Shown piece by piece: positions 1-64,000 of a DNA stretch of 64,000 nt. The notes beneath the pieces were generated by a model that worked only from the letters and a program-made list of their open reading frames with translations, searched no databases and was not told the origin of the DNA. Location of the stretch: contig BDIU01000089.1 of the NCBI GenBank assembly GCA_002118135.1, positions 62,001 through 126,000 of the forward strand. The letters are read 5' to 3'. The translations under genes were made by a program, and so were the position numbers. Each line of letters starts with the position of its first letter. Within the stretch, counting starts at the first letter, position 1. This DNA is from Trebouxia sp. TZW2008. Lineage: Eukaryota > Chlorophyta > Trebouxiophyceae > Trebouxiales > Trebouxiaceae.

Positions 1-833
1 TCAAGCCCCCAAACATCCGTGTTGAGCTAGACAGTGATGGCAAGGTGCTGCAGCTGACTGTACATGACCTGGGCGGCAGTATTGCATACACAGGAGGTGA
101 GTCAAATTCCAGCTGCATGGTTTTGGTGGGCTGCACAGGTCCCAGGCTTTTCAACAGTCTGCATTTGTGAGCAATAAGAAGCCCCAGCCCCTTTATGCCC
201 CCAGGCCCCCTTACACCCCCCACCCCCCAGCCCCCCCCCCCCCGCACACCCTTCCTGCCCCTGGTTTCAGTTTGCCAATAGCATGAAGTGAAGTATGCTG
301 TGCAGGACCTTATTGTGAGGCGCCCCTGAACATTGCAATGTCACCAGATTGTGCTGCCCCAGACATGTGCGGTGTCAATTCTGGGCGCTTGCCAGAGTCT
401 GCGCACATCAACCCTATGTCTCATGATGTCTGGTCCATGGGCTACCAGCTGAGCTGGCTTTTGACGTCCAAGGGTTGCTTCACAACAGGGGAATGCTCTT
501 GGGAGAAGACGTGCAAGAAGCAGGATGAGTGGGTAAGCATGCAGCTATGTATCCCTTGTTGGCAAGAAAGCATGTGCTTGCATCATTCTGGAATAATAGA
601 TCAGTGCACATGCGGTACTCAGTGCAATGCATGTGGTGCAGGTGAGCAGTTACAATCAGGATGAGGCCTGTCAGGACTCTCATGAGATGTTGCGAGCGCT
701 GAGAGGCTCAGCAAACAATGACGCGCACTACAACCTTCTGAAAAAGACTGTGCGACAGATGCTGCATCCAGAGGCGAGTCAAAGAGCAACAGTGGAGCAG
801 CTCTTGCAAGCTGAACTGTTCGCTAGCTGTTGA
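1..833 (+). CDS. Protein kinase-like protein, C-terminal part (5' end outside window)
   Basis: Three exons: 1-96 (frame starts at base 3), 306-532 and 642-833, stop TGA at 831-833; the junction phases (1, then 0) agree. The first exon carries HDLGGS, which sits where kinases have the metal-binding DFG (here DLG). After the first junction comes GPYCEAP, resembling the APE end of the activation segment. DVWSMG follows, matching the D-x-W-x-x-G of subdomain IX. The last exon ends with HPEASQRATVEQLL, the conserved Arg region of subdomain XI, just before the stop. The catalytic loop and N-lobe lie outside the window, so activity and substrate cannot be judged. The activation segment looks degenerate, so a divergent kinase or pseudokinase is possible. 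The fold is fairly sure, the subfamily unknown. Intron 1 has a run of C at about 232-243. Confidence 0.72.
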
Positions 834-1765
834 GGCCCATGTGTATCAAGCACAAGATGTTGTTGTCAGGACACACACTTCCCTGACGCAAACCTGACAT
901 AAGTTTACATGCATGCAAGGGTGCAAGGATATGCAATATTGACTCTTTCTAGCTGGTGCTCTCATGTGACTATCGCAGCATCTTCATTGCCACATGCCTG
1001 CTGCTTTAAAGTGCAACTGCTCTGCTCTGTACTATACAATGTGACCCTATAAGCAAAGGCAAGCCATGCTGACATGAAACTCTAGTCCTGAGCATGCCAG
1101 GTGCATTGACATCAGCTTAGTGTCTGCATGACCGATCCAAAAGGCATGCAAATTTGTGACAGCACTGCAGTACAAAGACAGCTGTGGATCTGTGTGGATG
1201 CCTGACCCTGAGCAGCTTCAGCTGCATATACCAATACAGTTGGGGTATTGATTCTGCCAGCAACTGCAGACACCTCCAAGACAGGAATGGCAGCACAGCA
1301 TATCTATGAGCTTGACAGACTGCAGATGTAGCATGTGGTACGCATCTGGTACTAGTACACACTTTGCATTGCTGCAATTCATGCTGATATGCACTCTGGC
1401 GGACTGATTGGCCAACCATAACCAGACTTTTTTCCCTCTGTGGTAGCAGACTGTACATCTCATGCAGCGCAAGAAGCACGGCCAGACTTTCCATGCCAGC
1501 TGCTGTGAAACAAATCATGTGTCTCTGATGCTGTGACAGGCACTGCAGTACTTACAGATTGTTGTTGACAAATTACTGGATGCTTGTGCAATTGAAAGCT
1601 GTCTCTGTCATCGATAGGATTACTTACAGTATAACAAATGACGTCAGCTGTCAAATTGCTGCTGAACATGAGGAATGCAGCCTAGCTGAACACAACACAC
1701 AGGCTCTGCATGAATCCAAGCTGTGCTACTTGACACAAAAGCGCACGCAATGAAAACTTTCATCT
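834..1765. other. Gene-free convergent interval
   Basis: It lies between the 3' ends of the kinase gene and the 146-aa gene. A minus-strand open frame at 1117-1518 has no recognisable domain, no convincing splice partners and Cys/His/Leu-rich composition typical of translated TGCA-rich DNA. I see nothing else. Confidence 0.5.
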
Positions 1766-2853
1766 CTAGCATTGTCGCAACATTTCTTTAGCCAATCTCA
1801 TATTTGCATTGAACATGGTCTTTATCACCTCTGGCACCTGCAGCAGCAACATCCAGGTTGCATTCGATATCAAGGGCTGCACGTCACACTATGACTTGCA
1901 CCATTAGCCAAGTGACGTTTAAAGCAACTTGACCTCACAGCATTGCAAGCAGTTTCTGCTTGTGACTTGTGTCAAGCAGCAAAGTGTGAGCAGAGCAAAT
2001 ATAAGAGCCCTCTTGCAGCCACAGCAAGAGACAAGCCTGCTGCTGAGCAGCAGCAGTATGCACAGCGCAAAGCACTTGTTTGCTTGAGCTGTTAGCAAGT
2101 GCTGTACGGCTTGAGCGCTCATGGGCACAAGCTTGTCAAGTTGCATACTTTTGCATACTTACTTCAGGGGTTCTCTCAGAGCGGTTCAGGCGGAGGAATG
2201 TTTTTTTGCTTTCTGTTGCCACTTTCTTTTGCTTTTGGATGTAATGTCTCAAAGACGGGTAGAAGTTGCCATCCAAAGCCTGGTATGTGTTGGGCATTGG
2301 ATCAGGGTGTTGAGGTTGGGCATTGACTGCTGCTGACCCTGCATGGAGCAATGTGGTGTGATGAATAACAGACAGGGTTGAGCATGATGCCGGAGGCAGC
2401 AGAGCGGCAACCGCAATAGCATTCAAAGACCGCCTGCAGTAAGCCAGATCACCGCCATTGCCCTAGGAAAAGGCCTGTCATATTGAGCTTGGACTTACCA
2501 AAAGCCTTTTCCAGCTGAGCTTTGGTTAATATTCCAACAGATGGTGCTGAAGCCAAAGCCTCGCGGTCTGCAGCCGCAATACTGTCTGTGGTTGCAGGTC
2601 CAATAGCACGGCTCTCTTCCAGGGCGCTAGGACGGTCAGCGGAGCCCTGGCAACAGCGGGACAGGATTGGCAGCTTGCTAAGCGAATGTCAGCAGGCCGC
2701 CTTCAGGCGGTCACTTGCATGAGTTATGATGGACGCGCAGCACGCACTTCCGCCGCAGGTGTCAAACAAAAGAAACACAGCGGGAAGCCGTACGCGTGAC
2801 AAGCTCACCTGCTCCCCCGGGCCAGAGGCTGCTGCGTGGCGGCCGGCTGACAT
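1766..2853 (-). CDS. Small protein of unknown function, 146 aa
   Basis: Four exons on the minus strand: 2809-2853 (ATG), 2499-2646, 2163-2338 and 1766-1837 (stop TAG). Every donor is GTGAGC or GTAAGT and every acceptor is CAG. Phases (0,1,0) match and the total is 441 nt, exactly 147 codons. The first half is Ala/Ser-rich and probably disordered. The second half has a basic, helix-prone stretch (YPSLRHYIQKQKKVATESKK) and a C-terminal amphipathic helix (MFNANMRLAKEMLRQC). I see no signal peptide, membrane segment or known motif, and I do not recognise the family. The gene is supported by its splice structure rather than by homology. It lies downstream of bZIP-1 in the same orientation with about 750 bp between them. 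Confidence 0.6.
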
Positions 2854-3602
2854 GATCTTGTCAACGCCAAACCACTGACAAGGGGCAGCTGCGCAAAGTC
2901 GTGTAGAATTGTGTGAGGACAGCAGCACCCTTGCCCTTTGAACCGTCACACTAGCGACGTTTGAAATCAAATTTCGCGCCACTGGGTCCAGGTCTAGGTC
3001 TTGCCGTCACTGTGGTGACGGCGGCCATGCATGTAAAGTTGCACAGACACGTCAGCACATGCCCACGGGAGACCTCATGGGATCAGGCCTAGGTCTTGTG
3101 TGCACAAGACACCACAGCATACGTCTGAATGCTTTATTTTCCAGCCCTGTCAGTGACACCCTTGCGTCCTGGTGCACCCACACATCACATTCGGGCTTTG
3201 ACTCAAAGGTTCGGGCTGCATGCAACTCAGTGACTGAAGTCATGCACGTGATGCTTCAAGGGCCATGCACTCTGCATCCTAAGCATGCATAGCCCATGCT
3301 GATAGCAGTCATACAGAGCACCCAAAAGTTGCTCACTATCGATTGCCAGCAAGCACAATGTCATGTCACAAGAGGATCATGTGAGTCATGCTGCACAGCA
3401 CTCTGAAGCTGTGTCAAGTGCAGCTGACATGCTGTCAGAAACAACCTCTGGCGTGTTTGCTGAAGCTTGGTTGAATAGGCTCAACGTATAGTACATAACG
3501 GTTGAGCTTATTGTCCGATGAACACAGAGTGATACACGGACATAGTTCTGGTGTTCTAGTTCTGGACAAGTGTCAGTTGTCAGAACCCTGAAGGCTGAGA
3601 CA
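2854..3602. other. Intergenic region between two minus-strand genes
   Basis: It should hold the promoter of the 146-aa gene and the 3' UTR of bZIP-1. No structured gene is seen; the short frames here are poor in codon structure. Confidence 0.45.
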
Positions 3603-6600
3603 TCACTGCAATGGCACCTCTGCAGCAGCTGAAGATGCCTGTTGCTGTGCGACGCAAGTGGCAATGGCAAGTGCATCAATGTGGTGTGGGCCACTGGCAA
3701 TGACTGCACGAGCATACTGCATGCGGGTCCACACCTGCAACGCAGCATTCACTGTCAGATAAGGCAGCTGACTGTATTGCAATTGCAGCTCAAGTTGATG
3801 CAATGATCAAGTTCCCACGGTTGCTGACTTAAAACCGCATGCTTGCATCCTTCGTTGCAGGCAAAGCTGCTTGTCAGCCTGGTCAAATTCAGATCTGAAG
3901 CTCTATCCAGATTGTGATGCATAGAGATGAAGCGCACATTAAGCCAGCTGAGTCCACAGCTCATGAGTTTCACAAGCATGAACACTGGCTGCATGCTCTG
4001 TCTGGAACAAGCATGCTTTTGGGTCTGGGGTACATGCACATCAAAGCAGCATCATATGAACCCCTACTGAATTGTGCAGGTCACACCTAGGTCAAATCAC
4101 ATGTGCAAGAAACAAAACAGAAAGCATGTGCTGTCTGCATGTGGCACACAGGTATGGCAAGGCAAACTTGTGTGTGTCTCAGCTACAGAGAAGTCGAAAC
4201 GCTCATTAGCTTTGTGCAATGACAATCATGATGATTCATGTGGTTACGCACCTTGACAAAGATCTGCTGATACAGCTCCAGCCATATATCCTGGCCTTTG
4301 CGTAGGTTGGCTTTCAGATCTTGCAGTCTCTGACTGTCCTTGGCCAATTCCGGTTGCACATCCTTGTCAGCCACATCATGTGTTGTACACTGCAGTCACA
4401 CCATGCATCAGACCAAGCATGACAGTCACTGAAAGTGTATTTAGCCTATCAAAGCAGTATCTGGGCCAGTATACGATTGCAGCATGAGCGCTGTTTCTTG
4501 CTATGCTTTGACTGTTTTGTCTGTCATGCTGTGCGCTTCTGCAGATGCAAAGGTGGCTACAGGGAAGTTGCATGCTGGTGCAGTTCATCAGGCGCAAGGG
4601 TGCACATCTTTGCAGCATTCAGGAAAGGATTGTGCTGCAGCCAACAAAAGCAAGTGAAATGGCTTCTTGTCAGTTGCATGCATGTGCGCTTCATTGAGTG
4701 CAAGGGCTCACAACATTCTTGCAGCATGCACAAATGCCATGTGAGCTGCATCTTGCAGGCCAAGATAGGCGCCTTCATGTGAATTGCATGCTAATGAGCA
4801 TGCACTTCACCAGGCTCAAGAGTTCACAGCACTTTTACAGCATATACAAATGCCGTTTGTGGTGCGGCCTACAGACGCAAGTGAGGTCGTGTTGCTTGTG
4901 ACTGAGACAGTGTGTCGCACTACTACAGTTTTGTCTTGATGTAATGACTGCATTCAATCTTGATAACAATGGTCCTGACATCAAAGTGTCCTCACTCAGA
5001 AGCAACAGTGCAGTCACAAAGCAGGGAGTACTTCTCAACGGCTGAGTCCTTACAACGAGATTGCCTGCAATTATGAGGTTACTGTATAGCATCAAGTGCG
5101 GTGTAAACAAAGTTGTTCAGATGCAGCAAGAATGGTGCTCACCTGGGCAATGGCGCTGCAAATCTGATGCCAATGCGCTTGATTTGCTGCTTGCTTTGCA
5201 AAGCTCACTGAGCGCAACCTGACCATTTCAGTCTTCTGGTCATCTGTGAGTTGCAGACTATTCTGCGGCACCAGGGTGGTATCAGAAGTTGCACAGGGTC
5301 TGGTGTGTGCATGACTGGACTCAAGAGCTGCGTTGAGGCAGCTGCATTGCTTCAGACAACTGTATCAACTTGTTCAAAGGAATGACAGTGCACCAGGGTG
5401 AGCAGCACTCCTGATGCTGACTGTTGTATGCTTGCTGACAATTTCAATGCAAAGCAACTGCAAATGCATCTAAACTTGTATATGAAACAAGGTCTTGGAA
5501 GTTGCCAAGGTGAAGCTTTGCTGATGCGAGCATGCATAAAAGTTAGGCAAAACACTTGCTGCACAAGAATGGCGCCTGCTGCGCTGCTGTGATGCTTGCC
5601 TGGAAACGACTGCTAAAAAGGCTCAAACAAATGCACAGACAGCAGGGCATTTGCAGCCCTGAGTCAAGAGACGTACAGTGACAGCTTGCCAGTGCTCTGG
5701 CATGCGGTATAGCAGATCGCTGGTGTCCCAGTCTTCAGGATCAATGTTCACCATATAAAGCTTTCTCAAGTTGTCTGCATTGCCAAGTATAGTCTCCTTG
5801 ATGAAGAAGCCCTGCAAGGCATAGCACACCAGGTTGATTTCTGCTGCTGATGATCATGACGCTCCTGTTCATGTGCTGTCCTAGTTACTTAGCATATAAA
5901 CCTTTCTTAAGTTGTGTGCATTGCCAAGTGTAGTCTCCTAAAGAAGAAGCCCTGCAGAGCATAGAGATGCACAGTTGAAGATTACAGCTTTGCTTTGCAA
6001 AAGAGAAGAGGCGAGCAGGGTAGGAAGAGCATAGACATTGTATATCGCCTGAAGAGCTGTCAGAGCATGAGCAAATGCTTGCTGCTCCATCATGACATTC
6101 GTGCCATTACGCTGTTCAATATTAAGCATATATCAGCAACAGGTGGATGGCAAGAGCTACATTCACTTCTTGAATCATCTGATGATGCACCTGTTTTACC
6201 TAAAGAAGCAATATGCACAGGAAGCATACCTTAACCAAACCCACCTAGCTTTGAGTAACTGACAGCACTGCTCAATTTGCATGCAGTGAGCTGCCTTTAG
6301 CCATACAGCTGCTGTCAAGTAAATGTCAGCGGCTGCTTGCACCTGCTGCTGATGTCAGGGACATAGAGCATGCGCAGGGTGGGTACTAGACATACCAAGG
6401 TGAGGCACGCCTTCTCAAGCTCAGCGTCCAACTGAGCACCTGTTCCACCCCGATCAAGTCGGTCCACAACAGACTTCACTCTGCTGACCATCGCAGCATA
6501 TACAGCATTGACCTCGCTTGGCTGTGCTTGGATTGCTGGCCATGCGACAGGAAGTGAGGTCTTGCCAGGCTGCGATGATTGCTGCTGTTGAGACAAAGCT

Positions 6601-7492
6601 AGCTGATTTGTTTGGTCGTCCACAATGCCACCAGATAGCTTTTGCATTGTCTGCGTTCACAATATGGGTATGAGTATCAGTAGACCTGTGGCAAATACTG
6701 TGCTCTGAATTTCAACATGACAGCAAGCACGAGCATATGCCCTGCATCTGGCAAACACAATGCACAAAATCACATTTGCTTCGTAAAATGCAGCATGGAC
6801 CAGTGACAGATACCTTCTGTTGCTCTTGCAGTATTGTCAATTGGGATTGCCGCGAATGCAGAACCTTGTCAAGCACAGCACTTCTGCCTGTCAGTTTGTC
6901 ATGTTCCATTTGCAGGTCTTGGAGCTGAGTTGTCATATCGGCAAGCTGTTGTTGCATCTGGCTCTTGGTAACCTGAAGCACAGCATTTTGATATCAGCTC
7001 AAATGATTGAATGAGCGACATCCGTTTCTGCAACCGTAGACAGCACATGGTCTGATTCAAGTGTAGATTTGCCTTTTGTTTCTCTCTAAACTTCTTCTGC
7101 GCTCTTCTGTTTTTGAGAGTCCATGCTTCTGAGCGTTTGCCAGAACCTGAGGAGCTGTCTTTTCCCTTCCCTCGACCAGACCCAGAGGAGGAACTTGGTT
7201 GCAATGTATCTGCAGGCTGTTGATGCCGGGAGTCTGCTGCTGCACCAGTTTCATAGAGCGCTTGAGGCTGGCCAGCAAAGCTCTGCTGTGTTTGGTCGTC
7301 TAATGCTATAGTAGTGGGATCAAAGTACGTTTCATCTTGGTTGTGCGTGAAAGACCACGATGGGAGTACAGACTGTGCAGGAGCTGCGTAAGACGCTGCC
7401 GTTGATCCCTGAAGGTCGAGTAGGTGTTGAGGCAGAAACGCGTCCAGATGCAGCTCGTCTTCAGGTTGATTGCGACTGTTCCGCCAGTCCAT
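3603..7492 (-). CDS. bZIP transcription factor 1 (452 aa)
   Basis: Seven exons: 7073-7492, 6814-6972, 6396-6650, 5677-5811, 5143-5262, 4252-4389 and 3603-3734, totalling 1359 nt. All six introns are phase 0. Exon 1 encodes a Gln/Ser-rich N-terminus and the basic region KNRRAQKKFREKQK, with the invariant Asn and the Arg eight residues later. Splicing to exon 2 puts Met/Leu at exact seven-residue steps (M, M, L, L, L), so the zipper register confirms the junction, which uses a GC donor (AAG|GCAAAT). Later exons encode a helical C-terminal region shared with bZIP-2: LQLTDDQKTEMVRLR, DIWLELYQQIF and VWTRMQYARAVIASG. It should be a nuclear DNA-binding dimer; the target site is not predictable here. 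The start is the first ATG of the open frame; an upstream non-coding exon is possible. The 3' end at 3603 is the first in-frame stop. Intron 5 holds a MITE and intron 3 a decayed exon copy. Confidence 0.82.
4926..5084. mobile_element. TA-flanked MITE in bZIP-1 intron 5
   Basis: This 159-bp element begins CAGTTTTGTC and ends GGTTACTG, and TA flanks both sides (4924-4925 and 5085-5086). Its interior shares the stretch CTCAGAAGCA-C-A-TG and the GTCCT..ACATCAA words with the elements in the PPR gene. TA target duplication plus CAGT..ACTG ends point to a Tc1/mariner (pogo-like) non-autonomous family. It has no coding capacity. Confidence 0.6.
5893..5951 (-). repeat. Decayed copy of the 5' part of bZIP-1 exon 4
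   Basis: Read on the minus strand, this segment starts right after a CTGCAG acceptor with GGCTTCTTC and follows the true exon (5677-5811) for about 60 bases, with substitutions and an in-frame TAG. It lies in the intron immediately upstream of the true exon. It is an acceptor-side echo and is not translatable. Confidence 0.75.
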
Positions 7493-8300
7493 CTGCAAAC
7501 GCTGCACCTAGCTGGATCATGTACATCGGCATCGCAGCAAGGAACAAACCTGAGGCTCATACAGGCATAAAGCTGAGCCTCGATGCGGATGAGTCATAGG
7601 TGCCCTCAGCTGCCATCCAAGGAGTGCTAGCCTGCCCTTGGTGAAGCCACTGTCAGGATCGCAAATGCTTGCACCTGCACAACGCAAGGCAAACAGAGAA
7701 TGCAGCAAGCACTCATATCTATTGCTGCTCTGCACACCCGGTTGCAATGACTGGATTTCAGAGCATTGCACGCACATGCAGGACTTGCAGCCTTATGGCT
7801 CAGGAATGCTTCTGCAGTGATGCGACTCCAGGTCAGCATTTGCATTGCTGTTGAAGAGTGTTTGCGTTGAATGTATCTGACACAAATTTCTTAAGCTCCC
7901 ATACTCTGTAAAGTTGATATCATCGACGTATCCACATGCTTTTGCCCAACAGACTGCCCGAACCCATGACATGTGTGACTTGCTTCATTGCGCAGCCCAA
8001 CGTCAAGAAGCCATTCTCATGGCCTTTGGACATGTTGAATTGCAGCATTGCTGCAGCAGCACAGGTGTGTCTGGGACTGCTGTTCATCCCGAAGAGACCT
8101 TGACTTTGAGACTTCGTTTGTTGCAGCTGCACACTCGCCTGGCACAAGCTCATCAGTGTCCAATGTCTTCTCAGCACACGTTCTCTTTGTTGCCTCCAGC
8201 GCACAACTTCTCGGTGCATCAACATCGCATGTGCGGCGTGGTCGAGTCTAAGAGATCATGCCTCCAGTGCAGTCTCGGCACAGCTAAACGATAGGGTGAC
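7493..8300. promoter_or_regulatory. Divergent intergenic region of bZIP-1 and the TBL gene
   Basis: Eight hundred bases separate the two divergent start codons. No protein-coding exon can be defended here, although an untranslated first exon of bZIP-1 is possible. It probably holds both promoters, and no specific motif is claimed. The shared promoter is inference from gene orientation. Confidence 0.4.
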
Positions 8301-9993
8301 ATGGCTGCGCCGAGTACGCTTCGGCGAGTTGCAAAATCCAAAATGACCGTCGTGGTCAGCCTTTGTCTGTTGGCCATTGTTTGCACAGCCTGGTACTCCT
8401 CAGCACGGCTCAAGAGAAGCATCCTAGAAACAGCCACTCTGAGCAACAAATTCATATGGGGCAAAGCAAGGGCGTGCCCGCTCGAGTACTCGAGGCACAG
8501 GTAAACAAGCACAACATATGACACATGTCTGGCAAGCTTGTGCCCCCGTCTCAGGCATACAGGCTTTTCACTCTTGGAGTTCAGCAAACATGACACATTG
8601 TTGGATTTTAGTTATGCAGACATCAGGACATTCAAGAAGAAGCCATACATGGTTGGTGGCAATCAGGAGCCCAACTGCAGAAATTGCTTGATAGATGATG
8701 GCTTGGCAGGTGAGCCTGCTATTGCCCAGTGTCCATGACTCAGTGATGTAACTGTACTGGCCTAGCAGCAGCCATGGGTCTTATGGCATGCATCATTCCA
8801 AAGGTACAACTGGCTGTACTTTGTGTCCACATTTGGCATTGTCTGTTGACGACCCTGTTGAGTTCACAGGACAGCAAAGTAGTTTTCATGATTCATAAAA
8901 CCAAACCCTGTTCTTGAATGCTTGCAAGCAGCTGCTCTCGATGCCAAACAAACATTAGGCCTGCGCTGTCAGCAAGTGTCTGGCTGCAGGCTACTGCAAA
9001 CGGCTGACATGCCCATACGAAGAGCAAAGGGACTTTTTGGAGCATCTGATCACTAGGGCAGAAATGGGGGCACCAGGCTATGAAGCTATGCTGACAATGA
9101 CCCCATGTGACTGGTGGCCACTGCTGCAAAACAGAACGCTGTGGCTTGTGGGTGACTCCCTGTCTCAGGAGTTCATGAAGGCTTTTCAGTGCTTCATGTA
9201 CGAGTTCTGGGATCTGGACATGGTTGACCTCAAGCATCGTGTTGTGGAGAACGACTTTGTCAGGGAGAAGGTTCGCCTGGGCTGGTGCGCAAACCTGATC
9301 AACGGCGCACGTATTTGTCATCACAGAGTCAATGATGCTCCTGAGTACACAGCCGTGCTGCCATACTTCTACAAAGGGCTGACAGGCAAGCGTAACGACA
9401 TAGTCATGATGAGTACTGGCATGTGGAGTAATGATGTGGACACATACAGCAGCAGGCTCAGCACATTTGCGCAGTACTACAAGCTGCATAAACAGGAGCT
9501 GCCGTACTTTGTATGGCGTGACAGCTCGCCTCAGTTCTTTCATACGCCCACTGGAGATTTTGGCGGGTCAGTGCATGCAGTCTGTCAGCCAATTGGTTTT
9601 CCCACTGGGGGTGTTACTTTGGACAGACAGAATGCTCTTGTCAGTGACTTTGACATTGCACCTCAGCTGAAGATTGTGCATGAGGGCGGATGGCGAAATC
9701 AGCTCAGCAGACCTGTCATGACAGCTCTTGGCATCCCAATCATTGAGACCTGGAACAGATCAGTGCCCATTTGGCAGTACCACAAGAACGCACATGAGGA
9801 TCCAAACCATCATGACTGTACACACTGGTGTCATCCCAGTGCATATGCAATCTGGATGTTTGAGTGTCTGGCCAAGCTTCAAGAGCTGGAAGCTGATATT
9901 GCGAAACACATGAAAAGAATGCCTAGTCAGGCACAGTTGAATGACTTAGACATGACTGCCGGTACAGAGCATATAGTGGTGGAGCCCTTCTGA
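8301..9993 (+). CDS. TBL/PC-esterase family protein (452 aa, membrane-anchored)
   Basis: Exons 8301-8500, 8555-8709 and 8990-9993; phases 2 then 1 match and the total is 1359 nt. The N-terminus has a single hydrophobic segment (MTVVVSLCLLAIVCTAWYSS) after a short basic stretch, a type II Golgi-style anchor. The lumenal domain has Cys residues spread as in TBL proteins, the block LWLVGDSLSQEF (GDS nucleophile motif) and, near the end, DCTHWCHPSAYAIWMFE, matching the DxxH motif that supplies the other catalytic residues. Known TBL proteins O-acetylate or de-acetylate wall polysaccharides in the Golgi. A role on the algal wall or extracellular glycans is likely, but the substrate is not predictable. 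Intron 1 is only 54 bp. It sits between two bZIP paralogues. Confidence 0.85.
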
Positions 9994-10862
9994 TCAATTT
10001 GCCCTCTCTGTTATGCCCTTATGCGTGCTTCAACATATGAACGCCTGCAAATTGTGGCTGTCAAGTGGTGTGTGAGTAGCAGCAAGATCATGCATGTCTT
10101 TTTATGAATTGCCCACCTAAGTCTACTGCTTTGTATACCAAATGCTGCTTTGATGCAGTGCAGGGCTTGTGTCATCGCCTCTCAGGTTTTAGATAGCTTG
10201 GTATGCATTTCATTCAGGGCGCCATCATTGGTCAGCTGAACGTTGAGTTTGAGTTGTAGCATTGGCTTCAGGTGAAAGAGTTTGCCGCTCTTATAGGCAC
10301 AAAGCCAGCAGCAGGTTTGAAGCATCAGCACGAAGCTCTTCTGCCTGTTGAGACATGAAGCATCAGCAGGACCTCACTATAGCCTTCTGCCTTTTAAGCT
10401 TGCAAATTTGAGAGCTTGCAATCCAAGACTGTGATCATGAACATGGACATTGCAATTCCACAGGCTCTTTCATTACTGCTGAATTTCTGCGTACCCCCTG
10501 CAAGGGCTCTTTGCGCGGCAAGTTAAGCAAGTCCTGCTTCGGTGGCAAAGGGTCTGCAGAGTCAGCTGAGCTGTAGCCGCTGTGTTGTGCCAAGTCTACC
10601 ACCATGGTGCAAAGCTAGACTGCCCTAGCGTCATGCCAAAAGCACATGTGCATTCAGCAGCCAATGCAGCTATTCTGATTACATATCACATGACTAAAAT
10701 GTGAGTGCAAACTTCGCAGTTAGGCAGAAGGGCACCCTGCGAGATCGATGATCAGATTTGCGCAGCGCACAACCCAAACACTGCTTGCAAGCAGCTACGC
10801 GAGCTGATTGACGAAAGCAGCACGTGCGGGGAATGAGACTGCCATAGAGTGTTGCCGGCTGG
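9994..10862. other. Gene-free interval upstream of bZIP-2
   Basis: It must contain the TBL 3' UTR and the bZIP-2 promoter. No coding exon or repeat array is visible. Confidence 0.45.
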
Positions 10863-13800
10863 ATGCTGCAAACATCGACCGGGCCTCCGCAAGACCACGA
10901 TCGTACAACTGACTCGCTGGACGACCTAGATCGCCTGCTCAGCAACACCGATAACTTTACTGAATTCGTGACGACGCCGAATGATGGCTCGCTGCAAACG
11001 CCAGAGGCAAGAGAAGCAGGGCCTCGGCTCGCTCGTGAGGAGGGGACAGCACCAAGCGCGTCATTGCAGAACAGGAAGCAGCGTGCCCTGGACAAAAGCC
11101 GAGAGGCTCAGAAGCGCTTCAGGCAGCGCCAAAGAGTACGCCTTATGCTTGTCCGTAACTTTGCGCATACGAAGCACGAAGTACAAGGCTTCTTGTCCTG
11201 ACTGGCGGGTTCCGGAAACAAGTTCTGCACCATGCCCTGCGCAGGTGAGACTGGAAACGATACAGACCCAACTTGATGATACTACTAGGCAATTGCGAGA
11301 CCTTCAGATACAGCAACAGCAGCTGCAAACTCGAAACATCTTGCTCGAAAAGGTTGCTCAGCTCAGTAAGGAGCAAACAGCCGACGACTATCTAGCTTGG
11401 CAGGTATATCATCAAGCGTTGTCACCTCCATTTGTTCTGCTCATGACCTGACAAATGGACTGTGCCTGAAAAGGCAGCAGCAGACCACCTCAGTAGAACA
11501 CCCTGAACTGACTTCCTTTCAACTTATGTGGTACAGAACAAGCAAGCTGAATTGGACTTCAGCTGCGCACATACAGAACAGACGCCCCAGGGCTTCACCC
11601 TGACGCTCACAATTTTTGGACAAAAAGAGAGCAAGGCATGCAGAACTGTGAGCAAGATGTCCCTGACAGAGCTTGCAGCACTGTGGACGGTATGACCTCA
11701 ATTCACAGTGCATCATTTGATGCTCTGCATGCTATCTATGCTGCCTGCCATTGTTGCTGCATGCTTGCGTGCATGATTCATGTGCCATGCACGGACTGTC
11801 TCAGGGTAAAGGCTTACAAGCAAAGGACACTAGGGATGTCTCACAACTTGAACTGTTGTCAGAACCTGTATACAGGCTTGAGCAGTGGCATCTACAGCTG
11901 CACCTTGAAGTGCTGTCTCAATGCTGACACAGATGCTGCTCCAGGTCCCGCAGCTTGGCATTGATTTTGAATTCAGGGGCTCTTGTATCTGCTGACGTGC
12001 ACAGCAGTGCATCAAAGCTTGTTCAGCACGCCACTAGGACTTGCTGACATCCATGCTGTGGCATAAGGTTGTAGCAAATCTTGTTCAGCAGATACCACAA
12101 GTACCTGCTTGACTCTGTCTGTGCTATGCTATCTATGATGGTAGACATGCTGTATCTATCATTTCATCATGCTACTGTGCTGTGCTATGATACCTTGCTA
12201 TGCTGTGCGCACATGTGCAAGCTTGGCAAGTGCATGCTGAGCTTGCAGATGCTAACATGATGCTACGGCACTAGCAACGCACATCAAATTGCATGCAGCA
12301 GACCACAACTGCCTGCTGAAATTGATGCTATGACACACAAGTATATGTGCAGCTTGGTGAGTGCCTACTGAGCTTGCAGCAAGACAGAAATGGCGGAGCG
12401 CGGCCAGTGCTGGATCTGTGGGTGACAGAGGACATTGCCCTGATATGCTGCGTGCGCATATACAATCCCCAGTTCATGAAAGCTACAAAAAACCCATGCA
12501 TGCTTTGGCATAGAAGCACACAGCACCTGCTGACGTTGACATGCTGTGACACAGGAGTACATGCGCAAGCTGGGCAAGTGCCTATTGAGCTTACAGCAAG
12601 ACAAAAACGGTGGAGCCCGACCACTGCTGGACCTCTGGGTGGCAGAGGCTATTGCCCTCATATGTTGCGTGAGGGTGTACAACCCAGAGTTCATGAAAGC
12701 TATAGACTCAACAGCAATGAATGGCAGTGCAGCAGCCAGACCAGGCCACCCTCTGCTCATGCAGCATCTGGTCAGTATTCCTGCTGTAGTTTACATTTTG
12801 TGCAAGTGGCCCATGCAAAGCACAATCTGGTTTGCTGGTACATCCCTGAGTTCATAAAAGCTATAGACTCGACAGCGATGAATGGCAGCGCAGCAGTGAG
12901 ACCCAGCCTCCTCTTGAGTGAACCCCATGCCATCATGAAAGCTATAGACTCTACTGCAATGATATACTGTGCAGCAGCGAGGCCTGGCCACCCCTTGCTT
13001 ATGCAGCATCTGGGTAGCTCAGCAGTTGGTGTACTTGCCTACCCTCATCTACTGATGCTGCTGCTGCGCACGATGGTTTGCAGCTTGGTACAGTAGAATC
13101 AGCACACATGCTGTGCTACCATTTTTTTTTAATGTCAGCATCATGCAATCAAAGTTGCATCTCTGGGAGTGCAGTGCAATCGAAAGATCTGTGTTCCACT
13201 GACTGCAGCACAGTTCACAGATGTGCTGCCAGACTGCAAGTCCACTTTGGTCTTTGCAAAACGCAGGCATGTGCAGGCCCTACTGCAGTGTACTGATGCA
13301 CAGCTTCAGGATGGCTTGTACCTAAGCCTCATAGCAGCTGCCAAAGCAATGTTGTGATTGTATGTGCAGGAGTCACTACAGTTTACTGATGCTCAGCTTC
13401 AGAGCGGCTTGCACTTGCACCGCATACCAGCTGTTGGACTGCACGTCAAATATGTACTTGCAGCAATTGGGAGCATGCACCTCAGAATTCATCAATATGA
13501 TTACGTGCCACTGGACGTGCAGGAGCTATTGCAGTTCACTGATGCACAGCTTCAGGACGGCTTGTATCTGCACCGCATACCAGCAGCAGCATGCAGCAAG
13601 AATTGCAATGTGTCAAATGTATGTGGTTGCACATGCAGGAGCTACTACAGTTTACTGACGCACAGCTTCAGGACGGCTTGTACCTGCGCCGCATAGCAGC
13701 TGCTAGAGCAGCTGAGCTTGCCCGGCAGCGGCATGCAGCTACACAGCAGCTGCTGTCACAAAGCTCTTCCAAGCAGCATCCAAGTGACCACCTGGCAGAC

Positions 13801-16216
13801 TCCAAAGCATCTTCTGAGAAGCTGCGCCTCATTGGGCTCGAGGAGTACAAGCTCCATGGCATTGTGACTGATGCTCTTTTCAACGGGGTAAGCATTGATT
13901 TGATCATTGCACACAAGTCATAGAGTGTGTATGCATTGTGACTGATTGGATTGGAAGAATACCAGCTTCATGGGATTGTGACTGATGCCCTTTTCAGTGG
14001 GGTGCGCTTCCATTGCATCTTAGCCATAGATCATTGAATTTCAGTCATACAGTTCGCATGCATGGTGACTGCCCTGTGCAATGGGCTGTGTAGTCCCGGC
14101 AACTTAGCTATGTACTTTTACTGCTTGCAAGACCTAAAGGCTTTTACTGAGAAGCTGCAAATGATTGACTTGGAGGCGTACAGGCTCCATGGCATTGTGA
14201 CTGATGCCCTTTTCAACGGGGTAGGCTTTCACTGTTACATACATGTTGCATATTACATATCATGTACTTTATATCGCAATCTGTGTACCGTACAGGCTGG
14301 TACAGAGATGCGATACTTCAATCTTCGGGTATTGCTGTCGTGTATTTGCAGCACACGAGGCATAGAGTGTGTATGCATTGTCAGTGATGCAAGCATTCTC
14401 TGTCCAACAGGAATCATGTGATTACCGCGTTTCAACCAAGTAGAAATGTTGCTCACAGATTACAGGTCATGCATAACGGTGCAGCTGCACTGGTCTGTTG
14501 TGGTGCTGTTTCTGCTATGTCCCATACTTGAGCAGGTATGTGGCACAGCAGAAATTGCCTCACAAGGCTGGAATGAAAGCTTCAATGGCAAGGCGAACAC
14601 ATGTCTTGACAAGCTGCAGTGACACAATGGGGCTAGTCCACATGTACCCCTTCCTGTCAGATCCACTCGAGTACCTGGAGTTGATGGCAGAAAGGCATGG
14701 CCAGAAAGATGCACATTTTGAAGCAAAGAATGTGAGACAATGTCCTGCTTTCGTGCAGATCTTCACAAGCATACAGAACGCCATGGGGCTAGTGCACATG
14801 TACCCCTTCCTACCAGATCCACTAGAGTACTTGGAGTTGATAGCAGAGCGTCAGGGGCACAAAGACGCACCAACAGCCAACATAGCAATTGAGGCAGACT
14901 GGCAAACACTGCTGGCATACTGTGCTAAGGTCACTTCAGTGGACATCTGCGAGCACATGCCCCTTAGCAACTTTATGCCAGGTGTTGGACCTGCCAACAC
15001 AACTGTCAGTGCAGACGCCGGCGCAGCTGCTGTGCCTTCAAGCAGCCCAGTGAGTCACGACCCATCCATGGGTCAAAGATCAGTCCATTTCACCCCAGAT
15101 TCTGCCACACGACAGGCAGTTTTCCAATCTACGCAGAGTTATAGTCAGAACGGGAACAGTGATCACAGCATGGCGCCAAACCAAGAGCCTGCATGGAGTC
15201 AGTACAGTCAAGTGCCCCAAACTGCCTTTAGCCCCATGGCTCGTCAGCCCTCCAGACAGGCATCAAGTCAGGCCAGCATGAGCATGGTTCCAGAGCATGC
15301 CATACTGCCGAACAACGGCATGGTACCGGAGCATGCCATGCTGCGCCAGGGGTCAAATGGCATATTTCCGGAGCACGCCATGCTGCGCCAGGGGTCAAAT
15401 GGCATGATTCCAGAGCATGGTATGGTTCCAGAGCATGCCATGCTGAGACAGGGGTCAAATGGCATGGTTCCAGAGCACGCCTTACCAAGACAGGGGTTGC
15501 AGCAGCTTGTGGTTCCGGAGCATCCCATGCTGCGGCATGAATCACAGCATGGCGTGCCAGGACAGATGCAGATGCAGTACCAGTTGCCATACAGCCAGGC
15601 TGGGCAGCATGCGCCTGTGCAGATGATGACAAATGGGCTGATCCCTGTCCACAACCCTCTCTTTCAGATGGGTTCTCACAGTATGCATCAGAGCACAATG
15701 CCAGACCACATGCAGATGCATGCTCACTTGCCACTTCATCAGTTGCCAATGCAAAGGCAGTTAAGCGCACCATCATCCCCCAGCATGCAAGCCAGTATGC
15801 CATATATCACAGCACAGCAGCGTTTGAATTCAAATCAGCCTCGCAACGGGTACATGAGTCAGCACCAAGCAGCTGCTGGACACATGGCGCACAGTCAGCC
15901 TTCTGGGCTTCTGCCACCCTGGATTGGGCAGAACCTTGCCTCAGCATACGCTGTGCCTTCGAGCGAACTGGAGCACCTGACCCCTCGTCAACCCTCCCTT
16001 CGCGCCCCCTCGACACCAGGAAGTCAAAATGGGGCCCCAAGCCCTAGGACAGTCTACCCAACAGCAGCCATGAGATCACAGCAGATATCTTCAGGCCAAG
16101 CCCCGCCAGTCACAATTTCCGGCAACACAGTACAAGCTCCCTTGGCTCCGTTTTTGAATGAACAGCTTAAGCGCATGCTGGCCCAAAGCAATCCCAGCGC
16201 ACGCAGGGGCTTCTGA
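10863..16216 (+). CDS. bZIP transcription factor 2 (about 835 aa), paralogue of bZIP-1
   Basis: Core exons: 10863-11135, 11245-11403, 11537-11689, 12555-12770, 13639-13887 and 14759-16216, totalling 2508 nt, all introns phase 0. The basic region reads DKSREAQKRFRQRQR; the normally invariant Asn is Ser (AGC). Exon 2, like exon 2 of bZIP-1, is 159 nt and carries the zipper (I, L, L, L, L in heptad steps). Later exons encode the same C-terminal helices as bZIP-1: LQFTDAQLQDGLYLRR, LEEYKLHGIVTDALFNG and MGLVHMYPFLPDPLEY. The last exon adds about 400 aa of Gln/Met/Pro-rich low-complexity tail with a tandem repeat at 15283-15545. Introns 3 to 5 are packed with partial copies of the flanking exons. 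The last exon may instead start near 14550 and include a second copy of its first block. It is presumably nuclear; DNA binding could be altered by the Ser. Confidence 0.8.
12211..12500 (+). repeat. Acceptor-side echoes of bZIP-2 exon 4
   Basis: Two upstream copies of the 5' part of the exon at 12555-12770. The first (12211-12250) is short: CATGTGCAAGCTTGGCAAG against CATGCGCAAGCTGGGCAAG. The second (about 12326-12490) covers nearly 150 bases, coding for GARPVLDLWVTEDIALICC against GARPLLDLWVAEAIALICC in the true exon. In the second copy the acceptor CAG has become CAC. Confidence 0.85.
12842..13015 (+). repeat. Donor-side echoes of bZIP-2 exon 4
   Basis: Two downstream copies of the exon's 3' part, both containing AAAGCTATAGACTC (KAIDSTAM). 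The copy at about 12930-13010 runs up to CAGCATCTG like the true exon end, but continues GGTAGC instead of GTCAGT. The copy at 12842-12916 degrades after the same block. Confidence 0.85.
13199..13600 (+). repeat. Acceptor-side echoes of bZIP-2 exon 5
   Basis: Three clear copies start after GTGCAG at about 13270, 13370 and 13521, each coding LQ-[FC]-TDAQLQ-x-GL in phase 0. A fainter one lies at 13199-13240. The first runs into TGA at 13355-13357; the others lose similarity after about 60 bases. The true exon starts at 13639 after CATGCAG. Four acceptors in the same phase therefore compete within 370 bp. Confidence 0.88.
13938..14220 (+). repeat. Donor-side echoes of bZIP-2 exon 5
   Basis: Copies of the exon's 3' part (GIVTDALF-x-G) lie at 13944-14009 (donor GTGCGC) and 14129-14220 (donor GTAGGC), with a shorter relic at 14056-14093. 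The true exon ends at 13887 with GTAAGC. Each long copy keeps a GT directly after GGG. Confidence 0.88.
14607..14758 (+). repeat. Echo of the start of bZIP-2 last exon, with 27-bp in-frame spacer
   Basis: A copy of the MGLVHMYPFL..DPLEYLEL block ends at 14731. Next come 27 bases (14732-14758) that begin GTGAGA and end TGCAG, and then the main copy. The frame stays open from about 14498 through both copies to 16216. The spacer is too short for a normal intron, so a transcript entering upstream would encode both copies in tandem. Confidence 0.8.
15283..15545 (+). repeat. Coding tandem repeat in the bZIP-2 tail
   Basis: About seven imperfect repeats of a Met/Pro/Glu/His unit (consensus MVPEHAMLRQGSNG, 14 aa) are encoded in frame within the last exon. 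Copies differ by substitutions and length changes, as expected from replication slippage in a disordered tail. Confidence 0.85.
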
Positions 16217-17161
16217 CCTCTGCGCAAACTCATGAAACTTTTGAGGGTCAGACATGTTGCGGGTCACTGATCGTCAGACTCCGTGCACCGCAGAAGTGCT
16301 GTTGTGAAAGGCAGACATGCTGCGCATCCCTGGTTGTCAGACTCCATGGACCGCAGAAATGCTGTACCGACATCATACATGGTGTACTCATGGCATGTGG
16401 CCTGACCGCCCTATACAGATAGTTCCAGTTACATCCTTTTCCTGTCACAGCTCAGTGCATGGGGCGCAGATGGCAGCATCTATGACACCCCACCCTTTGA
16501 CATGGTCATCCCAACTTACAGGTTGACAGAAAAGGTGCAAGGCTTGCTTGTACTGCTTTGAGCCTTGCTTGAATCTTGCCTGTGACGAAACACACTGACA
16601 TTGAGACCTGCATGCGCTGTTGTTGTTTTGATGGCACTGTGACAATAAAGTTGCGAATTGTGAACAAGAGTTGAGGAGTCGGAAAGGTCTGTGGGCATTT
16701 TAGGATCAGCGAGCAAGCTTTGCCATGAAATTTGCACTTGATTGCTCACACACGTATACTGTCCCCGGAAGGCCTTTTCTACTGGACAATGGTGCCGAAT
16801 GTCAAACAAGTGCTTGTTGGCACCCGTATTGTGCCGCATGTTTCACTAGCGTGCAGTTAAAATTGTTGAGCACATTAAATTCACAGCCTGGCAGTGTTAT
16901 GAGCTGGGTGTTGCATGTTTGCATGCATGTCCAATGCACATATGCCTGCACAGTTCTTCAAGAGGACACCATCGGTCAGCAAGCAGTACGGGCTAGCCAA
17001 GCTTGTCAGTAGCTCAGACAACGTTGTAAGACAGATGAGACAGTGGCCATCTAGTACTTGCAGTGATTACACGCTGAGCGTATGCTCCGTGATGCTTTGT
17101 CCGTCAGCAGGATGTGCAGTGAGTAGTCGATCGCATCCTGAATGCGCTCGTTGAGCCGGGC
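16217..17161. other. Gene-free interval with a 63-bp tandem duplication
   Basis: Two copies of a 63-bp unit beginning CAGACATG-TGCG lie at 16249-16311 and 16312-16375, probably in the bZIP-2 3' UTR. AATAAA occurs at 16642-16647. The rest should include the promoter of the next gene. I see no exon that can be defended. Confidence 0.5.
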
Positions 17162-18104
17162 ATGTCATTGTCTCTCGCGTCACTCAGCTCCTCGAGACCT
17201 TGCTCAACGCTTGCGAGCAGTCGTCGCGGATCAGCTGCTCGACAAGCAGAACAGCCCCGGGCCTGGCATTCAGCATATGAACACGGACTGATCACAAATC
17301 CGAGTAGACCCGCAACACTTGGCGTAGGGAGCTGGAGGATTGACCCTTACACAGCAAGCCGTATAGCACGCGTTATATGCCGGGCTGCGGATGAGGCCCT
17401 AGAGTTGTCTGAGGACAACGTCGAGCAAGCTCTGCAGGTCTGCACCTTGTTAGGTCAAGATACCCAGTGTCATCGATACGGTACTATCCTCGACGAAAAT
17501 CATCACAATGTGAACTGAGACAATTCATTTGCTTTCAGGATGCACGTGAAGAGCTCATGCAGCTCTTTGATGAAAGTGTGGGCATGACAGGTAAAGGCCT
17601 TGCTTCTTGCTTATAAGCTTGAACAGCTGCTCAAACCATGCCTCACTGTTGATCTACGAGCAATTCATTGTATTCAGTCAAGTCAATCATGAACAGTGAG
17701 TCATTGTAAGCTTACTAAAGCAGCATCTCCAAGACCAGCGTTAGCGTTTTTGAAGAAGCATAACGGCTTACACTGCTCTCTGATTAAGTTGAACAGCATG
17801 TCACCCTGCGCTGTCACTATATAAGATCTGTCTCGGGGCTTCAGCTAACATGAGTGCACACCCGAATGTAACGCTCGCTCAGGCAAAATTCTAACAGCTT
17901 GCACACTCTACTGTCACAGGTACAGTACAGCTAGCAGAGCTGGATGGTCCATTTGTGAGGCTTCGTTTGCAAGGACGGTTTTGGCATAAGAGAGCTGATG
18001 TGTTAGCCAGAGTGGCAGCATACCTCCAGCGGCGCATACCTGACATTTTGGAGATTGACATTGAAGACGAAGCTCAGCTGGATGACAGTGCAGCATCATT
18101 CTAG
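17162..18104 (+). CDS. Conserved green-lineage protein of unknown function, 170 aa, likely plastid-targeted
   Basis: Three exons: 17162-17437, 17539-17590 and 17920-18104 (513 nt, phases 0 and 1). The first about 45 residues are Ser/Ala/Arg-rich with few acids, typical of an algal transit peptide. The middle (DPYTASRIARVICRAADEAL) is helical. The C-terminal block has a strand-turn-strand followed by a helix: ELDGPFVRLRLQGRFWHKR, then VAAYLQRRIPDILEIDIED. This outline recalls the NifU C-terminal domain, where a CxxC normally follows LQG, but here FWH stands in its place and no CxxC exists. Iron-sulfur scaffold function is therefore unlikely. From memory I believe similar proteins exist in plants and algae, but I cannot name them. 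Confidence 0.7.
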
Positions 18105-19775
18105 CTTGAAGCTGCTCGAGAATTCAGTGGCAATCTATGAAATACTGCATGCAACGCTGTGATGCTGCAGCAGTGACAGCCTCAAGGAGGTTGTCTGACT
18201 CAGGAAAAAGTCAGCTTGCAGCAGATTCTGAACCTGATCCTGTTGCCATCTTGCAACACTTACGGTTGACTTAAGATCCTGTGATTCAATCGGATTGGTG
18301 CATATACACACTGCATTTCAGCCCTGTGGTAATGTCCTCAGCTCTTTCCCTGGCCAATAAAGAAGAAGTGTAGGCGTGCTTTGCATCATCCACCTTCGCA
18401 CATTGTGTTGTACAAGGTACATTAACCTCAACGCGCTTCACCTGTCATTGAAAACTGGTGGAGCATGTTAGGGTGTTTTTGAAGGCCAGCGTCTGGCATG
18501 GCCACTCGGCTTGCAGCTCTATGCAGCACGCGAGAGTCACAAGAGACCTTTAGGCTGTAAATTGCCAAAACAAGCAAGACACTAAAGCAACACTTAAGGT
18601 GCCGGGGTGATCACTCAGCCGAGTGCTAATTGAGCTCAATCCAGTTTGATTGTCCTGATCGGACGAGAAGGGATTTGTTCTGGATGATATGGCCGTAGCA
18701 TACTAACATGCCAAAAACACGTTTTTATGACGCCATTATTTTGCAGTCCTTGCTGCTGACAGGCAGCATCAGCAGAACTGCTAGAGGTAGAAAAAACGGC
18801 TGTGCTGGACAAGACTTGTCTACATCTCAAGATACATTTTGCTATCAATAGCAGCTGCACTCAACTTCTCAACAAAAGCGCACAACAAAAGTGCACCAAC
18901 AGACGGCAGTCTGTCTGGCAACTCCAGCGCGCGATCGAAGCAATCTATCATAGGATGTCAGCAATACAACAGTGCACTGAACATGCTAATTGGAGATCTA
19001 TTGTCAGAGTGCTACAAAACAGACCACAACCATACTGGCTCAATGCTTATGCTGCGTAGTGCATACACACAAATCTATACCACGCAAGCCTCTCACAAGA
19101 CTGCAAAGATGATAGACCAAAGAAAAGCCACCTGAAATCTTAAAAAGCCGTTGCTGGACCTGTAAGAATGTCATAGGCAGCCAGATTGATGCGTTGATAG
19201 TGCCTGACTTACAAAATCTACTGTACAGTAGCCTCAAAACGTACCCAAAACAGCAGAGAAGTGAAAAGTTCAGCATACAAACCTCATGTTCTAAGTAGCG
19301 CTGTCTAAGATCTGAGCAAATTGTCAGCAAATACTGCTTCACTGAAACTCTAGCTACCTTAGTATATGGCAATAGCCCTGATTGCAGAAGGTCAAGACAC
19401 TGCTGGCAGAGATTATGTTGCCGCAGCGATTGTGTACCACTTTGCCTGCTGGTAATTTGTCATTTTGTCATCTGCAAGTCAGCTGCAAAAGTCAGTGCTG
19501 TTCTGATCAAACATTAACGGTGCTCCTATGCTTGCACTGCCAGATCCACGTCCAACCCCCAAATTTTTTGGTTTCAGGATGGCAAAACTGGACTGATCTG
19601 TAGGCCCCCAATTCCAAGATGGCAAAACCGGACTGATCTGCAGCCCTACTGCATGGCATCGCTTTCTCTGTGCCAGCAGACGCCTGGCAGAAGTCACATG
19701 TCTTTCAACTGAGATGATCACCGCAAGCACTACTAAGATCATCAGCAGAACGCCTGTCGGGTTGGGCAGCATTGA
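18105..19775. other. Gene-free interval
   Basis: AATAAA at 18356-18361 could end the upstream transcript. A short direct repeat (ATGGCAAAACTGGACTGATCTG and a near copy) lies at about 19578-19640. Open frames on both strands lack domains and splice partners. This may include the 3' UTR of the minus-strand gene that ends near 20.1 kb. Confidence 0.45.
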
Positions 19776-20101
19776 AGGTGATACAGTCTCAGTGCAGCAC
19801 TGTGAGGCTAGGTCTTGAAGCAGTTCCCCAGCACAGGTGATGCCGAGGTGGTGCCAGTGAATGTCATACAGTCTCAGTGCGGCATTGAGAAGCTAGGTCT
19901 TGCAGCAATTCCTCTGCGCAAGTGATGCTGCCTCTGAGTCCCGCCGCATGGCGCCTTTTAGAGTGATGCACATTCAGTTTCTGAGTAGTGCAACTTTTGG
20001 CTAGCGACACATGAGGTCATACGGTCTCAGTGCGGCATTGAGAGGCTAGGTCTTGCAGCAATTCCCCAGCACAGGTGATACCGAGATGATGCTAGTGAAT
20101 A
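19776..20101 (-). repeat. Donor-side-type echoes of the exon at 20102-20338
   Basis: Three copies (near 19776-19850, 19863-19945 and 20012-20090) of a unit containing CATACAGTCTCAGTGCGGCA and CTAGGTCTTG. The same unit forms the end of the coding block just upstream in the minus-strand sense. They lie beyond the stop codon, so most are probably 3' UTR. Confidence 0.75.
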
Positions 20102-20338
20102 TCATACAGTCTCAGTGCGGCATTGTGAGGCTAGGTCTTGGAGCAATTCCTCTGCGCAAGTGATGCTGCCTCTGAGTCCCTCTGTGTGGCGCCACTTGGA
20201 TGCTGCCCCTTGAGAGAAGCCGTCCATGCTGATATGCACCACAAAGTTGCATAGGCTGGCGTACTTGTCCTCCAGGGCCCACTGCTCAAAGGGGTCCAGA
20301 GGAGACTGACTAGCACTCAGGAAACTGCAATCCAGCAC
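20102..20338 (-). CDS. Probable 3'-terminal exon of a minus-strand gene (partial)
   Basis: An open block ends at a TGA at 20102-20104. It encodes SPLDPFEQWALEDKYASLC and then SITCAEELLQDLASQC, acidic-helical and more protein-like than its surroundings. It may be the end of the SAC/FIG4-like gene, whose transcript runs this way, but I could not connect it by phase. It is also the only intact copy between two arrays of its own partial copies, one on each side. A separate small gene is the alternative. Confidence 0.4.
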   Translation of the reverse strand: MLDCSFLSASQSPLDPFEQWALEDKYASLCNFVVHISMDGFSQGAASKWRHTEGLRGSITCAEELLQDLASQCRTETV

Positions 20339-20885
20339 ACAGCACCTTGGTCATTCACTGGAATATGATGAAGCTGACGCGGAATTGATGACGCAGACCA
20401 CAGAGTTGCATAGGTTGGCATACTTGTCCTCCAGGGCCCACTGCTCAATGGGATCCAATGGAGATTGGCTGGCACTCAGGAACCTGCAGTTCAGCACACA
20501 GCAAGTTGGTCTTCCATTGAATCATCACGAAACTGTCTCGAAAATGCTGATGTGGGCCCTGGAATGACATAGGCTGGCATAATTGTCCTCTAGGGCCCAC
20601 TGCTCAAAGGAATCCAATGGAGATTGGCTGGCACTCAGGAGACTGCAATTCAGAAAATGATGTTCGAGTTAGCAATTTCAATTGTTGATGGGGACAGCCT
20701 GGCACTCAAGAAGCTGCAATCAGGCATGTAAGTAGACCATTTGATGGAACGAGTTTGGGATGCTGATGTGCACCACAAAGTGCACATGCAGGTTGCACAG
20801 GCTGTCCTCTAGGGCCCACTGCCTGAAGAGATTGAGCTGGAGATTGGCTGGCACTCAGAAAGCTGCAACACGGCATGTGATGACT
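20339..20885 (-). repeat. Acceptor-side-type echoes of the exon at 20102-20338
   Basis: Copies of the block coding SASQSP..DPFEQWALEDKYASLC (minus strand) lie near 20403-20510, 20565-20660 and 20787-20880, with a shorter one at 20690-20730. On the plus strand each holds AGGGCCCACTGC and GGCTGGCACTCA(G/A)GAA. They diverge from the intact copy and from each other. Confidence 0.8.
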
Positions 20886-21391
20886 CAGCTGGCACGGTGA
20901 CATGTCTTTGCAATGCCTGCTTCACAGTCGTAGGCATCAAGTGGTGCTCATGAAGTAGCCGACATGACAGCATACACCAGCTAAGCCTGCTCAGTTGTGT
21001 AAAATAGCTGGTGAGGCTGCTTGTCTTAGCTTTGCTTCAGGCAGCTCCTGCTTAGCTGCAGCATCAGCAGCATGTGAGCAGAAGCCACAGACACGCTCAT
21101 CAGACAATCAACAAAGCTGCATCGGGTACACCTGCTAGAGTTTCGGCTGGCCAACATAGCATACACCACAGCTCTCCTTACAGCTGCACCAGTATGCTAT
21201 GTGAAATTGCTTCCTTAACATCAATGGTCAATGCACTCCATTGCATGATCAACTATATGACTGGGCTGGTTTGCTTTGCAAGGTAAATTGAATGCACTCT
21301 GCAAGCATTTGCGCATATCCCTATGACGTCTCAATGCATTATTGTCAATTAGACAAACACAAGAGCCTGTGGTCAATCAAGCAAACAAGCA

Positions 21392-22235
21392 TCACCTTTT
21401 GTAAACTGCTCTGGCCTGTTGCTCACGCCCCACCCACCCTTGCAGGGGGTCAGCCCCAATATCTGCCTGACCCCCACCCTGGGTCCCCTTTTCTCCCCAC
21501 CAGGCTGCCAGCTCAGGGCTCATGCCTAGGCTGTTCAGCCCTGGCTCTTCTGACTTTGCCCTTGTCAAATCTAAGCTTTTGGACGCACTCTGACCCCGCA
21601 GAACCACACGCCTGTCAAGGGCTGTTGTGCTCTGCCTTCCTGCAATGCACAGGGCCAAACGATCGATCATGGTTTTGAGCAGCAGGCTTTGCGCTGGCTA
21701 AGTGCAGCCCCTGAAGGTTGTGTTATAACTCTTTCAACTTGGCTCTTGTCAAGTCTAAGCTCTTTGGCACTTTGAACCAGCTGGACAATGCATCTGTCAA
21801 GGGCAGCTGTGCTCTGCCTCGCTGCAATGCACAGAGCCCAAAGCTGCTGACGGGTTTTGCGGAAACCCCATAATACTGTGCTGTGGATCTTGTGATTTGC
21901 CATTGTCAAATCTAGGCTTCTGGACGCACTCTGACCCTGCAGAACAACACGCCTGTCAAAGGCTGTCGCACTCTGCCTCCCTGCGATGCACAGGGCCCAA
22001 ACTTGATCATGATTTGGCTGAAACCCCTGATTTCTGCGTTGTGGATCTTGTGATTGGCCATTGTCAATTTGATGGCTGTCGACATGTTGACCTCATAGAA
22101 CAATAACAATTTTGTCGGGTGCTGTTGTGCTCTGCCTTCCTGCACTGCACAGAGCCAGAAGGTGACGCCAGTTCTGAGCAGCAGGTTTTGGGCTGTCTAA
22201 TCAAGCCCCTGGGCGTTCTGTTATGACAGCCAGAA
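21392..22235 (-). repeat. Four-copy array around a possible exon (ALCIAGRQSTTALDRR)
   Basis: The block at 21392-21670 (minus) is open and codes LALCIAGRQSTTALDRRVVL. Related copies follow at about 21749-21870, 21905-22028 and 22064-22230, each with TGCAATGCACAG(G/A)GCC and CTGTCAA(A/G)GGC on the plus strand. Stops and indels appear with distance. I read the 21.4-21.7 kb copy as the likely exon and the others as upstream echoes. The protein block is not recognised. Confidence 0.65.
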
Positions 22236-22437
22236 GCAACTATATGCATGCTTGTTAATCTTGCGAGTATGAAACAGGGATGCGTACACTGCCATGTCGG
22301 GGCAGGACATTCATTCAGGATTGGCCTGCATACTTCCATATCTAATTTCACTGTGTCGCAGCAAAATTCTCCTAGCCCTCATACCGGCATGTGTGACAAT
22401 ACATGTTAAGGGATAGATATTGAGAGAAGCTTCTTAC

Positions 22438-24825
22438 TTGGGAGTGCTTGCTTCCTGGGCGCGCTAGCCAACTGCTCTCCTTCTTGAACAGGCTCCAGGG
22501 GGGGCGACTTGGGGTGAGAGGGGGAGCTAAAGAGGGGCATCAAAGAAGGGAAGGTGATGCGGCGCTGAGGCGAGTGCTTGCTGAGTGTGTGCCTTGTGAG
22601 TGAGCCAGCTCTTGCCATACCTGAACGTGCACTAAAAATATCAAATAGCTGCTGCCATAACACATCTTGACGAGCTTTTGTATGCAGGCTATAGCGTGAT
22701 ATGGCATCAATAGGAACTCCGATTTTTGGCCTGATGGATGGGCAAGTGCTTGCTAAGCATGTGCCTTGTGAGCGAGCCAGCTCTTGCCATACCTGAAAAT
22801 GTGCCAAAGAACTGATTTCAGCATTATTTGGCATGATGACACACACTTCTGCGCAAAGTGTTCATTCAGTGAATGCCACATTTGCATCAACAGCTGTGGC
22901 TCATCACTCGTGTGGGGCGTACAAGACAGAAGATCAAACCCAAGTGTACATGCCACAACAAAATGTAGACTGTGTCTTGCAAGGGCTTAATGTAGACTGT
23001 GTCTTGCAAGGGCGAGTGGCTACCAAGCACACAGACACTGAACAAACTGTCCTGGCAAAGCAGGAACTGCACCTGACCCTTGTCTGCCGCCAGGTGATAC
23101 TCTGTCTGCAGCAAAAGAGGGGTATCTCATGGGTGGTGAGGCCACCCCAGGGCTGGGACCCCCAGAAGAAGAAGAGCTTGGGGTGGGGTGGGTGTCAAGC
23201 GATCTAGCCCTCTGCATGCCACCAGACCCCAAACCGCCCTTGCTGAGGGCAGAACCAGGCCTGCCCAAGTGTCCTGCCCCTGCCTGGTAAGGCCTAGGGC
23301 TGAGGGCAGAACCAGGGCGGGCGTACTGCCCTGCCCCTGCCTGATAAGGTTTCGGAGCTGTTGGTCTGACAGTCTGCAAGGGAAGAGACAGGAAGCTGCC
23401 CTCAGTGCTGTCAGCATCCATCTTGGGGCTTGACAGCGTCTGAGTCATAGCAGTAGTGCCTCTTTCTGAGGTGCTTGGCTTGCAGATGCTGGTTTCGGAG
23501 GCAGCACGGGACATGAGTCGTGTGGGCACCTTGTGCCTGTCAGGGGAGAAGGCAGCTTGACTAGCAGTAGCAAATGGGTTGGTGCTGGGGCCAGGTGGGG
23601 GCGCCCTGAGGGGTTGCGGGGGGGTGTATGGCTCATTGGGATCTGCCTGGTGCAGCTTTGCTCGCCTGTACTGATGCTGCTGTTCTGGCGAAAGCACCCT
23701 GTGTGAGGTGTCCCTGTGAATGCTCCTAGGCGATGCCACTGCCCGATGAACCTCTGCATCTTCTGTAGTGAATCTGCTGGCTGATGCCACGTTATTGGGG
23801 GTCTGCCTGGACCCTGTGCCCAGCAATGGGGGGTTGCGGGGGTTCTGGGAAGGGGTGATCCCTAATGGGGAGGCTAGCCACTGGGGGAAGTACGCTTTGT
23901 GGGTGGGGGCGGCCTGGAGGGTTACATGGTGGGGGGTGTTGGGGGGCCGCCCAATTATCTTGTCAAAGGACTCCAGCTTTGGTTTCTTCTGATAGCGGTT
24001 GGCCTCAGACTGTCTAGCAGACTGCAGCATGGACAAGTTGGTGGGCAGCTGACCATTGCTGCGGTCATTTGAACCCTGGACCATGTCTTGTGGTGGCTCA
24101 AGTCTACTAATGCTTGGATCTGCTGCAGCTGAAGACCCTGCTATCTCCTTCACAGGCAGCTGTGCAGTGTCCAAAGGCATTGCAGCGCCAGCAGCTGATG
24201 TTGAGGCTTCTGTTGTGGACTGTTCCCGCCGTTCAGCTTGGTGTGAATCACTGGCATCGCTGCCTGATGGATGTGGGATGCTCACTGCATCATCTGGTTT
24301 CTGACAATTGCTGTCAGATGTGTGATCAGCACTGGGGGTGCTGTCAGTAGGTTCCTCAGCATCAACTTGCTGCTGGCTGATGTCAGATGAAAGAGCAGCA
24401 GTTGAGCTCCTACTGACAGATCCCACAAGAACAGTATCTGCTTTCTGATGACTAGTGACAGGCCGCTCATCAGCAGTCGCACTTCTGATGGGTCCCAGAG
24501 AGGTGGCATCAGCTTGCACTAGGGTCTGAAAGGCTTGGGGGCTGGTACCTGCAGGGGCTTCAACTGCAATGGCAGCTGCTGTGGGGGTCGAAGCTGGATG
24601 CGCTGATGTTTGAGAGTGACTAGCAGCTGTCCAAATGTCTGTGACTGTCTCCTGGACTTGGGCGCGCAGCTGTGATGAGGACTGAGCTGATGTCTCTGGA
24701 CTATATGGCGAGCTTCCAGCCTGAGAAGTCACAAGGTCATGGTCAGGCCAGATAGAGGACGAGGGAGGCAAACTTTGTACTGTTCCTGTCTCTGGACTGT
24801 AAAGCAAAACTGCAGCCTGATTCAC
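22438..24825 (-). CDS. Disordered region, probably C-terminal part of the SAC/FIG4-like gene (partial model)
   Basis: A long minus-strand open region (about 23073-24825) codes a Ser/Pro/Thr/Gln-rich chain with one ordered-looking patch (KLESFDKIIGRPPNTPHH) and a short internal repeat (PYQAGAG..RPGSALS, twice). Exon candidates at 22621-22730 (PKIGVPIDAISRYSLHTKAR) and 22438-22620 follow, the latter with a GTAAGA donor, so the transcript continues downstream. The block GTATGGCAAGAGCTGGCTC occurs at both 22.62 and 22.79 kb, another junction duplication. Exact exon limits and the join to 26170 are unresolved, because phases of the candidates do not close. No known domain is recognised. Confidence 0.5.
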
Positions 24826-25299
24826 AGCACAAGGCATTGCTCAGAGCAGCTGCTGCATGAAGGATGCAATTGAGTCAACATTTGTGATGTGCATGTGTCT
24901 GGACTGTATAGCAAGCTCACGGTCTGAGCAGCGCAAGACAACGCTCTGAGGTCTCAGAGCAAGCTGCAGTATGAGGGATGCAATCAAAACTAAAAGTCTT
25001 CTTGCTTGTTTCATCCTTATAGCTCTACAGTAATTTCGTGGCAACTGCTCAGCAAGTTTGTGATATCCAACAGCTCTCTGACTCAAGCGCTGCCCAAAGC
25101 AATAGCAGCAATGCAGAACTGCTTGAAATTCTCAGTGTTGGTTAGGGTTTTGTGAGCAAATTTGGCAACTCAAGATCAGTTAAAAAAACCAAGGTGTCAA
25201 GGCGTGGGTGTGCCTCGGGCAGAGAATTGCCTGGGTAGTTACGTATGTATATATATATGTATAAGGCTCAGAGTACAGTGTGACTCCTGTACAATGCAG

Positions 25300-26169
25300 G
25301 ACAGCAAATTTATGCAGACCACTCTGGCGGTACAGGTATGTGCTTACCTATACGGCCATAGAAGACGTGAATAGATATGCTGCCCTATATGATGCAGCAG
25401 TCACAATCTGTTGCCTGGCTGCTAGACCACAAGGGGCAAGCAACTGCTTGTACACACCTGCTCTGAATATTCAGGTAAGCATATCACAGGTCTTGGCTGC
25501 TGTACCATCCATGGCAAACAACTAGCTATGCACACCTGCTGTCACTTTACATCCAGGCACATGACATTTTGAGATTGCTATACCATACTTGGCAATCAAC
25601 TACTACGCAAACCTGCACTGACTGTACAAGGAAGCCCACAGAGCCTTGGCTGCAGTGTTGACACACAGAGTAATTGACTGGTGAAGCCCAGACTTACACT
25701 GTGAACACATGACAGCTTTTGACTGCTGTCTGATACACGGTAAACAAGTAGCTATGCATGCCTGCCCTGGCTGTACAGGTAGGTACAGGGCAGCCTCTGG
25801 CTACCAAGCCATAGAGGGCAAGCATCTGCCTAGCAAGATTGCCCTGGCTGTTCAGGTAAACACAAAATAGGCTTAGCTGCTACACCATGCAGAGCAATGA
25901 CTTCCCCATGCAATCGGCCTTGACAATGTAGGCAAGCACACAACAGCTTTTGACTGCTGTGCTACACTTGGCAACTTGACTGGGCATACACACCTGCTCA
26001 ACATTGTGCAGATCCACAGTCTGCGGCTGAGGTAACAAGATGGCTTCAGTCTGCTGTGCCATGTAGAAGCATGATCTATAATGCAAACCGTTTCATAATT
26101 GTGCAACTGAGGCAGCAGAGTGACTCCAGTCTGCTGTAACATGTGAGACCATTGATCTGTGATGCATAC
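25300..26169 (-). repeat. Donor-side echo array of SAC exon 11
   Basis: Two well-preserved copies of the exon tail lie at 25994-26050 (19 codons, TEAILLPQPQTVDLHNVEQ, phase 0 on both sides) and 26089-26130. Further units, spaced about 70-100 bp, continue to about 25300. Each has GCAG|GTGTGCATA-like donor edges and a GCCAAGTATGGTATAGCAG-like interior on the minus strand. I count roughly ten units. The 57-nt copy could serve as a cassette exon. Confidence 0.75.
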
Positions 26170-29100
26170 CTGCTCAACATTGTGCAGGTCCACATTCTGC
26201 AGCTGGGGCAAGAGAATGGCTTCAGTCTGCTCGCTCCCTGGCGGCCTATGATCCGACAACATGCTGTTGGCAGCCTGGTCATCCAGTGATACTGATTGTG
26301 ACAGTGACTGTGTGCTCTGAGCTAACGATGCTTGTGACAGACTGTTGGAATGTCCGACTGAGTGTGTGAACTGAGGCTCTGTGGTACAGTCTGTCCTTGC
26401 AGTGATGGGCACAGCTGCTGAAGAAGATAGGGAAGAAGAAGGTAGGGAGGCTGGGGGGGCGGCACGTGGGGTGGAGGGGGCGTATGGGGGCTTGCTGAAC
26501 CTTTGCCCTGCAAGGCAGTCATTCCACAATGAGGTTGCCCATCAGCTAATGAGCCCTACAGTCATACTGCTTGTACATAGGACACATAGCATATGAACAT
26601 CACCACACGGACAATTGCAGATGCCCCTCAGCAAAGATCTTGCTTTACTGGGTTTCCTGGGAACGTCAGACTATACTTCTGACGTCCAACAGCACAGGCT
26701 TTGTTTTTTTGCTGTCCTTACAGCAAGCAGTCAGCAGGCCTACCAAGGACTACCTCGGTGGTGCCTACCAATGCAAACATCTTCCTGTTGGTTTTCTCCA
26801 ATTTTCGCAATGCAGCATGTCCGTGCTGAGGTACAAATTGCCCAGGGACAGATTCATGACAAGCACTGCAATTGTTACATTCATAATCTCACTATACCTG
26901 CATGGAGAAAGTAGTCGGAATCCAGCTCCCACAATGCAGCGTGGCCGTGCTGGGGCACGAAGTTGCCCAGGAACAGATTGATGGCGTCCTGCTTTTCGGC
27001 ATCAGTGTAGGCATTGCTGTAGAAGCGGCGGATGGAGGTCATGAGGTCCCTGGACTGGGTTGCTGCTTCCCAATCGCCCCTTTGCCGCTGAAAGAAGGTG
27101 GAATGGGCTTCAGACCCTCCGTACTGCACATACACACACACCAATGAGCTTCAGATCCTCCACGCTGCACACGAGCACTCACAGATGAGGTCGTTGGACT
27201 GTGTTGCTGCCTCCCAGTCGCCCCTTTGCCGCTGAAAGAAGGCAGAGTGGGCCTCAGACCCTCCATACTGCACACACGCGGTCACACATCAAAGCAGATT
27301 TCAGATTCAGACTCTCCCAGAAGTACACAAACACTAAAATATGAGGTCTCTAAACTGGCTCACTGCTTGAAACGCTCCGTACTGCACGCACAGGCTCACA
27401 GATGAGGCAATCATTGCAACAGCGCCTGGAGTGTGCTTCAGACGCGTCATACAGCAGACAGATACGCACACATATGGATGCCAGTGCCATAGCATTTGTA
27501 TCTGAGATTATGTGTGCAGCACTGCATGCAAGAAGGGAACGCAGCAAGGGCTTCCTAGCTATATAACAAGATATCATGATCACTAACAGCTTCTTGCATG
27601 CAAGCAAGCAAGCTTTACCTGTCTTGAGAGAACATTGCCCATGGCTTCATACATGTCCATGAGCTGGCGAGCTGCACTGCTCTGAGCATCTATGGTCGGG
27701 GCATCTGCCAGGCCCAGGGCATGTAGCTGCTGCCCCAGGGCTGTTAGCCCATATGCAAACTGAGCCACATTGGTTCGGTCCAAGCAATCAATGCAGTTGG
27801 TGCGCAGCACGCCATGCTGCAGCTGAACCTTCTGTCCCTATATGCAGACACAGGCTGGAGTTGCACATGACGTCTGCAAGATTTCAGAGTAGACGGCTTT
27901 TGGTTGGTTTACGTCTCAGCAATCAATGCAGTTGGTGCGCAGCACGCCATGCTGCAGCTGGATCTTCTACGCCTGCTTGTAGGCTGATGACACATTTAGT
28001 ATGCACGCCTGCAAGATGATTCCAGCTAGCTGCAAACATGTGAGGATACTCTTTATGTCAAGATGCCCTTTACACAGGCTCAAAGTCAGGCCAAGCTGTC
28101 CAAAAATTGTGAGGTGCAGGCAGGTTCTGGGTGTACTACGCAGTGATGTCGCCTCGGCAGCATACTTGAGCTGCCTTTTTGTGCCCAGTCAAGCAAGTTG
28201 CAGGATCCGCAGCAGATGCAAACTTGCTCAGATGGATACATCATTGCAGAAGCGGGTTCACAAAATTTTCCCAGACACCTGTAGCTTGGCGTCATCTTCA
28301 TGGTGGCTCATGGCAAAAAAGCTGGTGGCTTGCAGGCCCGTCTGAATGACAGCAGCCATGTCTGCAAGGATAAGGGTGCCACGCTGCTTGGCATGGTAGT
28401 TGAAATCCCATGGGATGTACGAGATGCGCTGCTGCTCAGTCTTCTGCACAGGTTGCCAGTCACAGCCTTTCAGTGAATGGTTAGCATATACATTAGCTGT
28501 GTCAAGCAGAATGCAGCTGCATGCAGGGGTAGACTCTGTTCAATTTTGCTGACCCAAAGCGCATGTGAAAGCCTCATCAGCCAACTCAATTTAGTCAGTT
28601 CAAAGTGACTCAAAATTGGCTAGTCAGAGACCTCAAACTATTGGTAAAGTAGTCACTCACACGGAATTGTGTCACCGTGTGCATTTTGCTGGTGCCTGTT
28701 CCATGCTCAGCGCAGCGCTCATTGCTTGGTAGGGGACACAAGCCTCTGCTGATGCACATGCGATCCAGTAAACCCCGGGCTGTCTTTGATGCTTTGTGTA
28801 CTAAGCAATATGCATTCATCCTATCGATGCTGCTGCTAAGCAGAGAGTCTGGCAACAAGCAGCAGTCAAGACTGTACGATTGACCTGTTGATTGATGTAC
28901 GCTATGGCAATGGCAAACTCCTTGCGCAGAATGGTTTCCCTGGGCCGCTTCTCAGCACTTTTGACCAGATTCAGCACCACCACCGGGTGACCATATCTTG
29001 CTGAGATGTCCTGTTGCACAAGGTTGACTCAGTGAACGTCACTGTGCATTGCTGCCTTTGGTTTGCGGAACTTTTCAGAACGTGGACTTGCCTCACATTC

Positions 29101-32100
29101 TGTATGCTGATGCTCTATTTCATGTGAGCATCATTGCTTGAAACGCGCAAGCTACGCTGTCCCATAGCATGCACTCAACCCTGGTAAGCATGTGTACTGC
29201 AATCTTTGCAACACAAGCTAGCACAGTACGCACATCAATGTACCATAAAGATACTGGTTTCAAAGCTTGCACACTGAAGCTTGCAGGCTCACCTCAAAGT
29301 GTAGTCTGGTCGCTGAGTAGAGGGGATCATAGTGCTGTAGGGTGATGTCAGGTTTCAGGTGGGTCACCCCTTCCTGGTTCCAGTACAGTGGGATAGATCC
29401 CCTCACCTGTGCCGCACAGTGCAAGCTGATCAGCTTGCCAGTAAGTCAAGCTAACTGGAGCCAGATTGCAGATACCGTGCTGGCTGCAAGACACGGCATG
29501 TGTCAGAAAAGTTGTTATGCAAATTGCAGTCAGTACATGCAAGTGTGCCCCGTTACCAAGCTGCGTTGCATGGAGGCCGCCTCTGGGACTGTGGCACATG
29601 CTTTCTCACGTGCTCTTCAAGGTCATTCAATGTCCACACTGCATTGCGGCAGAAAGCCCCCATCCTCTTCTCCCACGATTGCATAGACCAAAATGATATG
29701 TGATCAGCGCCCTGGGTGGAGCACCTTGACACAACAAACAGACACTTGTGTTTGTTCTCTGTAGCAGAGAAAGAGCGTGCAGGTTCTTGCCTGCACAATG
29801 CTGGCCAGCTCAGGCATGCCAGTGCGTCTGTCAATCCCAGCATCCACCAGCTGCTCCGCCTCGACATCATTGGCGACCTGCCCCTTGAAATTGACCCCCC
29901 GCTTGCGGTAGCGGGTGCCCGCAAAGTGCTTGGAGCGGCGGGCTATGAGGGTCACTGTGAGTGTGCGGCCAAAGAGGGCCAGGGAGCGCTGCTGCCAGAA
30001 GCCGTGGATGAGGGGAGTCAACCAGCTGCTGCTGTGCAGTGCCTCCCTCAATGGCCTGCAGTTTCATGTACACTGGCAACGGCAGCAGCATTAACATTGA
30101 GATCAGCTTTGGCAAGTGCATGTGCTATGAGGGTGACAGTGAGGGTGCGGGCAAAGAGGGCCAGGGAGCGATGCTGCCAGAAACCGTGGATGAGAGGGGT
30201 CACCCAGCTGCTGCTGTGCAGGGCCTCCCTCAAAGGCCTGCAACTTCGTGTATTGTGGCATTGGCAGCAGCAGCAACATTGGCATTAGCTTTGGTAAGTG
30301 CATGTGCTATGAGGCTGAAAGTGAGGGTGCGGCCAAACAAGGCTAGGGAGTATTGCCAGAACACTGTTGCCAGAAGCCGTGGATGAGGGGAGTCACCCAG
30401 CTGCTGCTGTGCAGTGCCTGCTGCAATGGCCTGCAAGTGTACACACCATTGAAGCTCCGTCTGTATGGTCTGTACATGCATGTCTGGCTTGTGCATTGGT
30501 GTTGGCATGTGCATATGGGATCACCCAGCTGCTGCTGTGCAGTGCCTGTCGCAATTCCATATCGGCGAGCTTTGCCATCGGCATTAGCATTGCCATTGGC
30601 ATGTCAATGGCGGGTTCCAGGTAGCTGCTACTGTGCAGAGCCTGTCGCAGTGGACCTGCAGACTCATGTACCTCGTCATCAGCATCAGCATTGAAATTAA
30701 CATTTGCACGTGCATGAGACGGCTCACGCAGCTGTTGATGAGCAGAGCCTGGCTTGATGGCCTGTACTCTGTGCCCGCAAGTCTCTGCAGCAGGCCCTAT
30801 AGACTAACATGGAACAAACTTGCATGCCAGTGCTTATGCCAATACCAATGCCCACTTGAATGAATGTGCAGCCCGTTGCAGCAGCAGGGCGACTTCCACT
30901 GTCACAGACACAAGCCAAGGTTTAGAGCATTGGCTTTGGCATGTATCTGTAGCCATGGGAGCTACCCAACTGCCATGTGCATGGCATGCAGACTCGTGTG
31001 CACTGCCAGTGACATTAGCATTGGCGGCAGCACTGGCACTAGCTTTGGCATGTGTATCAAGAGTCATCCAGCTGCTGCTGCTATCAAGTAATGTCGGAGA
31101 AGCTTGAAGAATAGAAACTTGGAATTAGCCGGTCCATGTGAATGGGCACTGGCATGTTCAGGTGCTCCATATGCTGTATATGCATGTGTAGTGGCATTGC
31201 TTTGCCGTTGGCATGTGCCAGCTAGATCTATTGACTGAGGCGACTTGATGCATGAACTCCCTCCAGAGGAACTTGAAATCAATGGACTGAACCAGGTCCG
31301 CATCAGCTCAGGCATTCATTCCAGACAAACATGCAGTCAGATGCATTGGAGCATGTATGCACCTTCTCACATATGCATTCCAGACTGAGATGGAGTCAAT
31401 GGCATCAAAGGTATATGCACCTGCTCTGGTGTTTGTTCTCGGACAAACACAGAGTCAAAGGAATTGAAGCAAGGACGCACCTGCTCAAGTACTCATTCCA
31501 AAGGAACATGAAATCAATGGGACTGGACCATGTGTTTGCCTGCTCAAGTCCACATTTGAATAAACATGGAGTCTAAGGAACTGAAGCATGTGTGCACCTG
31601 CTCAGGTATTCATTCCATACAAACATGGAGTCAAAGGGGTCTGCAGGAGCGGCTGCTGTCAGGTTGGCTTGCAGTGTCCTGGCCAGGTTGTAGGTGTAGC
31701 TGAAGTAGAAGTCCTTGTTGAGCTCAAGGCCAGACAGAAGCAGCTTGCGGTAGCGCTTCTCAGCCGCAGTTTCTCTGCCCTGTGACACATATGCTCACAT
31801 TCAGCCTTTCAATGAGCTGTGCCTCAGCATGCCCAGCATACGCTCATGAGCATCAATGCTGGACTGTGTATTCATCATTTCTTGATCTATGACATGAATG
31901 CATAGTCCTAAGCTTGCAAAAGTGCTTCTCAGCAGCAGTTTCTGTGCCCTATGGCACAAGTGCCGGTTGATTACCATCATATTATGCTGCCTTCTGTTAA
32001 CATTCTTCTGCGGCTGCGGCTTTTACAGTGCGTGCACTACTCAGCATGTGTGCTGGAAGATGTGGTGACTGCTGCTGCTGCTAGATGCTGAATGCTGATG

Positions 32101-33002
32101 CAGTCATGGGGCTGACTCCAGTCAGGAAAGTCTGTGGAATAGACATCACTCTATGGCATCATTTCGAAGCTGTGCAGCAAGCCAGTTCATGATGGTACTG
32201 TAATGCTCATGTCAAGACTGGAGATTCTGAGGTGCCAAAGGCACTCACCTGGCCTTGCACAATGTCAACAGAAGGCTGGACCAAAGGCACCAGCAGCGTC
32301 TTGTCAATGCCATACACCTTCTGACCTGCAGCAAAACAAGCCCTGTCTCTAAGCATCTGACGCACAGTTGACCTAAAACTCTGTGGCTGGTTTCTGTGAG
32401 GTTGCATTTCATTGCTGAACACTTACCGCAGACGGTGCCATGGTACCGTCGCTGCGTCACCAGCAGCAGGTAAAAGCCCTCCAGGAATTTGAAGCAGCCA
32501 ATGAGTCCTGCTGCCTGTAACACACAGGACTTTATAATAGGACAGCAATGGCTGGCTGAAACAGCTGGTGGAGGATTTGGTGCTGGAGACTGCGCGAGTC
32601 TCGCGCGGCTAAGTCTTGCCATTGCATGCAGTTTGGGCATCACGCACGGATCGACAAACGAAGGGAAGTCGGCGACATGCGCAAGGGACTGGTGACAGCA
32701 AGGTTGCTTGTGTGCAAGCGCGATGTGCTGTGCGCTGCATCGATGCGCACCTTGCAAACAAATTGAAGGCCGCCGATGCGTGCATTGCCGTCTCGTACGC
32801 GTCGAAGCAGTGCCGTACACTCGTCTTTGGTGTATGTGCAAGGATCCTCTGTTGCTTCGAGCTCGGCCTCCAAACGACTCAACTTGAGCAGCTTGAAAGC
32901 CGTCGCCGCCTTGTCATGTCCAACCAGATAGTAATGCGCTTTTGTGCTATATAGCTCAAATCTCTCTAGAACAACTCCGAAACTCGACTTGCCGGTCAGC
33001 AT
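26170..33002 (-). CDS. SAC-domain phosphoinositide phosphatase, FIG4/plant SAC1-5 type (684 aa resolved)
   Basis: Eleven exons: 32751-33002, 32427-32514, 32249-32325, 31598-31779, 29791-30055, 29293-29406, 28885-29010, 28279-28443, 27619-27837, 26898-27123 and 26170-26507 (2052 nt, phases consistent). N-terminal FELYSTKAHYYLVG and CTYTKDEC match the FIG4 start. LIARRSKHFAGTRY and VRGSIPLYWNQEG are SAC core blocks. The catalytic motif LRTNCIDCLDRTN is intact, giving Cys-x5-Arg. NAYTDAEKQDAINLFLG is typical of the FIG4/SAC1-5 subgroup. Known members remove phosphate from phosphatidylinositol 3,5-bisphosphate on vacuolar or endosomal membranes. Exon 5 ends with a GC donor (CAG|GCAAGA), confirmed by the conserved Val-Gln/Arg-Gly-Ser join. 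The start is the first ATG. The introns hold exon-edge arrays. A long disordered C-terminus probably follows. Confidence 0.88.
27124..27470 (-). repeat. Acceptor-side echoes of SAC exon 10
   Basis: The nearest copy (about 27180-27269) repeats the first 80 or so bases of the exon, coding YGGSEAHSAFFQRQRGDWE, after its own TGTGCAG acceptor. A second (27345-27395) keeps CAG but decays after about 15 codons. A third (27405-27455) has lost the acceptor (CTG) and matches only in patches. Confidence 0.85.
27914..27980 (-). repeat. Truncated echo of the SAC catalytic exon
   Basis: On the minus strand this reads CAGCTGCAGCATGGCGTGCT and on through CGCACCAACTGCATTGATTG, almost identical to the start of exon 9, then breaks at TGA just inside the catalytic motif. 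It lies about 80 bp upstream of the true exon start (27837). It cannot encode an active site. Confidence 0.88.
30056..30770 (-). repeat. Acceptor-side echo array of SAC exon 5
   Basis: Five copies of the start of exon 5 lie upstream of it, at about 30180-30240, 30370-30432, 30515-30550, 30605-30650 and 30730-30760. All contain the GGC-CTGCACAGCAGCAGCTGG core (ALHSSSW). The two nearest keep a TTGCAG acceptor and about 60 exon bases (TPLIHGFWQ); the far ones are short and mutated. Confidence 0.88.
31255..31597 (-). repeat. Donor-side echo array of SAC exon 4
   Basis: The end of exon 4 (SMFVWNEYLSR and donor AGCAG|GTGCAC) is followed by six more copies at about 60-bp spacing, centred near 31565, 31500, 31440, 31380, 31325 and 31265. 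Most retain GAGCAG|GTGC- or a close variant. Codons drift (for example MFLWNEYLS, then VFVREQTPE). Confidence 0.88.
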
Positions 33003-33307
33003 GCAACTCTGCTGGCAGCTTGAGCGCTGACTACAGCCACCGGAAGCGAGCGCGATGTACAAGTTGCGCAGTACTGTGATGCAATGCAGCCGCTGCTGTC
33101 AGGCTCCAGTTCTTGCGCTTGCGCGAATCGCGTGCGCATCAGTTCGTGCAAAAATGCAGCAGTTGGAGGAAGTTTTGCTCCGATGTTGAAGCAGTTTGAA
33201 ATTGCAAACGAAAGAAAATCCAACAAACAGCAGCAGGCAGTAGTCGTACTTTGCTCTGCTTCCTGCTGTGCGAAGGGAAGAGCAGCTTCGCCCTGCTTGT
33301 TTCAAAG
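33003..33307. promoter_or_regulatory. Short divergent intergenic region, SAC gene and coiled-coil gene
   Basis: About 305 bp separate the two start codons, so both promoters must fit here or overlap the first exons. The first in-frame ATG was used on each side. No specific element is recognised. Confidence 0.4.
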
Positions 33308-34872
33308 ATGGACAGAATCGCACTCAGCTGGATCTTGCGTATTCAGGAGCTCGAGGTGAGGATGTGACGCGTTGCAACTTTGGTGATCTGCTTTGATGCC
33401 ACAGAGCACTTTGTGCTGCCGCAGAGCATTCTTCTTAACAAGCAACAAGCTTTAGACCAACAGGAAGCACGGCTGCGCGAAGCTGAGACGCTGCTAGACC
33501 AGACACTGGAGAAGCAGGTGCTGTGCTGCCAAAGGCGTAGGTGGACCTGCCTGAGCTCATATTGCTCCGGTTGAAACGGTGTGGAATTTTACAGAGGCGA
33601 GCCCAACAGGATGCATACGATGCACAGCTGCAGAAAGCTCAATTGCAGTGTGCACTCTTCAAGCTGCAGACAGATCTTAACAAGACCAGCACAGAAACTG
33701 TTTCAGAGGGCACTGTGTGGTACATCGTGTCAAGCCTGTGTCTTATCATTGTACACCCATTACATTCAGCTTCATTCAGCGCATTGACGTGCACAGGCAG
33801 CAGACTCAGCTAGACAAAGTCATTGCCAAAAAGCAGCGCATTGCCGCCAAGATGAAACAGGAGCAGGCAGAGGCTCAGCAGTTTTGCAAGATGATGCGCA
33901 GCCATCAGCTCCAGCAGGATCAGACAGTTGCAGCCCTGCAGCAGAAGCTATGTGAGGTACCCAAGCACTTGTTGCTTGGCCACAGACTCTCAGACTTCAA
34001 ATTGCTGAGTCCTCTCAGCAATCAGCTTCTGATGCACGCATGCTGTTTGCAGCAAGAGACCAGCACAGGAAAGGTTCAGCATGAGAAAGCTTCCCTGCAG
34101 CAGTCACTGGCAAAAGTGCAAGATGAAGAAGGCAGACTACAAGCTACATTAGCAGAGTGCAGGCAGATGTTGCAGCACAAACAAAGTCAGACCAGCCAGG
34201 CTGAGTCAAGTCTGCAGCAAACGAGAAGTCTAAGCCAAAAGGAGTCTAAGGATGTGCAGGCAAATTTTACCTTCTGGCAGTGCATGTTGTGTATGATGTA
34301 GCAAGCTGCGTTGCCAAAGGACAGCATTGGTGAGCTTTGCAAAATGTGTCTTGACACAGGCAGAAAGCCACTGTCTTGTCTCGTGCCTCACAAGGTTGCT
34401 GATTTCAGAGCAAATGCCATGCGGGTCAAGCAGCTCGTTTGTTTTACACCGCAGCACAAGCTGCACAGCAATGGGAATTGGCCATGATGCCTCTGCTGTG
34501 CTGTTCAGGCACAGCTGACTGCTGAGAAGAAGCTGCTTGAGGAACTGCAGACTCAGCAAAGTCAATCAGAGCGCAGGTCAGCACCTCTTCCAACAATCTC
34601 GTGCTGTTGCCAATGTCAAACACTGCCTGCGCTGTGCTCAGTATGCTGCCATGTCAGCAAAATTGCAACATCAGGCACCTGTTTGGTGCAGCTTGATTGG
34701 TGCTTGTATGCGGCTGCTGTGTGCATTGGCAACTATGCTAATCTGATGTATGCTCTGTAGGCTATGCCAAGAGCAGGCCATCAGCAAGGTGTTGTTTGAC
34801 CGACAGAGTCAATTGCGCACACAGATTGAGCAGATCAAGCAGGCTGTTCTGCGCCTCTCTGAATGCGAATGA
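33308..34872 (+). CDS. Coiled-coil protein, 268 aa
   Basis: Seven exons: 33308-33355, 33425-33517, 33595-33719, 33797-33956, 34053-34253, 34509-34576 and 34761-34872 (807 nt, phases 0,0,2,0,0,2). Exon 5 could instead end six bases later with a GC donor. The protein is almost entirely heptad-like and rich in Gln, Lys, Glu and Leu, for example ALDQQEARLREAETLLDQTL and QLDKVIAKKQRIAAKMKQEQ, ending QLRTQIEQIKQAVLRLSECE. It has no signal or membrane segment. Such proteins are often centrosomal, flagellar or kinetochore components, but nothing here decides between these. It is divergent from the SAC gene. Confidence 0.7.
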
Positions 34873-35397
34873 GAACTCACAAAAGGTTACCACAGCAATG
34901 TAGGGCAGAGCTACTGCTATGCTGTGCTACTGACATGTAGACGTCCAGCAACACAAAAGATACAAGCACACATGGCACGTCTGACCAATGAAGCTCCTGT
35001 TGATGCATGTTCTGGGTTTTGTAACTTCCATAAAATCTTCCATTAGCGTTGCTCAAGTTCACCACGTTCGGCATGCCATTGTCTGATTCAAGGCTGCAAC
35101 CAGGTACTGAACGATTGCATGTTGGAAATCTGCTTCCTGGGTCAGCTGCATTGTTTTGACTCAGTCAGATTTGAACGGTTTTGCAGACTAACACAGGTTG
35201 TTCAAGCCTTCCTCGGAGACGCCCACATCGCAGCGACCGTCTCTTGGATGGTGTGTACATCTAGTGCACAGCAATGACAATGCTGCACATAGTCTGTAGG
35301 CCTAACAAGCCTGACCAAGCTTTAGCCTTGATCGCTCCAGGCAGGCCCGAATCGTCAGAAGTACACCTGACTTGCAGCTCCCACCCATGACTCTTCA
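34873..35397. other. Gene-free interval between two plus-strand genes
   Basis: It should hold the coiled-coil gene's 3' UTR and the hydrolase promoter. No repeat array or exon is seen. Confidence 0.45.
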
Positions 35398-36439
35398 ATG
35401 CAATGTTGTTGCCACATGCCTCGACCAATGTTTGGTACATCACGGCGTGCCTCAAATGCTAGCCCCAGCAAAGCGCGTTCACCTCGGCATGTCACAGCAC
35501 CCGCTGTACGCTGGTTTAAACGGCAACTGAAATTGCCGGACGGCACAAGCTCATGGACGCCGTTCGCTTGGGAACTTTGCCCCAAGATTGGCAGCAAATT
35601 TGCCGTTGTTGACAACTATACAGCTCATTATTTGGTGGCTGGTGAAGGCCCCACTGCCATTGTCCTATTAGCTAGTCAAGCAGTCCTTGCAAGGAGTTAC
35701 AGGTCCACAGTGAATGCATTAGCTAGAGAGCATATTGTTTACTGCGTTGAGCTGCCAGGTTGTGGCAGAAGCGACAGCGTGCGTAGACCTTTTGACCAGC
35801 AACAATATGCTGAATGGATAGTCAAGTTTTTGGAGCACTTGAACATCAGCAATGCTGTCATCATTGGTCACTCGTGTTCAGCAGCCCCAGCAATCACATT
35901 GGCAGCATCACACCCAAAGTATGTCAGCCATTTGATCCTAGTCAGCGCTATAGGTAGGCATGCAGCTGAATGTGAACCCCCAGCAACAACTTTCATACAG
36001 TAGTCCAGCAATGACACTGTGCTTGCGATGTGCAGGTGGTCATGCACCTCGCAATCTTCTCAAAATATTCTTTGGCAGGTTTTGCGGCGCGCTGTTAGAG
36101 CTGCAATTCAGTATACCAGGTGTCTTTCATGGTCTGTGCAACATCCTGTTTCAGGCCTGGAATTTTTGGTTTTGGATCTGGATGACTGCAACCCTGGACA
36201 TGACTCAAGAAGCAGCCAGGGTTCAAGTGCCAACCCTACTGTGCTGGGGAAAGTATGACTACACCTGCCCTTTGTCAGCCGGCTATAAATACTCAGATGC
36301 AATGCCAACATCACAAATGCATGTCTGTCAGCTAGGATCACATAACTGGCTGATACAATGGCCAGAAGAGTTTACAGAAGTTGTGGCAAAATTCATTGCT
36401 GGAGGTCCTTGGGCTGGCACTGGCAAGAAAGATGCCTGA
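35398..36439 (+). CDS. Alpha/beta-hydrolase fold protein, 319 aa
   Basis: Two exons, 35398-35953 and 36036-36439 (960 nt, phase 1). The N-terminal 40 or so residues are basic and Ser-rich, suggesting organelle targeting; a second ATG (MPRPMFG) lies six codons in. The fold markers are in order: GPTAIVLLASQAVLARSYRS, the strand ELPGCGRSDS, the nucleophile elbow VIIGHSCSA (Ser in G-x-S-x), the acid in LLCWGKYDYTCP and the His in LGSHNWLIQWPEEF. The likely triad is thus Ser, Asp and His. The usual oxyanion HG-x-P motif near the first strand is not evident. A hydrophobic aromatic stretch (AWNFWFWIWM) in the cap may bind lipid. Esterase or lipase-like activity is expected; the substrate is unknown. 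Confidence 0.82.
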
Positions 36440-37845
36440 GAGACTCAACAGCATACTCATGACTTGACCTGCTGTCATGGACCTTCCCAATGAATGCTGA
36501 ACAGGTTTTGTTGTTTCATGTTGTGTACAGCTTCAGATGCCTGGCGTCTTTGCAGTATGAAGGAATTTTTCCCTGTGAATGATTCCTCCAGCACTGTGAC
36601 GCATAATCCAGACTTGCTTTCTGCTGTTCTGCTCTTCATGTGAGTGAAGCATGCTGTTCACATACAATGCTTTGGTGATGAGACTTACCATGCTGATTGT
36701 GTGCATCGTTGATGAGAGGTATGGTCACGAAACTTCTGGTCCAGGTCATGTTTTGCCTGTCTGGGCAAGCAAATTGGTCAACAATTTGCGGTCAAGACAG
36801 GGTTATTGATACTATGAATTTTATAGGACTTGCGGCTCTTTAATATCAATACGAATTTGGCATGCGTATCATATGCATGTCTGTGATCATGCAAACCTTG
36901 AACCTACTTGAAAGAGCGCGAGTTTGCTATTTCAATGGTGAGCCAACATGTTTACAGACTCTCTTCGAGACAAAGAGTATTGATTCCGCGAGATTTGAAA
37001 TGATGACACTGCAGAAGTCAGTCAAGCAGTTGCACCCCGTTGGAACGGATCAAATGCATTTCAACGTTTCATGCATGCCTTTGGGGAATGCAGGACATGC
37101 AGCCAGCACAGATGCACATACAAACAGCACAATTGCAAGTGAGGATGATGGTACTTGAAACAATACTGATCTGCAGCACACAAACTTCGGTTGGACTGTG
37201 GCTGACATGCTGCCTAGCTGTGCATGCTTGCAGCTGTGAAGACGCTGTCTTGACAAGCAGGCTGGCTGAACACAATATACATGGAAATGGTGACTTGACT
37301 GATGCTGCATGCATGGTCAACACCTTGCTGCAACTGTGGGCTGCACAGATTAAAGGAGGTTCGCTCAAGCTGAGTTGTGGTGCTGTTTCTGTCAAAAGAC
37401 TGCAGGTTGGGCTGGTGCCTGAGAAGCTCAATACACATACAAGGTGTGGACACCTGACATATTACTGATCTGTCATGAAGACTGAGCTGCAAAGAGCGAG
37501 CTGACATGCAACTGCTACACACCCATTCTGAATTGCTAGGTTGGCTGTGTCCATTCAGTATGAAGGCAAAACTGCAGCAAAGCTGATGATGAAACAAAAG
37601 CTGATGACGTACGAAAAGCTGATGACGGAAGAGAACACTGCTGTTGACTGGATTGCGATATTTTCATCTGGATTTCGTATGCTACGACGCCGAGCGCTCC
37701 CTGCTGTCTTGCTGTAAGCTAGACGACAATTGTGATGGACTCAACCAAAGAAGTTGCGGTGGATGCTGAAGCCAATGGGACTACAACATTGGACTAGACC
37801 CAAGAAGTTCTGATGGGTGTTTAGCTGACTGACTGTGCTGCTGTG
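36440..37845. other. Gene-free convergent interval
   Basis: It lies between the 3' ends of the hydrolase and RRM genes. Open frames at 36862-37468 have no domain and no convincing splicing. I see nothing beyond 3' UTR sequence and unassigned DNA. Confidence 0.45.
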
Positions 37846-39388
37846 CTATCGTGGTGGCATGCCAGTTGGTGGCCTGTCATAAGGGCCAGGCACTCTGGCT
37901 GCAGGGCGAGCGTAATCCCTTTCTGGCAAGGCTCTTTCGGGCCCTTGTCTAGAATACGCCCCATCTCGGGCTGGTGCTGCTCCTCTGCTGCCATAGGCGT
38001 CTCGCCCACCATACCCTGCACGGTCGTCATAGGCTCTGTCATATGCTGCTGCTCCTCCTCCTCCATAGCCTGAGCCTGAGCCATAGGCGCCACGCTCGCT
38101 GTAGCCTGCATCGTAACCGGCCCCTGCATAGCCCCTCTCCGGAGGGTAACCCCCTTCCCTGCGGGCAAAACACCACAGTGATGCCTGGTGTCCAGCAAAC
38201 GCAATCAGGGAGTGCAGATAGGCTGCTTGTAGTTGATGTTTATCTCTCATGCACAGGTCATGTGTTTGCCGCTGCATCTTGCACACCCACTTGCATAAAC
38301 AAGTGCATAGCCAGCTGCATGCAATTACAGTTGTGACTGAACAGCACTGAGCTCAGCAATGACAAAGGTGGTGAAAGAGCATTGAGAACAGCAGTCTGCA
38401 ATGGCAGAGCAAGCACATTACCTGGCATACCCAGCTGGCTCAGGCCCATAGCCGCCGCCGCCGCCGCCAGGATATCTATCCCTCTCATAGCTGCACAGTC
38501 AACACAATACTTGTCAAGCACAAAGTATGGTGTGGCATCAAGAACACACCCTTGATATTCAACTCAATTCAGTATGGGGTAGTTCGCAATTAAGCTCATA
38601 CACATGCCGCACAGTTCTGCACAGATTTGACAAATGCTGTCTCTGATGCTGCTGCGTCCGTATTCAGCTGTGACCAAATCAACATGTGCAAAACCTCCTT
38701 GTGCAAATTGTCTTTTGCTGTCAGACTTACCCATATTGAGGAGGAGGGTAGCTTCTGTCGTAGCCACCTCTGTCATATTCAGGGCCATACCCACCCCTGT
38801 CATAACCCCCCCTTTCAGGCCTGCCATAGCCATAACCCCCCCGTTCATAGCCCCCTCGCCTGTCCTCATATGCTCTGGCAGAGTAACCTCTTGGCGGAGG
38901 TCGATCAAAGCGATCATAGGCTCTGTCTCTATTCCTGTCTAAGCTGCCATATCTATTGCTGCCTCTGGGTCCAGCTAGTGCTGATGCTGGTGTGCCTGGA
39001 GCTGTTTCAGATTGTGGGATAGCCTTGGTGCAAGAAATTTTGCGCCCGTCCAGATCGCTGTCGTGCATGGTGTTTATTGCGTCCATGAGCTCTTTCTCGG
39101 TGTCAAAGGTAACAAAACCAAAGCCTCTGGACCTGTTGGTCATCTTGTCAAGCATGACTGAAGCACTTCGGGCTCTGTGACCCTTGTTTCGAAATGCTGC
39201 ATGAAAGCCCTAAGTATGAGCTGCTGCAGACTGAAAATTGTAATATCGAAGACGCCGATCTGAAGGCACAGCAAGCTCTTACTGTCTTTAAGTTCGTCCC
39301 CGTTCATATGCCAGGAGATGCCTCCAACGAAGGCTTTGTGCTCCTGATCGCTTCTGCCGTTGTCCCTTGGGCCTTCATCCCTGCTCAT
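37846..39388 (-). CDS. RRM, RGG/YGG-rich RNA-binding protein, 317 aa
   Basis: Exons 39283-39388, 38731-39196, 38422-38490 and 37846-38158 (954 nt, phases 1,2,2). A single N-terminal RRM carries RNP2 (KAFVGGISW) and RNP1 (RGFGFVTF). The acceptor inside ATGCAG|CATTTC gives DELKDTFRNKG leading to VMLDKMTNRSRGF, which fits the RRM helix and strand order. The C-terminal two-thirds is low complexity, rich in RGG, YGG and Arg/Tyr (RGGYERGGYGYGRPERGGYD), as in glycine-rich RNA-binding proteins and FUS/hnRNP-like tails. It should bind RNA in nucleus and/or cytoplasm and may phase separate. The start is the first ATG. It is divergent from the PLMT gene. Confidence 0.87.
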
Positions 39389-39612
39389 CTTTACGGTTTT
39401 CTGTGCAGCGGAGAAGGTACGAGCAGACAGCGCTAGGCAGCGGAGTTCACCTGACAAATGTGGATGACCTATGACGGCGGCAATGCACCGTCATACGATC
39501 GCAAACAGCTGTCTGGCACCGTCATGAACTGAAATCCAGTCTTGACAGCTGAACAACATATGCCATTTTGTGAGCAGATTGCGGCGCAGCGCCAGGGCGT
39601 GCTGCATTCATC
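39389..39612. promoter_or_regulatory. Short divergent intergenic region, RRM and PLMT genes
   Basis: Only 224 bp separate the two start codons, so a shared bidirectional promoter is likely. A near-perfect inverted motif, ATGACGGCGGCAATGCACCGTCAT, spans about 39471-39494. No factor is assigned. Confidence 0.4.
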
Positions 39613-40328
39613 ATGGGCCAGATACGCACCTATAGTGCCCCCGGCGACTGGCTGCTGTTTGCGATCTTAGCAGCACCACACGCGTTGTACGCATATGTAT
39701 GGCTGTTTCCTGGCAGCTGGCGTGCTGTCTTCCGCAGGAGCCCCGTCAACGTGTTTGCCACATTTGCAACCGCGCTCAAAGGTCGTACAACACGTCAGAA
39801 GTCCTCTATAGCTCCAAGTCTTGTTGCCGAGACTCATTATCGTATCTCATCAAGCTGCAAGGGTAAACGAACATAAGTGCTACTGCAGGGCTGCAGTTTG
39901 CCATGGTAGCGCTGTGGTGGCTCGCCGATAACTGGGCGATTCCAAGTTTCAGCAAGATTCCGACACCACACCTTCTGCTCGGTGTTGGGCTTGTCGGAGT
40001 TGGTCAGGTGAGCAGCTAATCACCTCCCTGTCAAATTCACAAGCAGGGCATTCACAGTCATTTCTGCTTGCAGACGCTCAATGTTAGCATGTACAACGCA
40101 ATTGGCAAGGCGGGTGTGTACTATGGAGAAAAGCTTGGCAGGAAGGTCCCCTGGTGCACAAGTTTCCCGTTCAGTGTAGTCAGTCACCCACAGTATGTTG
40201 GATCAGTGTTGTCAATTTGGGGTGTTGTTGCCCTTGTCTATGCCCAGGGACCAGCAACAATCTTGACAGTTGCTTGGTACTGGACTGGACTTTATTTGAT
40301 CACTGGCCTCATAGAGCAATACCTGTAG
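39613..40328 (+). CDS. Phospholipid N-methyltransferase (PLMT/PEMT family), 180 aa
   Basis: Exons 39613-39781, 39889-40007 and 40074-40328 (543 nt, phases 1 and 0). The length is close to that of plant PLMT and animal PEMT. There are four hydrophobic segments: DWLLFAILAAPHALYAYVWL, the stretch around HLLLGVGLVGVG, a short one near SVLSIWGVVALVYA, and TILTVAWYWTGLYLITGL. The family signature is clear: GEKLGRKVPWCTSFPF then HPQYVGSVLSIWG, followed by a C-terminal IEQYL where the SAM-binding acids sit. It should methylate phosphatidyl-N-methylethanolamine (and the dimethyl form) to phosphatidylcholine in the ER. A TGTAA polyadenylation-type signal follows closely. Confidence 0.88.
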
Positions 40329-40361
40329 ACATAGTACATGTAGTAGTCACAGTACACATTT

Positions 40362-40366
40362 TGTAA
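40362..40366 (+). terminator. TGTAA polyadenylation-type signal of the PLMT gene
   Basis: TGTAA, the usual chlorophyte near-upstream element, lies 34 bases after the stop. Position and motif fit; the cleavage site is not determined. Confidence 0.4.
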
Positions 40367-40444
40367 TTTGATGTCCTGCTGCTCATCCTGCTTTACAGAT
40401 AGCTGCACGTCTTGCTGACATGTGCACAGTCTCCAAACAAGTAG

Positions 40445-41345
40445 TCCAGCATGTTTGATCATGAACATAGCATGCCTCACCCCACTGTCTGCATATTCTG
40501 CACAAAAGGCACGCGCATGCCTATGTAAATTTTACTGCAAGGCATGTTCTCATTACAAGGCAGGAGGTTTTGTTGTGCGCAAGCTGCAATATCAGACAAA
40601 AGCGAGCTGAAGTCCATTTCAGAATAGAAGCTCAGATGCTATTCAGGCAGCAAGCTCAGCTTCATTTAAGGAAGGAGGCTCAACTCCATTTCAAAAAGCA
40701 AGCTTCACTCCATGTCAGGATGCAAGCTCCACTCCATTTCAATCAAACAAGCAATAGGATGTACACGCTGCAGCTGAAGTAGGGACAGATGTGACCAATG
40801 GGACATTCCTGGCTTGAAAGCACAGGTGCATGTGTCTGGCAACCAAAGGCAGATGATGAGAGTTTGTCGCAAAGAAAAGGCGATTTTAGCAGGCAAGCTC
40901 AACTCCGTTTCAGGAGGGGATCATTCATTGCCGTGCAGCTCTACCACTCCTCGCAGCAATCTTTGCAGCACTAACTCAGCTTGCAGGCGTGGCTATCAGC
41001 AAAACTGTTCACCAAGTCATGGTCATGCATCCTAGTTTACAATAGCTATAGCTGCAATTGAGCCTGACAGTCTTTCTAACGATCCAGCATGTTCACAACA
41101 GTCTGCACAAAAGGTACGCTCATGCCTATGTAATCAACAAGCATGTCAACGCCACAAGGCAGAAACTTCTGTTGCGCGCAAGCTGCAGCATACAGACAGG
41201 CAGAAGATTGCTTAACTCCTGCAGCTGCACCCTCAGAAAGCAAGTTCAACTCCAGTTCAGGAGCCAAGGTCAACTCCGCTTTGGAAAGCAAGCTCAGTTT
41301 CATTTCAGAAAGCTCAAATGCAATTCAATAAGCAAGCTCAACATA
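40445..41345. repeat. About 640-bp tandem duplication containing 24-bp octapeptide minisatellites
   Basis: Two related blocks run in the same order. Each has a CAGCATGTT..CTGCACAAAAGG-ACGC-CATGCCTATGTAA stretch (40450 and 41083), then GCGCAAGCTGCA-ATACAGAC, then a 24-bp repeat (40611-40745, about six units; 41225-41345, about five units). A GGAGGG..CGTGCAGCTCTACCAC stretch (40913 and 41349) follows. The second block runs into the last PPR exon, so the first copies that gene's 3' end. The 24-bp unit reads in frame on the plus strand as an octapeptide like QAQLHFRK. Confidence 0.75.
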
Positions 41346-44300
41346 TCAGGAGGGAGTCATCCACTGACGTGCAGCTCTACCACTTTTGACGGCCAGTTTT
41401 GCAGCAATGACTAAGGACGCAGGCATGGCAGTCAGGATTTCAGGAAACTTGTACACCAAATTACGGCCTGCCATAGCTACTTGGTCCAACTCAATACTGC
41501 TGTCCTTCATGTCGCTGAACACTGCAAGAGCTTCAGTCCATCTGTTGTTGTCCTCACAGGCAGCAATGACGCTGCAGTAGACAATCTTGTTAGGCTCGAT
41601 CGCAGCTTCTTTCATTCCCTGCACCCAAGCACAAAACAGGTGTAAATTGCCTTTCTTTTGATATGTCTGGTGTGACATGTATACTTAGTTTGATGATGCA
41701 GAAGCAGACTCCCAAAACTGCACTGACGAGCAAGCTTTGGAAAACGCCCAGATCACACATCGTAGCAACATTCAAGCATTCGTGCCGCAAGAAAACTGGT
41801 GGTCCAAATGGTGCAGCTGCATGCAGCTCTCTGGTGTGACATGTATGGACCAGCATCAAAATGCAGGCGACTTGAAGGGTCGCATTGTCAAGCTTCACAC
41901 CAAATATAGTGCAGCTGTGCCACGAAGTTGGAAGACACGCTCATGAAATCAGCGAAAGAGGACAGCATCTCATTGACATGAGTGCAACCTTGTCCAGGAA
42001 TCATTGACTCACAGTTGGTGATTTCTGGCTTGCTACTGGCATTGACTGTGGCAAACTCAACCGACTAAAACCCAGAAAGCAATGACATGTATGGCGTGTG
42101 AGTTATGTTTATGCCTAACATGCACATTGGCATGACAAATTTTTAACAAGGTTGCAAGTCAGTGGTGCTGGTCATCATCTGTACGACAACTCCTCAATAG
42201 CAGTAATGAGTGACGTCAAGTAGCGATGCCAGCACCACACGTAACATGCATGGCCACAACACAGAGCATACAATACCAACCTCGTATATCTCCAGTGCCT
42301 TGTGCCACTGCCCGCTTTCTCGGCAAGCTGATACAACATTGGTGTAGGTGATCAAGTCTGGGGGACAGGGGCACCTTGGATTATCTGCTGCGCAAGTTTG
42401 CATCCTCTCAAAGACTGCAACTGCCTGCAAGGTGCGCACACGACGCTGAGCCTATACACCTAATTACCTCCTGACAAAAGTTGATGGGCTGGCGGAGAAC
42501 CTGTGACTGACCGTTTTGCTGTCACAAGCAGCTCATGAAAATGCCCAAACGGCATTGGACCCCACTGGTTGTACAAGCTCCAGACATCATGCTCGAAACT
42601 GCCAACATGTCTCGCACAGATGCAATGTAGGGTTGCACATAGCATACACTTGAGCTTTGCCACTAGGCTGCATCACAAGCGTCCAAGTCTGCCAAGTCTG
42701 CCTGATGTTCAATTGCCACAAGACCACAATGCAATGCATATGCAAAACTCAGCACCATCAATCACACGGTGTTGTCATCTTTGTGCCCAATTGCTGAGCC
42801 ATCAATCTTGTCTTTTCCGTTACACGTTTGTCAAAAGCATCGTCAGCCCTGTCTGTGACTCTGGATAACATGCTAACACTGCAATGAGTTCTGCCTGTGA
42901 ATTGCTCACCCCATGCACCTGCAGGCCTGACCTATCATTCTTGTCTTGTCCATCGGGACACATGTACAAAAGCAATATGCCTGACTCCAGTAACATAGCA
43001 GATACTGATGCAGGAAGCAGTCATATGGAACGCTGACGCGTTGCTCCCTCACGATCCGCCTACTCACCACTACCGAGTACGAGGAACGTAAACAGGCAAG
43101 GCAAGTATGACTATAACTGGCATATGGCTGTGGTGTGCTTACCGCATGAAACTGCAGGCCTACACCCAAAGTCTTTATGAGGGCATTGTAAGCTGCTGTG
43201 TTTGGCTGCACGCCCTTGGCCTGCAGCTCCTGTACAATGGTGACAGCCTCCTCCCACTCCCCAACCTACGATTAGTCAGTTCGTCACCTCATTGAAGCAC
43301 TCAACAAGATGTGAGCAGTCACAATCAGAAGGTGAATCACGACAGTCTACCCTCACTCAAATAACAAAGTCGCAAATGTGTTATGAGTGACTCGTCATGC
43401 AACAATGCAACAACAGCTGAAGACGCTGCTCTGCTATGAATACTGTGCAGAACTGCCATGCCAGTTCCGAAGCTGCATTGCAGCTGTAATACTGCTTTGA
43501 TGTTTGTCAGAGGCCAGTGCGGATGACAGACAATAGCTGAAATGCAACGCACAGAACATTTTTTACCAGGGCCACATGCTGCAAAGTAATTCACACCTGC
43601 CTCAAAACGCTTAATCCACATCCACCAGTGTCACATCACACACTATGTTGTGCTACCCAGCCACAAGATATGCTACTGATTGCAAGAGTGCTCGGCACAA
43701 GCAACATACCTTCTCGCAAGCTGTGACGATCCCACACATGGTGAAGACGTCTCCTCGGATGTTCCTGTCAAGCATGTCCCCATATAGTCTCTTGACGTCA
43801 AGGAACATGCCAGCCTTGCCACAGCCAGAAATCAAGGTGTTGTAGGTGTATAGACACGGCCTGACATATCCATGTGTCCTGCGTGCTTCCCGCTCCATCA
43901 TAGTGAAAACCTCCAGTGCTCGCTCAGCTTCATTGCAGCGCTCACATGCGCTCATGAGGGTGTTGAATGACCATGAGTCGGGCTGCACGCCTGCTCGCCT
44001 CATGCCTGCCATACAACAGAGAGCAACCATGAGACGATCCAGAGCATTGTTAAAGCTTTCATTTGCAATCAGCCTGTCTCTTGTGCTTCAACAGGCACCA
44101 GTCAGCATACAGACCGTTCAGACAAGGAAATGCAGATCAAGCAGAAAATGCTATGAGCAAGTTGCAAAAGCAACTAGGAAACAGATCGTCATGTCAAGCA
44201 CAGAAATGAGTTTGTCACATGTCATCTCAACTAGCTTGCCTGGAATCAGCATGGTCAACGCCATCTGGTTCAGCAACAGCTGAAGTTTGGGCACGCATGA

Positions 44301-47300
44301 GCACATCTTGCGAGCAGTGACATGCCAGGTAGAGCTGTTGCTCGAGCCACCTCGTTGCAAAATGATGCATCAGGTGCCTCAAGCAACACGTCTACCTGAT
44401 ATCTCACTTTGGGCAAAGCAAATGCTCACTTGTGCACACCCAAGTGCAAGCACAAGACGGCATGCAAATTGACTGCCCAACGTAATGATGGTTCGCACCA
44501 GCAGCCTGCTAAGGCATTGCTGGCCAAACGCCTGTCCTGTCTGCTGCTGTACAAACACTGTACGCTTGTGAGCTTGTGGGGAAAACTGCCATAGTCTTGC
44601 ACACTACAGTACAAAGCAAGGCTGAGCGTGCTGCAGTACAGCCTGATGTACTGCAGCGCACAACAAGGCTGACGCAGTCGTGCAGCATCACAATATACCA
44701 CAGTATCAGGCAACGCTGAGGTTACTGTGCTAGAGCTCGAGATGCTGCAGCGAAAAGGAAAACTAACTGCTGCAGCCGAACAGACTAAAGTGTGAAGCAA
44801 GCCTGGGCTTACTGAGCCAAACCATATCACAAGACAGCACAAGCTCTCGAGCCACTTCTACTCACAAAGGCTCCCATCTCACAAAGGCTCCCATTATTAC
44901 GCCTAACAACGTAACTTTGTACCCTTTTCTTTTCTTTTCTGTGCTGTCCCTCCCGTTCTTTTCTTTTCCTTTTCTTTTCTTCTCTTCTCTTTTCTGTCTA
45001 CAAGGTAAATCCAAGACTTACTGTTGAAGACTGCCCAGGCCTGCTCCCAATCTTCGCCTTTGGCACAGGCAGCAATGGCAGAGTTGTAGGCCACAACATC
45101 AATCCGAACATCAACAGTATCCATCTCTCTGAAGATCTGCATGGCCCGCTGCCACTGCCCAGCCTTCTGACAAAGGGACATGATGGCAGAGTATGCATGC
45201 GCATTTGGTTTGATGCCTGCATAACAAATACATGTTTTTAGCGATGTGACCCAGCTGATCAATATGAATTGTGAAAGATCATAAATTGTGCTTGGGCTTC
45301 GCACAGCCACACAACTTCTTCAGTCAAGGGCGCAGCAACTCCTGAAATCTGCATGCCCGCTGCCACTGGCCTGCCTCTGACACATGGACATGATAGCTGA
45401 GTATGCCGATAGTCTGGGTTGATGCCTGCATAACAAATGTACGTTTTTGGCGAGCTGATCAATACTATTTGAGAGTTGTCATAGAGCATGCTTGTGCTTT
45501 GCACAGCCACAAAACTGCTTGAGTGAAGCACGCAGCATTTTCCAAAAGATCTGCACGGCCTGCTGCCATTGACCGGCCTTCTGACACAGGGACATGTTAG
45601 TGGAATATGTATGCGCATTTGGTTTGATGCCTGCATGATCAACAGCAAATTTGTGTATAAGGACCTGTCTGCCTTTTGTTCCCAGTTGAGTTGATTCAGT
45701 TTCTGATAGACTTGCATGGATGAAGTTGACTGCATCTTTGCATACCTAGTATATTTTTGAACAAGGACTTTTATGTTTTGCATTCCGAATTGAGTTGGTT
45801 TATTTTCTGACAGACTCGCATACCTAATCACTGGGTTCCACAGCCTGCCTGGCAAGCGTATCAGATGAAGCAAATGCTTCTGTAGAGGACAAAGTATCAC
45901 TGGGCATGTTGTACGTAAGATGCATGTTTTAAATCCAAGTAAGTAACAACAAACAATGGAGCACAACTAGGCTTGAAGTCTTAGCAGTTCACAAGGCACA
46001 AAATACGAGCCAGCACGCAGCAGAGTACTGCGCTGAGAGTACATGTGGCACGATCCACCCTATGTATGAAATTTACAGAGCACAATGATGTCACATGCAA
46101 CTCTAGCACACCTTGATGTTCCACGATTGCAGGCTTGTGCTGCAGGCCTACTACAGTAAACTCTCTTTGTAACGAGTGCGTTGATTACAAAAAAGTTTCC
46201 TTACATCAATCGTCTCTACTCAGAAGCACCACTGTGGTCAGAATGCAGTGCGTGGTTCCCAGTTGCATTGTCCTAACATTGAGAATGTCCTATCTAAAGG
46301 TAACTGTAGTTGCAACCTGCATGTGCAGGGCGCAGTACTCACCATACGATTCCATGTCGCCAAAAACATCGAGGCCTGTCTGCCAATCATTGCCACAAGT
46401 CTGGCAGGCGTTGATGATGGACGTGAAGGTGCGCACATTTGGCTCAAACTGCTGATCTTGGAGATCATCAAAGATTTGCATTACCCTGTTCCAATCCTGA
46501 GCCTTGCCTGCAGTATCAACAATATGCAAGGTAAGTCACTCAAGCATGAGACTCAATTGACCCAAGATGAGGGTCAATTCACCCGAACATGAAGTTTGTT
46601 GACAGTACAGTAACATCTCTTTGTAATTGGTACACTCAATAAAATGACATTGTGCATGCAGGGACAATGCAATTAGGAATGAAGCACTGCATTCTGGCTG
46701 CAGCGACCCGCTGAGTAACGACAACTTGATGTAAAGACAATTTTCTTGGTGGCGAAAGCAGTTGTGACAGAGAGAAGTCACTGCATCAGCAAGCTGGAAT
46801 CATGCAAACTGCAGCATATCAGTAAGACGACAACACATGCAGCTGATGCGCAGCTTTGCTGTTGCCGCTCTGTGCTGCAGATCTGGCAGGCAGGCGTGCA
46901 AAACAGCAGGCCTAAGAAGACACCCAGAAATTTGGGTCACAGTAAGCATGATCAGCTAGAGATAAAGCATGATAACAGTGAAATCAAGCATGATCAAGGC
47001 AGCAGAAGATGTGGGTCAAAGTCTCTGACAAAACAAAGGCAGGAACACTACTGCGGTGCATGGTGGACACACAGGGGTACACAGTAAACTCTCTTTGTAA
47101 GGATGCTCGATGTAGGACATTCTTGATGTAAGGACAACGCCATTGTCGACCTCACCGCACTCTAACTGCAGTGGTCCTTCTGGGTAAGGACAGTTCAATG
47201 TGAGGACAAATTTCTTGACAACCAAAGCAGCCGTTACAAAGACAGTTTACTGCACAGAAAGCACCAATGTGTGCATCAAGCACATTCTACTTGGCTGCCA

Positions 47301-48450
47301 ACTTCATGCTCACCTGCAGCGTTGATGGCAGCATTGAAGACAACCAAATCAGGCTTGACGCCCCGCTCTGGCATGCTGTCAAACAGTTGGAGGGCAATAG
47401 AACACTCTGCAGATTTGCGGCTGAACATCTCCATTAGTTGAGAGTACAAATATGGGTCGTGTGTGCCGAAGCTGTCTTGATGACTGTCCATCCACTCAAA
47501 CGCCTTAAGAGCTTTGTGGCGATGGCCTTTCTTATCCAAGAACTTCAAAAACCTGTCAGGCAGAGCAGCACCTACTTTGATAACAGCTTTGGTTTCACAA
47601 AAATTTCTCTCCTTAGCATGACACTCAGTGCAAGGACATTCTTGACGTAAGCGCATTGCGACTGGCACCTGATCACTGCATTTTTGACGGCAGGGGTAGT
47701 AAAGTAAGAACAATTCAGTGTACGGACAACTTTCTTTGTGATTGAAGTGCGTGTTATAAAGAGGTCACTGTATCAGTCGTTCAATGACTCTGAAATGGCA
47801 TGATCTGGGCATTGAAATTGAGGAACTATATGAGCGAAGGCTTTTACCGCGTGATCTGAAACCCGGTTAGTGACTGTCTTTCAAGCACTGTTGACAATGC
47901 CAGATCTAGTCCCTGTCCCTCCAGTGATCTTGATTGCAACAGTGATGCGTGCAACTCAAGCACTTGCTGTGCAAGCTTTGCAACTGGATCTGCATCACGA
48001 ACCTGCATATACAGCAAATTTGACGATCGCAGTGCATTAGAGTTACAGTGAGAACTGCTGTGTCAAGCTGACCTTGGCCTTGCTATGCACGTCAGACCAT
48101 GACAATGGATCCTCCCGCGCTGTGTTTGTTGAAGGATGTACGGCCCTAATTTGATCCCGCTGTGCAGCAACTTCTGGAGTTCTGGTAACAGAATCATACT
48201 GCACAACACACTCAGTCAGCAAGCTGACGCCCGGGACAGACTAAGCCGCAAGGGTACAGCACATTTTGCAAGCAGTTCGCATCACCTGTACGACGCGAAC
48301 ATCTTGATGAGCCTGTCGAGGTTGGCGAGGACGGTCCACGTCTGGTACAGCTTGCCAAGCCGGCCTGTTAGCACTTTTGCGACGCTCTGTCGCTAAACGA
48401 ACAACTGGCGCGACATTTGCAGAGCTGGGAAGTAAGCTGGCAACCAGCAT
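41346..48450 (-). CDS. Pentatricopeptide-repeat (PPR) protein, 626 aa, organellar
   Basis: Ten exons: 48286-48450, 48073-48198, 47848-48002, 47314-47552, 46343-46507, 45022-45216, 43710-44005, 43143-43265, 42281-42424 and 41346-41618 (1881 nt; phases close at every join). The N-terminus (MLVASLLPSSANVAPVVRL) suits a transit peptide. At least ten PPR motifs follow, for example PDLVVFNAAINAAGKAQDWN, PNVRTFTSIINACQTCG, IDVVAYNSAIAACAKGEDWE, PDSWSFNTLMSACERCNEAE, PCLYTYNTLISGCGKAGM and PDLITYTNVVSACRESGQWH. Such P-class proteins bind plastid or mitochondrial RNA in a sequence-specific way and aid processing, stability or translation. I see no SMR, E or DYW domain. The last 35 residues after the final motif are not PPR-like and end inside a repeat. 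Introns carry four MITE-like elements and extra copies of exon 6. Confidence 0.88.
44918..44997. repeat. TTTTC/CT-rich microsatellite
   Basis: Imperfect runs of TTTTC and TTCTC in the PPR intron next to exon 6. On the minus (transcribed) strand this is purine-rich GAAAA, so it is not the polypyrimidine tract. Confidence 0.8.
45335..45630 (-). repeat. Two acceptor-side echoes of PPR exon 6
   Basis: Copies of the first about 90 bases of exon 6 plus its upstream intron are spaced about 205-210 bp apart, with exon edges at 45425 and 45630 (true edge 45216). The far copy keeps the frame (GIKPNAHTYSTNMSLCQKAG). The near copy has lost a base and is frameshifted. All three follow TATGCAG or CATGCAG. 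Similarity to the true exon stops after QIF. Confidence 0.88.
46154..46306. mobile_element. MITE copy 1 in a PPR intron
   Basis: This 153-bp element begins CAGTAAACTCTCTTTGTAAC and ends AAGGTAACTG, with TA on both flanks (46152-46153, 46307-46308). It shares the CTCAGAAGCACCAC interior with the element at 4926-5084. Confidence 0.7.
46608..46783. mobile_element. MITE copy 2 in a PPR intron
   Basis: This 176-bp element begins CAGTAACATCTCTTTGTAAT and ends GAGAGAAGTCACTG. The left flank is TA and the right flank CA. Terminal inverted similarity is imperfect but clear. It lies just upstream of exon 5 in the gene sense. Confidence 0.65.
47082..47252. mobile_element. MITE copy 3 in a PPR intron
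   Basis: This 171-bp element has the best inverted repeats of the family: CAGTAAACTCTCTTTGTAA at the left and TTACAAAGACAGTTTACTG at the right. Both flanks read CA, possibly a decayed or variant TA duplication. Confidence 0.75.
47583..47770. mobile_element. Decayed MITE copy 4 in a PPR intron
   Basis: The right end TTATAAAGAGGTCACTG followed by TA matches the family; the left end is degenerate and its position approximate. Interior words AAGGACATTCTTGA and GTACGGACAACTTTCTT recur in copy 3 (GTAGGACATTCTTGA, GAGGACAAATTTCTT). It may overlap the 3' acceptor of exon 4 (edge at 47552). Confidence 0.45.
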
Positions 48451-49331
48451 GTCCAATGGTCGCGGCGCAACGTTCCGTGTTCACGCCAGGTTGACCGCAG
48501 GATGTACTGCAGAGTTGCTTTTCTCACCGCAAGCTGTTGAACGTGCACAGCTCGAGATGCAGTCAGTCAAGACAAGTCTGTGGTTTTTGAGCGTACAAAG
48601 ACAGGCTTCGCATGGCGCGTTGAGCTGCGTGAACGAGTGGTGTCATCGTCTGCGACCTCTGGTTTCAGAGCTAAATATCGTGGAAGCTGAGATGCGATCT
48701 TGAAAACGGCAAAGGAAGTTGACTCCCTTCTGGCTTCATGGTGAGCTGATCGCAAACCAGCCAGCGCCACTAATGCATTGCGTGAACAATTGCAAGAGCG
48801 AGCGGTCGCGGGGCACACACAATTTTTGCATCACTTGATTCACAAGCTATTGGCACGGGCCGCCTAGTAGTACATGTACAATCACTACAACTGAGTGTTA
48901 CCTGAGATCTTGCTTTCTGCATGCATGCATCAAATGTGACCCGATAGAATGTGCAGAAAATTGTGTCTTGCCTAATGTCGAGACGATGATTCGTTCAGAG
49001 GTAATGCGCTAGGAGCTGAACGAAACGGCCCCGTGGAGGGGCAGGGGCTGACATGCCATGAGAGCCAAATTCCTGTAGTCGTCAATCAATCACTTCCCTT
49101 TGTGCCTGGTCTGCACTTTGGGCGTTTTTCGCTGCGCGAGGAGACCTTGCGACTGAAGGTCAACGGCGCGGTCGCCGCACAGTTCGATCTCTCAGAAAAG
49201 GCGCAATAGCTTTCAGATCGTGTTTGTGCCGAGCTTGGCAGAAGTCTAGCTACGATCGGTCAGACTGATAGGCTTGCAAGCGGCTTCGCCACATTGATAC
49301 TGCAGCGTAGCAGGCAGGTGTATCCGGCAAC
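48451..49331. promoter_or_regulatory. Divergent intergenic region, PPR and Rab genes
   Basis: 880 bp separate the start codons. Open frames on both strands here have no domain. The region probably holds the two promoters and 5' UTRs. The 49.0-49.3 kb part is more GC-rich, as near a transcription start. Confidence 0.4.
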
Positions 49332-50663
<1,332 letters not shown>

Positions 50664-51299
50664 GCATCTCAGTCAGCTGACAAGCTGGCAGTGTCTGAAC
50701 TGCCAAGAATGCAGCGCACTGCTTGCAATACATGTCAGGTGTCAATGCAGACTTGTCTTTGTTGCCCAACACAGATCGATTGCAATGCAATTTTATTGAG
50801 TCACAGCTGTTTGTGACATGGTTTTTTAGCTTAGGCAGGATGATGGCAATGCTGTGCTTCAAGTCATTGATTGTAATGTTGCATTTGACTCATGAAGATA
50901 CCGCTTTCAGAAGCCATCATGGCCAGTTGTTGTGCAGTGGTTGGGGATTCTGCAGAATCATCTCAGGTCTCCTCAAGGTCGACGTGTCAAACATGACGCC
51001 TTGAGCGGCTCACAAATGCTGTACCTTTGGGATTGACAACAGCACAAACAGTCACCTTAAAATTGCGTCTTGCCAAACGATGCATTGAGACTGTTGCCAC
51101 AGGATCAAAGGCTGTGACTTCAACCAGCACCACATGCTAGCTATGCGCCATGTCAATGTGACCACTGCACATTGTGACATGAAGGTCCTCTGGCATCAAT
51201 GCTGCTGACGAGCCAACCTACTGCCCCAAGACCATGTCCCCACAGTGCCATGCATGCCACATAGTGCACATTCAACACAAGAAAGTTTGATTCTCTCCA
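50664..51299. other. Gene-free convergent interval
   Basis: It holds the 3' UTRs of the Rab gene and the 2014-aa gene. TGTAA at 50872-50876 is a plausible Rab poly(A) signal. No other feature is seen. Confidence 0.45.
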
Positions 51300-54200
51300 T
51301 CATTGGCATGGCTGAGGACTAAGCTGTGGTGCCAAAGTCATCTGCTCTGAGCGTGCTGGCATCTGCTGCTGTGGTTGTTTCTGCTGCTGCGGCGGCGCAA
51401 TATTGTGGTCATCAGCGTCATGCACTGGCTCTTTTGATCTTGCCCCAGTAGCAGGCCCAGCACCAAGACTGCCAGCCCAAGACAAGGGTGCAGCTGGGTG
51501 CGCAGCTCGTGGTGAAGTGCTTACTGCAGGAAAGAAATACGACTCACCCAACAAGCAAACAGCTTTGCATCAAGGTTGCAGTGCACAGTGTTACAATTTG
51601 CAAAATCTGTCTTAGGCAAAGCTACAGACAATTGCATCAGATTGCAGCATGGCAAATTGCACTGTACATCTGCCTGTTTGGCACATATCTGATGCAGCAG
51701 TCGATGCAAGCTGAGCACGTACACTCAAGGCACAGACCCTGCAACGGCAGCAGACAGCATGCACTGACATACTGAATGAGACTTACTGTCCAAGCGCTGG
51801 GAACATAGCTGCCTCAAGACACCAAGCACGTGACAGCAAGCAGGGAGCCTGGTAATTGACACAGCTCTGTGGACTGAATACCAGGGTTGCAAATTCAAGC
51901 TTGATTTTGCTCACAAGTGCATGCACATTCAGCAATATATAGCCTTGAAAGAGGCAGAACTATGTAGAGCTGATTGATGGCCTCTATGAACACCTAGCAG
52001 GGTCACGGGACCTTGCAACAAGCATGTACATAATGGTAATGAAGGAGAAGGCAATGCTAATAATGATGCTCATCGTGATGGCTATAGTGGTGGTGTTGAT
52101 GGTGATGATGATGATGCTGATGATGATGACAATGACGACAACAAGCGCAGCGCACCCACCAGCAAGCCGGTGATGATGTCTGGACTCAGGTGCTAAGCCT
52201 ACTAGGGGTGCTTGCAGCACCAGCGCTGGAGTGTTCCAGGGTGAGGGCAAGTTGGCTGCCAACAACGAAGGTACTTGAGCAACTGCTGCGACTGTTGGAT
52301 CAGGTGATGGATCATCAGGCGTTTTGTACTGGCCAGAACCACCTGCAGGAGCAGACAGCAGGTTACATAGAAACACAGTAAAATAATCTGAATATGTTGG
52401 GTTGATCATCTTCAGTTTGCTGAGTAAACCGTCATTTGATGGAATGTGCTGCAGTATGACGAGAAGTTTTGCGACCAGGATGCAAGGTTTGATCAGCAAA
52501 ACGCATGTGTTTTCCTCATGCATTGAGGCCGTCACTTTTGCCCATGTTTGTGGTAAGGCTGACAGGCTTAGCAAGGTCAATAGTCTATGCTTGGGTGCCA
52601 GGCAAAACCTGCGTGGACTGCCCCACGCATTTGTGATGTCGTGCAAGATTCCCCCTTGCAAGGCGGTGCAAGCACATACAGCTCAAATTGCATCCGTTGT
52701 TCACACAATAGCGGGTACAATAGATACCTCATCACAGGTACACAACATCATAACTGAGGCGACTTTGCTTGTTTTCATTGGCGCTTGGGACATACTTTGA
52801 GACGAGGGCAGCCTCTGTGTGCACAGCAAGGGATCTTCCTCAGAGCTCAGATCAAGTCTGAGACCATCTTGCTGAGCCTGGCTCCCCTCCCCTGATGCAT
52901 TTGCAGACCCCACAGCGCCTGCTTCTGTTGTCGCTGCTACTGCTTCGGTCGCTGCAGCTGCTGCTGCTGCCACAACTGCTGCTGTAGACGATGCGTCTGC
53001 AGCTATAGCTGCAGGCGCAAGGGCAGCTGCAGGTCTTGATGCTGTTGCTGCAGATCGTCTCAAAACATCACCTGCTGACTTGTGTGCCTGGACAGCTGGT
53101 CTTGCTGCAGCAGGCTTTGCAGCAGATGCTACTGATGCGCTGTTGACCTCTCCCTGCACAACAGCTGCAGGTATCAGGAGTTTGGAAGCCATAAGTTTGA
53201 CAGGCAGTATGTTGATGCTGGTTGCTTGGTTGACCATGAAACGGCTATGTCTGGGAACATTATAAAATGTGTGCAAAATATGCTGCTTTTGGCAACCATG
53301 CTCTGAGTTCACAACAGGCACCATCATCGAGCCAGCAAGAGCAGTAGCGTGTTTGTGATCATTGGGAATGTGTTGCTTGTGCTGCTCAAATGACAACTTG
53401 GACCTGCTCAAAGTAAAGGCAAGGAGGTATGCTTGTGCTTCTGTGCAAAGGGGCGTGGGGCAATGGGTAATGTCTGCTGTGATTACACCAGTCTGACTTT
53501 TTTTGTAGGGCTTGCAAGCAAGGTAGCATGAGATGAACTCACCTGGGCATAGACTGGGGCTTGAATGCTCCTTGCTTGAGCATCTTGCAGTTGCAACCGC
53601 TGCCGCTTGACAGGCTCACCTAGCGCCTGTTGACTGGCAGGCTGTCTGATGTCAGCAGCTTCCTGGTCAGGACTCTTCCTCTTGACTCCCTGCTGCTGCC
53701 ACAGCTGCTGCCTTGAGCCCTTTTCTGGGTGTAAGTGCATGGCATGCCTGGAATGCTGCTGCTGGAGTCCACTGTCACTGCATGGCAGTATTGTCTGTGC
53801 TGCACCGGTCTTGACTGCCAAAGCATTCATGGGCTCCTGTGGCTGCCTGGCACTTTTACCGCCCAGATGCCGTGTCTGTGTTGCTGCAGCTTTCATCGCC
53901 AAAGCATGCATCAGCCCTTGATGCTGCTGCTGCTTCTTCTGGACTTGGTCTTGTTCTGAGCTTTGTCTACTAGCCTGCTCAGGCTCCTTTACCTGCTTGT
54001 TCAGCAGACTGGATGGCATCTTCTGCTTTGAGATGTGACTCAAGTCAGTATTTGCAGCCTGCAGTGATGTCCTGACTGGATGCAGCGACTGCCCAGTTGT
54101 CGAGACTTGCCTCACAGCAGCACTGCGAGCTTCACTCTGAGCATTGCTATGCTCATGCTGGTACCGCATGACCTGCCGCAACTGCCTTGTCTGAACATGA

Positions 54201-57200
54201 CCATGCTGAGTTGCTTTAGGCTGTACCCTACCATGCGCTGGCAATGTGTCAGCAGCCTTAGCTCCTGCTGTCTTGCCTGGTGCTGCAGAGCCTTGATGCT
54301 TGCTTAGTGCAGCATGTGCTTCAAAGGGTGGTTGGGCTGCTGATTGCCACAGGCCATGCAGGGCATTTCTGCATGCCCTGTATGCATCTAGCCCTTCAGG
54401 CTCCTGCAGCAACTGCGTCGACTTGTCATACAGTTGCTTTGGCTGAGCAGGACTGCTTGTGTGCAGAGCAGTGGTTTTGGCAACATTTGCTGCTGCTGAT
54501 GACTCAGCACCCAACAGAACAGGAGGTCTGTCCTGCACTTGACGCTCTGCAACTGCGCTCGTCTGTACAGAGCTGTGTGGCTGTGCAGCAAGCGCATGAG
54601 GCTCTGCCTGGTGTGAGTCAGGCAAGGCATCATCACGAGCACTTGGGCTGTCCTGGGAGTCTTGCGAGTGTCTCTCTGCCAGGGTGTGAAGCCTGCTGAT
54701 GGCTGTCTCCCACTGCTGCTGACTGGCGCCCTCAGTGACTGCTGCAGCACAGCCTGCTTGGTCCTCATGCTGAACTTCCCTGTTGTCAGCAATGACAGCA
54801 CTCTGCTGGGCTATGTGGTCATGCTGCCTTTGTGCACACCTGGGATTGGCTGGCACACCATCTGCTGCCAATGCAAGCCCTGCTGCTTTGAGGGGAGAGC
54901 ATTCAGCGTGCAAGGGCCTCTCTGAGGGGTGCTGTGCACTGACATTTGCAGCGAAAGGCCGGTTTGCAGGAGGGGCAACAGCAGGTGAGCCTGCCATGGC
55001 TTCAGCAGACTGTGCTGCCTGTGCAGCAGGTGCACTAGCATTGGATGCTGGCACAGCGTGTGATGCTGACACAGCATTCGGTGCTGAGACAGGATGCGAT
55101 CCTGGCACAGTATCTGTCTCTGGCATAGCATCAACAGGGACTGCAGCCTTTGCAGCCAAAGCGAGCTGTTGGAAACTGGGCCTCTTAGCAGCATGTTGTC
55201 GCCTAGCACTGTTGCCAGAGCATGAGGTGGACCTTCTGGCCTGAAAAACAACTGGAGCTACGCCATGCAAGATGTTTGCATCAGCCACGCCTCCTTGAGA
55301 GCAGTTCCCTGGCCACCTGACAGGGTCACAGGGCGCTGACTGTGCTGGCTTGGCTGCTTCTGGCTGTGCTCCTGTGCCAGTGCTTGCGTCCTGTGCTTTG
55401 CAGGACAGCGTCTGAGCTCCAGCTCGCCGACGCTGATCCCAGTTGATGTGTTTGGTCTGTGCTTGAGAGGACTCTAGGTCCAGATCAGCTGCAGGTCTGA
55501 AGGCACCAGGAGGCTTGTCAGCTGCGGCGGTCAGAACTTCCCGAGCCGCTTGTGCATCAGCAGATCTGCTAGTCCGTAGCTGGTCAGAAATACAAGCTTC
55601 AGGGGCTGCCTCATTGACTGCTGGCAGAGAGCCCTCTGCACAAGCTTGTTCTGTTGTGACAGCCTGCTTTGCTTGCAGCTCTTGATGAGCAGCTACCTGG
55701 CTCTGGTCATGAGCTGACAGCTTGCCTGCTGCATCATCCTCATTTGAGATGACATTCCCTGCAGGCCGGTAGCATACTTTCAGACAGCGCCACAGCAAGC
55801 GCACACATGCAAATCTGCGTCAACAGCAGATCCTGTTGAGCGGTAGAGCTGACGCTGCTGCCAACATGCAACCTGGAATCGTACAGATGATACAAGGACA
55901 TAAGGCAATGTGCTAATGCATCAACAAGTCAGCAGACACAACAGAGCCAGCAAAAGCAGTAAGCAGTGAGCCTTACTTGGTGGGGTTTGCCCTGACTCTG
56001 GATGGTCTGGTGATGTAGAGCCCTTCTGGCTGTCCATCAGCAGAAATGCTGCCACATTCACACCTGCAATTTCAGTGTTTTGAGTCAGCCACATGCTGCA
56101 TTCTGCAGGTCCGGCTTCATTGGCTGCCACTGCCACACGTTCAGTGCAGCAGAGTGTCAATCGCATGAACAACAGCTCAAAAGCTGGCAGCGCTAGAGCA
56201 GCACATGCGTATAGAGCTGAAGGACAGAAAAGACTCCCAAAAAGGACCCAACAGAAGAGAAAAACACATCAATGGACAAGATCTCAAAGTGCCTTCCTTT
56301 GCCAAGCCACTGAAGTGACAGGGCAATTACACATCTTGCGCTGTTTTATAAGTGCTCAGTGTGCAGGAGAAGGTAGATGTGGCTTGACAAAAACAGGGCA
56401 ATGACATGATCTCACCTTGTGTGCCTGCCTGCTCATCAGAGTTGTTGACAAGCACAACTCTCAATTTCCGCCTCTTTTTGCCTGCAACAGCTTCTGAAGG
56501 ACCAGCATCTGTACCATTGTTGCCTGCAATCAGCACTGCTACTGCCTTGCCAGCTTTGCAACCAACACAACGCTGCTGAGGCTCACAGCAAGCCTGAGAC
56601 TCGGTGCTCCATATGGACGCCAGAATGATGCTTATGGGACAAGAAGGCTTTCTTTGCATTTTACAGCACAAGCAATACACATTAGCGTAAATGCTAGAAT
56701 GCTGCGGGGCTTGACTTGTTGACATGACCTCCAGCTGGCTTGCTTCCACAAAAGAGTATGTCCTTCACAATACAGCATGTAAGTACAAGCAAAGCGGAGA
56801 CCATACAGCATTGCAGGTGAAGAAGCGCACCAGATGGGGACTGAGTTGGCTGAGACCTATTCTCTGCTGAGTCAGGCGTCTCAGGCACACGTTTGAGGCT
56901 TGATGAGCTTGGCTGTGAGCCTTCAGGCAAGCAATGCTTCTGCGCCTCTGGATTCTGATCTGCACCCATTCTCACTGCCCGTGCCAATGCATTTCTGCTT
57001 GTGTCTATGATGGCATTCGCACCCACGTCAGCAGCAGCAGCAGCAGCAGCACTTGCAGCAGCAGTAGTTGTGTCACGTCTGACATGTTCATCAGGGCCTG
57101 CAGGGGCTGGAGCTATGGGGGTGCCAAATCCTGTTGGCAAAACCTGTTCCTGCATGTGCTGTGCATCAGCAGCTGTGCTCAGGACCAGTCCCTGTTCTTG

Positions 57201-60200
57201 CTGCTGCTGTTGCTGCTGCCGCCTTGCGTGGTCATTGGGGGTTTGGGCTGCACATTGAGTGCACAGCTCAGGTGGTGAATAGCCAGGCAGCGCTTCGGCT
57301 GAGCAGACTGAAGCACTGCGAGGCTTCTCATGACTCAGTCGCTGACCTGCCTCAGCCATACTATTGAGAACACCTCTGCAGCCTGCGCGCACTGCTTCTG
57401 CTAATTCTGCTTGAGCTGACACTACTCGGCTGGAACAGGGATCCACCCAACTTGCCTGTCTGTTAGTGCACTGCGCAATACGGGTGCCCTTGCCGGGTGA
57501 GGGTTTGCTGACAGCCCTTGCAGGTGGCCTGTCAGGGAACTCAGCTGGCATTACTGGCCGTAGCATGCTGCCAACTTGCAAGCGGCGTTCAGGGCTTTCT
57601 TCAGAGTCTGGGATGGTTGTAGCATGCTGCTGGTGTGTGCTCTCAAGCTCAGACAGGGCTTCTGGCACGCCGCCTGCAGCATATGTCACAGATCATGCCA
57701 TACAACACAGTGAAACTTGGCTGCTACAAAATTGCTGCCGCTGACAAAGACTCATGTTTGAGCCAAATAGCATCAGATTCATGTTGCATTGCACAACATG
57801 CACAATTGCACAACATGCGCAATGCAAGGAGTGGGCACAGCACAAGCTTCAAGCAGGGAATAAAGGCTGCAAGAGTCAGGCACATGCCAGGCATCGCAAC
57901 AGCCGCTCCATTTGTAGCTTCAACGTCAGTCAGTGCACAGACTGACTGCCAGTTTAGGCCAAAGATGCTTACTGAGCTCAAGTTCAAGCCATGCAAGTCA
58001 AATTCAGCATGCAACACTCATCGATTCAGTTGTCTCTGGAATGCCCAATTGTGGACAGCTCACCTGTAGCAAATGGGTGATGAAGCGCTCTCGGATGCAG
58101 CATGGGGGTACATGATAACCCAGCATGCATGCCGGCTTCACTGCTCAGCCCAGCAAATCTGAAGCTGCTGTCTGATCCAGCAAGGCCAGATGAAGCTTCA
58201 GGCATATTTGGCAGAAGTGCTGGTGTATCTGAGTGTTGAGCTGAACTTGTCTGTGCTGCATGCCCAGTGTGCAGCCCAGAAGCAGGCAACCACACGCTCC
58301 CTGCTGGCAGTGAGGCGCTTGCTCCCAGCTGTTGCACTTGACCATTTGTAGCATTACGGCCTGTCCCTGTGACTTCAGCCGCAGGCACATCACCAACTGC
58401 AGCTGTGTAGGGCTTGGGCTGAGGGGGGTGTATCACAGCTGTGGCACCTTCTGGTAAATGTTGACTCAGGGCTGTGCTACCACCCTTAAGCTCAGCAAGA
58501 TCACCCTGTTCAACAGCTTGCAACAGACCACTGAAGCCTTGGCTTGCAGAGCCCACCTGCTTGTCTGTCTGTGGCAAGGCATTGAAGCCAGGAGTTGTTG
58601 CAGGTGCTGTGCTGCAAGCTGGCAAAAGGCAAGCAGCTGTCACTGGCGCTGTGCTACAAGCTGGCTTACAGCTGTGCTGACCTTGCTGAGGGGGTGGGTT
58701 GCTGTTGAGGGGGTCGCGTAGCAGTGAGTTCATTTGAGGCCTAGGCTGAAAGCTATGCTGCCATGCTTGGTTTGATGGTACGACTAAAGGCTGTCGAGCT
58801 GTGCCAGGCTGACTCTCATCTGCGCTAGGTGCTTGGTGATTGTCTGGAGGCTGAGCAGATAGCTGATCTGACTGACCTGCAGTCTGCTGAGGCAGCACAA
58901 GTGGAACACCTGGCAATGCTGATAAGAGGCTTGCTGGTGGCTGAGCTTGTGACACACTGGCTGCGGATGTTGCATGCTGCTGTGGTTGCGGCAGATCATC
59001 TACGACGCTGGAAGCACCAGGAAGAAAATTTGACACTGAGGGTTGAATGGGGACTTGGCACGGCTGTTCAGCAAGATCAGCATGTGGGGCACTGACCATT
59101 GGCATCTGGCATGTTTGCCGCTGCAGATATCCAGGTGACTGCTGCTGAGGGTCAGGAACACGAGTGGCACACTCATTGGCTGGGTTGCTGTTTGGAAAAG
59201 ACACAGCAGGAAGAGCTGCTGCACTGAGCGGTGGCTGTGCAGGTAATCTCTGATGTTGCAGTGTGTTGTGAGATGTACCCATTGTATTTTGAGGCTCAGC
59301 AGGTGAGGCTTGCATTGCATACATAGATGCTTGCAAAGGGAGCCTTGTGGCGGACTCAGGGCTTTGCATTGACAGTTGAGGCACATGTGATGCAGCCATG
59401 TCTGGTCTCTCCGGCATGCCAGTGAACATGCTAGGCTGAGCTGCGACAGGGTAGCTTGTTGGACTGATCTGATGGTACTGAGGTGTCTGGTCAAGCTGAC
59501 CTTGATGTGCCGGTGCAGCGTAGCATGGTGGCGTCGAGGTCATGGCCAGAAACTGCTGTCGCACGTGGTCAGAGATCTGCTGCATCACCTGACACACCAC
59601 ACGGCAGCATTGTTCATGTATTCTTAATGTCCTTGAGCACTGTCAAGTGCTTGCAGAATTGTGTATGGCTACAGGAGCTGTATATCACAATCTCATCTGC
59701 TCTTACAGCCGCATACCTGCGCAAATGGCGGCAGCTGTATGGCACCTCTTGTTTCATTCACAATCCTAGCGCGCTGTGCCAGCTCTTGCTCACAATGCGC
59801 CAGCATTAGCATTTCAGCAACCTGTCATGATATCTGACAGTCAGCTGTTGAGATAACTAGAATGACTTTGCTGTCAGCAGTGGGGTACCACAAGGGGTGC
59901 CTACCTTGCCTGTCATCCCTTGCTGGTACCTGAGCTGCTGGCTATGTACCCAATTCTGCTCAGCAAAGGCTTGCAGGGTGCAGGACAGGTGCAGCAGCTG
60001 CTGCAATGAGTGATCGAAGTGTAGCAGCAGATCGCTGTCGACCTGCGCCAGTCATCGCACTGTGGTCAGACATTAGAGAAAATAGTAACAGAGCCAGACC
60101 AAACTTGGTGCTGTACCTGTAGCAGGCTGATCGTCTGCTGCTGTTGCTGCAGTAATCTTGCTGTCATCTCAACTTGCTGAGCGGCTGCTGCCAACTGCAA

Positions 60201-60350
60201 CAGCGCAGAAGCCTGCAGCACGATAGTGTTTGAAGCAGCAAACGTGGTGTCGAGCTTGCAGAGCAGGCCGTATATTACCTCGCTACTGTTCGAGACCCTT
60301 TGGAACACTACTTCGGCGGGAAATTCCAGCGCTTTGGATATGCCGGTCAT
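51300..60350 (-). CDS. Very large, mostly disordered protein of unknown function (2014 aa)
   Basis: Eleven exons: 60117-60350, 59905-60042, 59717-59821, 58064-59588, 56807-57673, 56416-56523, 55977-56063, 53543-55758, 52796-53153, 52160-52342 and 51300-51523. They sum to 6045 nt, exactly 2015 codons, and every junction phase agrees. The first about 160 aa look helical and globular (VIYGLLCKLDTTFAAS, LLQLAAAAQQVEMTARLL, MLMLAHCEQELAQRARIV). The rest is Gln/Ala/Ser/Pro/His-rich, with po-Q and poly-A runs near 57.0-57.2 kb. A basic patch (GKKRRKLR) may be a nuclear signal. I do not recognise the N-terminal domain. A nuclear co-regulator or scaffold is a guess from composition only. Unlike its neighbours, this gene has no exon-edge arrays. 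Confidence 0.72.
52062..52140. repeat. GAT/GTT trinucleotide microsatellite
   Basis: Imperfect GAT runs (GGTGATGATGATGATGCTGA) lie in the last intron of the 2014-aa gene. A frame through them is open on the minus strand, giving an Ile/Thr-rich shadow, which I reject as coding. Confidence 0.8.
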
Positions 60351-60619
60351 GCTGACAAGACTTTTGTGCAGGCAGCCTTACTTCCGCGCTGTGCGCTTGG
60401 AGCGATCAAGTCTTCCTTGCAAGTCAACAAGCGTGCTTTGACTTGGCAAAGCACGCCGAGCATGTGCTGTTGCATGTGCAACCCATGTGCTTGTAATCCT
60501 TCGTTTTGTGATCCAAAAGTACGCGGCGGCCCTGCGTGCAATACGTGCACAGCGATGTTGCCTGCGCAATGATCAGCGCGTGCTGTCGCAAAATCAGCTT
60601 AAGAATCTCGAGCAGCGCA
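60351..60619. promoter_or_regulatory. Short divergent intergenic region, 2014-aa gene and SAP gene
   Basis: 269 bp lie between the chosen start codons. The frame of the SAP gene is open upstream to 60536, so its start could be further left and the gap smaller. A shared promoter is inferred. Confidence 0.4.
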
Positions 60620-63600
60620 ATGACATCGCAACTGCTTTCACAGCGGCCGCTGCAGCTCGCGACTGCAACCACCTTGTGCAGACGTTACAGGCCGTTGTCG
60701 CAGGCACGAGTCGCAACATCGGCTCGAGTCCCACACTGTGTACCATGTGGTGTCATGCACTTCAGCAGGAACCTGCTCACACGTCCGGCGTTGCGCCCCT
60801 CGATAGCTCTGAGAGCTGAAAGGCCGGATACAGAGCTCGTTGGGTCAAACGCAGCAGATGCCTTGAACAGCTCGCAGCAGCCCTTTCCTGGAGTTCAGTC
60901 CAATTCAGGCATTGAAGTGGTATCAGAGGCCATTCCGACAGAGGCAGTATCGTCAGCCAGTGTCATTGAACCTTTGACTACTCCAGCAGAGCCTCCTCTT
61001 GACAGCATGACCGTGCCACAACTCAAGGAGCAGCTCAGACTTCACAGCCTGCCAGTTGGTGGCAGAAAAGCTGAGCTCATCCAAAGATTGGAGACAGCGA
61101 TTGCTGCAGAACAGCAAGTCAGCGCCCCTGCTGCAGCACAGGATCCTGTTGTGCAACCTGGGTCAGCGTTTAATGAAGCTGCACATCCTGCAACACCAGA
61201 GTCTAGAATTGCCGAAACACCATCCACTTCTGAAGCAGCATCTGCCACCCCTGCTACATCAGCAGCTTCTGCTCTTGACTCAGCCTCAACCTTAGAAACT
61301 CCCTCAGAGCTCACAGCAGCAGACTCCAGCACCCTCTCAACCTCAGGTGTTGAAGTTGTCTCAGACGTTGCTCCTTCAGGAAATGCTGTGTCAGCTGATA
61401 TTTCAGGCGTGCAAGGTGTGGAGGTTGTGCCAGACACAGCGGCAGAACCTGCAGTGTCAACAGCTACAGAGACTGTCTCAGCCCAAGCAGAGTTGCCTGA
61501 AGTCACAGGCATTGAGGTCGAGCCACAAGTCACTCCTACTGCAGCAGCAGTCTCAGCTAGTGTTTCAGAAGCGCTTTCACCTCAGACAGGAACGACTTCA
61601 GACGTTGCAGGCATCGACACTATGCCAGGAGTGTTGATGCCATCAGCACAAGGGATTGAGGCTGTGCCTGCAGCCACTCCAACAGCAGAAGCAGTGTCCA
61701 CAAGCGTCTCAAAGGCACTCTCATCCCAGTCAGAAAACGGCAGTTCCCCTCTCTCAGATTGGGAAAGTGCCTTCCAAAGCCTGTTGGACGTGGTTGACGC
61801 CAGCAGTCACTTTCCCAACGATACGCCTTCCGCTAAGTCATTCTCGATAGGCGGGCTCAAACGGGGCTTGCTGAACTTTGCTCGGTCCAGACAAGACATC
61901 CTTTTTAATCTGCCTGAGGAGAAGATACGGAATGTCATTGCAGCTGAATTGCCCTACTCAGAACGCAAGGTACAACCATTCCATCTGCAGGTACAGTTGT
62001 GATGTGCAGCTGTATCTAAACCTTCTGTAGATGTGTGCAGACCTGCCAGAAAATCACGTTTGCATTGCTTCGCACACAGCTGTGGCCAGTATGCATACTT
62101 TGACAGATTGCATGCACGCACACATTTGCACAAACAAACAGGACTTGTGTGCGTGTTCCATCTGCTGCAATGTCGTTGCTGATGCAGCAGTTCAATGGCT
62201 AGAACAACAATGGTCAGAAGGGAAATGGCCAGAAACAGGTGAAGGGCTTGAGTGGCAAATTTGACTGCAACTGGTGGTGCTACATTTGCCAGGTCATAGG
62301 CCATCAGGCTGGAGCAGACTGAAATCTGACTAGACCAAGAGAGTACAATATGTCACAGTTGACTGTGTCACAGCAATCTCTGCCCAAATTCATATCAAAG
62401 TTGCTATAGCAACACCAATAGTCCTCTCTTAGTCTAGTCAGATTTCCAGAATGCACTTGAAGAGACATTGGGTCAGCATTTGCGCACGCCGTTGACATGC
62501 CAGTCACAGAGTCTTTGTGGTGGTAGAGCTTCTTGCAAACGTCGCATGTTGAAGGAGCATTGCAGGCAGTCTCTGCCTGCTAATGTACCTGCATTCTACA
62601 TTTTGCACGATGCATTCAGCTATGTCAAGAACTGCCTGCATGCTGCTCCCCAACAAGTGACATCCATTCTCTTGTCAATAGCAAAAGCAAGCATGGCCTT
62701 TGGCTGCTCAAGTTGACGGGGCTTGCATTGCTTGCACTTGAACACAGCTCGCAAGAACGAACCAGGGCTGTGGTGCTTGCAGCTGACCACAGTGGTGAGG
62801 AGGTTGCAAGCCACATTTGGCAGCACTCTGGCAGCACTTTCTGATTTCTGCAGTTAAGAATGCCCAGGATTGAAGAAACAAATAATTAACTTGACCTTCT
62901 GATATGCGCATTGCTGGAAGTAGGCATTCCATATCAATCACGCCTCTCTGCTGCTCAAGCTGACTATAGGTCGGTGCTTGCAGCTGAACACAGCGGTAAG
63001 GAGGTCGGAAAACACTGTTGGCGGCACACCAGGCGTTTTGGGGCCTGAGGGATCCTTCCAAACCTTGCTGCTCAAGCTGACATCAACTGTGGTGTTTGCT
63101 GATCACAGCTTGCAAGAGATGACTGGTGCTTGCAGTTGAACACAGCAGTCAGGAGGTTGGAAACCACTTTTGGCGGCACACCAGGCATTTTGGGGCCTGA
63201 AGGGTCCTTCCAGGATCTGCTGCGGCTTGTCATTGCAGCTGCCTACAGTGAGGCTCTGCACAAGAACCGCCTGAAGGCTGTAGACAAGTATGAGGACTTC
63301 CTCGAAGCACACAGATACAGCCCAGGTCAGTCACTATTCAGCCTGCTTGCTCTAGCTGCCATGCGTTATGAACCATCCTTGTGTGAAATGTCATGTTGAA
63401 ATATCTTCTGTACAAATGTAATTGGCCCATCGTGGTTTGTGACGCCTTGTATGATGACACTGTGCTGCAATTTGGCAGGTAGTTGCACGAATTGCTCACC
63501 TTGACAACCTGCTGTGTTTGGTGGAGATTAGCCAAAGCTTTGTGCTTCCAATTCCTGGCCGTCAAAATGTGCATGCATCACAGCACCGTACTTTGCTAGT

Positions 63601-63712
63601 CTACGCAATTGTTCTACATTTGCCTGCTGAGATAGCTATGCAATGCAATATGAGCTTGTCTGCTGCACACAATGACAGAAATGGGCCCCACACCTGCAGC
63701 GCTGCATACTGA
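60620..63712 (+). CDS. SAP-domain protein with Ser/Ala/Val repeat region, organellar (about 617 aa)
   Basis: Exons 60620-61969, 62142-62238, 63149-63325 and 63483-63712; phases 0,1,1 close in frame to the TGA at 63710-63712. Exon 2 and the end of exon 4 are less certain. The N-terminus (MTSQLLSQRPLQLATATTLC, Arg-rich, few acids) looks like a transit peptide. A SAP domain follows (DSMTVPQLKEQLRLHSLPVG then GRKAELIQRLE), a helix-turn-helix that binds DNA or RNA. About 270 residues of Ser/Ala/Thr/Val/Pro repeats come next, then a predicted helical C-terminal region: WLEQQWSEGKWPET, then GILGPEGSFQDLLRLVIAAA and KAVDKYEDFLEAHR. SAP proteins of plastids (for example pTAC3) serve in transcription, but homology to those is not shown here. 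Confidence 0.65.
62781..63080 (+). repeat. Acceptor-side echoes of SAP-gene exon 3
   Basis: Two copies of the exon start and upstream intron lie in the intron before the true exon. The nearer (about 62976-63075) repeats GGCGGCACACCAGGCGTTTT and GGCCTGAGGGATCCTTCCA against the true GGCATTTT and GAAGGGTCCTTCCA. In it the acceptor CAGCAG|TC has become CAGCGG|TA. The farther (62775-62830) matches only about 50 bases. Confidence 0.85.
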
Positions 63713-64000
63713 CATTCCTGCATTGTCGCAAGACCCCACAGCAAGCTAGTTTGTCATGGGCAGCACAAGCCAGGGCGCGGCCAAGCCATCAGAGCTCTCA
63801 AGGGCTTCGCTACTCAGTCAGACAATTCTCAAGCGCCACAAATTGTCAGCTTGCTGTCATGTGAATGACTCACCTGCCACACAGGCTCTCTCAGGGGCCA
63901 AATCGCACACCCAGCTGTAATGCAGGCTTGGGGTCAGCAATAATGGCTACTTGCTAATTTGGATTTTCATAAGCAGCAGTCATCAGCAGCAGCCATTGCC
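63713..64000. other. Right-edge sequence without a defined gene
   Basis: If the SAP gene ends at 63712 this is its 3' UTR; if a donor inside exon 4 is used, further exons may lie beyond the window. Nothing else is recognised. Confidence 0.4.

Follow-up and report, generated by a model that had tools for sequence, protein, structure and literature searches.

Partial copies of exon edges in the introns of a Trebouxia gene, and local duplication in a sample of its genome

Partial exon copies at the bZIP-2 locus

An initial annotation of DNA from Trebouxia sp. TZW2008 described a gene, bZIP-2, in which three consecutive exons were each accompanied by truncated relatives in the adjoining introns. 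The locus raises the question of how such partial copies arise and whether they act as exons. The gene lies in a stretch of 64,000 nt (hereafter, the window; 50.5% GC), and its name is that of the annotation, since Pfam returned for exons 1–2 a bZIP match below threshold only (E 0.3). The edges of exons 4, 5 and the last exon were read from the sequence and, in our reading, agree with six protein fragments of relatives (P0001–P0006), most of which continue into the apparent intron at the same points. The partial copies in the introns were confirmed by self-BLAST of the window (E-values as low as 3e-38) and by a scan of positions 9000–17500 with one 100-nt probe per exon edge and 40 shuffles per probe. 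The scan detected ten clear partial copies, each on the predicted side of its exon, and no clear edge copy on the wrong side of a bZIP-2 exon (Table 1). The claim that 5′ edges are copied only upstream and 3′ edges only downstream therefore held for 10 of 10 copies. The numbers given for exon 4, two copies on either side, were also recovered. Three copies were found upstream of exon 5, for which three or four had been proposed, and two of the three proposed downstream of it were significant. The single copy upstream of the last exon was found as described, except that it begins at the first bases of the exon and lacks the acceptor attributed to it. The observation is thus partly confirmed: it is real, with small corrections.

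Table 1. Exons and partial exon copies at bZIP-2 (window positions) and in a protein kinase gene of sampled stretch L006
Feature	Position	Strand	Basis and remarks
Exon 4 5′ edge, short copy	12211..12248	+	32/38 identical; edge-probe scan, repeat family D9
Exon 4 5′ edge copy, ~30 nt of upstream intron included	12312..12485	+	80% identity; self-BLAST, alignment, probe scan
Exon 4, 216 nt, phase 0	12555..12770	+	Sequence reading; relatives P0001, P0003, P0004
Exon 4 3′ part copy, donor not conserved	12838..12914	+	Self-BLAST, block alignment; probe scan 12848–12914
Exon 4 3′ edge copy ending at donor	12933..13013	+	Self-BLAST, block alignment, probe scan
Copy A, exon 5 5′ edge + TGCAG acceptor, score 6.3	13272..13348	+	Self-BLAST, splice scoring, probe scan
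Copy B, exon 5 5′ edge + TGCAG acceptor, score 10.8 (real 10.3)	13365..13438	+	Repeat tool, splice scoring, probe scan (13365–13433)
Copy C, exon 5 5′ edge + TGCAG acceptor, score 6.5	13512..13597	+	Repeat tool, splice scoring, probe scan
Exon 5, 249 nt, phase 0	13639..13887	+	Gene model; relatives P0002, P0005
Copy 1, exon 5 3′ edge + GT donor, score 5.7 (real 8.5)	13942..14015	+	Self-BLAST, probe scan 13942–14003
Copy 2, exon 5 3′ edge + GT donor, score 3.8	14130..14229	+	Repeat tool, probe scan 14147–14229
Last-exon 5′ part copy, without acceptor	14604..14714	+	Self-BLAST; probe scan 14604–14685
Last exon, through stop codon	14759..16216	+	First HMM model; relative P0006
L006 kinase, two downstream 3′ edge + donor copies	4114–4230, 4333–4446		Exon/copy region L006:3916–4452

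The longer upstream copy of exon 4, marked by the probe scan at 12325–12422 and widened by self-BLAST to the span in Table 1, has 44 stop-free codons and has lost one base within the first 15 bases of its exon part; a separate scan row above the 95% threshold, at 12471–12485, is its tail. In the second downstream copy of exon 4 the donor-like GT is one base off and its donor score is 0.6, versus 6.6 for the real site. Other rows above the 95% threshold were weak: 9169–9183 (14/15), an exon-3 5′ row at 17231–17262 and four exon-3 3′ rows, all scoring only 24–28. These were treated as chance, though the best two slightly beat the shuffles; the best minus-strand scores also passed the threshold (28 for the exon 4 3′ probe, 26 for the exon 5 3′ probe), so that score level is noise. 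The probes for the edges of exons 1–3 were placed a few bases off. Within the last exon, coding repeats occur at 15285–15544, several at 42-nt spacing. A neighbouring minus-strand gene carries an exon-edge copy pair of 88% identity at 5752–5964.

An origin of the copies from paralogues was rejected, as a protein search of the same genome gave at most 47% identity away from the locus, versus 66–85% for the copies at the locus. When the 2548-base region was compared with the whole genome (very common words skipped), it matched itself and, through its final copy, the last exon next to it, but nothing else. Copies at unlinked places, as expected of an introner or other dispersed element, were thus not found for the bZIP-2 region.

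All introns of the gene had been described as phase 0, with many retained splice sites in the same phase. The lengths of exons 4 and 5 (216 and 249 nt) fit this description, but the exon-5 acceptors upstream do not: use of copies A, B and C would lengthen the exon by 362, 269 and 116 nt, in no case by whole codons. With the downstream exon-5 donors the gain would be 114 and 333 nt; the frame is kept, yet stop codons are encountered. The in-frame isoforms envisaged for the exon 4–5 decoys are therefore not borne out, since read-through shifts the frame or runs into stops. This argues against the copies being present or past functional exons, alternative or retired, under protein-level selection, as does the fact that each bZIP-2 copy has a single exon edge and none is a whole exon. 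The copy of the last exon is more favourable to such a reading: it alone is continuous with its exon in a single open frame, and there an isoform may exist, or the exon itself may be longer.

Local duplications in a 234-kb sample

The window and 17 stretches of 10 kb from the same genome (L003–L019; genome size 68.5 Mb in 527 contigs) made up a sample of 234 kb. Local duplications less than 2 kb apart numbered 211 in direct and 12 in inverted orientation, and none was detected after shuffling; the spacing was 60–400 nt in 173 of the 211 direct pairs. Such copying is not peculiar to bZIP-2, and the process appears to be genome-wide. Genes were predicted by a self-trained hidden Markov model (HMM) working on sequence alone, which yielded 313 exons and 507 junctions. 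At bZIP-2 the final model is partly wrong: exons 1–3 were missed, the decoy 12380–12451 was called an exon, exon 4 starts late (at 12597, which we judge wrong) and the last exon was split. The sample-wide counts therefore carry gene-model errors.

According to these models, coverage by duplicated tracts was 14.8% in exons and 15.1% in introns, against 7.0% in intergenic sequence, and the 169 tracts lay mostly in predicted genes; the bZIP-2 copies likewise lie within one gene, as in internal (intragenic) duplication. In predicted introns, noncoding pairs had roughly 2.5 times the density that they had between genes (4.3 versus 1.7 per 10 kb). Duplications equally common away from splice junctions had been named as an outcome that would speak against the copying of junction-straddling segments. 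Exons and introns were indeed covered equally, which argues against the need for a junction-specific process, while junctions themselves were covered more often: 96 fell in duplicated tracts against 59.3 by rotation (1.6-fold; 0/400 rotations) and 95 against 70.4 by random placement within genes (1.35-fold; 0/500). This enrichment may be explained by a longer detectability of exon-bearing pairs.

Where one partner was silent, 25 of 32 acceptor cases were upstream and 27 of 30 donor cases downstream, cases being tallied per pair and junction so that arrays enter more than once; 10 of these 62 cases run the opposite way. When both partners had a called junction the polarity was weak, with 23 acceptors upstream against 18 downstream and 21 donors downstream against 14 upstream. 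Such polarity follows from short-range copying combined with the need for the true exon to stay intact, and a junction-seeking mechanism is not needed; on its own, the polarity does not argue for any special mechanism.

An arrangement like that of bZIP-2 was found in a protein kinase gene of stretch L006 (Pfam Pkinase, 1.1e-54; Table 1). Part of its second copy was called an exon by the gene model, and in that copy residues conserved in kinases are altered. In a Vps41 gene (stretch L007) there were several copy pairs, some with reversed polarity, as at the acceptor at 7005; the predicted Vps41 protein had no match in the PDB. In the window, a minus-strand gene at 25986–27968, which encodes LRTNCIDCLDRTN and which we take from this motif to resemble a Sac-type phosphatase, has several exon-edge copies. 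Also on the minus strand, two predicted genes at 41346–47434 are, by eye, presumably of the pentatricopeptide-repeat type, and self-BLAST pairs 46154–46292 with 47113–47252 as an inverted repeat.

Distinct silent copies covering a junction numbered 66 in the sample, and 47 of the 507 predicted junctions had at least one silent copy over the splice site. The GT or AG was intact in 55 of the 66 (27/33 donors and 28/33 acceptors), a retention that functional exons would also show. Three of the six failing donors copy a GC donor; counting these, the dinucleotide was kept in 58/66. The silent copy scored as high as or higher than the real site, ties included, for 17/33 donors and 10/33 acceptors. 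Because the copies include intronic splice motifs, they derive from DNA or unspliced RNA, not mature mRNA. We infer that the decoys are normally ignored by splicing.

Divergence, geometry and age of the copies

Alignments of exons with their silent partners had mismatches at 289/1937, 237/1958 and 488/1933 of first, second and third codon positions, respectively (14.9, 12.1 and 25.2%), and the neutral comparison gave 832/3632 intron columns (22.9%) and 957/4277 in noncoding pairs (22.4%). Divergence at position 2 was thus about half the neutral rate, which fits a constrained exon paired with a free copy and speaks against functional exons; across the sample, silent copies seem to decay near neutrally. 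The ratio of position 3 to positions 1–2 was 1.65 (bootstrap 1.30–2.15) for pairs reaching into the intron, where we estimate about 1.6 to be expected, 2.03 (1.66–2.52) for edge-bounded pairs and 2.02 (1.58–2.62) for exon-internal pairs, the latter two classes leaning towards more synonymous change than neutral copies would show. A general protein-level constraint on silent copies, suggested by the low pN/pS and the singletons given below, was dropped and kept as an alternative for bZIP-2, as the position-specific divergence points to near neutrality. Repeat-induced mutation, which is expected to give a near-total share of transitions, was also rejected: transitions made up 2542 of 4424 mismatches.

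The bZIP-2 copies themselves show extra synonymous change. Nine blocks, picked ungapped and with exons shared between them, had 29, 25 and 71 differences at positions 1, 2 and 3 (pN/pS 0.25). Simulated neutral copies reached this synonymous share in 0/150 runs under each of three transition biases, and a copy omega of about 0.4 fitted. Since the blocks are ungapped by choice and share exons, the excess over neutral copies is only suggestive. The claim that only the intact exon is under selection thus applies mainly to the sample as a whole and less well to bZIP-2. The raw pN/pS over 97 exon–silent pairs, which are not independent, was 0.37, and singletons of silent copies comprised 215 replacement and 140 synonymous changes, where about 3:1 is expected; we consider both the low pN/pS and the singleton skew to be confounded by sequential births. 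In a three-way comparison of exon 5 copies, the four private changes of copy C were all synonymous, while those of copy B were mostly replacements (6/8), a contrast which indicates that copies differ in history.

Functional exons would account for the synonymous excess in bZIP-2, for the absence of stops from the 238 copied codons of its nine blocks and for one kinase copy in which third positions hold 17 of 22 mismatches. The 16 stops in 2091 compared codons of the sample weigh against them, and, with the frame and edge evidence above, we judge this reading unlikely.

Arrangement was analysed in the 139 of the 211 pairs that are adjacent. Repeated local duplication, as originally proposed, is supported; less so its classical form, a head-to-tail tandem duplication across junctions followed by decay and deletions. 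Such an origin would explain the 43/139 pairs that abut or overlap and the regular 159–200 nt periods of some arrays, and a known potato duplication also spans an intron–exon boundary (PMC4974935). Among pairs below 15% divergence, however, only 7/49 abut or overlap, so that most young pairs are not arranged head to tail. Spacers were compared with flanks in 61 pairs (spacer 25–400 nt, at least 40 aligned bases). The spacer was related to a flank in 13/20 old pairs and in 5 of the 12 pairs below 12% divergence, as head-to-tail duplication would predict, and was unrelated to either flank in the other 7 of the 12. In simulated head-to-tail pairs (acceptor type only, none younger than a median divergence of 6.7%), the true boundary was reached in 319/329 at median divergences of 6.7–14.5%, which also counts against this route. 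We hold it to be possible but rather doubtful; more often the outcome was copying across a spacer, or duplication from which a part was deleted afterwards.

Alignment ends cluster 0–10 nt outside exon edges (22/156 edges; rotation null 5.0/95). Such sharp ends at splice sites would be left by ectopic gene conversion from exons to old copies, refreshing the exon-like part while the intron flanks are lost. A 51-nt pair in the Sac-phosphatase-like gene would suit conversion, being 96% identical with flank similarity that is weak at most (for one flank, a score of 7.5 against a 99% null of 6.5, reached by 4/60 shuffles). Conversion from exons would not, however, account for the spacer of more than 10 nt in 31/43 adjacent noncoding pairs, nor for the fact that only 8–10% of flanks exceed the 95% null in pairs below 22% divergence, against 20% in pairs above it, and we consider it improbable. 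Beyond their ends, pairs below 22% are thus similar at close to chance level, older ones somewhat more so. In the simulation, ends lay near the edge in 10/101 and 21/86 detected pairs of the two oldest classes; part of the pile-up is thus expected at high divergence, although some pairs below 15% show it too. The pile-up might point to exon-bounded copying, although the numbers are small and the gene models our own.

Young pairs were scarce: among 153 pairs of at least 60 nt, one was below 6% divergence and four in total below 9%, against 33 at 15–18%, and 2 of 45 noncoding pairs of at least 40 nt were below 9%. Simulated pairs at median divergences of 6.7–14.5% were detected in 329/330 cases, and younger ones should be easier still to detect. 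The scarcity points either to a slowing of the copying or to a collapse of identical copies during assembly. The shortage of pairs younger than 6–9% would also be expected if divergent haplotypes or strains had been joined in tandem during assembly. The copies, however, are short and frequent, the exon 5 array has four mutually different copies, and the two stretches with printed counts (74 kb) contain no N, all of which makes such an artefact very improbable.

Taken together, the direct bias, the spacing, the polarity, the divergence at position 2, the kinase parallel, the intact dinucleotides and the spaced geometry make it probable that recurrent local copying, genome-wide and filtered by selection on the original exon, has left near-neutral decoys in introns. 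The copies, with their direct bias, polarity, near-neutral decay across the sample and intact dinucleotides, are observed; the steps behind them would be as follows. Short segments, with a median of about 90 aligned bases, would be re-copied repeatedly in direct orientation, mostly 80–400 nt from their source and in the majority of cases with a spacer in between, possibly as breaks or stalled forks are healed by copying nearby DNA. When the source lies over an exon edge, the original exon would keep its function, while the new copy would land in the neighbouring intron and decay there at about the neutral rate. A 5′ edge copy would thus survive upstream and a 3′ edge copy downstream, and selection on the reading frame would act as a filter on a genome-wide duplication process of which the arrays are by-products. 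The excess of synonymous change in bZIP-2 does not fit neutral copies, and the scarcity of young copies does not fit a steady ongoing process. The ends piling up outside exon edges, the weak polarity between called junctions and the within-gene junction enrichment also stand against this explanation. The readings weighed here are not mutually exclusive, and different copies may differ in origin.

Relation to known duplications and to splicing

Internal gene duplications, including parts of exons and introns, were reportedly found to be ubiquitous by Gao and Lynch in 2009. The copies described here resemble them in lying within genes and in combining exon and intron parts; they would differ in forming multi-copy edge arrays with few young copies. 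In mutually exclusive tandem exons every copy is a complete exon whose two splice sites both work, and both copies are constrained. Similar exon sequences are likewise repeated within one intron region here, but each bZIP-2 copy has one edge only; as to constraint on both copies, the evidence is divided between near-neutral divergence in the sample and excess synonymous change in bZIP-2.

Tandem genomic duplication is listed in a review as a demonstrated source of introns (PMC3443670). As in intron gain by duplication of an AGGT-containing segment, extra splice sites arise here from local duplication (PMC3443670, PMC4974935). In that model the exon downstream is the one whose copy opens the new intron; in bZIP-2 the order is the opposite, as the initial annotation had noted and the probe scan bears out, with 5′ copies upstream and 3′ copies downstream. 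In bZIP-2, no new intron was seen with a duplicated AGGT at its borders. The nearest case in the literature is the potato RdRp gene, in which a duplication crosses an intron–exon boundary and the copy is spliced in (PMC4974935). There too the segment runs from the 3′ end of one intron into the 5′ part of the exon that follows, and splice signals are inherited with it. In the potato gene the copy is spliced in with a new intron between the copies, whereas copies of the bZIP-2 type look silent, and the bZIP-2 sequence gave no sign of a new spliced intron between copies. The copies described here also differ from the potato case in lying mostly at a distance and in recurring across the sampled genome. 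A genome-wide report of silent exon-edge arrays in an alga was absent from the matches listed by a search mostly outside the subscription literature, and the word tandem does not occur in PMC11523091 or PMC12712428 (main text). The interpretation first given to the locus is partly supported, and the arrays would best be regarded as a genome-wide, selection-filtered form of known internal gene duplication.

Extrapolated to the whole genome, the 66 junction-covering copies in 234 kb would become about 19,000, provided that the sample is representative. It may tentatively be proposed, with considerable doubt, that direct local copying, now largely quiet and commoner in introns than in intergenic DNA, has left thousands of splice-competent edge decoys, some of them once used in proteins, so that splicing would have to discriminate between near-perfect neighbours. 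Gene finders should take warning, since our own model took a decoy for an exon. Introns may grow from exon material in this way and, if genome-wide, the decoys would constitute a natural experiment on splice-site choice, bearing on first-AG, branch-point and exon-definition rules.
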